Assembly: GCA_009845425.1 (NCBI GenBank)
Contig: VXZQ01000012.1
Span: 186,001 to 250,000 of the forward strand
Reading direction: 5' to 3'
From: Holophagales bacterium
GTDB taxonomy: Bacteria > Acidobacteriota > Thermoanaerobaculia > Multivoradales > Multivoraceae
Length of the DNA stretch: 64,000 bases
Part shown: positions 1 through 64,000 of the stretch, in pieces
Layout: each line of letters begins with the position of its first letter
How positions within the stretch are numbered: position 1 is the first letter of the stretch
The notes under the pieces: model-generated
The model's input: only the letters and a program-made list of their open reading frames with translations
Told to the model about the DNA's origin: nothing
Database searches by the model: none
Translations under genes and position numbers: made by a program

Positions 1-224
1 CGGGAGACCTGGTCGTCTTCTTCACGGACGGAGTCACCGAGGCGATCAACGTGTCGAACGAAGAGTTCGGCCTTGAGTCGCTTCAGGGTCTGTTCGCCGA
101 CGGCCGGACTCCAACCGCCCGGGAAGCCGCCGAGATGATCCTGCAGGCCGTACAGGACTTCGCCGGCGAAGCACCGCAGTTCGACGATCTGACTTGCATG
201 ACCTTGCGTGTCGCCGACGAGTGA
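1..224 (+). CDS. SpoIIE/RsbU-type PP2C serine phosphatase, C-terminal end (partial)
   Basis: The window opens inside this gene; only the last 73 codons (reading from base 3) are present. They match the C-terminal end of SpoIIE/RsbU-class PP2C phosphatases: a strand ending FFTDGVTEA, then EEFG, a helical stretch and the closing APQFDDLTCMTLRV, whose paired Asp are usual metal ligands of the fold. In this family the enzyme dephosphorylates a STAS-domain antagonist and so frees a sigma factor from its anti-sigma kinase. The stop overlaps the GTG of the following RsbW-like gene by 4 bases, which fits a partner-switching pair. The N-terminal sensor part (often REC, PAS or HAMP) lies outside the window, so what controls the enzyme cannot be seen. 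Confidence 0.82.
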   Translation, partial: GDLVVFFTDGVTEAINVSNEEFGLESLQGLFADGRTPTAREAAEMILQAVQDFAGEAPQFDDLTCMTLRVADE

Positions 225-640
225 GCGCTACCCTCCAGCTCCGTGTTCCGAACCGGATCGAGGAACTTCCGGGTGTCTCGGAAGCCGTGGAGGCGCTCGG
301 GCAGGAGGAGCGTTGGGCGCAGGACGTGACCTACGCGATCGTGCTGAGCCTGGAAGAAGTGGCGACGAACGTCGTGCGTCACGGCGGCGGTGAGCCCGGC
401 AGCAGCGAGATCGAAATCGAGGTCACGTCGAGCGACGACGAGGTCCGGGTCGAGGTTCGCGATGACGGAAGGGCCTTCGACCCCTTCCACGAGGCTCCCG
501 AACCGGACCTGGACGCGGCAGTCGAGGAACGGCAGATTGGCGGGCTGGGAGTCCATTTCGTGAAGGTCCTCATGGACGAGACTTCGTACAGCCGCGAGGG
601 CGGCCGCAACCACGTCACCATGGTCAAGCGCCGGAGTTGA
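221..640 (+). CDS. RsbW-like anti-sigma factor serine kinase (GHKL ATPase)
   Basis: A 139-residue single-domain GHKL ATPase. The N-box is visible as SLEEVATNVVRHGGG (Glu and Asn for Mg-ATP), followed by the G1 motif VEVRDDGRAFDP and the G2 segment GGLGVHFVKVLMD. Size and motif order match RsbW/SpoIIAB kinases, which bind a sigma factor or phosphorylate its STAS antagonist. The GTG at 221 is chosen because it overlaps the phosphatase stop (GTGA) and begins a sequence typical of the family; an in-frame ATG at 194 would add nine residues without family resemblance. No STAS antagonist or sigma factor gene is in the window. The stop overlaps the TTG of the next gene. Confidence 0.83.
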   Translation: MSATLQLRVPNRIEELPGVSEAVEALGQEERWAQDVTYAIVLSLEEVATNVVRHGGGEPGSSEIEIEVTSSDDEVRVEVRDDGRAFDPFHEAPEPDLDAAVEERQIGGLGVHFVKVLMDETSYSREGGRNHVTMVKRRS

Positions 641-1881
641 ACCGCGGCACGGGACTGCTGAGAGCGATGCGCGCACGTGCTGCTCAGACAGCTCTGACCG
701 CGTCAGCTTGTGCCGCGGCGGCGTTGCTCGCCGCGGTGCCCTCGGCGGCTCAGCCGGCGGCACCGCCGACTGAGCCGGAAGGGACGCCTGGCGTTACGGC
801 CGAGCGCATCCTGTTCGGGCAGTCCGCCGCCTTCAGCGGTCCGGCTGCCGAACTGGGCAGAGGGATGCGGCTCGGCATCCAGGCGGCGTTCAAGGAGGCC
901 AACGATGCCGGCGGCGTGCACGGCCGGCGCCTGGAACTCGTCACGGTGGATGACGGCTACGAGCCGGAGGCCGCGATCACGAACACGCGGCGCCTGATCG
1001 AGGACGAGGGTGTGTTCGCGCTGGTTGGCGGCGTCGGCACGCCAACCTCCCGCTCGGCGGTACCGGTTGCCGAGGAGGCGGGTGTGCCGTACATCGCTCC
1101 GTTCACCGGCGCGGGCTTTCTTCGCAACGAACCGCACGTGATCAACCTCCGCGCCTCCTACGCCCAGGAGACGGAGGAGATGGTGGAGCGCCTGACCAGG
1201 GACCTGGGCATCGAGCGGATCGCGGTCGTCATCCAGAACGACTCCTTCGGGCGTGCCGGCCTTGCGGGCGTTCGCGCCGCGTTCGACAGGCGGGGCATGG
1301 AGGCGGTCGCCATCGGCGTCTATCCACGGAACACAACCGCCGTCAAGACGGCCCTCGTGGACATCGAACTGGGGCGGCCCGAGGCCGTCATCATCGTGGG
1401 CGCCTATCAGCCGGTGGCCAGCCTGATCGCCTGGGCCCGGCACACAGGCCTGGATCCGGTGTTCATGACCCTGTCCTTCGTGGGCAGCAATGCCCTCGCG
1501 GAAGAACTCGGTCCGCGCGGCGCCGGTGTCTACGTCACCCAGGTCGTGCCGTTTCCGAGTGCGCGGAACTCGAGGGTCGCCACCGCCTACCGGCGTGCGC
1601 TGCGCGCCCATACACCCGGCGCCGAGCCCGGTTTCGTCTCGTTCGAGGGCTACCTTGCCGGACGTCTCGTGATCGAGGCGCTCGAGCGCTGCGGGACGAT
1701 GGTCGATCGCGACCGCTTCATCGAGGTCCTCCGCAGCGCCGGCTCGATCGACCTGAATGGCTTCCGCCTCGTGTTCGGCGACGGTGACAACCAGGGTTCG
1801 GACGCCGTGTTCCTGACCGTAATCGACGAACGGGGCCGGTATCGGCCCGCGACGCGTCTCGAAGCCGCGGTGAGCGAATGA
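637..1881 (+). CDS. LivJ-type periplasmic substrate-binding protein
   Basis: A 414-residue type I periplasmic binding protein like those of branched-chain amino acid/amide ABC importers. A signal peptide with an Ala-rich core ends near VPSAAQ; the mature part starts with GVTAERILFGQSAAFSGPA, typical of the family, and continues with VNDAGGVHGR-like and RSAVPVAEEAGVPYIAPFTGA segments. Start choice: TTG 637 overlaps the previous stop (TTGA); ATG 667 would give a compact signal peptide and is also possible. No LivHMGF importer genes follow. Instead the stop overlaps the start of a histidine kinase (ATGA). This suggests the protein serves as an extracytoplasmic ligand sensor for the kinase rather than for uptake; that role is inference. 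Confidence 0.8.
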   Translation: MNRGTGLLRAMRARAAQTALTASACAAAALLAAVPSAAQPAAPPTEPEGTPGVTAERILFGQSAAFSGPAAELGRGMRLGIQAAFKEANDAGGVHGRRLELVTVDDGYEPEAAITNTRRLIEDEGVFALVGGVGTPTSRSAVPVAEEAGVPYIAPFTGAGFLRNEPHVINLRASYAQETEEMVERLTRDLGIERIAVVIQNDSFGRAGLAGVRAAFDRRGMEAVAIGVYPRNTTAVKTALVDIELGRPEAVIIVGAYQPVASLIAWARHTGLDPVFMTLSFVGSNALAEELGPRGAGVYVTQVVPFPSARNSRVATAYRRALRAHTPGAEPGFVSFEGYLAGRLVIEALERCGTMVDRDRFIEVLRSAGSIDLNGFRLVFGDGDNQGSDAVFLTVIDERGRYRPATRLEAAVSE

Positions 1882-4034
1882 TCACGTGGTTCCGACGACT
1901 GGCCGAGGCCCGTTACAGGATCGCCACGCAGCTCTACGTTGGCATCGGCGGCGCGGCCGCGCTGACGCTCGCGGCCAGCCTCGTGGCGCTGTTCGCCTTC
2001 GCTCAGGTCGGCGATTCGCAGAACCGGGTCACCCAGGGAACGGTGCCTGAACTGGCGGCCGCGTTCGGCGTCGCCCAGGGCAGCGGAACGCTGGTGGCGG
2101 CGGGCCCCAGGCTGACGGCGACGGCGAACCAGGACGAGCTGACGCGGGCAGTCGTGGAGATGGCGCCCGCTCAACGGGCCTTCGAGCGCGAACTCGAGGA
2201 CCTGATGAGCAGGGGGATGGGGTCCGAGGAGTCGCTTGGCGGCGACGCGGAGATCGTGAGCATCCAGGCGCGTGGCGGAGAGCTCATCGGGAACATCGCG
2301 GCCATCCAGGAGTCGGTTGCGGAGGGCTTTGAACTGAGCGCGGAGAGCGCGGCGCTGCGGTCGGAACTGGAGTCGCTCCACAGCCGGATCGAGGCGCTTC
2401 TGGTGCCTGCTCTCGACAATCAACTGTTCTACGCGATGACCGGTTTTCGCTCGTTCGAGCTTGCCCCCGCGTCCCGTGAGGTCCACTTCTCGGAACCGGA
2501 GATCGACCGCTACCGCGTGCTGGTCGGCCTTCAGCAGGACGTCACGATCATCGATCAGCTCCTGAAGAGTCTGGCGGTGCTGACCGACCGGCCGCTGATC
2601 GAGCCGGTCGAGGAGCGGTACGAGTCGGCAGCGACAAGTATCGAGCGCGCCCTCAGCGCGATCGACGAAACCGCGACCTCGGACCGTTTGAAAGCGCTCT
2701 TCGGCGAGATGCTGACGAAGAGTCGTACCGCCTTCGACCTGAGGCGCCAGGAAGTCGACGTGCTCGACCGGCAGCAGGCGCTGCTGGAGGAGAACCAGAA
2801 CCTGGCCGTCGACCTCGGCGGCGACGTCGAGAGTCTGGTCGCCGCTTCGCAGGCCCGTACCGATGCTGCGACCATGGCGGCGTCGCAGGCCATCAGAACC
2901 GGCCGGGCACTGCTCCTGGCGCTCAACGTCCTCAGCATCGCCGGAGCGATCTTCATCGGTTGGCTGTTCGTCGGACGATTGCTGGTGCGACGTTTCGAGG
3001 CGCTTTCGAGCAGCATGCGGGAGATGGCGGGGGGCAACCTGGAAGCCGAGATCGGGATCGGCGGCAAGGACGAGGTCGCGGACATGGCGGCCGCCCTCGA
3101 GGTCTTCCGCCGTCACGCGCTGGAAGTGCAGCGACTGAACCTGGTCGAGAAGCTGGCGGACGAGCTGAAGGAGAAGAACGACGAGCTGGAGGTCGTGCTG
3201 GTCGACCTGCAGAAGGCCCAGGACCAGATCGTGATGCGCGAGAAGCTCGCGGCGCTGGGCGAACTCACGGCCGGCGTCGCCCACGAGATCAAGAATCCCC
3301 TGAACTTCGTCAAGAACTTCTCCGAAGTGTCCTCGGAACTCCTCGAAGAGGTCGACGAGATCATGAAGGAGAACGAGGACGGGAGCCTGAGCGAAGACCA
3401 GCGGGAGGAGATCGGGGAGATCTTCGAGGACCTGAGCGGCAACCTGAAGCTGATCCAGAACCACGGCGAGCGCGCCAACCGGATCGTCACGGACATGCTG
3501 AAGATGGGCCGGGGCGCGGCCGGTCGCGAGGAGGCCGACATCAACCGTCTGGTCGACGAGCACATCGGGCTCGCCTACCACAGCGCCCGAGCTTCCGACT
3601 CGGACTTCAACCTGACCATCGAGAAGGATTTCGATCCGGACCTTGGCACCCTGGAGGTCGTGTCCCAGGACGTCGGTCGCGTGTTCCTCAATCTGGTCGG
3701 CAACGCCTGCTACGCCACGAACGAGAAGCGGCTCACCACGGACGATGAGTCCTACGAACCGACACTCACCGTGACGACGCGGAGGATGGACGACGGCGTC
3801 GAGGTCCGGATCCGGGACAATGGCAACGGAATCCCGCAGGACATCGTGGACAAGATCTTCAACCCCTTCTTCACGACCAAACCGACCGACCAGGGCACGG
3901 GCCTCGGTCTGGCGCTCTCGGCCGACATCGTGCGCGAGCACGGCGGCATGATCCGGGTCGATACGGTGCCGGGCGAGTTCACGGAGATGATCGTCGAGCT
4001 GTCCGCGGCGCCTCCTGACATCGAGCTGCCTTGA
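1878..4034 (+). CDS. Membrane sensor histidine kinase with HAMP domain
   Basis: 718 residues. A first membrane helix lies at about 20-42, then a helical periplasmic sensor region of about 290 residues, a second membrane helix at about 335-362 ([17 protein letters not shown]), a HAMP segment, and a coiled coil leading to the H-box [16 protein letters not shown] with the phosphoacceptor His near residue 469. The N-box ([15 protein letters not shown]), G1 ([10 protein letters not shown]), F-box ([11 protein letters not shown]) and G2 ([13 protein letters not shown]) are all present, so the kinase looks active. About 55 acidic residues are inserted between the H-box and the second dimerisation helix, as in ZraS/PAS-less kinases of this subgroup. 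No response regulator gene lies between it and the downstream exporter. It is coupled to the binding protein by ATGA and to the ATPase by TGATG. Confidence 0.9.
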
Positions 4035-4771
4035 TGGCTGCCCAGGCCTCGGCCGCGTCGGTGCATCGTGGCCCGGTCTTCTCCATGAAGGGCGTGACGA
4101 AGGTGTACGCGATGGGCGAAGTCGAGGTCCATGCGCTGCGCGGCGTCGACCTGGAACTCCACGAAGGCGAGTTCACGGTCCTGCTCGGACCGTCGGGAAG
4201 CGGCAAGTCGACCCTGCTGAACATCCTGGGCGGTCTCGACCGGCCTACCGCCGGCCGGGTGACCTACCGTGAGGGGGATCTGAGCGAGGCCGGAGAACGG
4301 GCCCTGACCCGTTACCGTCGCCGCCACGTGGGCTTCGTGTTCCAGTTCTACAACCTGATCCCCTCGCTCACCGCGCGCGAGAACGTAGCCCTCGTCACCG
4401 AAATCGCCGGCGATCCGATCGCACCGGAGGAGGCCCTGGCGCTGGTCGGCCTGAAGTACCGCCTCGACCACTTTCCGTCGCAGATGTCGGGTGGCGAGCA
4501 ACAGCGGGTCGCGATTGCCCGGGCCATCGCCAAGCGGCCGGACGTGCTGCTCTGCGACGAACCGACGGGAGCTCTGGACATCAGCACCGGCATCGCCGTG
4601 CTGGGCGCGCTCGAGAGGGTGAACTCCGAACTGGGTACGACGACTGCCGTGATCACCCACAACGCGGCGATCTCGGCAATGGCGGATCGAGTAATCTCGC
4701 TTGCAGACGGCCAGATCACGAGCGACGTCCGCAACGCGACGAAGCAGCCGGCGGCCACGATCGAGTGGTAG
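4034..4771 (+). CDS. ABC exporter ATPase, MacB/LolD type
   Basis: A 245-residue ATP-binding subunit of the LolD/MacB/FtsE-like group. Walker A is [14 protein letters not shown], the Q-loop follows in [19 protein letters not shown] (a hallmark FQxYNLIP), the signature is [15 protein letters not shown], and Walker B is [12 protein letters not shown] with the H-loop in VITHN. ATG 4034 is used; it overlaps the kinase stop by one base (TGATG). Twenty-seven bases after its stop begins the FtsX-type permease, and the HlyD adaptor follows, so the three form one export system that acts on envelope substrates rather than importing solutes. Confidence 0.93.
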
Positions 4772-4798
4772 GCCAGGCGTGACTCCGGAAACCGGTCG

Positions 4799-7168
4799 AT
4801 GAAAGCCCTAGACCGCAAGCTGCTGCGCGACCTCTGGAACGTGCGGTCCCAGGTGCTGGCGATCGCCCTGGTCGTCTCGTCGGGGATCGCGCTCCTGGTC
4901 ATGGCGCAGGGAGTGTTCGGCTCGCTCCTGACCACCCGCGACGCCTACTACACCCGGTACGCCTTCGCCGACGTGTTCGCCGGCGCCAAGCGCGTCCCCA
5001 ACTGGATCGAGGAACGCATCGCGGCGATCCCGGGAGTCAGGCAGGTCCAGACCCGGGTGGTCGTGAGCGTCTCGCTGGACGTGCCCGGAGTCACCGATCC
5101 GGTCAACGGACGCCTGATCTCCCTGCCGGATCGCGGCCGGCCGGCGCTCAACGACCTCGCGCTGCGCCGCGGGCGGTTCCTGGACCCGGACCGGGCGGAG
5201 GAGGCCCTGGTCGGCGAGCGCTTCGCCGAAGCTCACGGCCTCGATCTGGGTGATCGTCTGTTCGCGGTCATCAACGGTCGCCGCCAGCCGCTGGAGATCG
5301 TCGGTGTCGCGCTCAGCCCGGAATTCGTCTACGGCATCGGTCCGGGAGAGCTGGTCCCGGATCCGAAGCACTTCGGCTTCCTGTGGATGACCCGGAGGCA
5401 CCTGGCCACCGCGTTCGAGATGGAGGGCGGGTTCAACGATGTCGCCCTGACGCTCGCCGACGACTCCCCCAGCCTCGAGCGCGCTGCGATCGTCGAGCTC
5501 GACGCGATTCTCGATCCGTACGGCGGTCTGGGCGCGATTCCGCGTGCGGACCAGACCTCGAACTGGTACCTCGAGAACGAGTTGACGCAGCTCGAGAACA
5601 TGGGACTCCTGGTGCCGTTGATCTTCATCGCCGTGGCCACGTTCCTGCTTAACGTGGTTCTGCGGCGAACCGTCGCGGTGCAGCGCGAACAGATCGCCGC
5701 GCTCAAGGCTCTCGGCTACTCGAACCTCCGGCTCGGCATCCACTACGTGCAGTGGGCCGTCGTCGTGGTGGCCCTGGGCGCTCTGCTGGGGATCGGCGCC
5801 GGCCTGTTGCTGGCCGAAGCGATGCTCGGCCTCTACATGGAGTACTTCCGCTTCCCGCTCCTGATCTACAACGTGTCGGCGTCGAGCATTCTGATCGCCG
5901 TCGGAGTGAGCCTCGTCGCCGCGACGGTGGGCGCGCTGGGGGCGGTGCGCAGCGTCGTCTCGCTGCCGCCTGCCGAAGCGATGCGCCCGGCGGCGCCCGA
6001 GACCTTTCGGGTCTCCCTGTTCGAACGGCTGGGCGCCCGGCGATGGTTGTCGCAGCCCGCGCGGATGGTGCTGCGCAACCTGTCGCGACGCCCGGTGCGC
6101 GCGGGCCTGTCGATCGTGGGTATCGCCTTCGCCGGCGCGATCATGGTCGTGGGCTCGGCGATGATGGACTCGATGGACGAACTGCTCGAAGTGCAGTTCA
6201 ACATCATCCAGCGCCAGGACCTGTCGGTGAGCTTCTTCGAACCGGTCGAGCGAAGCGCGGTGCACGAACTCGCGGCCCTCTCCGGCGTGCTGCAGGTGGA
6301 GCCGACGAACGGCGTCGCGGCGCGGCTGCGGAACGGCCACCTGCAGAAGCAGACGGCGATCCAGGCGCTGGCGCCCGATGCCAGGTTGCAGCGCGTGGTC
6401 GATGTGGACTATCGCGCCATCCGGCTCGACCGGCCGGGTCTCGTCCTGTCCACGCTGCTGGCGGAGCAGTTGCAGGTCGAGCCGGGCGACACGCTGATGG
6501 TCGAGATCATGGAGGACGGCAGGCCGGTGCGCGAGGTCGTGCTGACCGACACCGTCGACGACCTGCTCGGCGTGACGGCGTACATGGAGCAGGAGTCGCT
6601 CCGGCGGCTGGTGCGGCGCGACGACACGATCAGCGGCGCGATGCTCAAGATCGACAGCCTGGCCGAGGAACGGCTGTTCGGCCTGCTGAAGGCGATGCCG
6701 GCGGTGGCCGGAGTGACGTTGCGCAGCGCCGCGCTCGAGAACATCCAGACCTACATGCTCGACAACATGTCGATGATGATGAGCGTCAACCTGCTCTTCG
6801 CGGTGATCATCGCCTTCGGGGTGATCTACAACACGGCGCGGATCTCCCTGTCCGAGACCAGCCGTGAACTCGCCAGCCTGCGGGTGATCGGCTTCACCCG
6901 CGGCGAGATCTCCTCGATCCTGCTGGGCGAACTCGGGATCCTCACCGTGGCCTCGATTCCACTCGGTCTGCTCCTCGGCTACGGCATGATCGCCGGCGTC
7001 ATGAGCGCTTTCGAGAGCGAGCTGTTCCGGTTGCCGGTCGTGGTCGACCCGAACACGTTCCTGGTTTCCGCGGCGACGGTTCTCGGGTCGATGGCCGTCT
7101 CGGCCTGGACGGTGCGTCGTAAGCTCCACGACCTCGATCTCGTCGCGGTGCTCAAGACCCGCGAGTAG
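4799..7168 (+). CDS. ABC exporter permease with duplicated FtsX domains
   Basis: 789 residues with two FtsX/MacB-type halves. The first has an N-terminal helix (about 15-40), a periplasmic domain to about 265, then three helices (about 268-292, 318-345, 362-388). The second repeats the plan with a helix at about 435-458, a second periplasmic domain and three helices at about 665-690, 718-742 and 758-778. This resembles the single-chain permeases of the mechanotransmission (type VII) ABC superfamily, which use periplasmic domains to drive lipoprotein, peptide or drug movement without carrying substrate through the membrane. It pairs with the upstream ATPase and the HlyD adaptor 14 bases downstream. 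The substrate is unknown. Confidence 0.88.
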   Translation: MKALDRKLLRDLWNVRSQVLAIALVVSSGIALLVMAQGVFGSLLTTRDAYYTRYAFADVFAGAKRVPNWIEERIAAIPGVRQVQTRVVVSVSLDVPGVTDPVNGRLISLPDRGRPALNDLALRRGRFLDPDRAEEALVGERFAEAHGLDLGDRLFAVINGRRQPLEIVGVALSPEFVYGIGPGELVPDPKHFGFLWMTRRHLATAFEMEGGFNDVALTLADDSPSLERAAIVELDAILDPYGGLGAIPRADQTSNWYLENELTQLENMGLLVPLIFIAVATFLLNVVLRRTVAVQREQIAALKALGYSNLRLGIHYVQWAVVVVALGALLGIGAGLLLAEAMLGLYMEYFRFPLLIYNVSASSILIAVGVSLVAATVGALGAVRSVVSLPPAEAMRPAAPETFRVSLFERLGARRWLSQPARMVLRNLSRRPVRAGLSIVGIAFAGAIMVVGSAMMDSMDELLEVQFNIIQRQDLSVSFFEPVERSAVHELAALSGVLQVEPTNGVAARLRNGHLQKQTAIQALAPDARLQRVVDVDYRAIRLDRPGLVLSTLLAEQLQVEPGDTLMVEIMEDGRPVREVVLTDTVDDLLGVTAYMEQESLRRLVRRDDTISGAMLKIDSLAEERLFGLLKAMPAVAGVTLRSAALENIQTYMLDNMSMMMSVNLLFAVIIAFGVIYNTARISLSETSRELASLRVIGFTRGEISSILLGELGILTVASIPLGLLLGYGMIAGVMSAFESELFRLPVVVDPNTFLVSAATVLGSMAVSAWTVRRKLHDLDLVAVLKTRE

Positions 7169-7182
7169 GGAAGAAGGGAACG

Positions 7183-8385
7183 ATGAAGACGCGGCGCTGG
7201 GTGTTGTGGGGAGTGGGGCTGGTCGTGGTCGCGGCGGCCGTGTTCTTCGGCACGCGTCCGCAGCCGGTGCCGGCGGAACTGGCCGAGGTGACGCGAGGAC
7301 CTCTCGAAGTGACCGTCGACGACGAAGGCGAGACGAGGGTCCGGGACCGTTTCGTCATCTCGGCGCCGCTCGCCGGCCGCGTGCTTCGAATCGAACTCGA
7401 GCCCGGCGACGCCGTGGTCGCGGGCGAGACGGTGCTCGCGATCTTTCTGCCTTCCGCGCCGGTGCTTCTCGACGCCCGCAGCCGGGCCGAGGCGGAGGCG
7501 GCGGTGGAAACCGCGACCGCCGCGCTGGGCCAGGCCGAAGCGAACTACGAGCGGTCTGCGGCCGAACTCGTCTACTCGCGTTCCGAGGCCGGACGCTACC
7601 TGCGGCTGAGTCAGGAGGGAATCGTCTCGGTCGAGACGATGGAAAGCGCCCAGCTCGACCTCGACACCCGGCAGGAAGCCGTGGAGGCAGCCGACTACGC
7701 GGTGCGCACGGCCCGCAGCGAGTTGCAGGCGGCGCGGGTCCGCCTGCTGCAGTTCAGCGCCGAGAGCGCGGAGGACATGAACGGTACGGCAATCCGGATC
7801 GTGTCGCCCGTCTCGGGCGTCGTTCTCCGTCGCGTGCGGGAGAGCGAGTCCGTCGTGCCCGCCGGCGAAGCGCTGCTCGAGGTTGGCGATCCGGCGCAGA
7901 TCGAGGTGGTCACGGACTATCTGTCGAAGGACGCCGTCCGCATGCGCTCGGGCCAGCGCGTGCTGATCGATCGATGGGGCGGCGATCGCCCTCTGCTGGG
8001 CCGGCTCCGGCGGGTGGAACCGTCGGGCTTCACGAAGATCTCGGCGCTCGGGGTGGAAGAGCAGCGGGTCAACGTGGTCATCGACATCGTCGATCCGCCT
8101 GCCGTCTGGGCCGGTCTCGGCGACGGATTCCGGGTTGAGACCCGGGTCGTCGTGTGGGAGAGCGGGGACGAACTGAAGGCGCCGACCGGGGCGCTTTTCC
8201 GGCGCGACGAGAGCTGGGCGGTCTTCGCGGTGGAGCGTGGCCGGGCCGCACTCCGGATGATCGACGTCGGCGAGCGGAACGCGCGGGAAGCCCAGGTTCT
8301 CGCCGGCCTCGAGCCCGGCGAGCAGGTCGTCGTTTACCCGAGCGACAGTCTGAGCGACGGTTCGCCGGTCGCGGCCGAACTCTGA
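7183..8385 (+). CDS. HlyD/MacA-type periplasmic adaptor subunit
   Basis: 400 residues. An N-terminal membrane anchor (WVLWGVGLVVVAAAVFFGT, about 6-24) is followed by a barrel-sandwich half (VISAPLAGRVLRIELEPGDAV), a long alpha-helical hairpin rich in Ala, Glu and Arg (about 100-190), the second lipoyl half (IRIVSPVSGVVLRRV), and a beta-barrel and membrane-proximal region. There is no lipobox Cys, so it is held by the helix. A start at ATG 7183 has a GGGAAGAAGGGAACG leader with a good Shine-Dalgarno core. It ends the plus-strand operon; only 13 bases separate it from the convergent gene. No TolC-like outer membrane channel is encoded nearby. Confidence 0.9.
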   Translation: MKTRRWVLWGVGLVVVAAAVFFGTRPQPVPAELAEVTRGPLEVTVDDEGETRVRDRFVISAPLAGRVLRIELEPGDAVVAGETVLAIFLPSAPVLLDARSRAEAEAAVETATAALGQAEANYERSAAELVYSRSEAGRYLRLSQEGIVSVETMESAQLDLDTRQEAVEAADYAVRTARSELQAARVRLLQFSAESAEDMNGTAIRIVSPVSGVVLRRVRESESVVPAGEALLEVGDPAQIEVVTDYLSKDAVRMRSGQRVLIDRWGGDRPLLGRLRRVEPSGFTKISALGVEEQRVNVVIDIVDPPAVWAGLGDGFRVETRVVVWESGDELKAPTGALFRRDESWAVFAVERGRAALRMIDVGERNAREAQVLAGLEPGEQVVVYPSDSLSDGSPVAAEL

Positions 8386-8398
8386 CCGTCGCGGCGGT

Positions 8399-9529
8399 TC
8401 ACGAGGAGAGGGGGCCGATGACCCCCTCCGCGAACTCGTGGAGCATCGCCATCTCCTCGTCCTGCTCGAACCAGCCGACGTGGTGCCACAGGAAGAACTC
8501 GTCGATGCCGAAGGTCTCGTTGAGCCGCCCCACGTGGTCGAGCACCTGCTGGCGCGACCCCATCCACAGCCGGCCCATCGGTACTTCGTAGGGAGGGGCG
8601 TTGTAGGCGAAGTTGAAGAGCCACTCGAAGCCTTCGTAGAGCTTCTTCGTCTCGGCCGGGTTTCGTCCCATGATCAGGTGTCCGCCCAGCGCGAGCATGT
8701 CGTTGGGGCCGATGATCCGGCCGTGTTGCAGCGCTTCCTCCAGGCAGATGTCCAGGGTCAGGGGGATGAACTCCTCCTTCGACTCGTTGAACATGCCCAT
8801 CATCTTGCCGCCCTCGCGGGCCCAGAACTTCGCGGTGCCCATGCTGTAGCTGAACGGTGCGTAGACCGGCGGATGCGGGTCGTTCTGCAGCGGGCGGGGA
8901 ACGATCCCGATCTCCTTCAGCGTGCCTTCACTGGTGACCGAGCCGGGCGACCATTCGCTTGTGGGCGCGAAGGTCCAGTCCATCGCCGGAGGCGCCTGCC
9001 AGAACTCGCCCGAGATGCTCACCACCTCCTGCGTCCAGAGCGCTTTCACGAGTCGCCAGTTCTCCTCGAACGCGCGGCGGTTGCGTCTGTCGACCTCCGA
9101 CTTGTCGGAGTGCGTCGCCGTGATCCCGATGTGCTGGCCGAAGGTGCCGGTCCACCGGGGCGTGTTGCCCCTGGTGAAGCCGGCGAACATGCGGCCGCCG
9201 GTGAAGTGGTCGAGCATCGCCAGGTTCTCGGCCAGTTGAATCGGGTTGACGGCGGTCAGGTTCATGCCGAGCTGGCCGACGCGCATCCGCTCCGTGTGCT
9301 GGGCGACGAAGTAGTCCCAGAACAGCGGATTCGTCGTCGTCTCGATCCCCTCCACCTGCAGATGCTGCTCGGTCATGCAGAAGCCGGTGTAGCCGACCGA
9401 CTCGGCGAACGTCATCTGCGTCTGGAGATTCGCCATCAGCGCCTGGAACCGGTTCGGGTCCGATCCCGCGCGGCCGACCTGTTCGCCCAGGCGCCGCATG
9501 TATGGGATGGCGAGGATGACGAACTCCAT
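8399..9529 (-). CDS. Luciferase-like flavin-dependent monooxygenase (LLM class)
   Basis: 376 residues from the ATG at 9529. This start overlaps the upstream Rieske gene stop by one base (TGATG) and begins with MEFVILAIPYMR, the usual first strand of the luciferase-like TIM barrel; the open frame upstream of it is low-complexity arginine-rich shadow. Family features include VGYTGFCMTEQHLQVEG (the EHH-like active-site turn, here EQH), LGMNLTAVNPIQLAENLAMLDHFTGGRMFAGFTRGN, and a C-terminal helical region. Enzymes of this class use reduced FMN or F420 supplied by a partner reductase; no such reductase is next to it. Coupling to a Rieske oxygenase suggests both act on the same organic substrate. 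Confidence 0.88.
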   Translation of the reverse strand: MEFVILAIPYMRRLGEQVGRAGSDPNRFQALMANLQTQMTFAESVGYTGFCMTEQHLQVEGIETTTNPLFWDYFVAQHTERMRVGQLGMNLTAVNPIQLAENLAMLDHFTGGRMFAGFTRGNTPRWTGTFGQHIGITATHSDKSEVDRRNRRAFEENWRLVKALWTQEVVSISGEFWQAPPAMDWTFAPTSEWSPGSVTSEGTLKEIGIVPRPLQNDPHPPVYAPFSYSMGTAKFWAREGGKMMGMFNESKEEFIPLTLDICLEEALQHGRIIGPNDMLALGGHLIMGRNPAETKKLYEGFEWLFNFAYNAPPYEVPMGRLWMGSRQQVLDHVGRLNETFGIDEFFLWHHVGWFEQDEEMAMLHEFAEGVIGPLSS

Positions 9530-10707
9530 CAGGCGCCGCTCCCGCCGGCGTCGCCGTTCAGGTAGTCGAGCACGCTCTGCTGGAAGTGCATGATGGGCGA
9601 TTCGGCGCCGAAGCCGGCGGCCAGCCGCCCGACCTCGAACTTCGGGGAGCGCAGGTTGCGCTGGATCATCTCGCAGATCCACATGTCCTCGAGCTGGAAG
9701 TTGCCGGACTCCATCGGGTGTTCATCCTGGTTGGCCAGGCTGATCAGCGTGGGCGCCTTGCCTGCTTCGTCGCGTGAGGCGGATCCGTAGGTCGTCCAGC
9801 TCTGCGTCCACATGGTCGTGAGGTCCGGGGTCTTCGGTTCCAGCAACGAGACATGGAAGCCCCAGGGGCTCGGCGACAGGATGGTCAGCGGGAAGAGCAT
9901 GACCACGCCCGGATAGAAGCTCTCCTCGTGACCCGGCAGGCGGGTGGCGCCGGCGGCGTCCGCCATTTTCGCCGACAGCACGGTGGTCGACTGCGGATCG
10001 CCTTCCCGTTCGGTCGAGTACCAGACCGTGTGGCGGCCGACCGGATGCCAGATGTTCCGGTCCGGGAAGGCGGCGCCCAGGGTCTTGTTGTGGAGATAGC
10101 CGAGGTGGTAACCGTCGATCGCGTTCTCGTAGAAGACCTTCCAGTTGCAGTGCATCTCGTAGCGCACGTCGCCGGCGTAGCTCAACGTGCCGTCACCCAG
10201 GTCATGCGGCCAGGCGTGCTCGTCGATCCCCGCGATCCACTGGTCGAACGGCTCGGGCGGATCCGGATCCGGATTGATGTAGACCATGCCGCGGTGGGCG
10301 CCGACCGCGGCTCGATGGAGCGAGAAGCTCTCGCGGGGCACGGCGCCGAAACACTCCGCTTCGTTGGGCACGCCGTGCAGCGCGCCGTTCGTCTCGTAGG
10401 TCCAGCGGTGGTACGGGCAGCGGATCGTGCTGCCCAGGTTGCCGCTGCCTTCGACGATCTCGCAGCCGCGGTGGCGGCATACGTTGTGGAAGGCCTGCAG
10501 CTCCCCGGCCCCGTCCCGGAGCACGAACAGGGAGTGGTTCATCACGCGGCAGGTACGGAAGTCCCCGGGTTGCTTCAGGTCCTGCTCGGTGGCGGCCCAG
10601 ACCCAGGAGCGGTCGAACAGATGGTCGACTTCGCGGTCGAGCCATGACGCCTCGAAGTAGGCCTCCGGCGGCAGGATCTGGCGGGGTTGGTCGAAGGGTG
10701 TACTCAC
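9529..10707 (-). CDS. Rieske non-haem iron oxygenase, alpha subunit
   Basis: 392 residues. The N-terminal Rieske [2Fe-2S] motif is clear: CRHRGCEIVE with CxH, and after a short gap CPYHRWTY with CxxH. The C-terminal catalytic domain carries the mononuclear iron motif in ENAIDGYHLGYLH (D-x2-H-x4-H). This is the plan of aromatic ring-hydroxylating and demethylating oxygenases such as those of the phthalate/choline-monooxygenase branches. No beta subunit, ferredoxin or reductase gene is adjacent, so electrons must come from elsewhere. Its start overlaps the TetR gene stop by 4 bases and its stop overlaps the LLM gene start. The substrate cannot be read from sequence. Confidence 0.92.
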   Translation of the reverse strand: MSTPFDQPRQILPPEAYFEASWLDREVDHLFDRSWVWAATEQDLKQPGDFRTCRVMNHSLFVLRDGAGELQAFHNVCRHRGCEIVEGSGNLGSTIRCPYHRWTYETNGALHGVPNEAECFGAVPRESFSLHRAAVGAHRGMVYINPDPDPPEPFDQWIAGIDEHAWPHDLGDGTLSYAGDVRYEMHCNWKVFYENAIDGYHLGYLHNKTLGAAFPDRNIWHPVGRHTVWYSTEREGDPQSTTVLSAKMADAAGATRLPGHEESFYPGVVMLFPLTILSPSPWGFHVSLLEPKTPDLTTMWTQSWTTYGSASRDEAGKAPTLISLANQDEHPMESGNFQLEDMWICEMIQRNLRSPKFEVGRLAAGFGAESPIMHFQQSVLDYLNGDAGGSGA

Positions 10708-11276
10708 GGCTGCTCCTCCTTTCCGAGTCCCTGCAGCAGGGTTCTGGCGGCCAGGTTCGCCGCGTCCGCCGCGGCAATGCGGCCCGAGGCGACTTCGTTC
10801 CAGGCGGTCCAGATGAGCTGGTCGATCTGCGCCACCACCCAGGCGGTCGGCACGTCGGCCGCGACGGCGCCCTCGGCCTTGAGTTCGCCGACCAGTGTTC
10901 CGACCCGGTCGAGTTGCCGCCGGTACTCGTCGGTTGTGTGTTCGTCACCGATCTCCGCGCGATAGAGAAAGCTGTAGCGGTCCCCCAGAGGGATGACCGC
11001 CTCGAACATGCGTTGCAGTTGCCGGGTGGCGCTCGCGCTCCGGTCGATGGCCGCGGCCACTGCTTCGTTCGTCTCCTCGATACAGATCTCGGCCAGCACC
11101 GTGAGCAGGTCGTCGCGGTTCCTGAAGTGCCGGTGGAGCGTTGCGCGCCCGACCCCGGCGTGGAGGGCGACCTCGCTGAAGGTTGCTCCCGGGTTGCGCG
11201 ACCAGAGGCGGATTGCGGCGTCGATGATCGCGTCGCGGGCGGTTGGACGTGGGCTGGGATTCAGGGCTGATCTCAT
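10704..11276 (-). CDS. TetR-family transcriptional regulator
   Basis: 190 residues from ATG 11276. The helix-turn-helix is TFSEVALHAGVGRATLHRHF, immediately followed by RNRDDLL, the standard TetR N-terminal pattern; the remaining 130 residues are helical ligand-binding/dimer sequence. An in-frame ATG at 11303 was not used because it would fall at the predicted transcription start of the promoter at 11308-11336. As the first gene of the TetR-Rieske-LLM operon, with a palindrome over its own promoter, it probably represses the operon and is relieved by a substrate or product of the oxygenases (inference from position). Confidence 0.88.
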   Translation of the reverse strand: MRSALNPSPRPTARDAIIDAAIRLWSRNPGATFSEVALHAGVGRATLHRHFRNRDDLLTVLAEICIEETNEAVAAAIDRSASATRQLQRMFEAVIPLGDRYSFLYRAEIGDEHTTDEYRRQLDRVGTLVGELKAEGAVAADVPTAWVVAQIDQLIWTAWNEVASGRIAAADAANLAARTLLQGLGKEEQP

Positions 11277-11307
11277 GCGTTTACCTCGACGAGCGTTTCG
11301 CATTCAG

Positions 11308-11336
11308 ATGGTACAAAGGTGCCTCATACGATGCAA
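11308..11336 (-). promoter_or_regulatory. Promoter of the TetR/Rieske/LLM operon
   Basis: Read on the minus strand: TTGCAT (11336-11331), a 17-base spacer, and TACCAT (11313-11308). The transcription start would fall near 11301, giving a leader of about 25 bases before ATG 11276. The -35 is a weak match to consensus, the -10 a fair one. It lies in the 92-base gap after the MFS gene, so the operon can be expressed separately from the transporter. Confidence 0.5.
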
Positions 11337-11338
11337 CT
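11317..11338. promoter_or_regulatory. Operator-like imperfect palindrome (candidate TetR site)
   Basis: The two 11-base half-sites, read outward to centre, are AGTTGCATCGT and AGGTGCCTCAT; they agree at 8 of 11 positions. The site covers the -35 and most of the spacer of the promoter at 11308-11336, where binding would block RNA polymerase. The length suits a TetR dimer. Assignment to the adjacent regulator is inference. Confidence 0.5.
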
Positions 11339-11368
11339 AGAGTTTCACATGATCCCGATCTCACTCAG

Positions 11369-12772
11369 TCAGCTCTGATCCTCTGCGCCAGCGAGCATGG
11401 CGAGGTTCTCCTGGTGCCGGTGGCGACTCAGCCGGTAGTAGCGGAGGGCGTAGATGGCGGCGACGTAGAGGAAGGCGAGCACCGGGCCGTAGAGCCAACC
11501 CAGGCGGTCGACCATCTCCTGGTCGATCGCGGAGACGTCCGCGTCGGTCGGGAAGTCGATCGCGGTCAGCAGGAGGCCCCCGATCCAGATTCCCAGGCCA
11601 GTTGCCACCTTGCCCGTGAAGGAGAGAACGGAGGACACGAGTCCCTCTTCCCGCCGGCCGGTGGCCACTGCGCGGGCGTCGACGATGTCTGCCACCATGG
11701 AGGCGCCTACCGTGCTCGTCATGACGATCAGGGCCACCTGGACGACGCCGATCGCGACCATCAGCGGAAAGAGCGTCGAGTGGTCGACCGGAGGGAAGGC
11801 GCCGAGCAGGGCGAGAATGACCGGGCCGCTGCCGACCAGGAGCGACAGGATCGATAGCCGGATCAGCACCGCCTTCTTGTCGCGCCCGCGACTGGCGGCC
11901 GGCAGGAGCAGAACGGCCAAAACCGGCGACGCCAGTTGAGCCGCCAGGATGGTACTTGTCTGTGCGCTGTCGAAGCCCCAGAACCAGGGTTGCATGTAGG
12001 CCCACATCGCGGTCGCCGTGCCGCTGGCTGCGGCGGTCAGCGCGGTCGAGGCGACAATCGCGGCCAGACTGCCGTCTCGCAGGGTCGCCAGGCTTTCACC
12101 GAGGACCCGCCGGGCCGACGCTGCTCCGGGCGGTGGTGCAGCGAGGGTGGGAATGTGCCGGTGGGTGGCGGCCGCGGCCAGCGCGAGGCAGAGGCAGAGC
12201 GCGCAGGCGGTGACGAGGCCGGCCTGCTCGTAGCCGGCGCGTCGCAGGATGCCCGCACCGTCGGGATAGTCCGGCGTGTCGGCCAGCCACCAGACATACA
12301 TCGAAACCGCCATCAGGGTGCCGAAGAACCAGCCGCCGGCGTAGGAGTAGTTCATCAGGCGCGTACGATCCTCGTAGCCCGGTGCGAGCTCCGGCAGCAG
12401 CGCGTTGAAGGGGACGGTGTGCATCGTCAGCGCCAGCCGCAGCGCGACGGTGAAGCCGGCGAGCCACAGGAACATGGCCGTTTGAGCCAAGTCGGGAGGC
12501 GCCCAGAGCAGGTAATAGCAGACCGGGATCGGGAGCACCGCGCCGTAGAGAAAGGGGTGGCGCCGTCCCAGGCGGCTCCGCAGCCGGTCCGACCAGCGCC
12601 CCACCAGGGGATCGGACAGCGCATCGACGACCAACGCGAGCAGAAGGGCGGAACCCGCCAGCGCCGGGTCCAGGCCGATCACCTGGCTGTAGTAGATGAG
12701 GAGAAAGAAGGAGATGCCGTTGCTGACCAGACCGCCAGCCGTTCCCGAGGCAGTGAAGGCGGCGCGGTCCAA
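11369..12772 (-). CDS. MFS transporter of the GPH (MelB-like) cation-symporter family
   Basis: 467 residues with about 12 hydrophobic helices. The loop between helices 2 and 3 reads DPLVGRWSDRLRSRLGRRHPF, the diagnostic motif of glycoside-pentoside-hexuronide:cation symporters related to MelB; the first helix region (GGLVSNGISFFLLIYYSQVIGL) also fits. Bacterial GPH members often sit beside catabolic genes and carry sugars, glycosides or other small organic molecules. The start is TTG 12772, the only start-like codon ahead of the first helix, and remains uncertain by a few residues. It is co-oriented with and 92 bases upstream of the TetR/Rieske/LLM operon, so it may import their substrate. 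Confidence 0.82.
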   Translation of the reverse strand: MDRAAFTASGTAGGLVSNGISFFLLIYYSQVIGLDPALAGSALLLALVVDALSDPLVGRWSDRLRSRLGRRHPFLYGAVLPIPVCYYLLWAPPDLAQTAMFLWLAGFTVALRLALTMHTVPFNALLPELAPGYEDRTRLMNYSYAGGWFFGTLMAVSMYVWWLADTPDYPDGAGILRRAGYEQAGLVTACALCLCLALAAAATHRHIPTLAAPPPGAASARRVLGESLATLRDGSLAAIVASTALTAAASGTATAMWAYMQPWFWGFDSAQTSTILAAQLASPVLAVLLLPAASRGRDKKAVLIRLSILSLLVGSGPVILALLGAFPPVDHSTLFPLMVAIGVVQVALIVMTSTVGASMVADIVDARAVATGRREEGLVSSVLSFTGKVATGLGIWIGGLLLTAIDFPTDADVSAIDQEMVDRLGWLYGPVLAFLYVAAIYALRYYRLSRHRHQENLAMLAGAEDQS

Positions 12773-12827
12773 CGCGGGCGCTAACCGTCTTCAGAGAAAC
12801 CGGGCGATGCGTACGCTGGGCGGTGGG

Positions 12828-13781
12828 TCACTCGGCGATCTGGAACGGCGCCGACCACTCCATCGTGCCCCAGCGGATCGTCAGCATCCCGGCCGCACTG
12901 TCCATCTCCAGCACGCCCTCCGTGTGCCCCGCGGGCTCAGCGAGAGTGCGGAAGGCCAGCGGCGTCTCGCCGGCATCGTGTTCGGCCATGTGCATCGTGC
13001 CCCAGACGTCGGCCAGGTGGTTGAACACGAGCTTCCAGCCGTCTCCCTCGCGCTTGAGCCAGAGGCTGTAGACGCCGGGGTAGGTCGGGCCATGGTTGTG
13101 GGCGGCGATCCGTGCGTCCTCGAAGGCGAGGTCGGCGTCGGTCCAGAACTTGAACGGCTTGCCGTAGATCGGCCCCAGGACCTCGCCGTCTGCGAGAGAC
13201 TCGAGCTTGTCGTAGTCGGGACCGGGGGCCTCCAGGCGATCGACGCGGAGCCGGATCGCCTGTCCGTCGACCTCGACCCGGGAAAGGGCCAGATCGTCGT
13301 CGTCTCCGACCGGTTGCCGCTCGACGATGATCCCGGCCGCCTCGGCCGCTTCCTTCGTTACGCCCTTGACATCGGCGTTGAAGAACCCGGCTTCCAGCTT
13401 CCCGGCCAGACCGTCGCCTTCCCGCGCGAGTTCCATCTCGACCGGCACGAGCTGGCCCCCGAAGTCCAGGTTCCACTCGAGCAGGACGCCGGTTTCGGTG
13501 CGGCTGATGTTCTCGATCACGACGTCGGCCAGGCGCGCCAGGTAGAAGTCGGCACTCGCCTTGCCGTCGTCGTCGGCGAACGTGATCAGGCTGTTGAGCG
13601 AGCCTTGCTGTGTCAGCACCTCAAGCACCCACTCGCCGAGGAACGGCTCGATTTCGGCGGTGTCGGCGCGTTCCGCGGCCGCCGGTTCCGGGGGCGGTTC
13701 CTGGGCCAGTGCCGAGCTGGTCAGCAGGAGCACGGTCAGCAACGGGAGGACGTATGAACTGCGATGAGAGTTTCGTGCCAT
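12828..13781 (-). CDS. Secreted DUF2911-like protein
   Basis: 317 residues from ATG 13781, which places a signal peptide (SYVLPLLTVLLLTSSALA) directly at the N-terminus; an upstream GTG/ATG extension is not needed. An acidic linker (EPPPEPAAAERADTAEIE) precedes a first domain of about 100 residues of unknown type. The second half resembles DUF2911: YPGVYSLWLKREGDGWKLVFN, then WGTMHM, a DAGETPLAF stretch and the closing TIRWGTMEWSAPF. DUF2911 proteins are secreted, often with TPR units, and have no known activity. A 13-base inverted repeat (13786-13798) lies just before the start codon and would overlap the ribosome binding site. Confidence 0.7.
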   Translation of the reverse strand: MARNSHRSSYVLPLLTVLLLTSSALAQEPPPEPAAAERADTAEIEPFLGEWVLEVLTQQGSLNSLITFADDDGKASADFYLARLADVVIENISRTETGVLLEWNLDFGGQLVPVEMELAREGDGLAGKLEAGFFNADVKGVTKEAAEAAGIIVERQPVGDDDDLALSRVEVDGQAIRLRVDRLEAPGPDYDKLESLADGEVLGPIYGKPFKFWTDADLAFEDARIAAHNHGPTYPGVYSLWLKREGDGWKLVFNHLADVWGTMHMAEHDAGETPLAFRTLAEPAGHTEGVLEMDSAAGMLTIRWGTMEWSAPFQIAE

Positions 13782-13886
13782 GCCGGAAGAGCCTCTTCGT
13801 GAACGGGGATTCCTGTGGACAGGTCCAGGCACCTGCGACGGGCGAGTCTACTAGGAGCGTCGCAGCCGTCAGGCCACGCCGCCTCG

Positions 13887-15083
13887 TCAGAAGTAGTCGG
13901 GCATGGACGGCGGTTCGGCCGCGAAGACCCGGTCCGCCTGTTCCAGTGCGGCAGCCGATCCATGGACGGCCTCCATCGCCGCCAGGCGGCGGACACTCAG
14001 GTGGCCGGTGTAGAGGGAACCGAGCGCGCGGATGTCCATCCTCAGCGTGTCGGGCCCCGCATCCTGATGGACCCGGTTCGCCCTGGCCTCGCCGCCGTCG
14101 ATCTCGATCAGCCAGCGTCCCGCGTTTTCGGGCAGGACGTCGTCCGTCAGTTCCAGGTCGAGCCTCGCGCTCGCGGCTGCCGGATAACCCCGTTCGGCGA
14201 AAGCCGCCCGGACGTCGACGATGCGGATCATCCAGGTTTCGGCGATGGAGATCTCGGTCCCGACTTCCGGCACGGCGAGGAGCAGTGGGTCGTCGAGCGG
14301 GCCGTACCATGTTGCGTGGCGAGCCAGGGTGCGGCAATCCGAGAACAGGGCAAGGATGCGCCGCGCCGCGCCGGGATTCGCCACCTGAACGTCGCGGATG
14401 TTGAGGTCATACGGATAGCGACCCACCGCGCCCAGGGTGTAGACCACGTAACCGTCGATGGCTCCGTCATCTGCCGGCAGCACGTAGCCATGCACGTCGC
14501 GGCCGGCCGGGTGGTTGTGGACCCGCTGCCAGATGTGTTCGTTGCGGTCGAGCCAGCCGGGACGGTCCGCGGCCAATCGCCGGTAGAGCCGCGCAAGCCC
14601 GTCGGCGTCGGTTTCCGGATCGAGCCGGCGGAGTTCCCCGCTCGCCTGAAGGCGCCCCAATCCTGCGAGCGGCAGCCGGTACTGGTAACGGTGGCCGGCA
14701 ACCGCGTAGCCGGCGCGGCCGTACAGCGTGAAGGTCGTGGGGTAGAGAGTCGACACCGCCACACCGGCGTCGTGCAGGTCATTCAGGGTGGACGCCATCA
14801 GGGACTTGGCGGCGCCGCGGCCGCGGGCCGTGGGACTGATGGCGACTCCGGCGATGCCAATGTTGCGGACCGACCTGCCCCCCAGGAACAGCCCCATGTC
14901 GTACTGGACCAGGCCCCCGACGACATCACGCCCGGCTCGCACGACGCGCACGTGGTCCCGTGTCGCTTGCAGCCAGGCGACGCAGGAGTCGTAAGGAGTG
15001 TTGAAGGCGAGGGACTCCTGGCGGGCCAGGGCCTCCAGGTCGGCGGAGGTCTGGATCGGGCCGAAGCTGAGGCGCTGCGTCAC
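13887..15083 (-). CDS. Eis-type GNAT N-acetyltransferase
   Basis: 398 residues starting at GTG 15083. The three-part architecture of the Eis family is evident: an N-terminal GNAT domain with the acetyl-CoA loop GVAISPTARGRGAAKSLM (V/I-x-x-x-R-G-x-G-x-A), a second degenerate GNAT fold following HRYQYRLPL, and a C-terminal SCP2-like region ending near the C-terminus, whose carboxylate is catalytic in Eis. The last residues are PSMPDYF, matching the usual Phe-ending tail. Eis enzymes acetylate amines on aminoglycosides, lysines or polyamines with broad specificity. The gene faces away from the Gld-like ABC operon; the 144-base gap between them shows no clear promoter to me. Confidence 0.85.
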   Translation of the reverse strand: MTQRLSFGPIQTSADLEALARQESLAFNTPYDSCVAWLQATRDHVRVVRAGRDVVGGLVQYDMGLFLGGRSVRNIGIAGVAISPTARGRGAAKSLMASTLNDLHDAGVAVSTLYPTTFTLYGRAGYAVAGHRYQYRLPLAGLGRLQASGELRRLDPETDADGLARLYRRLAADRPGWLDRNEHIWQRVHNHPAGRDVHGYVLPADDGAIDGYVVYTLGAVGRYPYDLNIRDVQVANPGAARRILALFSDCRTLARHATWYGPLDDPLLLAVPEVGTEISIAETWMIRIVDVRAAFAERGYPAAASARLDLELTDDVLPENAGRWLIEIDGGEARANRVHQDAGPDTLRMDIRALGSLYTGHLSVRRLAAMEAVHGSAAALEQADRVFAAEPPSMPDYF

Positions 15084-15227
15084 GGTGCGCGAGTCTACCC
15101 GCGCCGAGCCTGACGGGCGTTCCCGCGCTGCTTGTGGTTGGACCTCTTGCCCACTGGTTCGTCAACAGGACAAGATTGGTGCATTGCGGTCCAATCCAGC
15201 CCGGCATGACTTGATGAGTTTCGAAGA

Positions 15228-16208
15228 TTGACGGCCATCGTCCGGACGGATCGGCTGAACAAGAGCTACGGCGCGGTGACCGCGCTCGCCGGCATCGGTT
15301 TCGAGTGCGACGCGGGCGAGGTCGTCGGGGTTCTCGGCCTGAACGGCGCCGGCAAGTCGACGCTGCTGCGGATTCTCGCGGGTGAGCTCCTGCCGAGCGG
15401 CGGCAGCGTCTGGATTGGCGGAGTCGAGTTGGGCGACGACTCGCGCGAGATGCGTTCACGAGTGGGCTATCTACCCGAGGAACCGCCGCTCTACCGCGAG
15501 ATGCGGGTCCGCGACTACCTGGGCTTCGTGGGCGCGCTGAACCGCGTGGCGCGGCACGAACTCCCGGATCGCATTGACGTCGTTGCCGGGCGGGTGCACA
15601 TAGACGGTCACCTCGACCGCGTGATCGGCGAGTTGTCGATGGGCTACCGCAAGCGCGTCGGCATCGCCCAGGCGCTCCTCCACGAACCGGATGTGGTCCT
15701 GCTCGATGAACCGGTGTCCTCGCTCGACCCGGCCGAGATCGTCGGCATGCGTGAGCTGGTGCGTTCGCTCGGCGGCCGGCGCACCGTGTTCACGTCGTCC
15801 CACCACCTGCGCGAGGTTCATGAGACCTGCGACTCGATCCTGGTCCTGCACGAGGGGGAGCTGCTGGCGCACGGCAGCCAGGAGGAACTCGGCGTTCTAG
15901 CCAGCCGGGAGCGGATAGAGATCGAGGTGCGGGGAACGGCGGTGGACGTTGCCGGCCGGCTCCCGGCAGGCGTCGACGTGGTTGATTCGGCGGAGTTCGG
16001 CGACGACGTTTGCACACTGACCCTTGATCTCGCCGGCGCCGAGCGCGAGGAGGTGGCCGCGGCGCTCGTTGGCGCCGGGTTCGGCATCCGGCGGCTGGAG
16101 CCGGTGGGCTCCGACCTGGAGCGGGTGTTTCTCGATCTGGTGCGGGGCGATGGGGGTGCCGCCCAGGCAGGCCGCCCCAACCTGACAGATGAAGGGAGCG
16201 GATCGTGA
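15228..16208 (+). CDS. ABC transporter ATPase, GldA/NosF-like
   Basis: 326 residues. Walker A is VLGLNGAGKSTLLR, the Q-loop region VGYLPEEPPLYREM matches GldA/CcmA/NosF ATPases, the signature is LSMGYRKRVGIAQ (LSMGY in place of LSGGQ, as in this branch), and Walker B is VVLLDEPVSSLDP. The last 85 residues form the C-terminal extension common in ABC-2 ATPases. The TTG at 15228 is the only start: an in-frame stop lies at 15207-15209. Its stop overlaps the next start as GTGA. It energises the ABC-2 permease that follows. Confidence 0.9.
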   Translation: MTAIVRTDRLNKSYGAVTALAGIGFECDAGEVVGVLGLNGAGKSTLLRILAGELLPSGGSVWIGGVELGDDSREMRSRVGYLPEEPPLYREMRVRDYLGFVGALNRVARHELPDRIDVVAGRVHIDGHLDRVIGELSMGYRKRVGIAQALLHEPDVVLLDEPVSSLDPAEIVGMRELVRSLGGRRTVFTSSHHLREVHETCDSILVLHEGELLAHGSQEELGVLASRERIEIEVRGTAVDVAGRLPAGVDVVDSAEFGDDVCTLTLDLAGAEREEVAAALVGAGFGIRRLEPVGSDLERVFLDLVRGDGGAAQAGRPNLTDEGSGS

Positions 16209-16927
16209 GCACGGTCCTGCTGATCGCGCGGCGTGAACTTCGCGCCGCCTTCGCCGGGCTCTACGGCTGGGCGATCCTTGCTCTGGTCCTGATGCTCGAC
16301 GGCCTGTTCTTCAACGCCTACACGCTGGGCAGCCAGCGGCCCTCGTCAGAGGTGCTGAGCCTCTTCTTCTACACGAACTTCGGGGTCACGATGGCGGCGG
16401 CGGTGTTCGTCACGATGCGTTCCTTCGCCGCCGAGCGCGAGCAGCGCACCCTGGTGCTGCTTCTGACCTCGCCGGCCGGCGACTGGCAGGTGGTGCTCGG
16501 CAAGTACCTGGGCGCTCTGGGTTTCGTGCTCTGCACGGTAGCCGCCGCGGCGTACCTCCCGGTCATGGTCTGGCTGAAGGGCAACCTGGAGTGGGGTCAG
16601 GCCGCGGCCGGCTATCTCGGCATCGCGCTGGCCGCGGCGGTGTGCACGGCGATCGGCATCTTCTGTTCGGCCACGGCGCCGAACCAGTTGGCTGCCGGCG
16701 TCGCCGCCGGCTTCCTGGTCACGCTCCAGGTCCTGTTCTGGCTGCTATCGGGGATCAGCGAGCCTCCTCTGGACAGCGTGTTCGCGGCAATGGATCTCTA
16801 CCGTGAGCACTTCGAACCGTTCCAGGACGGCGCGGTACACCTGAAGACCCTTGTCTACGCGCCGACGGTTTCCTACCTGTTCCTGTTGCTCAGCGTGCGG
16901 GTGCTGCAGGCGAGGAGGTGGCGGTGA
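16205..16927 (+). CDS. ABC-2 type permease, GldF/NosY-like
   Basis: 240 residues with about six hydrophobic helices. The opening VLLIARRELRAAFAGLYGWAI and the motif TMRSFAAEREQRTLVLLLTSP are typical of GldF/NosY permeases, whose conserved EExxxTxE-like segment appears here as AEREQRTLVLL. It starts at GTG 16205, overlapping the ATPase stop, and ends in a GTGA overlap with the GldG-like gene. Together with its neighbours it forms an inner-membrane ABC-2 complex with large auxiliary periplasmic proteins; cargo unknown. Confidence 0.88.
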   Translation: MSTVLLIARRELRAAFAGLYGWAILALVLMLDGLFFNAYTLGSQRPSSEVLSLFFYTNFGVTMAAAVFVTMRSFAAEREQRTLVLLLTSPAGDWQVVLGKYLGALGFVLCTVAAAAYLPVMVWLKGNLEWGQAAAGYLGIALAAAVCTAIGIFCSATAPNQLAAGVAAGFLVTLQVLFWLLSGISEPPLDSVFAAMDLYREHFEPFQDGAVHLKTLVYAPTVSYLFLLLSVRVLQARRWR

Positions 16928-18780
16928 TCGAACGCCGACCGGTGACGCCTGTGCTTTGGCTGGTGGGTTCGGCCCTGATTCTGGTCGGGGAACGCTACGC
17001 GGGCCCCGGGTTCGTGGGCGGAGTCCTGAACGGAGTAGGAATGGCGCTGGCCATCGCGGCAGTCGCGTACTGTCTGGTGGAGTTCCTGGCCACTTCGGTG
17101 GGAACCGCTGTCCGAGCCGCCGCCAAGACGGCACTGTTCTTCTATGGGCTGGCGGCAGTGGGCCTGCTGCTCTATCCGTTGACCTTCAACGGAGTCGTGG
17201 ATCGATTGGGACTCAACGAGGACGGCGCCGAAGCCTGGCGGGCGGTCTGGACAGTCGCGTGGATGCTCGCGTGGTGGGTGGGCACCGCCACCGCGGTCGG
17301 GGGTGACTGGACCCGCTACCGTAGCGGCGACCTGGAACCCCGCCGGGTGCGCGCCGCGACGGCGGCCGCCTTGAGCCTGGCGCTGGCCGTCGGATGGGTG
17401 TTCGCGGTCAACTACACCGTTGGCGAGCGCGACCGGCTGTGGGAGTGGAGTGCTCAAAGCCGGGCACGGGCCTCCGATGCGACGCTGGAACTCGTTGGCT
17501 CCCTGCGCGCGCCGGTCGAGGTCGTCGCCTTCTTCCCGCCGGCGAACCAGGTCCTGCGGCGGATCGAACCCTTCCTCGACGAGGTCGCGGCCTCCGGACC
17601 GGTCGACGTGACGGTGCTCGACCAGGCACTCGAACCGACACGCGCGGCGGAGCTCGGCGCGCGCGAGAACGGCGTCCTGTTCCTTGTGCGCGGAGGCGAT
17701 CAGCGCAGGATCGAGCTCGATGTGGACTATGGGCGGGCGAAGCGGAGCTTGGGCTCCCTCGATCGGGAGTTCCAGGAGGCGCTGCTCGGGATCGGCCGGG
17801 AACGCCGGACGCTGTACGTGACCGCGGGTCACGGCGAGCGGGGCGAGTACGCGAACGATGCCGGCGAACCGGGGCTCGGGAACGCGTACGGCATCCTGCG
17901 GGCGCTCAACGTCAGTACCCGGAATCTGCCGGTGGCCGACCTGATCCAGGACCTGCCGCCGGACGCCGGCGTCGTCGCCGCGCTCGGTCCCGCCCGGCGC
18001 TTTCTGCCCGAGGAGGTCGACAGCCTGCGCCGTTTCTGGAACCGCGGCGGCTCGGTGCTGCTGCTGCTCGAGCCGGGAGTCGACGTCGGCCTGGAGCCGC
18101 TGCTCGAGGAAATGGCGATTCGCCGGCTCGAAGGCACGGTAGCGAACGACCGCTACCACCTTCGGCGGGATGGGGGCGCGAGCGACCGCCGTCTGGTCCT
18201 GACCAACCGCTTCGGCAGCCACGCGACGACGAGCGACCTGTCCAGGGCGGCGAACCGGATCGGCCTGGTGCTCGAAGGAGCGGCCGGACTCGAGGGTGTG
18301 GCTGGCGGTCCGGCGCGCTCGACCGTGCTGCTGCGGCCAATGACGGGGAGCTGGCTGGAACTCGACGGCGACTTCGAGCGCGACCGCAAGGCGGAGCCGG
18401 ACGCGATCGAGGCCCTGGCGATGGCGTCGACTCTGCCGGTGGAGAACGCCGGGGACGGAGGCGAGAGCCGCGCCGTCGTCATCGGCGATGTCGACGTGCT
18501 GAACGACGACTACGTCTACGTCACGGGTCCCGGCGCGATGTCGGCCAACGCCAAGCTCCTGCTCGACACGTACGTGTGGCTGGCCCGCGAAGATGAAGCG
18601 GCGGTCGCGAGCGTTCCGGGCGACGACGATCCCGTCCTGCAGCGGACGCGCGGCGAGTCGATTCGCTGGTTCCTCGGGACGGTTTTCGGAGTGCCCGCCC
18701 TCGTTCTTGCTACCGGCTTCGGGTACGTCCGTCGCCGCCGTTCGAGCGGTTGGCGGCGGGCTGCGGGGGAGCGGTCGTGA
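16924..18780 (+). CDS. GldG-like ABC auxiliary protein
   Basis: 618 residues from GTG 16924. This start overlaps the permease stop (GTGA) and has AGGAGG five bases upstream; a GTG six bases earlier is less well spaced. Four or five N-terminal membrane helices (to about residue 165) are followed by a large extracytoplasmic domain of the ABC_transp_aux/GldG type (DATLELVGSLRAPVEVVAFFPP, then VTAGHGERGEY and the GSVLLLLEPGVD segment) and a final helix (FGVPALVLATGFGYV) before an Arg-rich tail. In Bacteroidota GldAFG supports gliding; in other phyla the same three-gene sets occur without gliding genes and have no assigned cargo. No other gliding genes are visible here. Confidence 0.85.
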   Translation: MIERRPVTPVLWLVGSALILVGERYAGPGFVGGVLNGVGMALAIAAVAYCLVEFLATSVGTAVRAAAKTALFFYGLAAVGLLLYPLTFNGVVDRLGLNEDGAEAWRAVWTVAWMLAWWVGTATAVGGDWTRYRSGDLEPRRVRAATAAALSLALAVGWVFAVNYTVGERDRLWEWSAQSRARASDATLELVGSLRAPVEVVAFFPPANQVLRRIEPFLDEVAASGPVDVTVLDQALEPTRAAELGARENGVLFLVRGGDQRRIELDVDYGRAKRSLGSLDREFQEALLGIGRERRTLYVTAGHGERGEYANDAGEPGLGNAYGILRALNVSTRNLPVADLIQDLPPDAGVVAALGPARRFLPEEVDSLRRFWNRGGSVLLLLEPGVDVGLEPLLEEMAIRRLEGTVANDRYHLRRDGGASDRRLVLTNRFGSHATTSDLSRAANRIGLVLEGAAGLEGVAGGPARSTVLLRPMTGSWLELDGDFERDRKAEPDAIEALAMASTLPVENAGDGGESRAVVIGDVDVLNDDYVYVTGPGAMSANAKLLLDTYVWLAREDEAAVASVPGDDDPVLQRTRGESIRWFLGTVFGVPALVLATGFGYVRRRRSSGWRRAAGERS

Positions 18781-19772
18781 CGAAGTCGCCCTGGCGATCG
18801 ACCTGGCTCCACTTCGGCCTGCTGATGCTTGCGCTGGCTGGCGCCTGGCTGTCGTTCGAACGGCCGTTCGCGGACGCTCCCAACGGCGCCTCCGCGGGCG
18901 CGGTCGTTGTCCAGGCGGCGGAGGGCGAGGTCGAGCGCGTGGTCTACGAGCGTGGCGCACAGACGCTCGAGATCGAGGCCCGGGAAGACGACCTGGGTCG
19001 CTGGTTCGCCGGCCGCGAGGGCGCCGACACGGTGTTCGTCGGCGGCCGGCAGGTCGAGGCCGTGTGGCGCGGGCTGGAGCCGCTGCGGGCAGTGAGGGTG
19101 CTGGAAGACGTCGACGGGACGAAGCTCGAGGAACTTGGTCTCAGCGGGGACGAGCCGCCACCGGAACGCCTGAGCCTCACCGTGCGGGGCCGCGAGCTTC
19201 GCTACCGGCTCGGCGGCAGGCCGTTCGGCGGCGCCGATCGCTACGCGCGCCGCGAACCCGGGCAGAATGACGAGAGCGACGCGGGCGGCACCGTGCTGGT
19301 GCTGCCGTCCGAGGTCGCCACGAGTCTCGGCGGCGGCGCCGAACTGCTGATGGAGCGGCGCTTGCTGGCCTCGTCGCGGCCCGAGGTGGAGGCCATGTCC
19401 CTTCGGCGGCCCGGCGTCGGCGCGAGCGAGCCGCTCCGGATCGTTCAGCGCACCGGCGCGACCCCGACCGACAGCTACTGGACCGTGAGCGGGTCGGACG
19501 AAACCGACGCCGACATCGGCACCTGGGTCGACAAGTTCTTCCGTCTGTCGGTCGCCGCGTACCGGAGCAGCGAGCCCGGCGCCGACTGGCGGCCCGAGGC
19601 CGCCGTCACGGTCGAATCCCGCGAGCACCGCGCGTCGACTCTTGAGATCTGGTCCGCACCCGCCGGCGAGGGTCGGGTCTGGCTTGCACGCTCGCCCTTC
19701 ACGCGACTGGTCGTGGAACTCTCCGCGTCGCTCGCCGAGGAGGTCTGCGCCGACCTCGACGGCCTGCTGTAG
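18777..19772 (+). CDS. DUF4340 protein, partner of Gld-like ABC system
   Basis: 331 residues from GTG 18777, which overlaps the GldG-like stop (GTGA). One N-terminal membrane helix (WLHFGLLMLALAGAWLSF) anchors a long extracytoplasmic region with the repeated beta-rich units of DUF4340 (IEAREDDLGRWFAGREG, LEDVDGTKLEELGL, and a second half from SYWTVSG onward). DUF4340 genes routinely follow GldG-like genes, which supports a shared complex. The function is unknown. The gene ends this four-gene, fully overlapping operon. Confidence 0.8.
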   Translation: MTKSPWRSTWLHFGLLMLALAGAWLSFERPFADAPNGASAGAVVVQAAEGEVERVVYERGAQTLEIEAREDDLGRWFAGREGADTVFVGGRQVEAVWRGLEPLRAVRVLEDVDGTKLEELGLSGDEPPPERLSLTVRGRELRYRLGGRPFGGADRYARREPGQNDESDAGGTVLVLPSEVATSLGGGAELLMERRLLASSRPEVEAMSLRRPGVGASEPLRIVQRTGATPTDSYWTVSGSDETDADIGTWVDKFFRLSVAAYRSSEPGADWRPEAAVTVESREHRASTLEIWSAPAGEGRVWLARSPFTRLVVELSASLAEEVCADLDGLL

Positions 19773-19804
19773 TCGTTCGCCGCAACCGCTACACTGCGCC
19801 GCCT

Positions 19805-20641
19805 ATGGACATCGGCATCTTCATGTTTCCCACCGGCGACTCGATGCGGCCCGACGATCTCGGCGCCGAGGTCGAGGCGCGCGGCTTCGAGTCCCTCTGG
19901 TTCCCGGAGCACACCCACATACCGACCTCCCGGCGAACGCCTTTCCCCGGGGGTGGCGAGTTGCCGCCAGAGTACTCCCGTTCCCACGACCCGTTCGTCG
20001 CGCTGACCGCGGCCGCGATGACAACGAAGAGGATCAAGCTCGGCACCGGCATCTGCCTGATCATCGAGCGCGACACGATCACCACGGCCAAGACGGTGGC
20101 GAGTCTCGACGTGCTCTCCGGCGGCCGCTTCGTGTTCGGGATCGGCGGCGGCTGGAACCGGGAAGAGATGGAGCACCACGGCACGGACTACCCGACCCGC
20201 TTCGCGAAGCTGGAAGAGCAGGTGGCGGCGTTCAGGACGATCTGGACCGAGGACGAGGCGGAGTTCCACGGCCGCCACGTCGACTTCGAGCCGATCTGGT
20301 CCTGGCCGAAGCCCGAGCAGAAGCCCCACCCGCCGATCCTGCTCGGCGGCGGCACCGGCTACACCCGCCAGCGCGTCGTCGATCGCTGCGACGGCTGGCT
20401 GCCCATCGGTCGGTCGACCGAGGCGGTGCTCGACGGCATCGGGGATCTGAAGCAGCGCGCGGAGAAGGCCGGACGCGCCATGGAGACGATCTCCATCAGC
20501 GTCTTCGGCGCGCCGCCGCAGCAGGAGGTGCTCGATGGCTACGCCGAGGCCGGCGTGGACCGCGTCATCCTGCCGCTGCCGCCACAGGGCCGGGACAGGA
20601 ACCTGCCGCGCCTCGACCGCTACGCCACGTTGCGGGCCTAG
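19805..20641 (+). CDS. F420-dependent LLM-class oxidoreductase
   Basis: 278 residues, a compact luciferase-like TIM barrel. Family landmarks are MDIGIFMFPTGDSM, FESLWFPEHTHIP, LGTGICLIIERDTITTAKTVASLDVLSGGRFVFGIGGGWNREEMEHHG and LLGGGTGYTRQRVVDRCDGWLPIG. The GGGWNxEE segment and length match the Rv2161c-like group predicted to use coenzyme F420. F420 use is inference from family; no F420 biosynthesis gene is in the window. It begins 32 bases after the DUF4340 gene and may be read from the same transcript, and it ends in a 4-base convergent overlap with the YbdK-like gene. Confidence 0.87.
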   Translation: MDIGIFMFPTGDSMRPDDLGAEVEARGFESLWFPEHTHIPTSRRTPFPGGGELPPEYSRSHDPFVALTAAAMTTKRIKLGTGICLIIERDTITTAKTVASLDVLSGGRFVFGIGGGWNREEMEHHGTDYPTRFAKLEEQVAAFRTIWTEDEAEFHGRHVDFEPIWSWPKPEQKPHPPILLGGGTGYTRQRVVDRCDGWLPIGRSTEAVLDGIGDLKQRAEKAGRAMETISISVFGAPPQQEVLDGYAEAGVDRVILPLPPQGRDRNLPRLDRYATLRA

Positions 20642-21813
20642 CTCTGGTTGGGGGAAGCCCCCTCGAGGTCGGCACCGGTCTCCGACACGAGCAGATCGAC
20701 GACTTCCCGCAGGGCCTCGTCCTTGCTCGCCCCCTCGACCAGTCGAAGCCGGTAGAGGTCGAGCTGCCGATCGGCGCTCGAGCCTTCGCGCACGATCGTC
20801 AGGGAGTGTCGGAGTTCCTGCTCGCAGCCGAGGGCCCGGGCGTCTTCGGCGAGTTCGTCGACGAGTTCCTCCAGTTGATCGGCGATGTCGATCCGGCCTC
20901 CGCGCCGGGTGTCGCCCAGGAATGCCAGCAGGCCGTAGCGCTGCGCGAGCCACTTGTTCTCGACGATGATCTCGGTCGGCGGCTCGGGATGAAGCGTGCC
21001 CTCGCGGTCCCGTCGCGCCAGCATCCGGATGAGGGAGGCGTAGAGAGCGACGATGCACATCGCGTCCTCGATCGCCGGACAGGTGTCGCAGATCCGCAGC
21101 TCCACGGTGGGGAACTTGTGGGAGGGCCGGATGTCCCACCAGATCTCGCTGCCGTCGGTGATGAATGTCATGCGCTGGTACTCACCGACCAGCGCCTCGT
21201 ACTCCGCGCGGGAGTTGAGCGGCCCGGGAATGCTGGTCCGGGGCATCGCCTCGAAGAGATTCAGCCGGTTGCACTTGAACCCCGACTCGCGGCTCGCGCC
21301 GAACGGCGACGAGGCGGAGAGCCCGATGAACAGGGGCAGGTAGCGCCGGAGCGCCGTCATGACCCGGACGCGGGTGTCGAAGTCGCCGAAGCCGGCGTGG
21401 ACGTGCATGCCGCAGATGACGAGGCGCCGGACCGTCTCCTGGTAGGTGGAAGCGAACTGGTGGTAGCGGTCCTTCGGCGTCGGAAGCTGGGCCTCCCAGG
21501 CAGCGAACGGATGGGTCGAAGCGCCGATCACCGCCGCGCCGTGGGCTTGTGCCGCTTCGACGACGAGCCGGCGGGCCGCCTTCAGACCCTCGCGCACTCC
21601 GGCCACGGAGTCGTGGACGGCGGTGTTCGTTTCGATCTGGGAGCGAAGGAACTCGTGGACGATCTTCTGGCCGCCGGCCGCTTCGCCGCAGGCTTCGAAG
21701 ATGCGCGGATCCGGGTCGCTCAGGAGATCGCGGGAGTCGGGGTCGACGAGGAACAGCTCCTCCTCAACCCCCAGGGTGATCGTGACGTTGTCGCCGTTGG
21801 GGGAGGAACTCAT
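20638..21813 (-). CDS. YbdK-type carboxylate-amine ligase (GCS2 family)
   Basis: 391 residues. It opens with TLGVEEELFLVDP, the signature ATP/metal-binding strand of the glutamate-cysteine ligase type 2 superfamily, and continues with EFLRSQIETNT, IGASTHPFAAW, ICGMHVHAGF and the R-x-S-PF segment GLSASSPFGASRESG, ending with WDIRPSHKFPTVELRICDT. These are the motifs of YbdK/EgtA-like ligases that join a carboxylate and an amine with ATP; E. coli YbdK has weak glutamate-cysteine ligase activity. The physiological product is not known. It is followed, 37 bases upstream of its start, by the stop of the co-oriented symporter gene. Confidence 0.88.
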   Translation of the reverse strand: MSSSPNGDNVTITLGVEEELFLVDPDSRDLLSDPDPRIFEACGEAAGGQKIVHEFLRSQIETNTAVHDSVAGVREGLKAARRLVVEAAQAHGAAVIGASTHPFAAWEAQLPTPKDRYHQFASTYQETVRRLVICGMHVHAGFGDFDTRVRVMTALRRYLPLFIGLSASSPFGASRESGFKCNRLNLFEAMPRTSIPGPLNSRAEYEALVGEYQRMTFITDGSEIWWDIRPSHKFPTVELRICDTCPAIEDAMCIVALYASLIRMLARRDREGTLHPEPPTEIIVENKWLAQRYGLLAFLGDTRRGGRIDIADQLEELVDELAEDARALGCEQELRHSLTIVREGSSADRQLDLYRLRLVEGASKDEALREVVDLLVSETGADLEGASPNQS

Positions 21814-21850
21814 GGCCGGCGAACTCTACGCCGTTTTCCTCCCGGCGGTC

Positions 21851-23068
21851 CTAGTAGTGGAGTTCTTCGCCCTCCGACTTCGCGATGACCGCCGCGCCGA
21901 CCGAGTCGGAGGTGATGTTGACCATCGTTCGGAACATGTCGAGCGGGCGGTCGACGCTGAGCATCAGACCGGCAAGCGCGTAAGCCTCCGGGGTCGTCAG
22001 ATCGATCGCCTCGAGCACGATGAAGATCATGACCAGGCCGGCCGACGGAATCGCGGCGGCGCCGACCGAGGCCAGCAGCGCGGTCAGCACGACGACGAGC
22101 TGGGTGTACAGCGAGAGTTCGACACCGAGGGCCTGGGCGATGAAGAGCGCGCCGACGATCTCCAGCAGGGCGGTGCCGTCCATGTTGACCGTTGCGCCCA
22201 TCGGCGCGACGAAGCTGGTCACCCGGTTCGAGGCTCCGACCTTCTCCCGCAGGCACTTCATCGTCATCGGCAGCGTGGCCGCCGAGGAGCTCGTCGAGAA
22301 CGCCATCGCCATGGCCGAGGCCATCGCCCGGTAGTGGTGGATGGGGTTCTTTCGGGAGAGCAGGCTGAACAGCAGCGGCAGGACGACGAACACGTGCAGC
22401 GTCAGACCGACCGCGATCGTCAGTACGTACTTGCCGACCTGCTGGAACACGTCGAGGCCCATCTGGCTGACCGCGCGGGCGAGCAGGGCGAAGACGCCGA
22501 TCGGCAGCAGACGGATGACCCACGTCGTCACCTTCATCATCGCTTCGAAGCCGGCGCTGAAGCCCTCGCGGAGCAGGTCGCCCGTCTTGCCGGTCATCAC
22601 GCCGATCGCGGCGCCGAGCACGATCGAGAAGAAGATGAGGCCCAGAATGTCGCCCCCGGCCGCGGCGCCCACCGGGTTGTCCGGGACGAGGCGCTGGATG
22701 ATGTCGGCCATGGAGCTAGGAGTCTGCAGATCCTCGGGAGTGAGGGGCTCCACGCCTTCGGGCATGACGAGCCCCCTGCCGGGTCGTATGCTGTTGGCCA
22801 GCGTGAGTCCGACCAGGATGGCCATGAAACTGCTCAGCGCGTACCAGAGGAGCGTCTTGCCGCCGAGTCTCCCGATCGACCTGCCGTCACCGATGCCGGA
22901 CACGCCATGGACAATCGAGGTGAAGATCAGGGGCACGATGACCATCCTGAGGAGGCGCATGAAGAGGTCGGCGATCCAGCCGATCCAGCCCACTTCGCCG
23001 AAGACCAGGGCGAAGCAGAGCCCCAGCGCCATTCCGATGAGTACCTGCCAGTGAAGTGCGAGTTTCAT
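21851..23068 (-). CDS. Dicarboxylate/amino acid:cation symporter (DAACS family)
   Basis: 405 residues from ATG 23068. Hallmarks of the GltP/DctA fold are present: MVIVPLIFTSIVHGVSGI in helix 3, the serine-rich re-entrant loop ending in FSTSSSAATLPMTMKC, the NMDGTAL motif of helix 7 (Na/substrate site), and the second loop ASVGAAAIPSAGLVMI followed by VDRPLDMFRTMVNITSDS in helix 8, where the D and N residues bind substrate amino and carboxyl groups. It would import glutamate, aspartate or C4-dicarboxylates with Na or H. Its start codon overlaps that of the divergent aminopeptidase gene in a shared CATG. Confidence 0.92.
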   Translation of the reverse strand: MKLALHWQVLIGMALGLCFALVFGEVGWIGWIADLFMRLLRMVIVPLIFTSIVHGVSGIGDGRSIGRLGGKTLLWYALSSFMAILVGLTLANSIRPGRGLVMPEGVEPLTPEDLQTPSSMADIIQRLVPDNPVGAAAGGDILGLIFFSIVLGAAIGVMTGKTGDLLREGFSAGFEAMMKVTTWVIRLLPIGVFALLARAVSQMGLDVFQQVGKYVLTIAVGLTLHVFVVLPLLFSLLSRKNPIHHYRAMASAMAMAFSTSSSAATLPMTMKCLREKVGASNRVTSFVAPMGATVNMDGTALLEIVGALFIAQALGVELSLYTQLVVVLTALLASVGAAAIPSAGLVMIFIVLEAIDLTTPEAYALAGLMLSVDRPLDMFRTMVNITSDSVGAAVIAKSEGEELHY

Positions 23069-24239
23069 GACGAGGCAGGCTAGCACGCGGAAGTGGAGGG
23101 CTCGCCGGCCGCTTCGGCGCCGTCCGCGCGTTCTCGCGGTGGCCGCTGTCGTGGCGGTGGCGGGGCTCGTGGCGAGCTGCAGCAGCGTCCGCTACTACTC
23201 CCAGGCGGTCTGGGGCGGAGCCGATGTCCTGGTGAAGCGGAAATCGATCGATCGCCTGCTCGAATCGGGCCGGGCGCAGGTTCTGTCGGCCGCGACCCGG
23301 GAACGGCTGCGGCTCAGCCAGGAGATTCGCGACTTTGCCAGCCGGGAACTCGGACTCCCGGACAACCGGAGCTATCGCAGCTATGCCGACCTGGGCCGGC
23401 CCTACGCGGTCTGGAACGTGGTCGCCGCGCCCCGGCTCGATCTTTCGCCGAAGACCTGGTGCTACCCGTTCGCCGGCTGCGCTGCCTATCGCGGCTACTT
23501 CAATGAGCGCGCGGCAAGGCGCCACGGCGACCGGCTGGCCGCCGACGGGTTCGACGTGCGCGTTGGCGGGGTGGCGGCGTACTCGACCCTGGGCTGGTTC
23601 GCGGATCCGGTGCTCAACACGTTTCTCGACTACGCCGAGGCGGACCTCGCGGCCCTGATCTTCCACGAGCTCGCCCACCAGGTCCTCTACGTCAAGGACG
23701 ACAGCGCGTTCAACGAATCCTTCGCGACCGCGGTCGAGGTCGAAGGCGTGCGCCGCTGGCTGCGTTCGCTCGGCCGCGACGAGGAACTCGCCGCCTTCGA
23801 GAGCGCTCGGCGGCGCCGGCGCGACCTGAACCGGTACCTGCTCGACGTACGCGCGGAACTCGAGTCGATCTACGGGAGCGACGACAGCGACGAGCGGAAG
23901 CTGGCCCGGAAGGCGGAGTTGTTCCGGGCCCTGCCCTCACGCTACCGGCGTGAACTCGTTCCGGTCTGGCGGGAGGCGGGCGACGACGCGGGCGGCGAAT
24001 CGAACCTCGGCGAATGGCTGTCGCGGCTCAACAATGCGGACCTCGTCGCGGTCGCGACCTACAACGACCTCGTGCCCGCGTTCCGGGCCCTGCTGGAGGC
24101 GTCGGGAGACAGCTTGCCCGCGTTCTACGTGGAGGTGGAACGGCTGGTGGCGCTGGAACCGGAGGAACGGCGCCGCGCCCTCGAATCGCTGGCTACCGGT
24201 CGTCCAGCACCGCCCGCGCCCGGTCCGGATAGTCGGTGA
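23067..24239 (+). CDS. Putative zinc aminopeptidase lipoprotein (Aminopep family)
   Basis: 390 residues. An Arg-rich n-region, a hydrophobic core and the lipobox VASC predict a lipoprotein. The body matches the Aminopep (COG4324) family: SVRYYSQAVWGGADVLVKRKSI at the mature start, YPFAGCAAYRGYFNE in the middle, and the zinc site IFHELAHQVLYVKDDSAFNESFATAVE (HExxH with a downstream Glu). Substrate range is not established for the family. ATG 23067 is the only ATG ahead of the signal region and overlaps the divergent symporter start. The 3-prime end overlaps the convergent GlpQ gene by 47 bases; the last residues (PAPPAPGPDSR) are a Pro-rich tail and may be dispensable. Confidence 0.83.
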   Translation: MTRQASTRKWRARRPLRRRPRVLAVAAVVAVAGLVASCSSVRYYSQAVWGGADVLVKRKSIDRLLESGRAQVLSAATRERLRLSQEIRDFASRELGLPDNRSYRSYADLGRPYAVWNVVAAPRLDLSPKTWCYPFAGCAAYRGYFNERAARRHGDRLAADGFDVRVGGVAAYSTLGWFADPVLNTFLDYAEADLAALIFHELAHQVLYVKDDSAFNESFATAVEVEGVRRWLRSLGRDEELAAFESARRRRRDLNRYLLDVRAELESIYGSDDSDERKLARKAELFRALPSRYRRELVPVWREAGDDAGGESNLGEWLSRLNNADLVAVATYNDLVPAFRALLEASGDSLPAFYVEVERLVALEPEERRRALESLATGRPAPPAPGPDSR

Positions 24240-25188
24240 ACACGCCGTCGACGCCGAGTTCGAACAGGTAGCGCTCGAGTTCCGCTTCGTGGCTGCCGTG
24301 ACGGTCCGGCACCTGGTCGGCGCGGAACGTGTAGGGATGGATGATCAGGCCGGCGTCGCGCGCCCAGCCGATCAGCTCTGGCTGCCGCTCCAGCATCGTC
24401 TTGGCCGGGCCGATGCCGTCGGCGAACGCGACGACGCTGGCGATGCCCTCTGGACTGAGGAAGCGCTGGTACTGCTCGACCTCTGCCATCAGGAGGACCT
24501 GGGGCAGCTTCGAACCCAGCGCCCGCAGGCGTTGGAGACTCTCCGGCTCGAAGCTCTGGACGAAGACCGGCGCGCCGGGCTTTCGGTAGCCGTAGCGCTC
24601 GAGAAGCTCAAGTAGCGCCGCCTCCATCGGCAGCCCTTGGGCGCGGTGCCAGGCGGGCGCCTTGATCTCGGGATAGATGCCGACCGTTCGGCCGGTGCGC
24701 TCGTTCAGGCCCTGGACGAGCTCGATCATCTCGGCGAAGGAGGGGACGGCGAAGCGGCTCTTGCCCCTGGGGAAGCGGTCGCGCAGCCGCTCCCTGGCCT
24801 CGAGCCGCCGGACCTCGGCGAGCGTGAAGTCGGCGGCGTACCAGCGGCCGTCCTCGCGAGCGCGGCTGGGGAAGACCTGCTCGACGTTCGTCGTCGCCTG
24901 CAGATAGATGTCGTGCAGGCAGATCAGGTGTCCGTCCTTGGTCAGGACGAGGTCGGGCTCGATGTAGTCGGCGCCCATACCGTGGGCGAGGGCGTAGGCA
25001 GGCAGAGTGTGCTCAGGGAGGTAACCGCTGGCGCCGCGGTGGGCGATGACGATCCTGGACGGTGCCGACACGTCATCCTCCGTGGCCCCGTCGTCGGTGC
25101 CGAGCGTGGCGGAAGGCAACCCTGTTGCGCAGGCCAGCGCGGCGGCAAGGAGCGGGACTCGGGCTCGCGACTCCACGCTTCGGCTCAT
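24193..25188 (-). CDS. glpQ: Glycerophosphodiester phosphodiesterase, periplasmic GlpQ type
   Basis: 331 residues from ATG 25188, which overlaps the stop of the molybdopterin gene upstream (ATGA) and directly precedes a signal peptide (VPLLAAALACATGLPSATLG). Catalytic residues of the GDPD TIM barrel are in IAHRGASGYLPEHT (general acid-base His and Glu) and DYIEPDLVLTKDGHLICLHD (E-x-D metal ligands and second His). The insertion between beta strands and the IYPEIKAP and FTDYPDRA motifs match GlpQ rather than cytoplasmic UgpQ. It hydrolyses glycerophosphodiesters to glycerol 3-phosphate and an alcohol. No GlpT/Ugp transporter is near. It shares 47 bases with the convergent aminopeptidase gene. 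Confidence 0.92.
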   Translation of the reverse strand: MSRSVESRARVPLLAAALACATGLPSATLGTDDGATEDDVSAPSRIVIAHRGASGYLPEHTLPAYALAHGMGADYIEPDLVLTKDGHLICLHDIYLQATTNVEQVFPSRAREDGRWYAADFTLAEVRRLEARERLRDRFPRGKSRFAVPSFAEMIELVQGLNERTGRTVGIYPEIKAPAWHRAQGLPMEAALLELLERYGYRKPGAPVFVQSFEPESLQRLRALGSKLPQVLLMAEVEQYQRFLSPEGIASVVAFADGIGPAKTMLERQPELIGWARDAGLIIHPYTFRADQVPDRHGSHEAELERYLFELGVDGVFTDYPDRARAVLDDR

Positions 25189-27227
25189 TCCGACAGCGGC
25201 TCGACCTCGACCCGGGCGTCGTTGAAGCAGGCCCCGGCGCCGATGTCGGTCAGGGTGTCCGGCGCGAGGGCGCAGGCGTTGGTCCCGGACTCGGTGCTCC
25301 TGGCCCAGACCCCCTTGGGCAGTAGAGCCACGCCGGGCTTGAGATCCCGGTTGAGGCGGACACGGCAGCGGACCTCGCCGTAGTCGTTGAACACGCGCAC
25401 CCGCGGTTTGTCGCCGCCCAGTCCACGCGCGGCGGCGTCCTCCGGGTGCATCTCGAGCGGCACCTGGCCGGGTCGCAACTGGCCGAAGGTGGAACTCACC
25501 GTCTGCGGCACCGAGGGAGAGATGAGCGCCAGCGGATAGCGCCCTTCTCCCGGCTCGGCGTGAAAGGCGTAGAGCCCGCGGGCCGATTCGGTTTCGAGCG
25601 AGGGCGGGCAGAGATGAACCTTGCGATCGGCCGTGTGGGGGAAGACGTCGACGAACTGGACCGGACGGCGGCCGGTTTCCGGCAGCACCAGACCCTCGTC
25701 CGCGAGCCGGCGCTGGCGCGAACCGCCGAGCACCGCCTGGCGCCACTCGGCCTCCGAGCGGGGGTCATCGTCGCGCAGGAGCCCGAGTCGGTCCGCGAGC
25801 TCGCCGAACACGCGGAGGTTGGAACGGGCCTCGCCGACCGGCTGCGTCACCGGCCTGGTGTCGTGGAGCACCATCGCGCCGTAGCCCATCGCCAGGTCGT
25901 CGTGCTCCAGGAAGGTCGTCGCCGGCAGCACCAGGTCGGCACAGGCGGCGGTGTCGGTCATCACCTGGTCGAAGACGACGGTGAACAGGTCCTCCCGTTC
26001 GAGACCGCGACGGACGAGTTCCTGGTTCGGCAGCGTGGCGAGCGGATTCGCGTTGTAGACGAAGAGGACCCGTACCGGTGGTCCTGAGATGGCGTCCGGG
26101 TCGGTCAGCACCCTGCCGACGTGGTTCATGTTCACGATCCGCGTGCCCGGCGACGGCTCGCGCCGGCCGACGTTCCGGAAGGCGGCGCCGTTGCTCATCG
26201 TGTAGCCGCCCGCGCGGACCCTGAACTTCCCGGCCACGGCGGGCAGGGCGAGGACCGCCGCGACCGCGGAGCCGCCGTTCCGGTTCCGCTCGACGCCCCA
26301 GCCGCAACGGATGACCGCCGGCGAGGACGTCCTGTAGAGCTCGTAGCAGTGGGCGATGTCGGGCGCCTGGACGCCGGTCACCTCGGCGGCGCGCTCGAAG
26401 GTCCAGGGCTCGGCCCGCCGGCGCAGCTCGTCCACTCCGGTGGCGTGTTCGGCCAGGAACTCGACGTCGGCCTCGCCGCGGCTGAAGAGCTCGCGGTGAA
26501 GCGCCAGGGCCAGGCACAGGTCCGTGCCGGGCCGGGGCTGAAGATGGAGGTCGGCCTGCTTGGCCAGCGGCGTGCGTCGCGGATCGACGACGACGAGCTT
26601 GCCGCCGCGGGCCCGGGCGGCCCGCAGGATCGGCACCAGGTGGATGCCGGTGGAGGAGGGGTTGGCGCCCCAGACGATCGCCAGCTCTGCGTGTTCGTAG
26701 TCCTCGAGGGCGACGCCGGCCATCTTGCCGTAGAGGCCGAGCGCGGCCGCGGTGCTGGGCGCCGCGCATACGGTGCGCGCGAGCTGGGAGGCGCCGAAGC
26801 GCCGGAACAGGATCGCGTCCGCGGTGTCCTGTGTGAGCAGGCCGTTCGAGCCGCCGTAACTGAGCGGCAGCACGGATTCGGCTCCGAAGGTCCTCTTCGC
26901 CTCGACCATCCGTTCGACGATCAGGTCGAGGGCCTCAGTCCAGGAGACGCGCCGGAAGCCCCCGTGGCCCCTGGTGCCCTCTCGCAGCGCCGGGTGGAGC
27001 AGGCGATCCTCGCCGTAGAGGTGGCGCGAGATCCGTCCGACCTTGGAGCAGATGAAGCCGGCGGTCAGCGGATGCGCGACTTCCGGCGACGCCGCCCTCA
27101 CCTTGGTGACGCGTCCGTCCTCGACCTCGACCTCGAGCGAGCAGGAGTCGGGACAGTCCAGCGTGCAGGCGGTGTGGTGAACCTCCGTGTTGGCCACCGA
27201 GGCCGGCGCGGGATCCGCGATCGTCAT
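25185..27227 (-). CDS. Molybdopterin oxidoreductase, [4Fe-4S]-containing
   Basis: 680 residues from ATG 27227. The N-terminal cluster motif is C21-x3-C25-x3-C29-x30-C60 (CTLDCPDSC ... FICSK). The body follows the DMSO-reductase superfamily: VLPLSYGGSNGLLTQDTAD, IVWGANPSSTGIHLVPILR, VVVDPRRTPLAKQADLHLQPRPGTD, VFDQVMTDTAACADLVLPATTFLEHDD, and the C-terminal molydopterin dinucleotide domain from YPLALISPSVPQTVSS. There is no Tat signal and no electron-transfer or membrane subunit beside it, so it is probably a cytoplasmic single-subunit enzyme of the poorly characterised formate-dehydrogenase-like branch. The reaction is unknown. It is transcribed with the downstream glpQ gene (ATGA overlap). 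Confidence 0.88.
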   Translation of the reverse strand: MTIADPAPASVANTEVHHTACTLDCPDSCSLEVEVEDGRVTKVRAASPEVAHPLTAGFICSKVGRISRHLYGEDRLLHPALREGTRGHGGFRRVSWTEALDLIVERMVEAKRTFGAESVLPLSYGGSNGLLTQDTADAILFRRFGASQLARTVCAAPSTAAALGLYGKMAGVALEDYEHAELAIVWGANPSSTGIHLVPILRAARARGGKLVVVDPRRTPLAKQADLHLQPRPGTDLCLALALHRELFSRGEADVEFLAEHATGVDELRRRAEPWTFERAAEVTGVQAPDIAHCYELYRTSSPAVIRCGWGVERNRNGGSAVAAVLALPAVAGKFRVRAGGYTMSNGAAFRNVGRREPSPGTRIVNMNHVGRVLTDPDAISGPPVRVLFVYNANPLATLPNQELVRRGLEREDLFTVVFDQVMTDTAACADLVLPATTFLEHDDLAMGYGAMVLHDTRPVTQPVGEARSNLRVFGELADRLGLLRDDDPRSEAEWRQAVLGGSRQRRLADEGLVLPETGRRPVQFVDVFPHTADRKVHLCPPSLETESARGLYAFHAEPGEGRYPLALISPSVPQTVSSTFGQLRPGQVPLEMHPEDAAARGLGGDKPRVRVFNDYGEVRCRVRLNRDLKPGVALLPKGVWARSTESGTNACALAPDTLTDIGAGACFNDARVEVEPLSE

Positions 27228-27310
27228 AAGTTGAAGCGTACACCGCCGAATGTCGGTACGATTCGCGCTCGCCGACCGGCCCGGGTTCGGCAATCACACG
27301 GACTGCCGCC

Positions 27311-28447
27311 ATGACCCTGACGCTCGATCGACAGACCTCGACGCAGCAGGCGCTGAACCAGCGCGTCTTCAACTTCTCACCGGGTCCGGCGGTGCTGCCG
27401 TTCCCGGTCCTTCAGGAGGTACAGCGCGATCTGCTGGCGCTGCCGGGCGCGGGAAGTTCCGTGCTGGAGATCAGTCACCGTTCGCCGGCCTTCGACGCGA
27501 TTCTGGATGAAGCGGAAGCCAACCTGCGCGAACTGCTCGCCATCCCGGCGGACTACCGGGTGCTCTTCCTGCAGGGCGGTGCCTCGCTCCAGTTCTCCAT
27601 GGTCCCGATCAACCTGCTCCGCGGCCAGAGTCTGCCGGCGAGCTACATCCTGACCGGGTCCTGGGGTGGCAAGGCCGCGACCGAAGCGCGGCGCGAGGGC
27701 GAGGTCCACGTCGCATGGGACGGAAAGACCGACAGTTTCGTGCGGGTGCCGGACGACGGAGAACTGGATCTGCCGCCGGCCTCGGTCTACGTCTACTACA
27801 CGTCGAACGAGACGATCCAGGGTGTTCAGTTCCGCCGTCCGCCCGCGGCCGGCGCCGCGCCGCTGGTGTGCGACGCGTCGTCGGACTTTCTGTCGGGCCC
27901 GGTCGACGTGAGCGCGCACGGCCTGCTCTATGCCTGCGCCCAGAAGAACGCCGGTCCCGCCGGGCTGACCGTGGTCATCGTCTCGGACGAGGTTCTCGAA
28001 CGGTGCGGTGACGACGTTCACACGATGCTCAGCTACCGGCGCCAGGCGGAGAAAGGCTCGCGTCTCAACACCCCGAACGTTTTCGGCGTCTACGTCTTCC
28101 TGCTCATCACGCGTTGGCTCCGGGACGAGATCGGCGGCCTCGAGGCCGCGGCCGAGCGGGCGGCGGCGAAGAGCGCGATGATCTACGACGTGCTGGACCG
28201 GGACGGCGGCGAGTTCTTCGTCGCCCATGCCGCGCACGATTGCCGTTCCCGCATGAACGTGACCTTCAGGCTGCGGCGCGGCGATCTGGAAGAGGCGTTC
28301 GTCGCGGGCGCGGCCGAGCTGGATCTCGTCTCGATCAAGGGCCACCGTTCAGTCGGCGGTTTCCGTATCTCCGCCTACAACGCGATGCCCGTCGAAGGCG
28401 TCGAGCGCATGCGCGACTACATGCTGGACTTCCGTGCCAGCCACTGA
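27311..28447 (+). CDS. serC: Phosphoserine aminotransferase
   Basis: 378 residues. The class V aminotransferase fold of SerC is clear: VFNFSPGPAVLPFPVLQEVQ at the start, VLEISHRSP, VLFLQGGASLQFSMVPINLL (phosphate/PLP contacts), TGSWGGKA, YTSNETIQGVQF, DASSDFLSGPVD and the PLP-lysine segment YACAQKNAGPAG; the closing GHRSVGGFRISAYNAMP binds the phosphate. It makes 3-phosphoserine from 3-phosphohydroxypyruvate and glutamate in serine synthesis, and the analogous step in pyridoxal phosphate synthesis. The N-terminus is about 15 residues longer than E. coli SerC. It stands alone, divergent from the molybdopterin gene by 83 bases, and is followed by strong hairpins. Confidence 0.95.
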   Translation: MTLTLDRQTSTQQALNQRVFNFSPGPAVLPFPVLQEVQRDLLALPGAGSSVLEISHRSPAFDAILDEAEANLRELLAIPADYRVLFLQGGASLQFSMVPINLLRGQSLPASYILTGSWGGKAATEARREGEVHVAWDGKTDSFVRVPDDGELDLPPASVYVYYTSNETIQGVQFRRPPAAGAAPLVCDASSDFLSGPVDVSAHGLLYACAQKNAGPAGLTVVIVSDEVLERCGDDVHTMLSYRRQAEKGSRLNTPNVFGVYVFLLITRWLRDEIGGLEAAAERAAAKSAMIYDVLDRDGGEFFVAHAAHDCRSRMNVTFRLRRGDLEEAFVAGAAELDLVSIKGHRSVGGFRISAYNAMPVEGVERMRDYMLDFRASH

Positions 28448-28473
28448 GCAAACCCTGGGTGCGCCGGCCGTTG

Positions 28474-28518
28474 CGCGGGCCTTCTGGCCCGCGATCCGGG
28501 CGACGCCGCGAAGCGGCG
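28474..28518. terminator. Paired hairpins between serC and the cytochrome gene
   Basis: The first hairpin has 8-bp arms CGCGGGCC (28474-28481) and their complement (28486-28493) around TTCT; the second has 6-bp arms CGCCGC (28504-28509) and complement (28513-28518) around GAA. They sit in the 82-base gap between two convergent genes, where a shared terminator is expected. Neither is followed by a T-run, so an intrinsic terminator is not certain. Confidence 0.5.
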
Positions 28519-28529
28519 AGCCCGTATCG

Positions 28530-29528
28530 CTATCGGCGGCTCGTCAACAACGCCGATCCCACGATCACCAGCAGCAACAGGGCGCCGCCACCCCAGAGCA
28601 GGATCGGCGAAGCTCCGTTCTCGTCGTACGTGACCACCTCGTCCCGCGGCTCGTCGAAGAGCGAGTCGTAGGTTGCCGCCGCTGCTCGGGCCGCTGTCGC
28701 AGCCGCCGCCATCGCCGCCTCGTCCTCCGGTTGCCCCAGACCGCCCTCGGCGATGATCCTCTCGACGGTGTGGACGAGATCCCAGAGCTCGTCCTTGCTG
28801 TAGGCGTCGCGATAACCCGGCATCGCGGTGCCGTCCATGCCGAGGTAGAGGCGGCTGTAGATGTCGGCGCTGCCGTTTCCGCCCTTGAAGACGCCTCCGA
28901 CGATGTTGGTCGGCAGGGTGTGGTTGCCCTCGAAGTCCGGCATCGGATCGTTGCGAAGCCGCCTGCCGTTCGGGCCGTGGCAGGAAGCGCATGCCTCCAG
29001 GTAGATCCGTTCGCCGCGGGAGCGTCGTTCGTCGTCGAAGGGAGGCTCGGGCGGTACCGCGATCGCCGGTCCCGGGGTCGTTCGCTTCGCGAACTCCGCG
29101 TCGGCGTCCGCGGCGCTCAACTCGCCCGCGGCGACCGCCCGATCGAGCTCGCCGCGGACGGCGTCCACGCTGAAGCCGCGCACGTAGCGGGCCATCGCCT
29201 CGATCTCGGCGTCGGGGACCTGGCCCCAGGCGGACATGCCGGTGCCCGGCATCCCGCGGCGGATGAGCTCCTCCAGGTCCTCGTCCGAGGGGATCGCGTT
29301 CTCGGTAGTCGCCAGCTTGAAACGGCCCGACTGGAAGCTGCGGGGCCGTTCGCCGGTCGTGTAGCTGAACTTTCCCAGACCGTCGCCGTCTTCGCCGTGG
29401 CAGTCGCGGCAGTAGCGGAGGAAGGCCTGCCGTCCGAGGTCATCGGCCTCTTCCGGGCCCTGAGCCGCCATCGCGGCCGCAGAGGCGAGGTGCGCGGCCG
29501 CCCAGAGCAGGGCGGTGCTTCGCCGCAC
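28530..29528 (-). CDS. Dihaem cytochrome c, secreted, C-terminally anchored
   Basis: 332 residues from GTG 29528, five bases after the carboxylesterase stop; this start gives a signal peptide (STALLWAAAHLASAAAMAAQ) at once. Two class I cytochrome c domains carry CRDCH (with the distal Met in GMPGTGMSAW) and CASCH (with Met in MDGTAMPGY). An Ala/Glu-rich linker and a C-terminal helix (PILLWGGGALLLLVIVGSALL) followed by Arg residues indicate anchoring to the inner membrane with haems in the periplasm. It should shuttle electrons between a periplasmic dehydrogenase and an oxidase; the divergent PQQ dehydrogenase nearby is a possible donor, which is inference. Confidence 0.87.
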   Translation of the reverse strand: MRRSTALLWAAAHLASAAAMAAQGPEEADDLGRQAFLRYCRDCHGEDGDGLGKFSYTTGERPRSFQSGRFKLATTENAIPSDEDLEELIRRGMPGTGMSAWGQVPDAEIEAMARYVRGFSVDAVRGELDRAVAAGELSAADADAEFAKRTTPGPAIAVPPEPPFDDERRSRGERIYLEACASCHGPNGRRLRNDPMPDFEGNHTLPTNIVGGVFKGGNGSADIYSRLYLGMDGTAMPGYRDAYSKDELWDLVHTVERIIAEGGLGQPEDEAAMAAAATAARAAAATYDSLFDEPRDEVVTYDENGASPILLWGGGALLLLVIVGSALLTSRR

Positions 29529-29533
29529 CGGCG

Positions 29534-31114
29534 CTATTCCCCGCCGACCCGCTCCAGGTACACCGCCTCCAGCAGGTCGAGCTTGTCCTTGAGTACGCCC
29601 GGCGCCGCCTTGGGTTCCGGCGCGTCGAGCACCATCCAGGTGTCGTTCTCCGCGTCGTACTCCGGCCATTCCGGGGCGCCGTGGCCGTTCGGGTCGCCGG
29701 TGGCGGCGAAGCGGGTCCAGTAGCCGGCCATCGCGTCGGCGAGGGCGGCGCCGTCCGGGCCGGGGTAGCGCTCGGAGTCCGGGGCGCCCGGGTCGCCGAA
29801 GGCGTAGGACACTTCCGAACCGTGGGGGGCGCCGGGGAACGCCTCGCGCCGCGCTTCGGGGACGAACCGGAAGTAGTAGGTGCGCGCCGGCGAGGAGACG
29901 GTCTTCATCTGTTCCGCAAGATAGCGGGCGGAGATGACGTAGCGCTGGTCGCCGAACAGGGTGGCGGCCGCGATCCGCTCGGCGTCGGCGTCGGTTTCAC
30001 CGTCCGCTCCGTAAAGCGCCCGGGCCTGCCCTTCGCGCTCGCCGAAGGTGGCGAAGTGGTCGCCGGGGGTCGTCGCGAAGGCGCGGAAGATGGTCCCCTC
30101 GAAACTGTTGCCGCCGGTGATGTAGGGCACGTCGTGCTGCTCGCCCCGGGCGAACACGATGCCGGGCTCGTCCGGGAGCACGGTCCCCGTGATCGGCACC
30201 CAGAAGCCGGTGCCGAGGTTGATGAGTTCCTCGACCGGAAGCGCGCGCAGGTCGGCGGCCGAGGGCTCGTCTCCGACATCGAAGGCGTCGGCGATCAGCG
30301 CCGACCCCTGATCGCGCGCCGAAGGCAGCCCCCAGCGCGCCTCGCTGAGGTGGGGTAACCGCCAGGTGCCGTAGCCGCTCTGGGCGATCGCCCGGTGGAA
30401 CAGGCCGGCGGACGCGGGCGTGCTCATCAGCGTGTTCACGGCCATCCCGCCGGCCGAGACGCCGAAGATCGTCACGCGGTCCGGATCGCCGCCGAAGGCC
30501 GCGGCGTTGCGCTGCACCCATTCGAGGGCGGCGATCATGTCGAGCACGCCGTGGCTGCCCTCGGGCTGGCCGTCAATCGCGGCTTCGGCGGCGAGAGCCG
30601 GGTGGGCGAAGAAGCCGAGGGCGGCCAGCCGGTACTGGATGCTGACGACGACGACGCCACGGCTTGCGAGGCCGGCGCCGCGGCCGGTCGCGGGGGCTTC
30701 GCCGAGCCGGCCGTTGCCGGCGCGGAAGCCGCCGCCGTGGATCCAGACCATGACCGGCATGGCGTCGTCGCCGGAGCGTTCGGCCGACGTCCAGACGTTC
30801 AGGTACAGGCAATTCTCGCTCTGGGTGAGCTGGGCGCGGCCCTGCGGGCAGATGGGACGGTACTCGTTGGCCTGGAGAGGCTCCGTCCAGGGCTCGACGG
30901 CTACGGGCGGCCGCCAGCGCAGGTGGCCCTCGGGGGCCTGCGCGAAGGGGATGCCGAGGAAGGCCGCGACATCGCTGGCGCCCTCGGGCGCGAAGCCCTG
31001 GACGGGGCCGGCGTCGCTCTGGACCAGGAAGGGGTCGGACGGCTCGGCGGCGCAGGCGAGAAGGAGAGGGAGGAGAGCTGCTGCGGCGGCGAGGCGGTAT
31101 GGGGTCTTCATCAT
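29534..31114 (-). CDS. Carboxylesterase type B lipoprotein
   Basis: 526 residues. A signal peptide ends in the lipobox LLAC. The alpha/beta-hydrolase of type B esterases follows: VAAFLGIPFAQAP, SENCLYLNVWTS, the oxyanion loop MVWIHGGGFRAGNG, the nucleophile elbow IFGVSAGGMAVN, an acid region around GNSFEGTIF, and the catalytic His in GAPHGSEVSYAFG. The elbow is GVSAG rather than the more common GESAG, removing the conserved Glu next to the nucleophile. It would hydrolyse carboxylic esters at the cell surface. It is the middle gene of a minus-strand operon: 3 bases after the M20 peptidase gene and 5 bases before the cytochrome gene. Confidence 0.9.
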   Translation of the reverse strand: MMKTPYRLAAAAALLPLLLACAAEPSDPFLVQSDAGPVQGFAPEGASDVAAFLGIPFAQAPEGHLRWRPPVAVEPWTEPLQANEYRPICPQGRAQLTQSENCLYLNVWTSAERSGDDAMPVMVWIHGGGFRAGNGRLGEAPATGRGAGLASRGVVVVSIQYRLAALGFFAHPALAAEAAIDGQPEGSHGVLDMIAALEWVQRNAAAFGGDPDRVTIFGVSAGGMAVNTLMSTPASAGLFHRAIAQSGYGTWRLPHLSEARWGLPSARDQGSALIADAFDVGDEPSAADLRALPVEELINLGTGFWVPITGTVLPDEPGIVFARGEQHDVPYITGGNSFEGTIFRAFATTPGDHFATFGEREGQARALYGADGETDADAERIAAATLFGDQRYVISARYLAEQMKTVSSPARTYYFRFVPEARREAFPGAPHGSEVSYAFGDPGAPDSERYPGPDGAALADAMAGYWTRFAATGDPNGHGAPEWPEYDAENDTWMVLDAPEPKAAPGVLKDKLDLLEAVYLERVGGE

Positions 31115-31117
31115 GGT

Positions 31118-32563
31118 TCAGTCCTGGCCGCCGGCGGTCGGCGTGAAGGCGCTTGGTCCGGTCCTGCGCCGGTCGGGAGCGACGGCGATCGTCTCGAGGA
31201 GGTCGAGCATCGTGCGCCAGCCGCGTTCGACGTTCTGGACCGAGATCCGCTCGTTGTTGCCGTGGACGCCGCCCTGGTCGGCGCCCGTGAGGACGGCCGG
31301 CGAGAAGCCGTAGGCGACGATTCCGCGTTCGCGGAAGAAGCGACTGTCGGTGAAGCCGGCGGTCACGGCCGGGATGACGGTGGAGCCGGGGAAGCGGCGC
31401 GCGGTGACGGATTCAATGGTCCGGTAGAGGTCGGTATCCGTCGAGGACACGGCCGGCGTGAACGAAAGCAGGACCTCGATCGAGATGGACGGCTGAGCGA
31501 TCCGCTTCCGTAGTTCGTGGATGAAGGCCCGCGGCGCCTGGTCGGGAAGCAGCCGGCAGTCCAGTTCCGCCCACGCGGCGGGCGCGACGACGTTGATCGT
31601 GCTCGACGCGTTGAGCCTCGTGACGGCGCAGGTGTTCCGGGTGAGCGCGTGCAGCGTCGGGTTCGTCCGGTGCAGGGCGGCGAGACGTTCCGGCGCCGCG
31701 ATCAGGCGCTCCGGGTCGGCGAGGTGGCCGGCGCCGGAATGGAGCGCGGCCAGGTCCCGGAAGAAGTCGCCCACCTCCGGCACGATACGGGGGGCGAACG
31801 GATCCTGGCGGAGACGTTCGAGCGCTTCGATCAGGTCGAGCACGGCGCTGCGGGGCGACGGGCTGGAGCCGTGGCCGCCGGGCCCGACCGCGTTCAACCG
31901 GAGCCACATCGGCACCTTCTGCGTCACCTCGACGCTGAAGACGACCCGGCTGCCCCGAACGCCTCCGCTGCCGCCCTCGTTGAGCACCATTCCGACACCT
32001 TCCAGCCAGTCCGGCCGGTTGCGGACGATCCAGCCGACGCCGAGCCGGCCACCCGCCTCCTCGTCTGCCGTGGCCAGGAAGATGACGTCGCGCTCGAGGG
32101 GCGCTCCGGAGCGGGCGAGGGCGAGGAAGGCCTCCAGGTGCATGATGCCCAGGCCCTTCGTGTCGAGGGCCCCGCGGCCGTTGAGGTAGCCGTTCTCGTA
32201 AGTTCCGGACAACGGATCGTGCTTCCAGAAGCGCGGGTCGGCGGGCACGACGTCGATGTGGTGCAGGAGGATGATCCCCGGGGCGGAGCCCCCTTCGAGC
32301 CGCGCCCGGATGCTGCCGCGGCCGGGTTCGGGTTCCACGGTCTCGTAGGGGATCCCCTCGCGCTCGAAGATGTCCGCGAAGAACGCGACCGCCTCGCTCT
32401 CGTTGCCCGGCGGGTTCGTCGTGTCGATGCGGATGTACTGCTGGAGCCGTCCCGACGCCTCCGGCAGTCGCGGATCGCCGGAACCGTCCTGACCCATGCC
32501 CGACGCCGGCGCCAGAGCCAGGAGCGCAGCCATCGCCGGAACGATCACGGGGGCGGTGCGCAT
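31118..32563 (-). CDS. Secreted M20-family metallopeptidase
   Basis: 481 residues from ATG 32563, which puts a signal peptide (VIVPAMAALLALAPASGMGQ) at the N-terminus; the longer open frame upstream lacks family similarity. Zinc-site motifs of M20 dipeptidases/deacylases are complete: LLHHIDVVPAD (His and Asp), GRGALDTKG (bridging Asp), ATADEEAGG (catalytic Glu pair), DCRLLPDQ, and the late His in GVHGNNERI. The lid/dimerisation domain occurs from about residue 200 to 320. Members cleave dipeptides, N-acyl amino acids or carbamoyl compounds. It is first in the M20-esterase-cytochrome operon, divergent from the PQQ dehydrogenase with 195 bases between the starts. Confidence 0.9.
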   Translation of the reverse strand: MRTAPVIVPAMAALLALAPASGMGQDGSGDPRLPEASGRLQQYIRIDTTNPPGNESEAVAFFADIFEREGIPYETVEPEPGRGSIRARLEGGSAPGIILLHHIDVVPADPRFWKHDPLSGTYENGYLNGRGALDTKGLGIMHLEAFLALARSGAPLERDVIFLATADEEAGGRLGVGWIVRNRPDWLEGVGMVLNEGGSGGVRGSRVVFSVEVTQKVPMWLRLNAVGPGGHGSSPSPRSAVLDLIEALERLRQDPFAPRIVPEVGDFFRDLAALHSGAGHLADPERLIAAPERLAALHRTNPTLHALTRNTCAVTRLNASSTINVVAPAAWAELDCRLLPDQAPRAFIHELRKRIAQPSISIEVLLSFTPAVSSTDTDLYRTIESVTARRFPGSTVIPAVTAGFTDSRFFRERGIVAYGFSPAVLTGADQGGVHGNNERISVQNVERGWRTMLDLLETIAVAPDRRRTGPSAFTPTAGGQD

Positions 32564-32758
32564 CGGGTTGGTCGTTGGGCGTCCGAACGGTCGGTCGGTG
32601 AACGGCAAGCATATGGCAAGCGGGGTCAACCCGGGGCGTCCAGCCGCGTACAGAAGGGGAGGAGAACGTGTCCGACATGCGGCTGCCGTGGTTTGGCCGC
32701 CGGTATGATCGCGCGGCTGCGAAACCACCGAAGACGGAAGGACCGAAGGAGAAGGCCC

Positions 32759-34753
32759 TTGACCAGATCACAACGAAGATTCGCGATGTCGACGCTGGTG
32801 TCGGCGTTGCTGGCTCTCGCTTCGGCAACGGCCTGGGCCCAGCACGGCGCCGGCGACGGCAGCTGGCCGTCCTACGGCGGCGACTACGGCAGCACGAAGT
32901 ACACCGCGCTCGACCAGATCGACCGCGACAACGTTGCCGATCTCGAAGTGATCTGGGGTTGGGACTCTCCGGACAACGTCGAGCTGGCGGAACGGCACCG
33001 GATGCTCTGGCCTGGCCCCTACAAGGTGACGCCACTCATGGTCGGCGGCACACTCTATGTGTCGACCTCCTTCGGCCAGGTTGCCGCGATCGACGGCGAG
33101 ACCGGTGAGCAGGAGTGGGTGTTCGACACCGAGGACTGGCGCGCCAGCCGGCCCACGAACCTCGGCTACAACCACCGCGGCGTCGGCTACTGGACGGACG
33201 GCGAGCAGGCCAGGATCCTGATGCCGACGAATCAGGCGTACCTGTGGGCGATCGACGCGCACACCGGCGAGCCGGTCGGCGGCTTCGGCGAGGGCGGAAA
33301 GGTCGATCTGACGGAGGGCCTCGGCAGGCCGGTGCAGCGCCGCATCTACTCGGTCATCTCGGCGCCGATGATCATCGGCGACACCGTGGTCGTGGGCTCC
33401 TCGATCTTCGACGGTCCGACCCGCAAGGAGATGCCGCCGGGCCACGTGCGCGGCTTTGACGCGCGGACCGGCGAGCAGAAGTGGATCTTCCACACGATTC
33501 CCCAGGGAGACGAGCCGGGGGTCGAGACCTGGGAAGACGAGTCCTGGACGTACAGCGGCAACACGAACGTCTGGTCGCTGATGAGCGGCGACCCGGAACT
33601 GGGCTACGTCTACCTGCCGACCGGGACGCCGACGAACGACTGGTACGGCGGTCACCGCCTCGGCGACAACCTCTACGCCGAGAGCCTCGTCTGCCTCGAC
33701 GCCGACACCGGCGAGAAAGTGTGGCACTTCCAGTTCGTTCACCATGGGCTGTGGGACTACGACGTGCCGGCGGCGCCGAACCTGGTCGACATCACGGTCG
33801 ACGGCAAGGAGATCAAGGCTGTAGCCCAGATCACGAAGCAGGGCTTCATCTACGTCTTCGACCGCGCGACCGGCGAGCACGTGTGGCCGATCGAGGAGCG
33901 GCCGGTGCCGCAGACCGACGTTCCCGGCGAACGCACCTCGCCGACCCAGCCGTTCCCGACCAGGCCGGCGCCCTACGAGCACCAGGGCTTCGAGAGCGAC
34001 GACATGCTCATCTCGTTCACGCCCGAACTCCACGAGGCGGCCAAGGCGATCCGCGACAAGTGGGTTGCCGGACCGCTGTTCACGCCGCCGTCGCTCCAGG
34101 GGACGTTGCTGCTGCCCGGCTGGGGCGGCGGAGCGAACTGGTACGGCGCCGCGGTCGATCCCGAAACGTCCACGATCTACATTCCCTCGTTCACGGGGCC
34201 GATGGTGGTCAAGCTGGTCGAACCGGACGGCGCCCGCTCGAACTTCCGCTACGTTCGCGGGATGAGCGGCGTCGAGAGCTTCTTCCTGCAGGGTCCCGAG
34301 GGCCTGCCCCTGACGAGGCCTCCCTACGGTCGGATGACGGCTATCGATCTGAACACCGGCGAGCACACCTGGATGAGACCGCTGGGCGACGGGCCGCGAC
34401 AGCAGGTGATGGAGATCGCGGGCGAGGATCCGGGCCCCCTCGGCGGTCCGCCCGCCGCCGGTCCGCTGCTGACGAAGACGCTGCTCTTCCTGGCCCAGGG
34501 CGGCGCCCCGGGGTTGACCGGCGGCGATGGCGGCGGCGAGGCCTCCGTTCTCCGGGCGCACGACAAGAGGACGGGAGAGGTGATCCACGAGATCGAGCTC
34601 GACGCGTCCCCGAGCGGGACGCCGATGTCCTACGCGATCGGCGGACGCCAGTACATTGCGCTGGCGGTTACCGGCACGGACGAAGGCGAGGGTGAAACGG
34701 GGATTATCGCCCTGGCGCTACCGCGGGTGGCCTCGAAGGAGACCGGCCCATGA
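32759..34753 (+). CDS. Secreted PQQ-dependent dehydrogenase (quinoprotein)
   Basis: 664 residues. TTG 32759 is preferred: it has AAGGAG seven bases upstream and begins MTRSQRRFAMS ahead of a hydrophobic signal core ending SATAWAQ; ATG 32786 inside the signal is an alternative. The mature protein is an eight-bladed beta-propeller of the quinoprotein type: WPSYGGDYGSTKYTALDQI, GGTLYVSTSFGQVAAIDGETG, FDARTGEQKWIFHTIPQ, YLPTGTPTNDWYGG, LVCLDADTGEKVWHFQ and HDKRTGEVIHEI are propeller blades with the TG-x-x-x-W repeat. There is no C-terminal haem domain. It would oxidise an alcohol or sugar in the periplasm. A TATGAT at 32704-32709 may be its -10 box. The stop overlaps the FAH-family gene (ATGA). 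Confidence 0.9.
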   Translation: MTRSQRRFAMSTLVSALLALASATAWAQHGAGDGSWPSYGGDYGSTKYTALDQIDRDNVADLEVIWGWDSPDNVELAERHRMLWPGPYKVTPLMVGGTLYVSTSFGQVAAIDGETGEQEWVFDTEDWRASRPTNLGYNHRGVGYWTDGEQARILMPTNQAYLWAIDAHTGEPVGGFGEGGKVDLTEGLGRPVQRRIYSVISAPMIIGDTVVVGSSIFDGPTRKEMPPGHVRGFDARTGEQKWIFHTIPQGDEPGVETWEDESWTYSGNTNVWSLMSGDPELGYVYLPTGTPTNDWYGGHRLGDNLYAESLVCLDADTGEKVWHFQFVHHGLWDYDVPAAPNLVDITVDGKEIKAVAQITKQGFIYVFDRATGEHVWPIEERPVPQTDVPGERTSPTQPFPTRPAPYEHQGFESDDMLISFTPELHEAAKAIRDKWVAGPLFTPPSLQGTLLLPGWGGGANWYGAAVDPETSTIYIPSFTGPMVVKLVEPDGARSNFRYVRGMSGVESFFLQGPEGLPLTRPPYGRMTAIDLNTGEHTWMRPLGDGPRQQVMEIAGEDPGPLGGPPAAGPLLTKTLLFLAQGGAPGLTGGDGGGEASVLRAHDKRTGEVIHEIELDASPSGTPMSYAIGGRQYIALAVTGTDEGEGETGIIALALPRVASKETGP

Positions 34754-35610
34754 AGCTCCTCTCCCTGCTGCGCGACGGCCGGTCCGCGATCGGTGTGCTC
34801 GCGGACGAGAAGACGGTCGTCGACCTCTCCGTCGCCGCGCCGGAACTGCCGCGCGGCATGTGCCGCTTCCTGGCTGGCGGCGACGAGGCGATGGACGCGG
34901 CCCGTCGTGCCGCCGACTCGGGCGCCGGTCGTGCGCCGCTGTCCGATCAGACGTTGCTGGCGCCCGTCCCGAAGCCGCGAAAGTTCTTCGCCATCGGGCT
35001 CAACTATGCCGACCACGCCGCCGAGACCGGCCAGCAGCTTCCCGAGTTCCCGACCGTGTTCAACAAGCAGGTGACATGCGTCAACCGGCCGGGAGGGGAC
35101 ATTCACATCCCGCGCGCGTCCTCGGCGGTCGACTACGAGGGAGAGTTCGCCTTCGTCATCGGCCGGCGTTGCCGGGGCGTTGCGGCGGAAGACGCTGCCG
35201 GCGCGATCGCGGGATACACGATCGTCAACGACGTGTCCGTTCGCGACTGGCAGCGCCGTTCGCCGACGATGATTCTCGGCAAGGGCTGGGACACGCACGG
35301 CCCGATGGGGCCGTACCTTGTGACCGCCGACGAGGTCGACGATCCGAACGCGCTCGGCATCCGTACCTGGGTCAACGGTGAACTGCGCCAGGATTCGAAC
35401 ACGCGGGAGCTCGTCTTCGACTGTCCGAAGCTGGTCGAGACGATCTCGACCATGTGCACGCTCGAACCCGGCGACGTGGTGAGCACCGGCACGCCCGCCG
35501 GAGTGGGCGCCGCCTACGATCCGCCGAAGTTCCTGGTCGCCGGCGACACGGTGCGGATCGAGATCGACGGCCTTGGGACGCTCGAGAACCCGGTGATCGC
35601 CGAGCCCTAG
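34750..35610 (+). CDS. Fumarylacetoacetate hydrolase family protein
   Basis: 286 residues. An N-terminal short domain is followed by the FAH catalytic fold: KFFAIGLNYADHAAETGQ, the metal-binding VDYEGEFAFVIGRRC (Glu pair), YTIVNDVSVRDWQRRSP, KGWDTHGPMGPYLV, and the closing LEPGDVVSTGTPAGVG. These are the features of small FAHD1/HpcG-like hydrolases or decarboxylases that act on 2-oxo or acylpyruvate-type acids with Mg. It is translationally coupled to the quinoprotein, so it may process the acid derived from that oxidation (inference). Its TAG stop shares the bases CTAG with the stop of the convergent VWFA gene. Confidence 0.9.
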   Translation: MKLLSLLRDGRSAIGVLADEKTVVDLSVAAPELPRGMCRFLAGGDEAMDAARRAADSGAGRAPLSDQTLLAPVPKPRKFFAIGLNYADHAAETGQQLPEFPTVFNKQVTCVNRPGGDIHIPRASSAVDYEGEFAFVIGRRCRGVAAEDAAGAIAGYTIVNDVSVRDWQRRSPTMILGKGWDTHGPMGPYLVTADEVDDPNALGIRTWVNGELRQDSNTRELVFDCPKLVETISTMCTLEPGDVVSTGTPAGVGAAYDPPKFLVAGDTVRIEIDGLGTLENPVIAEP

Positions 35611-38600
35611 CCTCGGCCGCGGCCGACGGTCATCCGCACTTCGCGATCGTTCCGCTCGTCCCGCAGTTCCACCTTGATGGACTGCACCTCGCGGGGAGTC
35701 AACGGCTCGCTCGTGGAGTAGCCGAGCATGTACTGGCTACGCAGTTCCTCGCCTATGTGCCCGTAGGCCCAGAACACGGCTTCCATGCTCGCGACGTAGT
35801 ACACGCGGCCACCGCTCGCCTTCGTGATCGCTTCCAGGTCCAGCTTGCGGGGACCGCGTCCCCAGCGATCCTCGCCCTGGCTCATCGAGATGACGTAGAT
35901 CGGCACGCCGGTGTTCCCTGCCGTCCGGAAGGTCCGGCGGTAGCCGCTCTGGCTGCCGTAGTCGTCGCCGTCGGTCAGCACGACCAGGGCGCGACGCCCC
36001 TGGTCCCGGGCGAGATGCACCAGGCAGAACTGCATGGCGTCGTAGAGGGCGGTAAACCCGTCTGCCTGGATCTTCCCCAGGGTGCCGATCAGTTCGGCGA
36101 CGTCGGCGGTGGTGTCGGAGAGCAGGCGCGGCCGGGTGTCGAAGTCGACGACGAACGCCTGATCGATCCGGGTCAGGGTGTTGCCGAGGAAGCGTGCCGC
36201 CGCCTGCCGGGTGTCCGGCATCAGGGCCCACATGCTCTGGGAACTGTCGATCGCCAGGCCAAGCACCAGGGGCACGTCTTCGGCAACCGCGAAGCGCTCG
36301 ATCGGGATCTCTCTTCGACCCGCTTTCAGCACGAAGTCGTCGGGCTCGAGGGTCGTGATCGGCTTGCCCTCGTCGTCGTTCACGACGACGTAGACCTCGA
36401 CCAGGTTGACCACCGTCTCGGCCATGGGCGTGTCGGCCGAGAGAAACTCCACGTCTTCGATGATCGTGCCGTCGTCCAGGTGGACCGCGACTCGGGCGAA
36501 GTCCGCGCCGGGCAGCGCGGGACCGGGCAGGACGGTGCGGAACGGAGGCCGCGTCAAGGTGGCCGCGAGACGGTCGTTGCGGTAGAACTCGACCCGGTCG
36601 AGAACGCGGCCGCCAGCCAGCTCGACCCGGGCTTCAACGGCATAGCGGCCTCCGGACTCCTCTTCCACCGCCGCGATGCCGACGCCGGCCCGTGTTCGGT
36701 GCTCGTTGATCGTCAGTTCGTCCTCGCTCAGCCAGCGGTCCGAGCGGTCGTAGGCGACGATCCGGATCGTGTGAGGCACCGCCTCCGGCCCCAGGTCGAT
36801 CGTGGTCTGGAACGGCTTGCGTCGATCGTCGAAGACCTGCTCGCCGTCGAGGTAGAACTCCACCCGGCGCACCACGTCGCTCGTGGTCACCGTACTGAAC
36901 GACTTCCTGCCGCTGAGCCCCGACCGCTCGCCGCGGGGCGGGATCAGACGGACCAGGCTGGAGCCGGGGTCGGGGTCGAGGATGTTCGCGCGGCGGGGAC
37001 CACGGGAGCCGCCGGCCCAACCGGCCCGGCGGGCAGCGGCCCTGGCCGCCGCGAGGATCTCGGCCTCCGTGCGGCGGGTGGTGAGCGAACCGGGACCTGG
37101 CTCCGGCACGAGCAGCTCGATGTCGCTGCGGTCATCGATGGGACTCGACGCCGTATCGAGAAACTCCACCTGCCAGCGGTCGTTGCGCAGATCCTCGACC
37201 ATCAGGACGAGTTCGTCGATGGCCACTGGCAGGTCGAAGAGAGTGCGAAACCGCCAGGCACCTCCCCTGAGCCGGGTTCCGTTTCCCGCGCGATGAAGCA
37301 GAAACGCCGGCCCGTCCAGGCCGCGGCCGTAGACCGTGAGCCGGAGGGCGTCGCTCGACGGCGGGGGATCGGCGCCGACGGTGGCGAGACCGTCGAGCGT
37401 GACGAACTCGGCGGGCGCGCCCTCCGTGGTCGACTGGATGCCCTGGGGCAGGAGAACGCCGCGGATCGCGAGTTCGCCGTTGCCTCCGAGGATGGACCGG
37501 TCGCCGTCCCGGCTAAAGGCGTCGAGGGCGCGGCTGGCGCGCAGGGCCACCAGGTCAGCCGGCGCCGCGACCGTGGCCCAGCGGCGCGCGAAAACGTCAG
37601 GCGGAGGTCCGCTGGACGCGGCATCGGAGGCGATGCGCACGTCGACCGGATGAGCGGCTCCGTCACGGGTGCCGGACGAACGGTAGCGGACCCGCCAGGA
37701 CGCCCGCAGCCGCTTGATCGCCGCGGCTAACTCGGCGGCATCGGCGAGCGCCTCGCCGCCGGAGGCGTGCGCGAACGCCCGCGATGCCTCAAGCCGCCCG
37801 GGCAGGAGGTCGTCGACCTCCTGATCGGCCGCCGCAAGCTGAAGGGAGTAGACGCGCCATCCGAGCGCCGCGACGGTGCGAGTCAGGCTGCGCTGCCGTC
37901 GCTGCTCGCTCAGGGCTGCGCGTTCGAAGGCGGGCGTCGGCTCGCCCAGCAGCTCCTGAGCGAAAGCGTCGGCGTTCAGGTCGGTCGCGTCTCGCACGAG
38001 GAACAGGGCCCGCGGCTGCCCGTCGGCCCAGGTTGCGCCCTCGATCGACTCGAGCAGGTTTGCCCGCTGCCAGCGCAGCGTGTCGAGCTCCAGCAGGACT
38101 CCCTCGAGCAGGTCGGCCGTGCGCAGCGCGTCCGCGTCGGGGTCGCCCGAGCGTGCGTCGGCAGCCGTCCGCAGGTCCCGGCGCCTGTCCAGCAGGACGC
38201 CCGCTGCGCCGGCCCGCGTGGCGACTGCCGCGGCGGCCGCCCGTACCGCCCCGGCGTTCGCGGTCGGGGCGAGCTCGACCTCTGCGATCCGGTCGGCTGC
38301 GATCATCTCGACGTCGCCGAGCGCCACCAGAGCATCGGCGGCGTTGCCGACGGCCGCGGCCGCCGCCTCGATGCCCTCGGGAGTCGAGCCCGGCAAGTCG
38401 AAGTAGATGACGATTCGCCACCGCTCCGCCACCGGTTCGACCGACAGAATCTCCCGGGTTGCGCCGTTCTCGAGGATCTCGAAGCTTCCGGCATCGAACT
38501 CCCGGAGCGGCCCCGGGGCGGGGACCTGGAGGATGATCCCGGCCTCGCGGCTCGGCATCTGCGCCGTGGCGGCGGCGGGGCAGAGGGCAGCGAGTAGCGC

Positions 38601-38645
38601 GACAACCGCCGGCAGCAGACGGTGCCGCGAGCAGGTGGAGATCAT
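35607..38645 (-). CDS. Large secreted protein with acidobacterial VWFA-related domain (1)
   Basis: 1012 residues. A signal peptide ends near AAATAQ. An N-terminal half contains a VWA-like segment (RIVIYFDLPGSTPEG) that lacks the metal motif. A middle region has several Ig-like beta units written as VRRVEFYLDGEQVFDDRRKPF and VLDRVEFYRNDRLAATLTRPPF. The C-terminus is an intact VWFA-related acidobacterial domain with MIDAS D800-SSQS (LGLAIDSSQSM), the Thr in ADGFTALYDAM, the Asp in VVLTDGDD, and the closing GEELRSQYMLGYST. No membrane anchor is seen. The family function is unknown; a MIDAS domain implies metal-dependent adhesion or partner binding outside the cell. It is the last gene of a four-gene operon, six bases after its paralogue. 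Confidence 0.82.
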   Translation of the reverse strand: MISTCSRHRLLPAVVALLAALCPAAATAQMPSREAGIILQVPAPGPLREFDAGSFEILENGATREILSVEPVAERWRIVIYFDLPGSTPEGIEAAAAAVGNAADALVALGDVEMIAADRIAEVELAPTANAGAVRAAAAAVATRAGAAGVLLDRRRDLRTAADARSGDPDADALRTADLLEGVLLELDTLRWQRANLLESIEGATWADGQPRALFLVRDATDLNADAFAQELLGEPTPAFERAALSEQRRQRSLTRTVAALGWRVYSLQLAAADQEVDDLLPGRLEASRAFAHASGGEALADAAELAAAIKRLRASWRVRYRSSGTRDGAAHPVDVRIASDAASSGPPPDVFARRWATVAAPADLVALRASRALDAFSRDGDRSILGGNGELAIRGVLLPQGIQSTTEGAPAEFVTLDGLATVGADPPPSSDALRLTVYGRGLDGPAFLLHRAGNGTRLRGGAWRFRTLFDLPVAIDELVLMVEDLRNDRWQVEFLDTASSPIDDRSDIELLVPEPGPGSLTTRRTEAEILAAARAAARRAGWAGGSRGPRRANILDPDPGSSLVRLIPPRGERSGLSGRKSFSTVTTSDVVRRVEFYLDGEQVFDDRRKPFQTTIDLGPEAVPHTIRIVAYDRSDRWLSEDELTINEHRTRAGVGIAAVEEESGGRYAVEARVELAGGRVLDRVEFYRNDRLAATLTRPPFRTVLPGPALPGADFARVAVHLDDGTIIEDVEFLSADTPMAETVVNLVEVYVVVNDDEGKPITTLEPDDFVLKAGRREIPIERFAVAEDVPLVLGLAIDSSQSMWALMPDTRQAAARFLGNTLTRIDQAFVVDFDTRPRLLSDTTADVAELIGTLGKIQADGFTALYDAMQFCLVHLARDQGRRALVVLTDGDDYGSQSGYRRTFRTAGNTGVPIYVISMSQGEDRWGRGPRKLDLEAITKASGGRVYYVASMEAVFWAYGHIGEELRSQYMLGYSTSEPLTPREVQSIKVELRDERNDREVRMTVGRGRG

Positions 38646-38651
38646 CCCTGT

Positions 38652-41621
38652 CTACCTCACTTCCCGCCCCTCGATCGTCCGTGCCAGGACACCGGTACGG
38701 TCGAGTTCCACGCTGACCTCGCGCCAGTTGGGACCTCCCGGTTCCTCCTTCGGGTAGTAGGTCAGGAGGTAGTGACTGCGGAGCTCGCGGCTGATCGAGT
38801 CGAAGATCGGCTCCAGGTCCTGGTCGTGGCGCACGTAGTAGACGCGGCCGCCTCCTGCCCTCGCCATCCGCTCGAGCTTGCTCACGAAGGTGCGGGTGCT
38901 GAAGCTCCGGCCGTCGGTGCGCGCCGCTTCGTCGTTCATCAGCACCAGGTAGACCGGCACCCGGGCGCGCCGCGCCTGGTCGAGGCTCTGCCGGAAGGCG
39001 GCGTCGGAGTCCTCGTCGTCGCCGTCGTAGAAGACCACGAGCGCCTTGCGGCCGCGCAGCCCCTCGAGCTGATCCAGGGCCAGCGACAGAGCGCCCCAGA
39101 CGGCCGTGCGACCACGCGGTCTGAGCGCCCCGATGCCGCCCCGAACCGCGTTCAGGTTGTAGGTGGCGGCCCGGACCAGGCGCGGCTCGCTTCCGAAGCC
39201 AACCAGGAACGCGCGGTCGCGCGTCGGCTCGAGCGAATCGAGGAACTCGACGGCCGCCCGCTTCACGTCGGGCATGCGCAGGAACAGGCTGCTCGAGGTG
39301 TCGATCGCCAGCCCCAGCGTAAGCGGCAGGTCGAAAGCGATCCGGAAGGACTCGAGTTCCTGGGCGCGGTCGTCCTCGAAGACCGAGAAGTCGCCAGCCG
39401 TCAGATCCCTGACGGGCTGCCCCGAGCGGTCGGTGGCGACGACGTAGAGCTGGACAAGTTCGACCCCGATGCGGGCGGAGAGGCCGGGACGGGAGAGGAA
39501 CAGGACATCCTCGGCGATCCGCCCGTCCGTCAACTGGGCCTCGACCCGCAGGTAGGACTCCGGATCGCCCACCGGCACCAGCACCTCGCGGCGAAACGGC
39601 GCCTCGGCTGCCGTCCCGGCCAGACGGTCCTTGACGAAGAAGCGCATCTCCAGCAGGCGGCCGCCGCGCGGCAGCTTGAGTTCGGCGGCAACTTGCACCG
39701 GGCCGGCCAGCAGCCCCTCCTCGGGCTCGGTGATGCGGACCCAGAAGGCATGAGGCGGCTGGTTGACCAGGAGTTCGTGGCGGTCGAGCTCCCGGTCCTC
39801 CGCGTCGAACGCGACTGCCTCGACCCGGCCGAGTCGGTCGCCGCGACCGAGGTCGATTCGCGCCCGGTACGGTGCTCGATTTCGGGCCGCGACCCGCCGG
39901 CCGTTGAAGTAGAAGACGACCCGCTCGACCTGATCGGTGAAGGGGTCGAGAACCTCGGCCACGAAGGTCGCGCGGCCCCGCCGGTTCGCGGGGTCCTCCG
40001 GCCGGAGGCTGATCGCCCGCGTGCGTGCCGCGGTGCCGGAATCGACGGCCTGTTCGACCAGGTCGAGGAAGTCGACTACAGCGTACCCCCAGCGTCCGTC
40101 GCGGAGATTCTCGGCCAGGACGATCGCCGAGTCCGTGCCCGGCGGAAGCTGGAGCGGTCGCTCGAAGGAGAGGTTCTCCGCTTCGGGGGCGGCGAACGGA
40201 ACCCCGTGGCTGGTGACGACGCTGCCGTCCTCGCGGTGGAGTCCGGTGCTGACCCTCCACGCCGAAGCGTCAGCCGGCGGCGAGCCGGCGGGTGGCACGA
40301 TCGTGCTTGTCAGCCGGCCGACAACCCGCTCGGGCGAAGCCGACTCGATCCGGATCGAGGCCACGACCTCGACTCCGGCGTCGCCGCCTTCGAATTCGCT
40401 GTCGAGCTCGCCCTCGAACGCGCGCCGCAGTCGTACCTCGGCCACGTCGTCCGGTGAACCCGCTCCGGGAGTAACGGTCGGCGCCCTGATCTCACGCTCG
40501 CCCGCGCCGTCACTCAGGTCGAACACGCCGGCCGCAGCGGAGCCACCGGGCAGTTCGAAGCTCGCCTCGAAGCGGCGAGGGAGCCGCTCGATCCAGTCCG
40601 CGATCGCGACCTCGTTCAGGAGCACCTCGCCGCCGGTGGAGTCGGCGGCTACAGTCCAGTCGTCCGGCTGCACGAAGAGACCCAGTTCCTCCTCGACCGT
40701 CTGCGAAGCGCCGGAGCGCGGCCGGTTGAAGCGGAGCGTGAAGCCGACGGTCACGTCGTTCGAACGGACTCGAACGCCGTCGCCGTCCTCGCCCGCGGCA
40801 AAGGCCACCGGCGCCGCGGTCCAGCCGAAAGCGGCCGCGGCGCGGGCGACGCCGCCGAGATCGGGAGTTGTCGCCGCCTCGACGGCGAGGGAACCGGCGG
40901 TCGGCACGAGTTCGAGGTAGAAACTCAACGGATCGGCGACCAGGCCGTCGGCGAGGACGATCAGATGGCGGCGGGTGGACTGCGTTGCGCTTGGGGCGTC
41001 GCGCCTCAGGTCCTCGCGGGCGGCGAGGAAGGACACGATCTCGTCGATCTGGGCCCGGCGCATCGCCGCCTCGTCGCGGATGGCGTCCCTCGCCATCTGC
41101 TCCAGCACGACCTCCAGTTCGGTCAAGCGGTCGCGGCTGCCCGCCGCTGCCTGTTGCCGGGCTCTCGAGAACTCGATGTCCCGTTCGCTGGCGAACAGAC
41201 GGCGCCTGTCGACCAGCGCGCTGGCCGCTTCTTCGCCTGTGGCGAGGCGGTTCAGGGCCGCCTCCGCCAGGTCGCGATCCCGGGTGGGCGGCAGGATCGT
41301 TCGCGCCCGCGGATTCGCCACCACGATCTCCAGGCTGCCGACCTCGAGCAGTGGATCGAGTTGCTCCAGCAGCACCTCGGCGAGTTGAAACACCGGTCCG
41401 GGCGTGGTCAGGGCCAGATCGACGTAGACCAGGGTCTGCCAGTCACTCTCCGCCCGCGCCACGTCCTCGATCTCGACGTTCGCCCCATCGACCCGGAGTT
41501 CCAGTTCCCCGCGCAGGTCGCTCTCCGACGCCCCCTCGGTCTCGAAGGTCACCGTCTGCTGCGCCGAGGCCGCGCCCGCGGTCAAGGCGCTCAGCAGTAG
41601 TCGGAGGGCCCAGTCCCTCAT
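38652..41621 (-). CDS. Large secreted protein with acidobacterial VWFA-related domain (2)
   Basis: 989 residues, a paralogue of the next gene with the same order: signal peptide (LLSALTAGAASAQ), an N-terminal VWA-like domain without a MIDAS (LVYVDLALTTPGP, then HLIVLADGLVADPLS), a variable central region, Ig-like units (VERVVFYFNGRRVAARNRAPY, LLEMRFFVKDRLAGTA), and a C-terminal VWFA-related domain with MIDAS near residue 774 (LGLAIDTSSSL), RGRTAVWGALS and VVFYDGDDEDSD, ending SRELRSHYLLTYYPKEEPG. The paralogues are well diverged, so the duplication is old. It begins nine bases after the DUF1501 gene stop and is presumably co-expressed and exported with that set. Confidence 0.82.
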   Translation of the reverse strand: MRDWALRLLLSALTAGAASAQQTVTFETEGASESDLRGELELRVDGANVEIEDVARAESDWQTLVYVDLALTTPGPVFQLAEVLLEQLDPLLEVGSLEIVVANPRARTILPPTRDRDLAEAALNRLATGEEAASALVDRRRLFASERDIEFSRARQQAAAGSRDRLTELEVVLEQMARDAIRDEAAMRRAQIDEIVSFLAAREDLRRDAPSATQSTRRHLIVLADGLVADPLSFYLELVPTAGSLAVEAATTPDLGGVARAAAAFGWTAAPVAFAAGEDGDGVRVRSNDVTVGFTLRFNRPRSGASQTVEEELGLFVQPDDWTVAADSTGGEVLLNEVAIADWIERLPRRFEASFELPGGSAAAGVFDLSDGAGEREIRAPTVTPGAGSPDDVAEVRLRRAFEGELDSEFEGGDAGVEVVASIRIESASPERVVGRLTSTIVPPAGSPPADASAWRVSTGLHREDGSVVTSHGVPFAAPEAENLSFERPLQLPPGTDSAIVLAENLRDGRWGYAVVDFLDLVEQAVDSGTAARTRAISLRPEDPANRRGRATFVAEVLDPFTDQVERVVFYFNGRRVAARNRAPYRARIDLGRGDRLGRVEAVAFDAEDRELDRHELLVNQPPHAFWVRITEPEEGLLAGPVQVAAELKLPRGGRLLEMRFFVKDRLAGTAAEAPFRREVLVPVGDPESYLRVEAQLTDGRIAEDVLFLSRPGLSARIGVELVQLYVVATDRSGQPVRDLTAGDFSVFEDDRAQELESFRIAFDLPLTLGLAIDTSSSLFLRMPDVKRAAVEFLDSLEPTRDRAFLVGFGSEPRLVRAATYNLNAVRGGIGALRPRGRTAVWGALSLALDQLEGLRGRKALVVFYDGDDEDSDAAFRQSLDQARRARVPVYLVLMNDEAARTDGRSFSTRTFVSKLERMARAGGGRVYYVRHDQDLEPIFDSISRELRSHYLLTYYPKEEPGGPNWREVSVELDRTGVLARTIEGREVR

Positions 41622-41630
41622 CGTGGCTGC

Positions 41631-43109
41631 TTAGGCGACGATCTGGTGGATCGGTTCCGCGCCTTCGACGCCGACGAGCTTCTGGTCGAGGCCGGCGTGG
41701 AAGTAGGACAGGGCGTTCGGGTCGAGACCCAGCTGCTGCAGCACTGTCGCGTGGAGGTTCTTGACGTGGAAGCGGTCGACCTCGGCCCGGTTGCCGAGCT
41801 CGTCCGTCTCGCCGACGCTGGTGCCGCCCTTGATCCCGCCGCCGGCCATCCACATCGTGAAGCCGTAGGCGTTGTGGTCGCGTCCGGTGCCTTCGGCGTA
41901 CTCGGCGGTGGGCTGTCGGCCGAACTCGCCGCCCCAGATGACCAGTGTGCTGTCGAGCAGCCCGCGCTGCTTCAGGTCGCGAAGCAGGCCGGCGATCGGC
42001 CTGTCGGTGCCGCCGGCGTGGTACTCGTGGTTCTTGACCAGATCGCCGTGGGCGTCCCAGTTGTGGTCGTTGTGGTTGCCGCCGGAGTAGACCTGAATGA
42101 AGCGGACGCCTCGTTCGACCAGGCGTCGCGCCAGCAGGCAGCGACGGCCGAAGTCCTTCGTGCGGTCCTGGTCCAGGCCGTAGAGCCGGCGCGTCTCCTC
42201 CGACTCGCCGGAGAGATCGACCGCTTCCGGCGCGTGCTGCTGCATCCGGTAGGCGAGCTCGTAGCTGGCGATGCGGGCTGCCAGCTCGCTGTTCTCGGAG
42301 CGCGGTTCGGCGTGTTCCTCGTTGTACTCCCGCAGACGGTCGAGCAGCCGGCGCTGCGCCTGGCGCGACATTCCCGGCGGCGGGTCGAGGGACAGGATCG
42401 GCGTCCCGCTCGAACGGATCACGGTGCCCTGGTAGCTGGCCGGCATGTAGCCGCTCGACCAGTTCTTGGCGCCGCTGATCGGCCCGCCGGTCGGGTCGAG
42501 CATGACGACGAAGCCGGGCAGGTTCTCGTTCTCGGTGCCGAGGCCGTAGTTCACCCAGGAACCCAGCGCCGGGCTGCCGGAGAGGATGCGGCCGCTGTTC
42601 ATCTGCAGCATGGCCGAGCCGTGGAGCGGCGCGTCCGCGGTCATCGAGTGGATGAAGGCGATGTCGTCCACGCAGCCGCCGATGTGGGGGAACAGGTCGG
42701 AGACCCACTTGCCGCATTCCCCGTACTGCTTGAACTGCCATTTCGGCCCGACGACGCGGCCCTGGTTGCGCGTGCCGCCGCGGCCCTTCGTGTTGATCTC
42801 GATCGTCTTGCCGTCGAGCGGGTAGAGATCGGGCTTGTAGTCGAAGGTGTCGACCTGGCTCGGTCCGCCGTACATGAACAGGAAGATGACGGCCTTGGCC
42901 GGACCGTCGAAGTGGGGCGGTTTGGCGGCGAGCGGGTTCTTCCACGCGGTCACGCCGTCGGCGGCGATGGTCTGCGCACCGAGGAAGTCGTCGGTGCTCA
43001 GCATGCCGGCAAGGGCGACGGAGGTGAAGGCGCCACCAGCTTCCCAGAGGAACTCGCGCCGGGTGCGGCCGCAGAAGGTGTTGCGGGGGCGTTCGTTGTC
43101 GTGGTTCAT
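41631..43109 (-). CDS. Tat-exported DUF1501 protein
   Basis: 492 residues. The N-terminus has a twin-arginine motif, RTRREFLWEAGG, followed by a moderate hydrophobic stretch, so the folded protein is probably exported by Tat. The body has DUF1501 features: KAVIFLFMYGGPSQVDTFDYKP near the start, HSMTADAPLHGSAMLQMNSG, PGFVVMLDPTGGPISGAKNW, FIQVYSGGNHNDHNWDAHGD, and WGGEFGRQPTAEYAEGTGRDHN with the C-terminal GDTxxxHGF-like region. DUF1501 proteins are distant members of the alkaline phosphatase/sulfatase fold and are almost always paired with DUF1549/DUF1553 cytochromes, as here (the partner ends 11 bases upstream). The reaction is unknown. Confidence 0.88.
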   Translation of the reverse strand: MNHDNERPRNTFCGRTRREFLWEAGGAFTSVALAGMLSTDDFLGAQTIAADGVTAWKNPLAAKPPHFDGPAKAVIFLFMYGGPSQVDTFDYKPDLYPLDGKTIEINTKGRGGTRNQGRVVGPKWQFKQYGECGKWVSDLFPHIGGCVDDIAFIHSMTADAPLHGSAMLQMNSGRILSGSPALGSWVNYGLGTENENLPGFVVMLDPTGGPISGAKNWSSGYMPASYQGTVIRSSGTPILSLDPPPGMSRQAQRRLLDRLREYNEEHAEPRSENSELAARIASYELAYRMQQHAPEAVDLSGESEETRRLYGLDQDRTKDFGRRCLLARRLVERGVRFIQVYSGGNHNDHNWDAHGDLVKNHEYHAGGTDRPIAGLLRDLKQRGLLDSTLVIWGGEFGRQPTAEYAEGTGRDHNAYGFTMWMAGGGIKGGTSVGETDELGNRAEVDRFHVKNLHATVLQQLGLDPNALSYFHAGLDQKLVGVEGAEPIHQIVA

Positions 43110-43120
43110 CGTTCCGCTCC

Positions 43121-45445
43121 TCAGTCGAGGTACACGAACTCGTTCAGATTCAACAACAGAAGGGAGTAACTGGCAAATGCCGCTTCGGCTTCAAAGCCCT
43201 CCTCCCGTTGCAACTCCTCGATCAGTCCGACGCCTCGGGCGACTTCGACCGGATCGGCCCGTCTCGCCAGCACCGCCTCGAGCGCGTCGGTCACGCGATC
43301 TTCGACCGTACCGTCCGCGCCATCGATCCGCTCCGTGAGCGCCCTGGCCTGCTCGCTCATGAAAGCGCCGTTCAGCATCATCAGTGCCTGCGTCGGCTGC
43401 GTGGTCGTAAAGCGGACCGGGCAGGTCGAGTCGGTGTCGGCCAGGTCGAGACTCTCCAGCAGCGGGTGCAGCAGAGAGCGCTTGACGTGGATGTAGATGC
43501 TGCGCCGCGCCGCTTCGCCGGGCGTGGCCTCGCCCCAGGCCTTGTCGGGCTGGGACGCCGTGGCCAGCACCTCCGCCGGCATCGGCGGGTAGACGCTCGG
43601 GCCACCGACTTCGAGGTTCAGCGTGCCGGTCGCGGCCAGGACCGAGTCCCGGATCTCCTCGGCCGCCAGACGCCTCATGTTGAAGCGGCTGAACAGGTCG
43701 TTGCCCGGATCGACTTGCAGCGCGTTTTCCGGCGGCCGCGACGACATCCGGTAGGAGCGGCTGGTCATGAGCAGCCGGTGCATCGACTTCAGGCTCCAGT
43801 CCCGTGCCGTGAACTCCGTCGCCAGCCAGTCGAGGAGTGCCGGGTGCGTTGCCTCCTGACCGAAGCGGCCCAGATCGTTGGGCGTGGGCGAAAGGCCGCG
43901 GCCGAAGTGGTACTGCCAAAGGCGGTTCGCCATCACCCGGGAGGTCCGCAGGTTGTCGTCGTCGGCGATCCAGCGGGCGAGGGCGAGTCGACGGCCGGTC
44001 GTCGGCGAGTCGGGGCCGGGGAACTCGAGTCCGGTGTCGGCGTTGCCGAGGATGAGCGGGAATCCAGGTTCGACCCGTTCGGCCGGCGCATGCGGATTGC
44101 CGCGAATCAGGACGTGGGTCGGCGGCGCTTCCGGACCGAGCTCCTTCACGCGCAGCACCTCGATCAGGTTCGCGGGCGGACCTTCCACGGGCGGGCCGCC
44201 GGCGTCCGCTGTTCCGAGATCGGCCGGGATCCAGTCCGTGTAGTTCTCCGGAGTCGGCTCGTTGCCGCCGCCGACCTTGTAGGGCGCGATGCCGCGGAAA
44301 AACGACAGCATCCGGTAGTAGTCGGTCTGCGGGATCGGGTCGCCGCGATGGTTGTGGCAGCGGGCGCAGCCGATCGACATGCCCAGCATGACCCGGGACG
44401 TCGTGTCGAGAACCGAGTCGAGGTCGTCGTACTGGGCCAATTCCGTGTCGGTCGGCTCGTCGTCCCAGATGCCGAGCCGCAGGTAGCCGGTGGCGATGAC
44501 CGATGCGGCGGTAGGGTTGTCGAGTTCGTCGCCGGCGAGCTGGTGGGTCAGGAACTCGTCGTAAGGCATGTCCGCGTTCAGCGCGCCGATCACCCAGTCG
44601 CGGTAGCGCCAGGCGGAGGGCTTCTTGCGGTCGCGTTCGTAGCCGTCCGTCTCCGCGTAGCGGACGAGATCGAGCCAGTGCCGGCCCCAACGCTCGCCGT
44701 AGTGGGGCGACGCCAGCAGACGGTCGATCAGGCGTTCCCAGGCGTCGGGACGCCGGTCCTGCTCGAAGGCCTCGACCTCCTCGAGCGTTGGCGGCAGCCC
44801 GGTCAGGTCGTAGCTCGCGCGCCGGATCAGAGTGCGCCGGTCGGCCGTCGGCGGCGGTTCGAGGCCGGCCGCCTCGATCCTGGCGAGCAGGAAGTTGTCG
44901 ACCGGGTTGAGCGGCCAGTCCGGGTCCGCGACGGCGGGGACGTCCGGGCGTCCGAGCGGCCGCACGGACCACCATGCCCGGTCGGCGTCGGTGATCTCAA
45001 ACGCGTCCTCGGCCGGTGCGACCTCCGTGAGTTCGTCTTCGTCACCGCCGAAGGGAGCGCCGAGCAGCACCCACTGCCGGATCACATCGAGGTCCGCCTC
45101 GGCCAGTCGGCCCGGCGGCGGCATCTGCAACTGTTCGTCCTCGTACTCGATCGCCTGAAGCAGCAGGCTCAGGGCGGGCTCGGAGGTGGAGAGCGCCGGT
45201 CCCCGTTCGCCCCCGCGCAGGAGTCCGGCCCTCGTCGTCAACAGGAAACCGTTCTCGGCCCGTTCCGGGTCCGAGTGGCACATGTAGCAGTTCTCCTCCA
45301 GAACGGGCCGGACGTTCTCCTCGAACAGCTTGATGCCGTCGGCCGGTGTCTGTGCGGTCTGGCCGGAGGCGACCGTTGAGACAAGGGTCAAGAGGAACAG
45401 GCCCGTGCCGGCGGCGGGCCGCCTGGACTGCGCCGTTGCTGGCAT
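43121..45445 (-). CDS. DUF1549/DUF1553 protein with planctomycete-type cytochrome domain
   Basis: 774 residues. A signal peptide precedes a PSCyt1 domain with haem motif CYMCH (EENCYMCHSDPERAENG). DUF1549/PSCyt2 follows (NPVDNFLLARIEAAGL, LIRRASYDLTGLPPT, ASPHYGERWGRHWLDL), with a second haem-type motif CARCH (GCARCHNHRGDPIPQ), then DUF1553/PSD1 (RRLALARWIADDDN, VMANRLWQYHFGRGL, SYRMSSRPPE). The order is the standard planctomycete arrangement, at the short end of its length range. Such proteins are thought to be periplasmic redox proteins acting on polymer-derived substrates, but no member has a proven reaction that I know of. It heads the operon leading to DUF1501 and two VWFA genes, and diverges from purU with a 70-base gap. 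Confidence 0.88.
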   Translation of the reverse strand: MPATAQSRRPAAGTGLFLLTLVSTVASGQTAQTPADGIKLFEENVRPVLEENCYMCHSDPERAENGFLLTTRAGLLRGGERGPALSTSEPALSLLLQAIEYEDEQLQMPPPGRLAEADLDVIRQWVLLGAPFGGDEDELTEVAPAEDAFEITDADRAWWSVRPLGRPDVPAVADPDWPLNPVDNFLLARIEAAGLEPPPTADRRTLIRRASYDLTGLPPTLEEVEAFEQDRRPDAWERLIDRLLASPHYGERWGRHWLDLVRYAETDGYERDRKKPSAWRYRDWVIGALNADMPYDEFLTHQLAGDELDNPTAASVIATGYLRLGIWDDEPTDTELAQYDDLDSVLDTTSRVMLGMSIGCARCHNHRGDPIPQTDYYRMLSFFRGIAPYKVGGGNEPTPENYTDWIPADLGTADAGGPPVEGPPANLIEVLRVKELGPEAPPTHVLIRGNPHAPAERVEPGFPLILGNADTGLEFPGPDSPTTGRRLALARWIADDDNLRTSRVMANRLWQYHFGRGLSPTPNDLGRFGQEATHPALLDWLATEFTARDWSLKSMHRLLMTSRSYRMSSRPPENALQVDPGNDLFSRFNMRRLAAEEIRDSVLAATGTLNLEVGGPSVYPPMPAEVLATASQPDKAWGEATPGEAARRSIYIHVKRSLLHPLLESLDLADTDSTCPVRFTTTQPTQALMMLNGAFMSEQARALTERIDGADGTVEDRVTDALEAVLARRADPVEVARGVGLIEELQREEGFEAEAAFASYSLLLLNLNEFVYLD

Positions 45446-45515
45446 CGTGTGGCCGATCCTATCGCGGCGCTAGACTTCCGGCCTCTTGGTCGAACACAGG
45501 CATGGCGAGCGGAAC

Positions 45516-46379
45516 GTGTCGCACGACGTGACGGCGACAATGTTGCTGAGTTGCGACGACGCGATCGGCATCATCGCGACCGTCACGGGCTTCGTGAACG
45601 AGCACGGAGGCATCATCTGCTCGTCCGAGACCCACCGCGACGAGGAACTGGGCAAGTTCTTCCAGCGGCTCGAGTTCGAGATCGACCACTTCGACCTGGA
45701 CCGGGAGACGATCAAGCCGCTGCTGGAGTGGGAGATCGGCGACCACTTCTCGGTCAGGAGCCGCATCGCCTTCTCGGACCAGGAACAGCGGGTGGGCGTG
45801 CTGGCGTCGAAGCCGGCTCACTGCCTGCACGACCTGTTGTCCCGCTGGCGGCTGGGTGAGCTCCCCGGGCGCCCGGTCTGCATCATCAGCAACCATCCCG
45901 ACCACGCGCCGGAGGCGGAGTACAACGGGTTGCCATACCACCACCTGCCGGTGACGCCGGAGACACGCAGCGAGCAGGAAGAGCGGATGATCCAGATCCT
46001 CGAGGAGGCGCGGGTCGACCTCGTCGTGCTGGCCCGCTACATGCAGATCCTCACGCCGCGCTTCCTTGAGTGCTTCCCGAACCGGGTGATCAACATCCAC
46101 CACTCGTTTCTGCCGGCGTTCCCCGGAGGCAGTCCCTACCGCCAGGCCTATCTGCGGGGCGTCAAGGTCGTCGGCGCCACCGCCCACTACGCGACGGCGG
46201 AACTCGACCAGGGACCGATCATCGAGCAGGACGTGACGCGGGTGAGCCACCGCGACTCGGTGACCACCCTGGTGCGTCGCGGCAGAGACCTGGAACGCGT
46301 CGTCCTCGCCCGCGCCGTCCAGGCCCACCTGGAGCACCGGGTGCTCGTCGTCGACAACCGGGCGATCGTCTTCGGGTAG
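45516..46379 (+). CDS. purU: Formyltetrahydrofolate deformylase
   Basis: 287 residues from GTG 45516; a TTG 30 bases upstream is in frame but gives an atypical N-terminus. The ACT domain (MLLSCDDAIGIIATVTGFVNEHGG, about 5-80) is followed by the formyl-transferase fold with CIISNHPD, the catalytic Asn/His/Asp set in RVINIHHSFLPAFPG and GATAHYATAELDQGPIIEQD, close to E. coli PurU in length (280). It hydrolyses 10-formyl-THF to formate and THF, balancing one-carbon pools and supplying formate for purine synthesis. It stands alone; its TAG stop is directly followed by the stop of the convergent TPR gene with no base between. Confidence 0.94.
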   Translation: MSHDVTATMLLSCDDAIGIIATVTGFVNEHGGIICSSETHRDEELGKFFQRLEFEIDHFDLDRETIKPLLEWEIGDHFSVRSRIAFSDQEQRVGVLASKPAHCLHDLLSRWRLGELPGRPVCIISNHPDHAPEAEYNGLPYHHLPVTPETRSEQEERMIQILEEARVDLVVLARYMQILTPRFLECFPNRVINIHHSFLPAFPGGSPYRQAYLRGVKVVGATAHYATAELDQGPIIEQDVTRVSHRDSVTTLVRRGRDLERVVLARAVQAHLEHRVLVVDNRAIVFG

Positions 46380-48116
46380 CTAGCCGTTCGCGCACGCGGC
46401 GCGCAGTTGCCGCGATGCCTGGACGAAGACTGGATCGTTCGCGGCGAAGCGGCGGCCATCGTCGAGAAGGGCCAGGGCTTCCTCGCAGCGGTCGGTCTGA
46501 GCCAGGATGGCGGCCAGGCGAAGGCGCGCCAATGTGAGGTCGGTACGGACGGCGAGGGCGGCGGCGAAGGCGCGAGCGGCCTCCTCGGGGCGCCGCAGGT
46601 CGAGGAGGACCATGCCGAGGACCAAGCTTGTCTGCGGGTCGGTCGGATTGAGCTGCTGAGCCGTTCGGAGTTCACGGGCTGCGTCCGTCAGACGCCCTTC
46701 GATGGCCAGGATGCCACCGAGTTCGGTGCGCAACCTGGCTTCGTCATCGGCAGTGAGTTGTGCGGAGCGGAGACTCCTCTCCAGGGCGACTCGAGCTTCT
46801 CCCAGCCGGTTCTGCTGCCGGAGCACGACGCTTAACGCCTGCACGGCGGCGGCGTCCCCGGGAGCGTTGGCGACTCGGGTGCGCAGGATCTCAAGCGCTT
46901 CCGCCGGCCGTCCCGACGATGCGAGTGCGGTGGCGCGCCGCGTCCTTGCCTCGGCGTAGTCGGGGTCGAGCGCCAGTACACGGTCGTAGTGCTCCAGCGC
47001 TTCTGCGGGACGGGTCGCTCGGTCGAGGAGGAGTGCGAGCTGATAGTGCGCCTGCTTGTAGTCGGGAGCCAGCTCGGCCGCCCGGGTCAGGTGCCTGATC
47101 GCCTCGGTCGTCTGGCCGCGGTTGGCCAGGAGTTGAGCGAGCTCGAAGTGCGCATGCGCCTGGTCGGGGTCGAGCGCCAGGAGTTCTTCGTAGGCGGCTT
47201 CGGCCTGCTCGAACTGCCCAGCGTCGACGTGCGCCAGCGCCTGGTGCTTGCGCGCCTCGAGGTTCGTTGGATCCGCCTCGATCGCGCGGCTGAAGACGGT
47301 CGCCGCCGCGCCGAACTCGCCGGCCTGTACCGCAATCAGGCCTTGTTGGACCAGGGCGGCGCTGCCGGTCGGCAGGTAGGCGAGTTCCCGGACCAGAGGG
47401 TCGTCGAACGGGAAGTCGGTGTGGCTTGCCTGCGCGAAGTGCCGGGCCGCACGGTCTTCATCGCCGAGGCGGCGCCAGGCCATGGCGAGGGAGTAGTGTC
47501 CGCGGCCGGCTCCCGGTTCGGCGGCGACGGCTCGCTCAAGATAGTCGGTCGCGGTCCCGGTGTCGCCTCGGTCCAGAGCGAGTGTCCCCAGCCCGTAGAG
47601 TGCCGGCGGGAAACCGGGCCGCAGTTCGAGCGCACGGTTCCACAGCGCGGCCGCTTCGTCGGGCCGGCCGCGCTCAACCTCCGATTGGGCGAGGCGGTGG
47701 ATCGCAGGCACGAGGTCGGGTTCGATCGCCAGTGCCGCGCGGTACGAGTCCGCCGCCGCATCGTGGTCGCCGCGGGTGTCCTCGGCGAAACCGTGTAGGT
47801 AGGGCCAGCGATGGTCGGATGGGTCAAGTCGCCGCGCTTCCCGGTAGCAGGCTTCGGCCGCCTCAAGCGCGGTGAAGGCGTGGCTGTCCAGCAGTTGCAC
47901 GCCGTGGTAGAGCTTGCCGAGCTCGCCGATCGCGGCCGCCAGCTCGGGGCCGGCTGTGCCGGCGTCCTCGAGCGAGCGAACCCGGCGCTCCAGGCTGCCG
48001 ATCTGGCCGCGGACCGCCGGATCGTGGGCCTCGTAGCGGGAGGGGAGCGGCAGGCGCTCGGCGGCGCCGCACGCGAGGAGCGCGAGCAGAGCGCCCGCGC
48101 ACCAGCGGCGGTTCAT
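46380..48116 (-). CDS. TPR-repeat lipoprotein
   Basis: 578 residues. The signal sequence ends with a lipobox (LLACG), so the protein is likely lipid-anchored. Nearly all of the rest is tetratricopeptide repeats of 34 residues, at least ten of them, with the canonical W-x-x-L-G-x-x-x-x and A-x-x-x-Y/F-x-x-A-x-x-x-x-P pattern (for example EALEHYDRVLALDPDYAEAR and AEAAYEELLALDPDQAHAHF). TPR arrays form scaffolds for protein complexes. It overlaps the upstream CRTAC1-type gene by 4 bases (ATGA) and is therefore translated with it; a surface or periplasmic complex between the two is plausible. Confidence 0.87.
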   Translation of the reverse strand: MNRRWCAGALLALLACGAAERLPLPSRYEAHDPAVRGQIGSLERRVRSLEDAGTAGPELAAAIGELGKLYHGVQLLDSHAFTALEAAEACYREARRLDPSDHRWPYLHGFAEDTRGDHDAAADSYRAALAIEPDLVPAIHRLAQSEVERGRPDEAAALWNRALELRPGFPPALYGLGTLALDRGDTGTATDYLERAVAAEPGAGRGHYSLAMAWRRLGDEDRAARHFAQASHTDFPFDDPLVRELAYLPTGSAALVQQGLIAVQAGEFGAAATVFSRAIEADPTNLEARKHQALAHVDAGQFEQAEAAYEELLALDPDQAHAHFELAQLLANRGQTTEAIRHLTRAAELAPDYKQAHYQLALLLDRATRPAEALEHYDRVLALDPDYAEARTRRATALASSGRPAEALEILRTRVANAPGDAAAVQALSVVLRQQNRLGEARVALERSLRSAQLTADDEARLRTELGGILAIEGRLTDAARELRTAQQLNPTDPQTSLVLGMVLLDLRRPEEAARAFAAALAVRTDLTLARLRLAAILAQTDRCEEALALLDDGRRFAANDPVFVQASRQLRAACANG

Positions 48117-49888
48117 TGTCGGCTCTCTCCCTGGCGGACTTCATGGTAGGCGTGTGGCGGCAGCGCGCCGAAGGACTCGCCGGCGCCGCCGCGCCAGTCG
48201 ACGCGGATGTCTTCGACCTCCGCGAACCCGAGCCCGACAAGCACCCTCGGATCGCTTGACGAGGCGTAGCTCATCGCCGCGCGGACCCGGCGCGTGATCG
48301 TCCGGCCGTCGGTGAGTCGCACCCGGACCAGGCTTCCGACGGCGTCTCGCTTGCCGTCCGAAGTGACCAGGCGGAGGCCGATCCAGCCGCTGTCCTGGCC
48401 GATCAGATTGAGCAGCAGCCGCGCCGGTCCGTTGTTGTTCGTGATGAGAACGTCGGTGTCTCCGTCGTTGTCGACGTCGCCGAAGGCGGCTCCACGGGAG
48501 ACCTCATAGGCCGCGAAGGCCGGTCCTCCGAGCGAGGACGCGTCTTCGAAGCGGCCGTCGCCCAGGTTGCGGAAGAGCTGGTTCGGTTGACCGAAGCGGC
48601 GCTCGTGGTCGCTGCCTGCTGCCGCGCGCGCGGCTGCCGCGTCGCCTGAGCGGGCGCGATCCAGGCGGCGCACCGCGCCGTTCACCGCCAGCAGGTCGAG
48701 GTCGCCGTCGTTGTCGAAGTCGATCCAGCCGGTGCCGAAACCGGTCATCGGCAGGCTGGGCGTATCCAGGCCGGCGGGCATGCCGGCATCCGTGAACAGG
48801 CCACCGCCGTCGTTCAGGTAGAGGGTGCTCGTCTCGCCCGTGATGTGGGTCACGTAGAGATCCTCGTCGCCGTCCCCGTCCAGGTCCCCGGCGTCGACAC
48901 CCATGCCCGCCTCGGCCTCGCCGCGGCGATTGACCGCCGAGCCGCCGAACAGGGCCCGGTTCTCGAAGCGGCCGCCACCGCGGTTCATCCACATCTGATT
49001 TGGTGTGCCGTCGTTGGCGACGTAGAGATCGAGCCTGCCGTCGAGGTCGAGGTCGGCCGGCACCGCACCGAGGCCGTTGCCGAACTGTGTGGCGAGGCCG
49101 GCGCGGTCCGTCGTCTGCTCGAACCGTCCGTCGCCGAGGTTGCGGAACAGGCGGTCCGGCTCGGCGCGGTAGGTCTTCGGGCTGCAGTAGTCCGGCTCGC
49201 CGCTGCCGAAGGTGCAGAGCGTGTGGCTGCCGAGATTGAAGTCGACGTAGTTGGCGACGAACAGGTCGAGCATGCCATCGCCGTCGTAGTCGAAGAAGGC
49301 GGCCGGAACGCTCCACCTGGGGTCGTCCGCTTCGGCGGTCTCCGTCACGTCCTCGTAGCGGCCGTTGCCGACGTTCCGCCAGAGCCGGTTGGGGCCCAGG
49401 TTGGTCACGTAGAGATCGACCCGGCCGTCCCCGTCGAAGTCCCCGGCAGCGACGCCCATGCCGTAGCCGGCCGACGAGAGGCCGGAGTCCTCCGTCGCGT
49501 CGACGAAGCGTAGTTCGCCGGTTTCGACCAGGTCGTTGCGAAACAGGCGGTCACGGGCGGGGGACCCGGCCGCGCCGGCGCCCGGCTCCAGCTCGCCTCC
49601 CTGGACCAGGTAGGCGTCGAGATCGCCGTCGCCGTCGGCGTCGAAGAGCGCCGCGCCCGAGCCCATGATCTCGGGCAGCAGGTAGCGGCCGCGGCCGCCG
49701 TTCCGGTGCTGGAAGGCGAGACCGACCTCGGCGGCTCGGTCGTGGAAGGCAGCGGGTTCCGTCAGGGGCGCCGGCGTGCGCGAAGTCACCGGCTCCTCGA
49801 CGCGGCCGATGCGTGGATCTCCGGCGCAGTTGAGCATCCCGGCCGTGCTGATCAGGACCGTGACGAGCGCGTGGGGTGTCGGCGGCAT
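48113..49888 (-). CDS. CRTAC1-type protein with FG-GAP/VCBS repeats and UnbV/ASPIC domain
   Basis: 591 residues. A signal sequence ends at a possible lipobox (MLNCAG). At least seven calcium-loop repeats of the FG-GAP/VCBS type are visible: DADGDGDLD, DFDGDGRVD, DYDGDGMLD, DLDLDGRLD, DLDGDGDED, DFDNDGDLD and DVDNDGDTD, each within a beta-propeller blade (LFRNLGDGRFE, LYVTNLGPNRLWRN). The C-terminus is the ASPIC/UnbV domain (WIGLRLVTSDGKRDAVGSLVRV, RVRAAMSYASSSDPRVLVGLG). Such proteins are extracellular, calcium-stabilised and of unknown role. It leads the two-gene unit with the TPR lipoprotein and starts about 100 bases after the receptor gene stop, beyond that gene's terminator hairpins. Confidence 0.9.
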   Translation of the reverse strand: MPPTPHALVTVLISTAGMLNCAGDPRIGRVEEPVTSRTPAPLTEPAAFHDRAAEVGLAFQHRNGGRGRYLLPEIMGSGAALFDADGDGDLDAYLVQGGELEPGAGAAGSPARDRLFRNDLVETGELRFVDATEDSGLSSAGYGMGVAAGDFDGDGRVDLYVTNLGPNRLWRNVGNGRYEDVTETAEADDPRWSVPAAFFDYDGDGMLDLFVANYVDFNLGSHTLCTFGSGEPDYCSPKTYRAEPDRLFRNLGDGRFEQTTDRAGLATQFGNGLGAVPADLDLDGRLDLYVANDGTPNQMWMNRGGGRFENRALFGGSAVNRRGEAEAGMGVDAGDLDGDGDEDLYVTHITGETSTLYLNDGGGLFTDAGMPAGLDTPSLPMTGFGTGWIDFDNDGDLDLLAVNGAVRRLDRARSGDAAAARAAAGSDHERRFGQPNQLFRNLGDGRFEDASSLGGPAFAAYEVSRGAAFGDVDNDGDTDVLITNNNGPARLLLNLIGQDSGWIGLRLVTSDGKRDAVGSLVRVRLTDGRTITRRVRAAMSYASSSDPRVLVGLGFAEVEDIRVDWRGGAGESFGALPPHAYHEVRQGESRQ

Positions 49889-49909
49889 CGTCCCGAGTGT
49901 ATGGAGCAG

Positions 49910-49945
49910 GAACGAGAAAGGGGAGAGAGCCGAAGCCCTCTCCCC
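49910..49945 (-). terminator. UUCG-tetraloop terminator of receptor gene 1
   Basis: On the minus strand an 11-bp stem with left arm GGGGAGAGGGC is closed by TTCG (one G-T wobble), then followed by TTTCTCGTTC. The stem covers 49920-49945. The same structure recurs after the second receptor gene at 53807-53843, which supports function. Confidence 0.78.
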
Positions 49946-49955
49946 CTGATTCCCT

Positions 49956-49979
49956 GATCCGGTGACCGGTGTCCGGATC
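49956..49979 (-). terminator. Proximal hairpin after receptor gene 1
   Basis: Perfect 7-bp arms GATCCGG (49956-49962) and its complement (49973-49979) around a 10-base loop, 12 bases after the stop codon. It precedes the stronger UUCG hairpin; the second receptor gene also has two consecutive hairpins, though the proximal stems differ in sequence. Confidence 0.5.
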
Positions 49980-49991
49980 GTGTGATCTGGT

Positions 49992-52900
49992 CTAGAACCG
50001 GAGCTTGAAGTTGGCGCGAACCGTCCGCGGGCGCTGGAAGAACCGGCGCACAGGCAGAACCTCGCCGGCGCTGTTCCAGGAGCGGCGGCGCTGCTGGTTC
50101 GTCACGTTCAGCACCTCGACCCGGAGTTCCCCGCGGGTATTGCCGATGCCCAGGGGAAATCCCCAGGCGCCGCTCAGGTTGACCGTGTACTCGTCCGCGG
50201 TCCGGCGGCCCTCCGTGCCCGATGGGTGTAGGGGGAAACCGACGCCGGTGTTCGAGGTTCCGGGGCGCTGGTTGGCGTTCGCGTCCGTCACGTCCACCGG
50301 CAGGCAGATCGGAATCGATGTGGGGATGCCGGGCGGACGCGGTCCGCAGGGCCGCTCGTAGCCGGCGCCGGAGGATGTGGTCCAGGGCGTCCCGGTCTGG
50401 AAGGTCAGGTGGCCGCCCAGCGTCAGATCCTGGTTGCCCAGGCGCCAGGTCTTGAAGCCGAAGGAGTTCCAGATCCACTCGCGGTCGTAGGTGCCGTTGG
50501 CGCCACGCCGGTTGATCATGCTCGCCGGGTAGCCGAGCCAGTCCGTCAGACGGGCGACGCAGTCCTCCGGATAGAGCCGCGTCCTGCCGGTACGGCGGTC
50601 GGGTCTCGTCTGGGACGCCTGGCAACTGTCGATGTTCTGCTGGTTCAGAACGACGTGGGCCGCCTCGAGGTAGGTGCTGTTCGTGTTGTTCCACCAGGCG
50701 CCGGCGCCGGTCGTGTCCGTGCTGGCCCAGGCGAGGTTGTTGTAGAGCGCCCAGCCGTCCGCGAAGCGGCGGTTCAACTGAACCTGAACCCCCTTGAACG
50801 AGTTCTTCGCCGGATCGGCCCTCTCCAGGGCCTCCCGGTTCAGTTGGGCCGGCCGTTCCGCCGGGTCGTAGCCCTGCGCCGCCCAGGTCGCGGCCCGCGC
50901 GTCATCGAAGGCGACCAGGATGTCGAACAGGTCGTGGTAGTTCTCCGTGACGCCGATGTTCCGGCCCTTGTGGTCGAGCTGGTTGTTGGAGAACATCATG
51001 TCCTGCAACTGCCAGTCGATGTACTTGACGTCGAGAGCCCAGTTCGGCCGGAACTGCCACTCCAGGCCGAGAATCGCTTCCTGCTTGTAGTAGGTCTGCA
51101 CGTCATAGTCGAGGACGCCTGCCTGAACCGCGTCCCACATGAGACCCGGCGTCGTCAGCTCCCAGGACAGGTTGTAGCCGGGCAGCGGCGCGCCGACCGT
51201 TCCGTTGTGGAGCGAGTCCCTCCGCTGCGGAACCCGGCAGCCGTAGTTGGTCAAGCCGAGGAACTGCAGGAAGTCGAACGTCGCGATGTCCGCCGGGTCG
51301 CAGAAGAGGAAGACCTCGTGCCCTTCGTAGCCGTTCCACAGGTCGTGCATGCTGGGAACGTTCGAGTCGCCGCCCGAAATCCACGCCTGGTTCAGCATCG
51401 CGTGGTACTGGCCCCAGCTTGCGTTGAGCAGCAGGGCGCCGTCTCCCTTGATGTCATAGGTGATGTTCAGCCGCGGGTCGACGTAGCTGTCGTCGATGAC
51501 CTGGCGGCGAACGTCGTTCCAGGCTTCCTGGGTTTCGGCCCGAAGGCCCATGTTGACCGTCCAGTGATCGCCGATCGTGAAGCGGTCGCGGACGTAGAAG
51601 CCGATGTTGCGCACTTCGCTGTCGCCGGTGCCGCGCCCCACGCAAGTGCCGGGCGTGCGGACGACCTCGCCGTTCACGTGCTCGACCGTGGTCGGCCGGT
51701 GGGGCATGCCGTCGGGAGCGTTGCCCTCACAGGTCAGGAACGTCGAGTTGTGGTCGGTGAAGTAGCAGGTCCGACCACGAATGGCCGATGTACCGGTGCG
51801 GGTGAACGGCGTGGCGCAGGTGTCGTCTGCGATCGTGCCGGCGCCCAGGTAGCCGAACGGGTTCGTCGGGTCGAAGCCCCACCCCTGGAGCAGGGGCACG
51901 CGGGCATTCTCGCCCTCCCACTTCGTGTCCTGGTAGTCGAAACCGTACTTCAGCTCGTGGTTCGCGCCCGCGAACTGGGTCAGGCCGACGTTCGCCTGCT
52001 CGCGCGGGAACGCGTTGAAGCCGAAGCCGTCGGAGAGGATCCAGCCGTTGTGCCACGAGGAGAGGTTCTCGGCGTCCCGGTAGACGTTGTAGTTGTTGCC
52101 GGGGTAGAAGATGCCCAGGCTCGGGTCGAACGGGAAGCGCAGCGGGTAGCTGGTGTCGCCGCCCGACGTGTTCGTCGCCGTGTGGCCGGCGATCGGACCG
52201 CGGTCGAGCGACTTCGCCTGCAGGCAGGTCTCGATCATGCGCGCCGGCGTGTCGCGGTAGTTGTCCTGGGACAGCCACTCCAGGATCGGAATGCCGTCCA
52301 CGGACTGGGCGGCGGGGTTCTCCTGCTCCAGGATGTCGTGGCAGGCGAGGAACTTGTTCTCCTGCGTCTCCTGGTCGGCGATCTTCGCTTCGAGGAACCA
52401 ATTGCTGGAGATCGCGTAGTTCCAACTGACGGTCGAGAGCACGCTGTCGTTTTCGTGCGGCGTCGGCGTCCAGTAGTCGTAGGACTGCCAGTTGAAGTAG
52501 TTCCTGAACGCCGGCGTGTCGATCCAGGAGGCGGCGAAGGAGTGGGACGCCGACGGCTGCATGTTCAGCTTGAGGATGCGGGCGTCGGCGAACAGGCTGA
52601 CGTCGTACGGGTCGCCGCCGAGCAGGCGCTCGGAATAGGCGTCGTCGAACTCGGAAGCACCCACGAAGAACCAGAACTTGTCCCTCCGCAGAGGACCGCC
52701 GGTCGAGAACTCGTAGCCATCGCTGGAACCGGCCCACTCGTCGCTGCCGGGCAGGCAGGCGTCGCGATTGATCGTCGAGACCTCCTCGACGATGCTTGGC
52801 GGAATCTGGCCCCGGCCCTGGTCCCGTTGGTCTCCGTGGCAGCGCCTGAACCAGTCCACGGGGTACGGCCTGTTGCGGCGTTCCGCCAGCGAGGGCTGGT

Positions 52901-53672
52901 CCTTGTAGTCGGCGCTCCAGTCGACCCGCTGATGGTTCCAGAGGACATCCGCGTGCCAGCGGTTGGTGCCCGACTTGACGATCACGTTGGTGGAGGATCC
53001 GATGTAGCGGCCATACTCGGCGGAGGAGCCGCCGGCTTCCATCGACACCTCGGTGAGCGCCGTGGTGGGCAGGAAGACCCTGCTGCCGCCGAACTTGGCG
53101 AACGTCGTGTCGACCCCGTCGACGTAGACGCCCTGGTCGGCGAAGTGAGTGCCGTTGACTGACGGCCGCGTCTGCTGGATGTCGTCGTTCTCCGCGTCGG
53201 CGGTGACGCCCGGAAGGGCATTGATCACGCCGTAGTAGGTGCGGGTCGTACCGGCCGTCTGCTCGCCGATCTCGGACGTGACCGTGCTGCCGGCGGTGAC
53301 GTTGAACTTGTCGACCATGGGCGTTTCGGCGGTCACGTCGACGACGCCTCCTTCGACCGCGGCCTGCAGCGTCAGGTCGACGTCCCTGCGGTCGCCGGCT
53401 GCGGCGTGGAAGTTCGCCTGGGCCTCGCCCAGGCCCTCCAGCTCCGCGGTCAGTTCATAGCTGTCGGGAACGACTCCCACGAACCGGAACTGGCCGTTCT
53501 CATCCGTGATCGAGAACTTGTCGCCGCGTCCGCTGGAGAGGGTGACACTGACGCCGGGCAGGGGCGAGCCCCCCGGATCGACGACCGTGCCGCTGACCGT
53601 TGCGGTCTCCGGCGCGTCGGCGAAGGCGCCGACGGGGACGAGCAACGTCAGGATCAGTGCGAGTCGCTTCAT
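49992..53672 (-). CDS. Oar-like TonB-dependent receptor (copy 1)
   Basis: 1226 residues. Signal peptide MKRLALILTLLVPVGAFA; then a carboxypeptidase-regulatory-like Ig fold (ATVSGTVVDPGGSPLPGVSV to about residue 105); then the plug (TAETPMVDKFNVTAGSTV, RPSVNGTHFADQGVYVDG, VSMEAGGSSAEYGRYIGSST to about 240); then a very large beta-barrel ending in the outer-membrane Phe (RTVRANFKLRF). This is the layout of Oar/SusC-like receptors for large or complex ligands; no clear TonB box is visible. Fourteen cysteines lie in the barrel part, unusual for an outer-membrane protein, and all are matched in the paralogue. The leader has GAGGAGGAGCTC before the ATG and a strong promoter 50 bases upstream. The ligand is unknown; no SusD-like partner is present. 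Confidence 0.9.
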   Translation of the reverse strand: MKRLALILTLLVPVGAFADAPETATVSGTVVDPGGSPLPGVSVTLSSGRGDKFSITDENGQFRFVGVVPDSYELTAELEGLGEAQANFHAAAGDRRDVDLTLQAAVEGGVVDVTAETPMVDKFNVTAGSTVTSEIGEQTAGTTRTYYGVINALPGVTADAENDDIQQTRPSVNGTHFADQGVYVDGVDTTFAKFGGSRVFLPTTALTEVSMEAGGSSAEYGRYIGSSTNVIVKSGTNRWHADVLWNHQRVDWSADYKDQPSLAERRNRPYPVDWFRRCHGDQRDQGRGQIPPSIVEEVSTINRDACLPGSDEWAGSSDGYEFSTGGPLRRDKFWFFVGASEFDDAYSERLLGGDPYDVSLFADARILKLNMQPSASHSFAASWIDTPAFRNYFNWQSYDYWTPTPHENDSVLSTVSWNYAISSNWFLEAKIADQETQENKFLACHDILEQENPAAQSVDGIPILEWLSQDNYRDTPARMIETCLQAKSLDRGPIAGHTATNTSGGDTSYPLRFPFDPSLGIFYPGNNYNVYRDAENLSSWHNGWILSDGFGFNAFPREQANVGLTQFAGANHELKYGFDYQDTKWEGENARVPLLQGWGFDPTNPFGYLGAGTIADDTCATPFTRTGTSAIRGRTCYFTDHNSTFLTCEGNAPDGMPHRPTTVEHVNGEVVRTPGTCVGRGTGDSEVRNIGFYVRDRFTIGDHWTVNMGLRAETQEAWNDVRRQVIDDSYVDPRLNITYDIKGDGALLLNASWGQYHAMLNQAWISGGDSNVPSMHDLWNGYEGHEVFLFCDPADIATFDFLQFLGLTNYGCRVPQRRDSLHNGTVGAPLPGYNLSWELTTPGLMWDAVQAGVLDYDVQTYYKQEAILGLEWQFRPNWALDVKYIDWQLQDMMFSNNQLDHKGRNIGVTENYHDLFDILVAFDDARAATWAAQGYDPAERPAQLNREALERADPAKNSFKGVQVQLNRRFADGWALYNNLAWASTDTTGAGAWWNNTNSTYLEAAHVVLNQQNIDSCQASQTRPDRRTGRTRLYPEDCVARLTDWLGYPASMINRRGANGTYDREWIWNSFGFKTWRLGNQDLTLGGHLTFQTGTPWTTSSGAGYERPCGPRPPGIPTSIPICLPVDVTDANANQRPGTSNTGVGFPLHPSGTEGRRTADEYTVNLSGAWGFPLGIGNTRGELRVEVLNVTNQQRRRSWNSAGEVLPVRRFFQRPRTVRANFKLRF

Positions 53673-53720
53673 GAGCTCCTCCTCGGATCGAGGTTGTAGA
53701 GAAGGCTGAGTGCCAAAACC

Positions 53721-53748
53721 ACTATACGCCCGGCCGCGAGCGAGTCAA
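53721..53748 (-). promoter_or_regulatory. Sigma70-like promoter of receptor gene 1
   Basis: Minus strand: TTGACT (53748-53743), 16-base spacer, TATAGT (53726-53721), predicting a start near 53714 and a leader of about 42 bases. The second receptor gene has the same pair with the same spacing, and the boxes are conserved while the spacer is not. Confidence 0.78.
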
Positions 53749-53763
53749 AGAAGGGCGAGATGG

Positions 53764-53779
53764 ATCCAGAATGTTGGAT
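53764..53779. promoter_or_regulatory. Palindrome ATCCA-N6-TGGAT upstream of receptor promoter 1
   Basis: Arms ATCCA (53764-53768) and TGGAT (53775-53779) around six bases, ending 15 bases upstream of the -35 box. A longer version (GATCCA-N6-TGGATC) occurs upstream of the second receptor promoter. Conservation between the copies suggests a regulator site; the protein is unknown. Confidence 0.45.
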
Positions 53780-53806
53780 GGCCGCCGCCGTACGCTCGTT
53801 TGCCGC

Positions 53807-53843
53807 GGAAAGAGAAAGGGGAGAGAGCCGAAGCCCTCTCCCC
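53807..53843 (-). terminator. UUCG-tetraloop terminator of receptor gene 2
   Basis: Same 11-bp stem and TTCG loop as at 49920-49945 (stem 53818-53843), followed on the minus strand by TTTCTCTTTCC. It isolates the second receptor gene from the promoter of the first. Confidence 0.78.
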
Positions 53844-53855
53844 TCGATTTCCCTG

Positions 53856-53879
53856 AACCGGGGGCCGAAGCCCCAGGTT
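53856..53879 (-). terminator. Proximal UUCG hairpin after receptor gene 2
   Basis: Arms AACC-G-GGGGC (53856-53865) and its near-complement (53870-53879) around CGAA on the plus strand, i.e. a TTCG loop in the transcript, with one G-A mismatch. It lies 13 bases after the stop and makes a double-hairpin terminator with the distal one. Confidence 0.55.
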
Positions 53880-53892
53880 CTGTCGTTCCGGC

Positions 53893-56800
53893 CTAGAACC
53901 GGAACTTGATGTTGGCGCGGATCGTCCGCGGGCGCTGGAAGAACCGGCGCACCGGGTAGACCTCGCCACGACCGTCCCAATCGCGACGGCGCTGCTGGTT
54001 GGTCGCGTTCAGGACCTCGACCCGGAGTTCGCCACGAACGTCCCGGTAGCCCATGGGGAAGCCCCATGCGCCGCTCAGGTTGACCGTGTACTCATCCGCG
54101 GTCCGATGTCCCTCGGCGCCAGCCGGGAACAGGCGCACGCCGATGCCCGAGTTGGCCGTGCCCGGCCGTGCGTCGCTCGTCGGATCGGAGGGAGTGATCG
54201 GCGGACAGGTCCGCAGCCCCGAAGGCCTGGCGCCCGGGGCGCAGGTCTTCGCGGCGCCGACGCCGGCGCCTTCCGACCGGTACCAGGGGGTGCCGGTCTG
54301 GAAGGTCAGGTGACCACCCAGCGTCAGATCCTGGTTACCGATCCGCCAGGTCTTGAACCCGAAGGAGTTGTAGATCCAGGTGCGGTCGTACACGTGGTTC
54401 GGGCCGCGCTGGTTGATCATGCTGCCCGGCAAGCCGATGAAGTTGCTCAGCCGCGCATAGCAGTCCTCGGGATACGTCCTCGTCCTGCCGGTGCGGCGAT
54501 CAGGTTCCGTCTGGCTTTCCTGGCAGTCCTCGATGTGGCCCTCGCCGAGGTTCACGTGAGCGAGTTCCAGGTAGCCGCTGTCCGTGTTGTTCCACCAGAC
54601 GCCTCCGCCCGTGGTGTCCGTCTCGGACCAGGCCACGTTGTTGTAGAGCGCCCAGCCGTCCGCGAACCGCCGGTTCAACTGGACCTGCAGACCCCGGTAG
54701 GAGTTCTTCGCCGGATCCGCGTTGGCCAGGGCCTCGCGGTTGACGGCGCTCGTGCGGTCGGCTTCATCGAAGCCTGCCGCCGCCCACCTGTCCCTTCTCG
54801 CGTCGTCGAACGCGAGAACGATCTTCTCCAGGTCGTGGTAGTTCTCCGTGATGCCGATGTTGCGGCCCCGGTAATCGAGCTGGAAGTTGGAGAACATCAT
54901 GTCCTGCAACTGCCAGTCGATGTACTTGACATCCAGCGCCCAGTCCGGGCGGAACTGCCACTCGAGGCCGATGATCGCCTCCTGCTTGTAGTAGGTCTGG
55001 ATGTCGAAGTCGTAGTAGCCCTCCTGGACCGCGTCCCACATGAGGCCGGGCTGTGCCAGCTCCCAGGACAGGTTGTAGCCGGGGATTCCCTCGCCTACCG
55101 TGCCGTTGCGGATCGTGTCGCGCCGCGACGGGTGGTTGCAGTCGTAGCTGACGTACCCGATCGACCTCAGGAGGTTCATCCCGAAGATGTCACCAGGATC
55201 GCAGAAGAGGAAGACCTCGCGGCCTTCGTACCCGTTCCACAGATCGTGCATGCTGGGACGGGCCACGTCGCCGCCGGAGATCCACGCCTGGTTGAGCATC
55301 GCGTGGTACTGGCCCCAGGTTGCGTTGAGCAGCAGGGCGCCGTCCCCCTTGATGTCGTAGGCGATGTTGATCCGCGGGTCGACGTAGGTGTCGTCCACGA
55401 CCTGGCGCCGGACGTCGTTCCAGGCCTCCTGAACTTCCGCCCGGATGCCGAGGTTGATCACCCAGTGGTCGCCGATCGTGAAGCGGTCACGGGCGAAGAA
55501 GCCGACGTTGCGGACCTCCGTGTCGCCGCTGCCGCGGCCGACGCAGGTGCCGATCGTGCGGACGATCTCGCCGTTGACCCGCTCGATCTGTGTCGGCCGG
55601 TGCGGCAGTCCGTCCGTGTGGTTGCCCTCGCAGGTCAGGAGCGGTGAGTTGTAGTCGACGAAGTAGCAGCCGCGGCCTCGCGTCGTCGCTCCCAGGAAGT
55701 TCGGGTTCTCAGGCGACGTGCTGTAGCCCCGCAAGAGGGAGCACGCATCGTCCTCCATCGTTCCAGCCTGGTAGTACCCGAACGGGTTGGTGGCGTCGAA
55801 GCCCCAGCCGTTGAACAGCGGCACGCGGGCGTTCTCACCCTCCCACTTCGTGTCCTGGTAGTCCAGGCCGTACTTCAACTCGTGATTGGCGCCGATGAAC
55901 TGGGTCAGACCGACGTTCGCCTGCTCGCGCGGGAACGCGTTGAAGCCGAAGCCGTCGGAGAGGATCCAGCCGTTGTGCCAGGCCTGCAGGTTCTCGTTGT
56001 CCCGGTACACGTTGTAGTTGTTTCCGGGATAGAAGATGCCCAGGGACGGGATGAACGGGAACCGCAGCGGGTAGCTGGTGTCGCCGCCCGAGGTGTTCGT
56101 TGCGCTGTGACCGGCGATCGGGCCACGGTCGAGCGACTTGGCCTGCAGGCAGGTCTCCACCATGCGCGCCGAGGCGTTGGGGAAGTTGTCCTGGGCAAGC
56201 CACTCGAGGATCGGAATGCCGTCGACGTTCAGGACCTCGGGATTCTCCTGCTCCAGCTTGTTGTAGCAGGCGAGGTACTTGTTCTCCTGGGTTTCCTGGA
56301 AGGCGACTTTCGCCTCCAGGTACCAGTTGCTCGTGACGGCGTAGTTCCAGTTGACCGTCGACAGCACGCTGTCGTTCTCGTGCGGCGTCGGCGTCCAGTA
56401 GTCCGATGACGGAATGTGGAAGTAGTTCCGGAACGCCGGCGTATCGATAGCCGAGGCGGCGAACGAATGGCTCGCGGTCGGCTGCATGTTCAGCTTGAAG
56501 ATGCGCGCGTCGTTGAACAGGCTGATGTCGTACGGGTCGCCGCCGATCAGCCGCTCTGAGTACGCGTCGTCGAACTCGCTGACGCCGAGGAAGAACCAGA
56601 ACCTGTCGCGCTGGATCGGGCCGCCGGCCGAAAACTCGTAGCCGTCGGAAGCGCCGGCCCACTCGTCGCTGCCGGGCAGACAGGGCTCGCGGTTCGTCGT
56701 GAACAGCTCCGAACTCAGGTCGCCGGCGGGGATCTTCCCGCGGCCGGCGTCCCGCTCGTCGCCGTGGCAACGCCGGAACCAGTCGACCGGATACGGCTTG

Positions 56801-57597
56801 TTCTGCCGTTGGTCGAGGGCCGGCTGGTCCTTGTAGTCGGCGCCCCAGTCGATCGCCTGGCGCTGCCAGAGCGCGTCGACGTGCCACCGGTTCGTGCCCG
56901 ACTTGACGATCACGTTGGTCGAGGAGCCGATGTAGCGGCCGTACTCGGCGGAGGAGCCGCCGGCCTCCATCGAAACCTCGGTCACTGCCGTGGTGGGCAG
57001 GAAGACCCGGCTGCCGCCGAACTTGGCGAACGTGGTGTCGACACCGTCGATGTAGACGCCCTGATCCGCGAAGTGCGTGCCGTTGACGGACGGCCGCGTC
57101 TGCTGGATGTCGTCGTTCTCCGCGTCGGCGGTGACGCCTGGCAGAGCGTTGATGACACCGTAGTAGGTCCGCGTCGTGCCGGCGGTCTGTTCGCCGATCT
57201 CGGATGTGACTGTGCTGCCCGCGGTGACGTTGAACTTGTCGACCATGGGCGTTTCGCCGGTGACGGTCACCTCACCCTCGATGGCGGCCTGCAGGGTCAG
57301 GTCGAGATCCTGCCGGTCGCCGGCGGCGGCGTGGAACTCGGCCGCCGCCTCGCCCAAACCTTGGAGTTCCGCCTTCAGGTTGTAGGCGCCGGGCACGACG
57401 CCGACGAACCGGAACTGGCCGTTCTCGTCCGTGATCGCGAACTTGTCGCCACGCTCACTGGACAGGGTGACACTGACGCCTGGAAGCGCGGAGCCTCCCG
57501 GGTCAACGATCGTGCCGCTGACGGTTGCCGTCTCCGGTGCGTCGGCAAAAGCGCCGAACGGGACCAGCAACATCAGGACCACTGCGAGTCGCTTCAT
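53893..57597 (-). CDS. Oar-like TonB-dependent receptor (copy 2)
   Basis: 1234 residues from ATG 57597, which begins MKRLAVVLMLLVPFGAFA and aligns with the paralogue start; the open frame extends 15 codons further up but into the leader. Domains are as in copy 1: signal peptide, regulatory-like Ig fold, plug (GETPMVDKFNVTAGSTV) and a large barrel ending RTIRANIKFRF. Long blocks are identical to copy 1 (for example IGLEWQFRPDWALDVKYID with one change, RRFADGWALYNN). Divergent blocks are loop-like, e.g. around DDACSLLRGY, FGMNLLRSIGYVSYDC and KTCAPGARPSGLRTC. All 14 cysteines occur at matching places. The two receptors probably take up related but different ligands. Confidence 0.9.
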   Translation of the reverse strand: MKRLAVVLMLLVPFGAFADAPETATVSGTIVDPGGSALPGVSVTLSSERGDKFAITDENGQFRFVGVVPGAYNLKAELQGLGEAAAEFHAAAGDRQDLDLTLQAAIEGEVTVTGETPMVDKFNVTAGSTVTSEIGEQTAGTTRTYYGVINALPGVTADAENDDIQQTRPSVNGTHFADQGVYIDGVDTTFAKFGGSRVFLPTTAVTEVSMEAGGSSAEYGRYIGSSTNVIVKSGTNRWHVDALWQRQAIDWGADYKDQPALDQRQNKPYPVDWFRRCHGDERDAGRGKIPAGDLSSELFTTNREPCLPGSDEWAGASDGYEFSAGGPIQRDRFWFFLGVSEFDDAYSERLIGGDPYDISLFNDARIFKLNMQPTASHSFAASAIDTPAFRNYFHIPSSDYWTPTPHENDSVLSTVNWNYAVTSNWYLEAKVAFQETQENKYLACYNKLEQENPEVLNVDGIPILEWLAQDNFPNASARMVETCLQAKSLDRGPIAGHSATNTSGGDTSYPLRFPFIPSLGIFYPGNNYNVYRDNENLQAWHNGWILSDGFGFNAFPREQANVGLTQFIGANHELKYGLDYQDTKWEGENARVPLFNGWGFDATNPFGYYQAGTMEDDACSLLRGYSTSPENPNFLGATTRGRGCYFVDYNSPLLTCEGNHTDGLPHRPTQIERVNGEIVRTIGTCVGRGSGDTEVRNVGFFARDRFTIGDHWVINLGIRAEVQEAWNDVRRQVVDDTYVDPRINIAYDIKGDGALLLNATWGQYHAMLNQAWISGGDVARPSMHDLWNGYEGREVFLFCDPGDIFGMNLLRSIGYVSYDCNHPSRRDTIRNGTVGEGIPGYNLSWELAQPGLMWDAVQEGYYDFDIQTYYKQEAIIGLEWQFRPDWALDVKYIDWQLQDMMFSNFQLDYRGRNIGITENYHDLEKIVLAFDDARRDRWAAAGFDEADRTSAVNREALANADPAKNSYRGLQVQLNRRFADGWALYNNVAWSETDTTGGGVWWNNTDSGYLELAHVNLGEGHIEDCQESQTEPDRRTGRTRTYPEDCYARLSNFIGLPGSMINQRGPNHVYDRTWIYNSFGFKTWRIGNQDLTLGGHLTFQTGTPWYRSEGAGVGAAKTCAPGARPSGLRTCPPITPSDPTSDARPGTANSGIGVRLFPAGAEGHRTADEYTVNLSGAWGFPMGYRDVRGELRVEVLNATNQQRRRDWDGRGEVYPVRRFFQRPRTIRANIKFRF

Positions 57598-57640
57598 AGA
57601 GCTTCTCCTCGGATCAAGTTGTAGGGAAAGCGAGAGCGGC

Positions 57641-57668
57641 ACTATATGACGGGCTGGACGGATGTCAA
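57641..57668 (-). promoter_or_regulatory. Sigma70-like promoter of receptor gene 2
   Basis: Minus strand: a perfect -35 TTGACA (57668-57663), 16-base spacer, -10 TATAGT (57646-57641). The start would be near 57634, giving a leader of about 37 bases with GAGGAGAAGCTCT before ATG 57597. Confidence 0.8.
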
Positions 57669-57702
57669 GGACGAGGCGGACTAGGCTTGAAACGGTGTAG
57701 CA

Positions 57703-57720
57703 GATCCAGATCGTTGGATC
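57703..57720. promoter_or_regulatory. Palindrome GATCCA-N6-TGGATC upstream of receptor promoter 2
   Basis: Perfect 6-bp arms at 57703-57708 and 57715-57720. It lies 34 bases upstream of the -35 box, against 15 bases in the other copy. Candidate site for a shared transcriptional regulator. Confidence 0.45.
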
Positions 57721-57771
57721 GGACTCGCGTAGTCGGCGGTGAGGCGGCCGTGCGAGCGCACGCCGTCTCTA

Positions 57772-57811
57772 CGGCTCACGCGCCAGCGGCACGAGCCGCG
57801 AGGCGCGGATC
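57772..57811 (-). pseudogene. Remnant of a vapC-like gene (40-bp direct repeat)
   Basis: These 40 bases are identical to 58590-58629, the 3-prime part of the intact vapC gene, and on the minus strand encode the same tail (IRASRLVPLAREP). Sequence on both sides differs. It is the end of a lost toxin gene or the trace of a duplication spanning the coiled-coil gene; the rest of the 57669-57848 stretch shows no gene. Confidence 0.6.
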
Positions 57812-57848
57812 TGTCAGGTGCGGTCCGAGCCCGGCTCCGACGCGACGG

Positions 57849-58397
57849 TCAGCGTTGGGCGAGCTGCAGGGCGATGCCGATGATGCCGCCGAGCATCGGC
57901 ACCATCAGGGCGAAGAGGCCGCCGAGGATCCACTTGACCATACGGAGTTCGCCCCTGAGTCCGTCGATCTGGCCTTGCATGCCGTTCAACTGGCCGCGCA
58001 TCCCGTCCAACTGACCGGAGATCTCCTGACGGAAGCTCTCGAAACGCTCCCTGACCTCCTGACGGAGCGCTTCCATCGCCCGCTCCAGGCCCTCGATGCG
58101 TGTCGTGTTGTTCGCCACGGTAGCCGTGAGATGGCTGAGTTCTTCCCGGACCTCGGCGATGTCGTGCTTGAGTTCCGTCCGGACTTCGACCAGGTCGTCC
58201 TTCGTCGCTAGTCTCTCTTCCCGGCTGGTGATCATGTCGACGAGCGCCTCCGTCTGGTTCGCCCTGAAGCCGGCTCTCTCAAGCCGACGTCTCGTCCGCC
58301 GAGCGCTTGACTCTACCGTGTGTCCACCCATGAATCTGCTCCCGTCGTCGTCGTTGAGTTCGTTGAGGGCCGGCATGGTCACGCCTCGGTTCGCCAT
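57849..58397 (-). CDS. Coiled-coil protein with C-terminal membrane helix (DUF1640-like)
   Basis: 182 residues. An N-terminal segment RAGFRANQTEALVDMI followed by LATKDDLVEVRTELKHDIAEV is reminiscent of DUF1640-type proteins. A long coiled coil of Glu/Arg/Leu heptads (about 60-150), with repeated QLDGMRGQLNGMQGQIDGL units, leads to one hydrophobic helix (WILGGLFALMVPMLGGIIGIAL) close to the C-terminus. ATG 58397 is taken; ATG 58376 is also possible. Such small tail-anchored coiled-coil proteins often sit near toxin-antitoxin genes and mobile DNA, but have no assigned function. The 183 bases between this gene and vapC contain nothing I can identify. Confidence 0.7.
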   Translation of the reverse strand: MANRGVTMPALNELNDDDGSRFMGGHTVESSARRTRRRLERAGFRANQTEALVDMITSREERLATKDDLVEVRTELKHDIAEVREELSHLTATVANNTTRIEGLERAMEALRQEVRERFESFRQEISGQLDGMRGQLNGMQGQIDGLRGELRMVKWILGGLFALMVPMLGGIIGIALQLAQR

Positions 58398-58580
58398 TAC
58401 GTCGCCGGCCTGGCGACCCGGCCCGCGCAGCTGACGCCCGCAAGGAAGATGTGCCGGTGTGGCAGCTTCCTTACCGACATGGACGGATTCGTCGCGGGAA
58501 CTTCAGCGTCAACGGCAAGGACAGGCAGCCCAGGCGCTGGTTGAGCGTCCCCGGACTGGGCGAGAAGGTTCTCGGCGATC

Positions 58581-58955
58581 TCAGCGCCGCGGCTCACGCG
58601 CCAGCGGCACGAGCCGCGAGGCGCGGATCGTCCTGTCCCGCGTAAGCAGCGGCACCTGCTCGACGATGCTGGTTGCCGCGATCAACTCGTCGGCCGGGTC
58701 GCCCCGGAAGTCGAGTTCGCAGCTCGCGTGGCAGATGGCAGGCGTCAAGGGCCACACTCGAATCTGCCGCAGGACTCTCCCGATCCTTGCATCTTCGAGG
58801 TCGAACTCGATGCGTCCAAGCTGCGCTAGCCTGGCGATCTCCCAGAGCACGATGGGCGAGATGCCCCACTCGTTCGCGGCCAGAATCCGGCGTTCCGCAG
58901 GCGCCAGGGCATCCTCGAGGCTGTGGATCAGGATGTGGGTGTCAAGATTCAGCAT
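58581..58955 (-). CDS. vapC: PIN-domain toxin, VapC type
   Basis: 124 residues. The PIN-domain acidic residues are present: Asp in MLNLDTHI, Glu in SPIVLWEIARL, Asp in DPADELIAATSI, and Asp in LLTRDRTIR, so the ribonuclease site looks intact. VapC toxins cleave specific RNAs, often tRNA or rRNA, when freed from the antitoxin. The start overlaps the antitoxin gene by 14 bases, the usual arrangement. The last part of the gene (58590-58629) is duplicated at 57772-57811. The closest branch is the one with a Phd/YefM-type partner. Confidence 0.9.
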   Translation of the reverse strand: MLNLDTHILIHSLEDALAPAERRILAANEWGISPIVLWEIARLAQLGRIEFDLEDARIGRVLRQIRVWPLTPAICHASCELDFRGDPADELIAATSIVEQVPLLTRDRTIRASRLVPLAREPRR

Positions 58956-59163
58956 CCCACCTGACGCCCGTGCTCATGATGTCTCCGTGAACGCGGATTC
59001 TGCCCTTGAGACTGCCGATCAGGTGCTCCGACGTTCGCGCCACCGGGATCAGCTTGGCCACGGGACGCCCGTGCTTGGTGATCACCACGCCATCCGCGTC
59101 GACCTGGTCGAGAATGGCCAGACACTTCTCCTTGAACTGGGCGGCTGCGATGGTCCGGGTCAT
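58942..59163 (-). CDS. Phd/YefM-type antitoxin of the VapC-like toxin
   Basis: 73 residues from ATG 59163; an in-frame start 36 bases upstream falls between the promoter and the ribosome site and adds an atypical N-terminus. The N-terminal DNA-binding domain of the Phd/YefM fold is evident (TRTIAAAQFKEKCLAILDQV, then DGVVITKHGRPVAKLIPV), followed by a C-terminal toxin-binding tail (LKGRIRVHGDIMSTGVRWDAES). In this family it neutralises the toxin and represses its own operon. A palindrome lies over the promoter upstream. Confidence 0.9.
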   Translation of the reverse strand: MTRTIAAAQFKEKCLAILDQVDADGVVITKHGRPVAKLIPVARTSEHLIGSLKGRIRVHGDIMSTGVRWDAES

Positions 59164-59214
59164 CTGGATGTCCTTTCTTGGCGCGCTTCGCGTCCTCACT
59201 CCAAGAGGGGACAG

Positions 59215-59243
59215 ATGATACGGCCGGACACTGTTTGTGTCCA
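59215..59243 (-). promoter_or_regulatory. Promoter and operator-like palindrome of the toxin-antitoxin operon
   Basis: Minus strand: TGGACA (59243-59238), 17-base spacer, TATCAT (59220-59215); start near 59208, leader about 45 bases. A perfect inverted repeat GGACAC-N5-GTGTCC (59226-59242) covers the -35 and most of the spacer, the expected place for autorepression by the antitoxin. Confidence 0.65.
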
Positions 59244-59313
59244 GAGGCTTGGGCGCGGCGTTTGGGAAGGTGCGGGTGGCTGGTTGCCGGCCAGCGACGG
59301 GCGTACTCCGTGC

Positions 59314-62037
59314 CTACTCGGGCGTCGGCTCAAGGGTGACAGTGACGGGAACCTCCTCCGGACCCGGATCAAGTTCGAACTCCGCACCCAACCGGTGCTC
59401 GGCGACCCAGAGCGAAACGGTGTAGGCGCCCGGAGTCAAGCAGCCGAGGCCCACCCGGCCGTCCTCCGAGAAGGTCGTACCGGGAAGTGCTCCGGGCAGG
59501 TGATGGGCGACCTTGACGCCTGCTTCAGTGGTCACTCTGACGAGGGAGAGGGTTTCGCCCGCACAACTTCGGTCCAAGCACCGGAGCTCCAGCAGGCGAC
59601 CCAATGGCAAGGTGCGCTTCAACCGTGCTGTCCGCGCGGCCTCGACCGTCACCTTGTCGGCACCCACACAGGCGCCACCATGATTCCAGAGGACCGTGAC
59701 CTCTCCTGGTGGTACGTTGTCGGCTCGGAGAACGCCGTCCTCGGCGACGATGCCTGCCGCGGCCAAGGTCTCGTCGGGACCCAGGACGTGAATCCATGCA
59801 CCGACCATCGGACCATCAGGTGTTGCGAGCCGGACTTCCACCTCGCCGAGTGCTTCCTCGTCCACCTGGAGAGCCTGGAAGGGAGGGTGTAGGTCCGCCT
59901 TCAGAGTGAGCTCGGTGTGGGCAAGGCCCGCTCCGGTGTCGGCCTGTAGCCGATAGTGGCCCGGCGGCGCAGGGGGCAGGGTGAAGTACCCATTCTCTGC
60001 CGTGGAGGTGCCGGCGACTTCGAGACCCAGATCGCCGATCAGTGCGACGTGGGCCTGCTTGAGGGTGTGGCCTGCTGCCGGTCGCAGTTCGCCGCTGACT
60101 ACGGAAGTCCCGCCCAACTCGAACTGGGAAAGCGGCCGATCGGGCCAGATCCTGCCGACACGGCTTCGACCGTTTGCCGCGACCCACGTCATCCACAAGA
60201 ACTCGTCTGGCGCTCCTTTCACCGTGAACGAGCCGTCCGCTGCCACCCTGGATTGGCGCAGAAACGCCTGGCCGGGCCGCAACGTCGTCGAGTGTGTGAC
60301 GGTGTCGCCTTGTTGGACATTGATCTGGAGGAGCCCGACGCCTGCCCGCGAGCCTGGAACCCGCTCGAAACCGACAAGACCCCCATTCACCGGAACGCCG
60401 CCCAGCGTCAGGATGCTCCGGATGGTGCGGTTCCGGTACGCGAGGTCCACTTCGATGCGGTCGGCTGGGTCGTAGGCGTCGACCCGAATCTCCTTCGACA
60501 CGAGGAGTGAGTCAGAGGAATTCCGGATGTCGATCCGGTAACGACCGGATGCTAGCTGGACCACCGCGAACGAGGATGGGTCTCGGTTCCCTCTGCCTGT
60601 CGGTTGGAGATTGGCCGTTGCCAGAGGCGCTTCCATCTCACGAAAACGGTCCATCACGCGCACAGTGCCATGGGTTACTCCGTGCGCTCTCACGAGAACG
60701 GTGCGCGGCGCGAGCATCCATATCTCCCCGAGGTCGGCACGCTCTGAGCCGTCGAGGGCAATGAGCCGTGCGGTAGGCGGCCCTATCCTGCACTCCGTAC
60801 GTAGGTAGTAGCGGCCCTCGCTCAGTCCGCCAAGGAGGAAGCCGCCGTGGCCGTCTGAGACGGTGATGTCCTGTCTGCCTTGCAGGCGATACTGAAGGTG
60901 TGCGTTACCGGACGGCAGAAGCTCCAGTACGCACCCAGCGATGGGCTCGGCGCCGCCAGCGGCGAACAGCCGTCCGGTCACGACAGCGCCCGGTTCCAGA
61001 TACACGACGCCGAGATCCACGACGCGCCCGGGACTCGGGGTTAGGCCGTAGGCGCCTGACAGGAGGTGGTTTTCCGCCTGGAAGTGGATCTGCACGAGAT
61101 CGGCTTGCCCAACGTCCCCGGGAATCGGGACGACCACGGGGGACGTCCCCTGATCGACCTCCCTAGCGAATGTTGAGTGGGACCGGGCTCGCTTGATCAA
61201 GACCCGCATCGTGAAGCGATCCACGGGAACCCCAGCGGCGGAAAGCACCTGCACCCGGACGCCGCCCGGACTGGTCTGGCGGACAGTCGCCTCATCGCCG
61301 GTCGCCTCTGCGGGCAGGCTGAGGAGGATCGGTTGGTCTGGCCAGGGCGAGCCGCCGATGTCTCTCGCGGCCCGGCCATGACCCTCAGCCTCGGCCACGA
61401 CCTCGGCTTCAGGAAAGGTGGACAAACCGCTCACGACAAACCGACCGTCGTTGCCGGTGTCGGCGCATCGGCGCACAGCGTCGGTGGGGAACGGCGCGTT
61501 CTCGTCTCTCCAACGTACACAGACAGTAGCTCGTGCGGCCTCTCGGCCATCGGAAAAGAAGACCCGTCCCTTTAGAGACCGTCCTGGTCCGAGCCGGATT
61601 GTCGCCGGCATCCGACCGTCGTCGAAAGTGCCGATGAACCTCTCGTACCGGGGATGATCGACGACGAGTGTCATTCCGCGAACGCTCGGGAGCCCACGCT
61701 CCATCGCACCGTTATTGGTGGTTCGTGTCCGAATCAGGAGCGCGCCGTGAGGAAGCGGCGCGTCTGCCGGTGGCGCTCGGAGTACCTGGACGACCGCGCC
61801 CTCGATACCGCCACCTTCGCCGTCCACGACCAAAATGGGCGCCGCGTCAGGAGGGGAGTCCTGCGAGAACGCCGCGCCGAGCGGGACGGCGCTTGCAAGC
61901 GCTCCGGCGGCCAGCAGCAACCTCGAACCGCGAACCGGACGACCTTCGTGTTGGGACGGCAGACCAGCCTGCACGCTTCTCGTTGCTCTCACTCTCGAAA
62001 GTCGAGCCAAGAGAGGGACGGTCTTGGGGTTGCGCAC
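59314..62037 (-). CDS. Large secreted protein with carboxypeptidase-regulatory-like beta domains
   Basis: Up to 907 residues from GTG 62037; GTG codons at residues 17 and 22 are alternative starts. A hydrophobic signal segment (LLLAAGALASAVPLGAAFSQ) lies at about residues 40-59, late for a signal peptide, so a start nearer to it is likely. The rest is a string of beta-sandwich units resembling carboxypeptidase regulatory-like (peptidase M14 associated) domains: GRSLKGRVFFSDGREAARATV, GAVVTGRLFAAGGAEPIAGC, SVVSGELRPAAGHTLKQAHV, with closing YxLxxx segments (GRYYLRTECRI, GHYRLQADTGAG). There is no catalytic motif, lipobox or membrane helix. It is probably an extracellular binding or structural protein of unknown role. 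The 218 bases upstream hold no gene. Confidence 0.68.
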   Translation of the reverse strand: MRNPKTVPLLARLSRVRATRSVQAGLPSQHEGRPVRGSRLLLAAGALASAVPLGAAFSQDSPPDAAPILVVDGEGGGIEGAVVQVLRAPPADAPLPHGALLIRTRTTNNGAMERGLPSVRGMTLVVDHPRYERFIGTFDDGRMPATIRLGPGRSLKGRVFFSDGREAARATVCVRWRDENAPFPTDAVRRCADTGNDGRFVVSGLSTFPEAEVVAEAEGHGRAARDIGGSPWPDQPILLSLPAEATGDEATVRQTSPGGVRVQVLSAAGVPVDRFTMRVLIKRARSHSTFAREVDQGTSPVVVPIPGDVGQADLVQIHFQAENHLLSGAYGLTPSPGRVVDLGVVYLEPGAVVTGRLFAAGGAEPIAGCVLELLPSGNAHLQYRLQGRQDITVSDGHGGFLLGGLSEGRYYLRTECRIGPPTARLIALDGSERADLGEIWMLAPRTVLVRAHGVTHGTVRVMDRFREMEAPLATANLQPTGRGNRDPSSFAVVQLASGRYRIDIRNSSDSLLVSKEIRVDAYDPADRIEVDLAYRNRTIRSILTLGGVPVNGGLVGFERVPGSRAGVGLLQINVQQGDTVTHSTTLRPGQAFLRQSRVAADGSFTVKGAPDEFLWMTWVAANGRSRVGRIWPDRPLSQFELGGTSVVSGELRPAAGHTLKQAHVALIGDLGLEVAGTSTAENGYFTLPPAPPGHYRLQADTGAGLAHTELTLKADLHPPFQALQVDEEALGEVEVRLATPDGPMVGAWIHVLGPDETLAAAGIVAEDGVLRADNVPPGEVTVLWNHGGACVGADKVTVEAARTARLKRTLPLGRLLELRCLDRSCAGETLSLVRVTTEAGVKVAHHLPGALPGTTFSEDGRVGLGCLTPGAYTVSLWVAEHRLGAEFELDPGPEEVPVTVTLEPTPE

Positions 62038-62255
62038 GAGTCCGTTGGCGCTTTCGGCGCGACCGAGGGTCGCGGCACGCGACCGGGCGTCCTCAGCTTC
62101 GGTGCGGGAGGTTCTCTACCCGCTTTCGGTGCTGATTGGCACGAGGCGCAAGCCGAAGACAACCGGTCACCGAAGGAACCAACGCGCCGTCAAGGAGACG
62201 TTCCAGCGGTGGACCCACCCACCAGAACAATCACGTCGGGGGCCCCCTTGAACCA

Positions 62256-62645
62256 TCAACCCCGGCAGATGGCCTGAGCTTCCTCAACGGAGGACGCACC
62301 GAGCATGAGAAGGCCCAAGTCGATCTGAGCTTGATCTCCCCTCTGTAGTCCTTTACCGAGTGTTGCGCACGCGACCTCGTTGCCAGAGGGAGTGACTCCA
62401 TTCGGGGTGGGGTCCCTGTCGCGGACGGGCATTGGTTCCCATGGGTCTTCGAACGGCGCAGGAGGGCAGGGAATGGGCGTCACTGTGGTGGTGGACGTGG
62501 CGTTCCCATTCGCATCCCATGTAATGGTGGTGGTGACAAGGTAGCAGGCGCCAGTAGCGAGCGCGGGCGAACTGAAGAGCAGAAGAACTACTCCCAGAAG
62601 GAGTAGTACCACGGTTTTGCGAGCGAACCTGACAGTCCCGATCAT
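62256..62645 (-). CDS. Small secreted protein of unknown function
   Basis: 129 residues. A clear signal peptide (TVVLLLLGVVLLLFSSPALA) is followed by a Thr-rich segment (YLVTTTITWDANGNATSTTT) with two Cys that could pair, a Pro-rich stretch (PCPPAPFEDPWEPMPVRDRD), and a C-terminal helical part with two more Cys (NEVACATLGKG, EEAQAICRG). I do not recognise the family. The SD AAAGGAG is ten bases before ATG 62645 and a promoter-like pair lies upstream, so expression is likely. It ends 218 bases before the large beta-domain gene and might share its transcript. Confidence 0.6.
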   Translation of the reverse strand: MIGTVRFARKTVVLLLLGVVLLLFSSPALATGACYLVTTTITWDANGNATSTTTVTPIPCPPAPFEDPWEPMPVRDRDPTPNGVTPSGNEVACATLGKGLQRGDQAQIDLGLLMLGASSVEEAQAICRG

Positions 62646-62692
62646 TGCCTACGGGCTCCTTTCGGCGAACTGTGGAAGAGAGAAGTGGCCTA

Positions 62693-62722
62693 AGCCTAGG
62701 ACGCCGGCCGAGAAGGTGTCAA
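62693..62722 (-). promoter_or_regulatory. Candidate promoter of the small secreted protein gene
   Basis: Minus strand: perfect -35 TTGACA (62722-62717), 18-base spacer, weak -10 TAGGCT (62698-62693). The start would be near 62686, giving a 41-base leader similar in length to those of the receptor genes. Confidence 0.45.
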
Positions 62723-62828
62723 GTGACTGTAGTGGCCCAGTACCTATGAGACTCGGAGGTCATCAAGCCGCTGTGGACTGGAGATACTGGAGTTGCCCCG
62801 TTTTCGTGGACGGTTCGTGTTTAGGGGA

Positions 62829-63677
62829 TCAAGCGGCGTGGGCGTAGCTCTTCTCGAAGTTGGCGGGTGAGCGGTAACCGAGACCAGAATGCCGCCGATG
62901 CGTGTTGTACCAGCCCTCAATGTAGCGGAAGAGCTCGGCCCTGGCTTCGGCGTGGTTGCGGAAGCTGGACTGGTCGAGCAGCTCGCATTCGAGGCTGGCG
63001 AAGAAGCTCTCGGCCATGGCGTTGTCGTAGCAGTCTCCGACGGAGCCCATCGAGAGCGCGATGCCGGCTTCGCGGCAGCGCTTCCCGAAGGTCAGGGAAG
63101 TGTACTGACTGCCTTGACCGGAGTGGTGGATGACGTCGTCGGGCCGGCGCTGGGCGATCGCCATCTGAAGCGCGGCGACCACGAGGTCGGTTGCCAGAGA
63201 AGAGTCCATGGCCCAGCCGACGATGCGCCGACTGAACACGTCGAGGACGATCGCCAGGTACAGGAAGCCGGCGAGGATCGGCACGTAGGTTATGTCGGCG
63301 ACCCAAAGCCGGTCGGGACCGTCGGCGGTGAACTCCCGTTCGACGAGGTCCGGCGCCGGGCGGGCCTCCGGGCTGCGACGCGTCGTCGTCGGCCGTTTGC
63401 GGCGGCTGATGCCCGCCAGACCGGCCTCTCGCATCAGTCTGGCGAGCCGCTTGCGGCTCACTGGGAAGCCCTGGTCGGCCAGCTCAGCCCGGATCCTCGG
63501 CGCTCCGTAGGTCCCCCGGCTCCGCTCCCAGATCGCCCGCACCCGCTCCACGAGAGCGCTGTCCGCCTTCTCTCTCGCCGACCGCTCTCGCTTCAGCCAG
63601 GCGCAGTACCCGCTCGTGGAGACGCCGAGCACGCGCGCCATGGTCGCAATGCGGAACTCGGCCCGGTGCGCTCTCAT
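62829..63677 (-). CDS. IS3-family transposase OrfB with a mutated active site
   Basis: 282 residues. The HTH_21 region ([22 protein letters not shown]) and the rve integrase core are intact in length: D128 in [12 protein letters not shown]223 in [17 protein letters not shown], and C-terminal [19 protein letters not shown]. The second catalytic Asp is missing: the expected HSDQGSQY reads HSGQGSQY with Gly at 187 (GGT in place of GAT). The spacing D-x58-G-x35-E confirms that this is the DDE position. The enzyme is predicted inactive. Its ATG overlaps the end of the shifted OrfA frame (ATGA). Confidence 0.93.
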
Positions 63678-63983
63678 GAACCGGAAGACCCCTTCCGGTC
63701 CGTCTCCCGAGCGAACCAGGCCGTGGCTTTTGCCAGGATCTCCCGCTCCTCGCGCAGCCTGCGGACCTCACGCCGCAGCCGGCGCAACTCCTCACGCTCC
63801 GCCGTCGTCGTGCCGTCGCTCCGGCGTCCCTCCGTCGCGATCCGCCTGCCGGACCCAGTTGCGGATCGACTGCGCTGAAGGCTCGAACTCGCGGGCTAGA
63901 TGGTCCGGGCTACGCCCGGACCGGACCAGATCCACCATCTGCTGCCGGTACTCTGCCGGGTACCGGCTCCTCTTTCTCGACAT
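63674..63983 (-). pseudogene. IS3-family OrfA with a one-base frameshift
   Basis: The frame begins MSRKRSRYPAEYRQQMVDLV with a helix-turn-helix ([20 protein letters not shown]) and stops early at 63792 after 63 residues. The expected continuation, [20 protein letters not shown] and its leucine-zipper-like helix ending KGSSGS, is found in the neighbouring frame and ends at 63674, overlapping OrfB. The total of 310 bases is 103 codons plus one, so one extra base was gained, most simply in the CCC run at 63828-63830 (plus strand). It is not at the usual A-rich frameshift site between OrfA and OrfB. Confidence 0.8.
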
Positions 63984-64000
63984 CGTGGGTACCTCCTCCT

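Follow-up and report, generated by a model that had tools for sequence, protein, structure and literature searches.

Rieske non-haem-iron oxygenases and luciferase-like (LLM) monooxygenases both serve as tailoring enzymes, and MupW and MupA form an oxygenase tailoring pair in mupirocin. The described Rieske enzymes with which the one studied here is best compared are the benzoate/anthranilate/glycine-betaine group, and the best fold matches to its LLM partner are the FMNH2-dependent enzymes RslO1, Atu2307 (2i7g), LuxA, SfnG and diketocamphane monooxygenase. In the 64,000-nucleotide stretch of DNA analysed here (the window), one gene of each type lies on the minus strand in the order GPH/MFS_2 transporter, TetR regulator, Rieske oxygenase, LLM monooxygenase:

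8399..9529, minus strand: LLM (luciferase-like) flavin monooxygenase, 376 aa, ATG start (Pfam Bac_luciferase, 1.2e-21)
9529..10707, minus strand: Rieske non-haem-iron oxygenase alpha subunit, 392 aa, GTG start (Pfam Rieske, 4.2e-21; Ring_hydroxyl_A, 1e-23)
10704..11276, minus strand: TetR-family regulator (Pfam TetR_N, 6.7e-10); the longest frame extends to 11303
11310..11325, minus strand: candidate TetR operator, GAGGCACCTTTGTACC, two mismatches to the consensus GAGACA-N4-TGTMTC
11308..11336, minus strand: promoter-like element TTGCAT-17-TACCAT, overlapping the candidate operator
11369..12772, minus strand: GPH/MFS_2-type transporter, 467 aa, TTG start (Pfam MFS_2, 3.3e-65)

As originally predicted, TetR, Rieske and LLM are joined by overlaps of 4 and 1 bases, both read directly in the sequence: the TetR stop and the Rieske GTG start share GTGA (10704-10707), and the Rieske stop meets the LLM ATG in TGATG at base 9529. 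Because the LLM ATG sits in this overlap, the gene is placed at 8399-9529, and the upstream start of a longer frame (to 9682) is considered spurious. Judging by its relatives, TetR more likely begins with the ATG at 11276 than at 11303, and the TTG start of the transporter is conserved in acidobacterial relatives. The label GPH stands at the Pfam level (MFS_2) but not against the NCBIfam GPH model TIGR00792 (133.9 versus a cut-off of 231.35). Profile searches of the immediate neighbours of the cassette found no reductase, ferredoxin or beta subunit, in agreement with the prediction, and Pfam scans of the same genes recognised neither a flavin reductase nor downstream degradation genes.

The Rieske protein scores above cut-off for both Pfam Rieske and Ring_hydroxyl_A, and C77/H79, C97/H100, Asp198, His201, His206 and Asp341 are invariant in all 10 aligned homologues; we take these residues to be the 2Fe-2S motif CxH...CxxH, the 2-His-1-Asp iron site and the bridging acid. 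Among solved structures, phmmer places it closest to biphenyl dioxygenase, phthalate 3,4-dioxygenase and the carnitine monooxygenase CntA. The 2Fe-2S motif, the mononuclear iron ligands and a bridging Asp are common to it and the benzoate/anthranilate/glycine-betaine group, but the phmmer matches span only about the first 210-230 residues, every NCBIfam score is far below its cut-off, and neither partner reductase nor beta subunit adjoins the gene. GbcA, the best NCBIfam match, reaches 99.7 bits against an equivalog cut-off of 670. Glycine-betaine or carnitine demethylation was set aside on such scores and because Asp, rather than the Glu of CntA and GbcA, precedes the first iron His. The structure alignment comprised seven relatives and the window protein; the predicted structure, with a mean pLDDT of 41.3, was not used further. 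The LLM belongs to the luciferase-like superfamily by its Bac_luciferase score (77.9 bits versus 27.9) and by fold matches to a model whose pLDDT of 68.8 suffices for the fold class only, the first being the FMNH2-type enzymes RslO1, 2i7g and LuxA. Identity to FMNH2-dependent LLMs in these matches is 14-18%, the protein reaches none of the NCBIfam cut-offs for LLMs (its best score, for CE1758, is 52 versus 479.1), and a Rieske gene is an unusual partner for an enzyme of this type. Its structure alignment covered 14 of 32 LLM loci plus the window.

The four genes form a single cassette, gained or lost as a whole. Nine of 11 sampled congeners carry it; these same nine hold both LLM and Rieske, which none of the remaining 286 genomes in the phylum sample has. 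In the other two congeners (G108, G176) all four genes are cleanly missing between the same neighbours, leaving an empty HlyD-DUF2911 site. Since the two oxygenase genes are adjacent in 9/9 sampled genomes with a close LLM, their adjacency is not a matter of chance. The pair is kept together in relatives from two phyla: in gammaproteobacteria one locus (L034) carries all four genes, L036 reads TetR-Rieske-LLM and is cut off at TetR, L032 reads Rieske-LLM, and L092 reads GPH-TetR-Rieske before the contig ends. Gaps of 21 and 3 bases replace the overlaps there, and the strict translational coupling once proposed does not hold as a general rule. In TetR-less relatives the transporter gene either shares 4 bases with the Rieske gene (L025, L033) or lies about 40 bases ahead of it (L029). 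It therefore appears to belong to the pathway, which bears out its proposed tie to the oxygenases. These comparisons rest on tblastn places and Pfam matches, the gene caller being crude and giving shadow frames in places; the LLM tree held 30 of the 32 loci, the window and two plasmid rows (L054 and L055 were dropped as too short). The original prediction was to fall if homologues normally occurred apart, and in the wider LLM family they do, 18 of 32 loci (LLM identity 62-80%) having no adjoining Rieske homologue, but not among close relatives. A Rieske ortholog (at least 57% identical) is present in all four gammaproteobacterial genomes whose LLM is at least 79% identical and in none of the 12 others compared, where the best match is 36%. 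Against plasmids, tblastn with the Rieske gave a best identity over most of its length of 32.2% among the best 30 of 962 records.

The distribution of the candidate TetR operator provides the strongest evidence. Every one of the 13 TetR-bearing loci for which upstream DNA was available has the motif (L036, which ends at TetR, was left out of the count), and none of four TetR-less pair loci, two empty-site loci, 17 other LLM-only loci or three plasmid loci has it. A palindromic candidate operator positioned at the promoter and missing where TetR is missing is what would be expected of a TetR that regulates its own operon. The HTH segment AGVGRATLHR is identical in the cassette TetRs, save Ser for Thr in L027, and the promoter-like element is matched in 8 of the 9 cassette sequences compared; a sigma-70 consensus scan of the window promoter returned nothing, the element lying below the scanner threshold. 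Of all copies of the operator, the one in the window departs furthest from the consensus, and a single match with two mismatches in 64 kb is at chance level. Across 15 genomes the motif has 15 matches versus 19 for a backwards control, which is no numerical enrichment, and six of the 15 are not at cassette genes; the evidence it offers is its position. The acidobacterial loci supplied the pattern, which leaves the gammaproteobacterial sites as the only independent ones.

In one gammaproteobacterial genome (G300) the LLM and the TetR-Rieske pair are unlinked, on different contigs. Of its two genome-wide motif matches, one lies about 50 bases before the LLM and the other separates TetR-Rieske from a divergent second Rieske gene. 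The same candidate operator on both loci points to one regulon and supports the core of the original idea. In G298, one candidate operator separates a TonB receptor from a Rieske gene and another TetR from the c24 homologue. The wider candidate regulon also includes this TonB receptor, a secreted protein bearing a pair of haem motifs and, in a single species, a further Rieske gene together with a reductase. Gain and loss as a unit, retention of the pair in two phyla and the operators on the unlinked G300 loci make a common pathway for the two oxygenases likely. Of the proposed sequential attack on one substrate, the shared pathway is thereby strengthened and the successive order stays conjectural; for a glycoside aglycone or terpenoid as that substrate we found no support, the evidence pointing neither way.

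We therefore favour, as probable, a horizontally mobile, TetR-repressed catabolic cassette for uptake and successive oxidation of one compound. TetR would bind an operator of the GAGACA-N4-TGTMTC type within the promoter that separates the transporter gene from tetR, and repression would be relieved by the substrate or an early product. The MFS_2/GPH transporter would then import a small organic compound, to be oxidised successively by the Rieske oxygenase and the FMNH2-dependent LLM, with the short overlaps of the acidobacterial versions fixing the ratio of the two enzymes. Electrons for the Rieske enzyme would have to come from a shared or other carrier, because the genome lacks a dedicated reductase of the two families searched: FAD_binding_6 occurs only in NqrF, Reductase_C has no match, and the FNR-type or GR-type reductase of multi-component systems is accordingly missing. 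One stand-alone ISC-like ferredoxin is a candidate. The sought-after linked reductase does appear in one relative (G262), where it adjoins a second Rieske.

The same genes might instead disarm a toxic secondary metabolite of sponge or microbial origin that is also the TetR inducer. TetR regulators often sense toxic ligands, the cassette is gained and lost patchily among close relatives, and no recognised catabolic genes follow it in the window; but the transporter family is known for importers, not exporters, and the TonB receptor on the same operator in G298 suggests active uptake, so that we regard detoxification rather than nutrition as unlikely. That the oxygenases decorate a natural product, in the manner of MupW and MupA, is very improbable despite the tailoring roles of both families, for scans of neighbouring genes, in the window and in relatives, showed no synthase, the regulon includes uptake proteins, and the LLM scores 24.9 against a cut-off of 244.45 for the MupA/Atu3671 type (TIGR04020). 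Equally improbable is an operon shared by two unrelated enzymes through the accident of one ancestral transfer, which the many LLM relatives without a Rieske neighbour and the separate G300 contigs would allow but which the operator on both G300 loci and the gammaproteobacterial co-occurrence speak against.

The carriers of this probable catabolic cassette are bacteria related to known sponge symbionts. PMC8163846, a study with samples from R. odorabile, C. matthewsi and I. ramosa, describes Acidobacteriota as shared among them. A sponge- or microbiome-derived metabolite is our guess for the substrate. More tentatively, and with rather less confidence than in the cassette itself, Acidobacteriota and Gammaproteobacteria associated with sponges may share one mobile regulon not described before, in which one TetR and GAGACA-N4-TGTMTC would control TonB uptake, a secreted beta-propeller/two-haem-motif protein, inner-membrane import, one or two Rieske oxygenases and the LLM, for outside-to-inside oxidation of one abundant host or microbiome metabolite. 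The unlinked, co-marked G300 copies offer an unusually clean test of two chemically different oxygenases serving one pathway, and the inducer, if found, would identify a compound that symbionts in both phyla either compete for or disarm.

Two described gene clusters help to place the cassette. On Aminobacter aminovorans pAA04, a RidA-LLM-AMP ligase-OB-fold-thiolase cluster has an LLM 64% identical over 98%, but it stands among acyl-CoA enzymes and an ABC importer and has no adjoining Rieske, TetR operator or GPH transporter. The TetR-(hypothetical)-Rieske-reductase locus of Ruegeria sp. THAF33 has TetR before a Rieske of broadly the same type (32% identity), accompanied by its reductase; this Rieske is a 66% relative of the second one in G262. 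The locus differs in lacking an LLM and an operator match, and in the HTH segment and reading helix of its TetR. Sulfonate or taurine chemistry, suggested by the proximity of this locus to xsc, was set aside given that low identity and the lack of a recognised sulfonate gene beside the window cassette. No paper on a Rieske oxygenase and an LLM as one conserved unit was among the entries listed by a literature search. Measured against these systems, the cassette is a new combination of known parts.

The four genes lie on the minus strand of the window, in a 4.3 Mb genome (G000) that is 98% complete, and Pfam confirms the family of each:

11369-12772, minus strand, GPH/MFS_2 transporter
10704-11276 or 11303 (start), minus strand, TetR regulator
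9529-10707, minus strand, Rieske oxygenase
8399-9529, minus strand, luciferase-like (LLM) monooxygenase

The overlaps GTGA (TetR/Rieske) and TGATG (Rieske/LLM) are exactly those from which the original prediction argued translational coupling. The Rieske enzyme keeps all its catalytic positions, and the predicted LLM model, of modest quality, gives FMNH2-type enzymes as its first fits. No NCBIfam model reaches its cut-off for the cassette proteins, so neither enzyme can be assigned to a known substrate by family. Elsewhere in the window, an Eis-like GNAT with an SCP2 domain (13887-15083) stays next to the cassette site whether the cassette is there or not, and 19805-20641 holds a further luciferase-family gene (PF00296 match).

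The near relatives found in the genome collection are Acidobacteriota assembled from metagenomes; they include Candidatus Multivorans thiocomprendens as well as bins labelled Holophagales and Thermoanaerobaculia. Judging from bin names such as COS and RHO, several are presumably of sponge origin; the sponges sampled in PMC8163846 include Coscinoderma, Rhopaloeides and Ircinia. In a phylum sample of 297 genomes, 11 from the window's genus, the LLM occurs at 93% identity or more in nine, all within that genus, and the Rieske gene (at least 87%) occurs in the same nine, adjoining the LLM every time. LLM matches at E 1e-40 or better occur in 11 genomes; in the two extra ones, congeners G108 and G176, the match is to a 40-41% paralogue, which also accounts for the second matches in the other nine. 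In both congeners HlyD is followed directly by DUF2911, with flanking FtsX 99% identical in G108. Because all four genes are missing between the same neighbours, the predicted interval holds as a single unit of gain or loss.

Among 32 LLM loci from the genome collection the Rieske gene lies beside the LLM in 14, of which 11 are acidobacterial (L024-L031, L033, L035 and internally deleted L055) and three gammaproteobacterial (L032, L034, L036); it is absent beside the other 18 (L037-L054; LLM 62-80%). L034 has the full order GPH (64%)-TetR (63%)-Rieske (62%)-LLM (86%). A Rieske ortholog (57-68%) was found in 4 of 16 genomes searched, exactly the four gammaproteobacteria; in the other 12 the best match was 36% at most, and one had none. 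The LLM tree places the acidobacterial sequences with L032 and L034 (support 98/98), and the placement of L036 is unsure. An acyl-CoA ligase follows the LLM at all five alphaproteobacterial loci (L049-L053) and on an Aminobacter plasmid (L066). A divergent AMP-binding gene is present at Actinomycetota loci, among them L039, L040, L042 and L047. The alphaproteobacterial setting is a different pathway for the LLM clade. There the LLM family occurs with RidA or TauD and the ligase (L066 9565-14242, L049 9137-12681), and some loci add an OB-fold protein and a thiolase. At L055 (8928-10474) the transporter, Rieske and LLM matches span only 165, 186 and 140 residues. In relative G299, TetR-Rieske occurs on two contigs (L036, L092), and the copies share 90% identity across 1.5 kb; they are a duplicated or strain-mixed cassette.

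A 1090-residue gene, c24 (L027 819-4091, L030 2438-5677, L115 10403-13554), lies between transporter and TetR in several acidobacterial relatives. It encodes YVTN-propeller repeats, two CxxCH haem motifs and a TSP3 tail, and may be secreted, if we read its N-terminus correctly as a signal peptide. Among 20 genomes searched it occurs in four (3 of 11 congeners and relative G298) and was not found in G000.

In relatives, the DNA separating the transporter gene from TetR (or from c24) holds a shared promoter-like element, and the spacer of this element contains an imperfect palindrome, a candidate TetR operator. The motif, GAGACA-N4-TGTMTC, counted at one mismatch or fewer (the window copy has two), marks the promoter of TetR or of the cassette at every one of the 13 loci that have TetR and include upstream DNA (window, L024, L026, L027, L028, L030, L031, L035, L073, L034, L091, L092, L115). 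It was not found at four TetR-less acidobacterial loci (L025, L029, L033, L055), both empty sites, L038-L054 or three plasmid loci, nor at L032 and L036, which begin inside the cassette. Transporter stop and Rieske start overlap by 4 bases at L025 and L033 and are about 40 bases apart at L029. Regulator and candidate operator thus come and go as a pair, and in their absence the transporter attaches to the oxygenase genes. Cassette TetRs have an identical reading region, AGVGRATLHR, save Ser for Thr in L027; a Ruegeria TetR has a different one, and its locus lacks the motif. Against an operator role, over 15 genomes the motif is no commoner than its backwards control (15 versus 19 matches), and 6 of the 15 lie elsewhere than cassette genes, several within predicted genes.

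The key case is G300 (Pseudomonadales), where the LLM (79%) and TetR (52%)-Rieske (57%) occupy separate contigs, and GAGRCANNNNTGTAYC has exactly two matches in its 6 Mb. The first lies some 50 bases upstream of the LLM, the second ahead of TetR-Rieske, in the gap that separates it from another, divergently oriented Rieske gene. One candidate operator in G298 lies between a TonB receptor and a Rieske gene; the other, a perfect palindrome, lies between a TetR (54%) and a c24 homologue (72-76%) split over two frames. Across G298, G299 and G300, four of seven motif matches are no more than 150 bases away from a cassette homologue, a placement with a chance of roughly 2e-11, allowing 25 such genes per genome, the choice of genes being ours.

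We propose a TetR-repressed uptake-and-oxidation cassette whose Rieske enzyme and LLM act on the same compound: TetR would repress the cassette, which would take up a compound that both enzymes may oxidise, in an order hinted at by gene order only. Since the two genes can be unlinked yet operator-marked, the originally predicted shared substrate is open to direct test. The parts are all of known kinds; pairing, mobility and operator are, to our knowledge, new, and a literature search found no paper on a Rieske-LLM pair.

Electron supply to the Rieske enzyme is a gap in G000. Genome-wide, FAD_binding_6 occurs only in NqrF, no Reductase_C protein was found, and a single stand-alone Fer2 ferredoxin candidate looks ISC-like, though it falls under the ISC model's cut-off. 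The genome has 27 luciferase-family and nine Rieske matches, several Rieske proteins being without a recognised reductase. Relative G262 carries a second Rieske gene and a PaaE/GbcB-like (FNR/Fer2) reductase within its cassette (L030 6010-8198); some species thus have a dedicated reductase that others lack. This second Rieske protein and its reductase are 66% and 56% identical, respectively, to a pair on a Ruegeria plasmid.

Follow-up and report, generated by a model that had tools for sequence, protein, structure and literature searches.

The two receptor genes studied here belong to an old tandem array of Oar-like receptor units, each with its own terminator and probably under common regulation, whose extracellular loops have become specialised. 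We give this reading a probability of about 0.78. The window, the whole stretch of 64,000 nt that was analysed (G000:C15:186001-250000 of a 4.3-Mb genome), holds two of the units, c1 and c2. A first-pass annotation of the sequence had described a tandem duplication of a complete unit with promoter, gene and terminator. Our analysis bears this out and adds a third copy, c3, beyond the window. The array order is c3-c2-c1, so that the window contains two thirds of a triplet.

Two complete receptor units in the window

The c1 and c2 genes are intact, neighbouring open reading frames on the minus strand, and both encode Oar-like TonB-dependent receptors. They share 77% amino acid identity and 79% nucleotide identity. 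In both units we locate the elements that had been reported for them, namely a palindrome, a TTGACA/T-N16-TATAGT promoter, a Shine-Dalgarno leader and a double hairpin (Table 1). The GTG at 57642 given by the ORF lister as the start of c2 falls within the c2 promoter, and we place the start at the ATG at 57597.

The N-terminal extension of both proteins matches PF13620 (CarboxypepD_reg), with 60.1 bits in c1 and 56.5 bits in c2 at a cut-off of 32.3. The plug domain PF07715 scores 24.0 bits in c1 against a cut-off of 23.9, and 23.4 bits in c2, slightly under it; the plug region is 92% identical between the two. Profile searches matched the CarboxypepD_reg and plug signatures in both proteins and the outer-membrane barrel signature in c1. 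A VDVTAETP stretch lies upstream of the plug in c1 and is a candidate TonB box. A sequence search for solved-structure relatives of the receptors returned none.

Table 1. Features of the two receptor units, in window coordinates
Feature	Coordinates	Strand	Description
c1, Oar-like TonB-dependent receptor	49992..53672	-	1226 aa; ORF, Pfam PF13620, PF07715, PF25183
c1 protein layout			signal peptide, CarboxypepD_reg 25-103, plug 137-222, 22-strand barrel and 11 extracellular loops (model)
c2, paralogous receptor	53893..57597	-	1234 aa; start codon preceded by Shine-Dalgarno, leader conserved in orthologs
c1 predicted intrinsic-terminator hairpin	49920..49945	-	GGGGAGAGGGCTTCGGCTCTCTCCCC, UUCG loop; TTTCTC follows
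c1 second, upstream hairpin	49956..49979	-	GATCCGG..CCGGATC; weaker, sequence not conserved (sequence, alignment)
c2 predicted intrinsic-terminator hairpin	53818..53843	-	GGGGAGAGGGCTTCGGCTCTCTCCCC, identical to that of c1
c2 second, upstream hairpin	53855..53880	-	GAACCTGGGGC-UUCG-GCCCCCGGTTC
c1 leader with Shine-Dalgarno	53673..53695	-	GATCCGAGGAGGAGCTC; near-identical among c1 and c2 copies of the genus
c2 leader with Shine-Dalgarno	57598..57620	-	GATCCGAGGAGAAGCTCT; near-identical among c1 and c2 copies of the genus
c1 predicted promoter	53721..53748	-	TTGACT-N16-TATAGT; from sequence, conserved in c1 orthologs
c2 predicted promoter	57641..57668	-	TTGACA-N16-TATAGT; from sequence, conserved in c2 orthologs
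c1 operator-like palindrome	53763..53779	-	ATCCAACATTCTGGATC; centre 23 bp from -35 box
c2 operator-like palindrome	57703..57719	-	ATCCAACGATCTGGATC; centre 43 bp from -35 box
c2-c3 insertion, start	57740..64000		about 7.5 kb; coiled-coil ORF, PIN gene, 907-aa ORF, IS3-type transposase

Extent, age and turnover of the array

The third receptor copy, c3, has 70% amino acid identity and locates at G000:C15:251401-255021, corresponding to about 65.4-69.0 kb in window coordinates. It stands 7.5 kb beyond c2, behind an IS3/PIN-gene insertion; in several congeners the c2-c3 spacer is merely about 240 bp. As c3 shows, findings on a tandem pair can reach past the edge of a window.

The tandem arrangement recurs in related genomes. 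Array members are present in 20 of 20 congeners, at 2 to 4 copies each, and nowhere else in the order among the 60 relatives searched; most of the congeners keep the three-unit array. Among named records, the genus is represented by uncultured Thermoanaerobaculia, Holophagales or Acidobacteria MAGs, including Candidatus Multivorans thiocomprendens, and the genomes presumably come from marine sponges.

In a gene tree with outgroups, the array clade and each of c1, c2 and c3 are monophyletic with a support of 1.0. Within the array, c1 and c2 are sisters (support 0.90), and c2p, found in three genomes, is a later split within c2. Sister genera contain dispersed relatives only, at approximately 33-56% identity. 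Since the three classes form separate clades and the sister genera hold only dispersed relatives, the array goes back to two old tandem duplication events in the stem lineage of the genus. The common clade shows that the two genes did not arrive separately, and their non-coding elements are specifically conserved rather than of uniformly low identity.

The copies are not equally stable. The genomes of G004, G006, G016 and G017 contain no c1 at all, and those of G001, G002 and G009 have an interrupted one, which indicates that the role of c1 is dispensable. G019 lacks c2, and in G015 this copy has decayed. Loss of c3 was never seen in the congeners examined where the locus is complete. In G006, G017 and G004, c2- or c2p-type sequence stands to the left of the terminator hairpin and the usual post-c1 flank to its right, indicating that units come and go whole.

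The breaks in c1 are independent events: an in-frame TAG at codon 598 in G009 (L067), and frameshifts near codons 360 and 140 in G002 (L074) and G001 (L079), respectively. Judged by the kinds and positions of the breaks, phase variation of c1 was rejected. The interruptions in G010 and G012 coincide with runs of N, and the others are this TAG codon and frameshifts at different places.

Divergence of the modelled extracellular loops

With close relatives only as input, the AlphaFold2 model of c1 had a pLDDT of 29. When distant homologs were added, the pLDDT rose to 75 with a pTM of 0.77. This model shows a 22-stranded barrel with 11 long extracellular loops, and the PDB fold matches listed for it are TonB-dependent receptors. 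Strands and loop boundaries were assigned by hand from the secondary structure of the model.

The fixed divergence between c1 and c2 is focused on these modelled loops. Among the 1266 aligned columns, 150 carry fixed differences; 132 of them fall in the 11 loops (701 columns) and 18 elsewhere (565 columns). The odds ratio is 7.0 with p = 1e-19, a value that measures concentration and not the number of events, because alignment columns are not independent of shared ancestry. Within either class, conservation of the loops is 94-100% (about 96%), as high as in the strands. Loops that are fixed within each class and differ between classes indicate specialised receptors, not variable ones. The earlier suggestion of receptors with different loops is thus supported at the level of the model. 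Based on the modelled loops, the copies were most likely kept to capture different targets, and their ligand specificities would differ accordingly.

One could argue instead that the copies are functionally equivalent and kept only for gene dosage, that is, for more receptor. The same promoter, leader and operator type in c1 and c2 fits this explanation, as does the variation from 2 to 4 copies among congeners. However, the 150 class-specific differences, mostly in loops, do not. Furthermore, the c1/c2 paralogs show dN 0.166 and dS 0.568, compared with dN 0.036 and dS 0.401 for the c1 orthologs of G000 and G014, so that the paralog dN/dS is about three times the ortholog value. We therefore regard dosage as an unlikely reason for the retention of the copies.

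Recombination between the copies

The first-pass annotation had also raised the possibility that the duplication serves as a substrate for recombination that swaps loops. On this explanation, barrels or loops would be exchanged through the near-identical flanks and N-terminal regions and give rise to surface variants. There are long exact c1/c2 matches within the gene, of up to 71 nt, and whole-unit changes in copy number in G004, G006 and G017 have their junction at the shared terminator or close to it. Moreover, one mosaic occurs among 45 copies, the c2 of G001 (L078:428-4096). Its promoter and first 450 nt or so are ordinary c2, and the remainder is a deep-branching c2-like barrel. Barrel replacement can happen.

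As a general mechanism, however, loop swapping finds little room in the data. c1 and c2 of the same genome have a mean identity of 0.7925, as against 0.7901 for c1 and c2 of different genomes; at third positions the two values are 0.688 and 0.686. The c1/c3 and c2/c3 pairs likewise show the same identity within as between genomes. When sliding 300-nt windows were compared across all within-genome pairs, none stood out, and we rejected ongoing gene conversion or loop swapping as a candidate. Paralogs that are no more similar within a genome than between genomes show that there is no ongoing conversion. A variable surface protein would show the opposite of what we observe, namely loops conserved like strands within c1 and c2 and no excess similarity within genomes. 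We consider this explanation about as improbable as that of dosage.

The terminator hairpin

The 26-nt hairpin pattern has three occurrences in the 4.3-Mb genome, each downstream of an array receptor gene. Across the 21 genomes of the genus, all 37 of 37 matches lie within the array. Since the pattern is confined to sites downstream of array genes, its placement is not due to chance. In the 13 variants of the hairpin, 99.3% of stem cells stay paired, including changes from G-U to A-U and G-C, and the loop changes are mostly of the UNCG type. The fold z-scores range from -3.9 to -5.2. A GC-rich hairpin, a compensated stem and a U tract, here a short one, are the marks of an intrinsic terminator. 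As such, the hairpins would insulate each unit from its neighbours. An Rfam search gave no match above the gathering score.

Before a conserved terminator is taken as special, it has to be compared with a control. The groEL terminator, compared in ten congeners, is about as conserved and its flanks are likewise diverged, which means that the conservation of the array terminator is ordinary and that strong terminators simply evolve slowly here. The idea that the hairpin is a dedicated RNA or DNA signal (a protein or sRNA target, or a recombination site) rather than a plain terminator could draw on its confinement to the array and on its 94.5% identity between paralogs of different genomes, against 41.5% in the preceding 20 nt, but the groEL control and the fact that the hairpin is not the longest match common to the units make it the least probable of the alternatives.

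Two further candidates were rejected. Concerted evolution of the terminator is not apparent, as core identity is 0.949 within genomes versus 0.945 (permutation P 0.18). Nor is the hairpin a preferred recombination junction by the measure of the longest shared match of the units, yet several unit losses have their junction there.

Promoter-proximal palindrome and regulation

An 18-bp palindrome, GATCCAAC-NN-TCTGGATC, lies upstream of nearly all c1 and c2 copies in the genus. It is missing where the upstream DNA is new, as in c2p of G013, c2 of G016 and c1 of G015. Exact matches in the 21 genomes are all within the array. In c2 and c3 its centre lies 42-44 bp from the -35 box; in c1 and c2p the spacing is 21-24 bp, except for c1 of G007 and G014, where it is 13 bp. 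In c3, a second, weaker site is found 63 bp from the -35 box and 20 bp from the first site. The spacings differ from one another by close to whole turns of the helix (P = 0.002 with six class values, 0.04 with four distinct values), a phasing that rests on few independent spacer changes.

The spacing of the palindrome suggests a dimeric activator. As the palindrome is common to the units and sits at near-integral helical turns from the -35 box, common rather than separate control is suggested. Separate control of the two receptors, as had been proposed, is doubtful, for the same palindrome and promoter type in c1 and c2 point to parallel, common control. A single regulator probably controls the units in parallel through the palindrome, which would face the same side of the helix relative to the promoter. 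On the other hand, TATAGT is missing from c3 and its palindrome is degenerate, so the common control may not extend to this copy. A bolder version would have a dedicated activator act on all array units through the array-specific 18-bp palindrome at integral helical turns from the promoter. In this version c3, which has a pair of degenerate sites spaced by exactly 20 bp and lacks a consensus -10, would make the array a graded regulon of one locus. We put this forward tentatively and lean somewhat against it.

A model for receptor specialisation

For the old array of specialised units, we propose the following course. The ancestor would have been one Oar-type TonB-dependent receptor gene that already carried a terminator, a leader, a promoter and an operator-like palindrome. 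This unit would have been duplicated in tandem twice on the genus stem: the first event set c3 apart from the common ancestor of c1 and c2, and the second parted c1 and c2. The plug and the N-terminal domain, which serve the same energising machinery, would have remained alike, while the extracellular loops grew apart and then became fixed. Most likely, the ligand of each receptor is a different one, either large or scarce. Every unit would be transcribed alone, insulated by its hairpin terminator, and a common regulator reading the shared palindrome would control the copies in parallel.

Duplicated and diverging transporters are already known, and the array clearly exemplifies an evolutionary process of an ordinary kind. 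Its special value is a clean genus-wide record, in which the changed parts (loops) are separate from the unchanged parts (plug, promoter, terminator). The approximately 20 congeners with two to four units form a well-resolved natural series of receptor specialisation. The model leads to precise predictions on the ligands of individual loops and on the regulator that reads the helically phased site.

Comparison with known receptors

Oar of Myxococcus xanthus has an N-terminal PF13620 extension, a PF07715 plug and a barrel predicted to contain 22 strands; it is encoded by a single gene and needed for secretion of the protease PopC (PMC6434023). c1 and c2 share this architecture. In contrast to the single oar gene, they belong to a three-member tandem array and have long loops. 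A part in protein secretion is not known to be shared by the Oar subclass of TonB-dependent transporters in general.

The receptors resemble SusC/RagA proteins in fold and in the CarboxypepD_reg-type N-terminal domain, and SusC structures are among the fold matches. However, TIGR04056, the sole NCBIfam match, scores 19 bits in c1 against a cut-off of 368.25 and has no match in c2. No SusD partner gene was found among the array neighbours scanned. The best PDB fold matches are the ferredoxin receptor FusA (E = 7e-30) and siderophore receptors. These are shorter and only about 10% identical to the array receptor, and no ligand can be inferred from the match.

Among Acidobacteria, Candidatus Solibacter contains many paralogs from old small-scale duplications (PMC3174227). 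The duplications are likewise old, but those paralogs are divergent and their gene order is not conserved (PMC3174227), whereas order and unit structure are conserved throughout the genus here.

Insertion and neighbourhood of the array

The c2-c3 insertion contains an IS3-type transposase (rve, HTH_21; window 62829-63677) and a second integrase-core ORF (G000:C15:249896-251059). We also notice a perfect 40-nt direct repeat at window positions 57772-57811 and 58590-58629. Its second copy is contained in the 3' end of a PIN-domain gene (58581-58955) and its first sits just upstream of the c2 palindrome, which means that part of this gene has been duplicated beside the array. In G016 (L077) and G018 (L064), which are not sister species, the DNA downstream of c3, beside the coiled-coil insertion, is near-identical, suggesting a recent transfer between species.

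UnbV/ASPIC-FG-GAP and TPR genes border the array on both sides, and this neighbourhood is conserved in congeners. The two UnbV/ASPIC FG-GAP/TPR pairs (window 46380-49888 and G000:C15:255219-259260) are about 31% related to each other. Downstream of the array, a PSCyt1/PSCyt2/PSD1 gene is followed by a DUF1501 gene (window 41631-45445). At 35607-41621 of the window, two adjoining long genes with VWA domains share 32% identity across about 490 aa and form another, older tandem pair.
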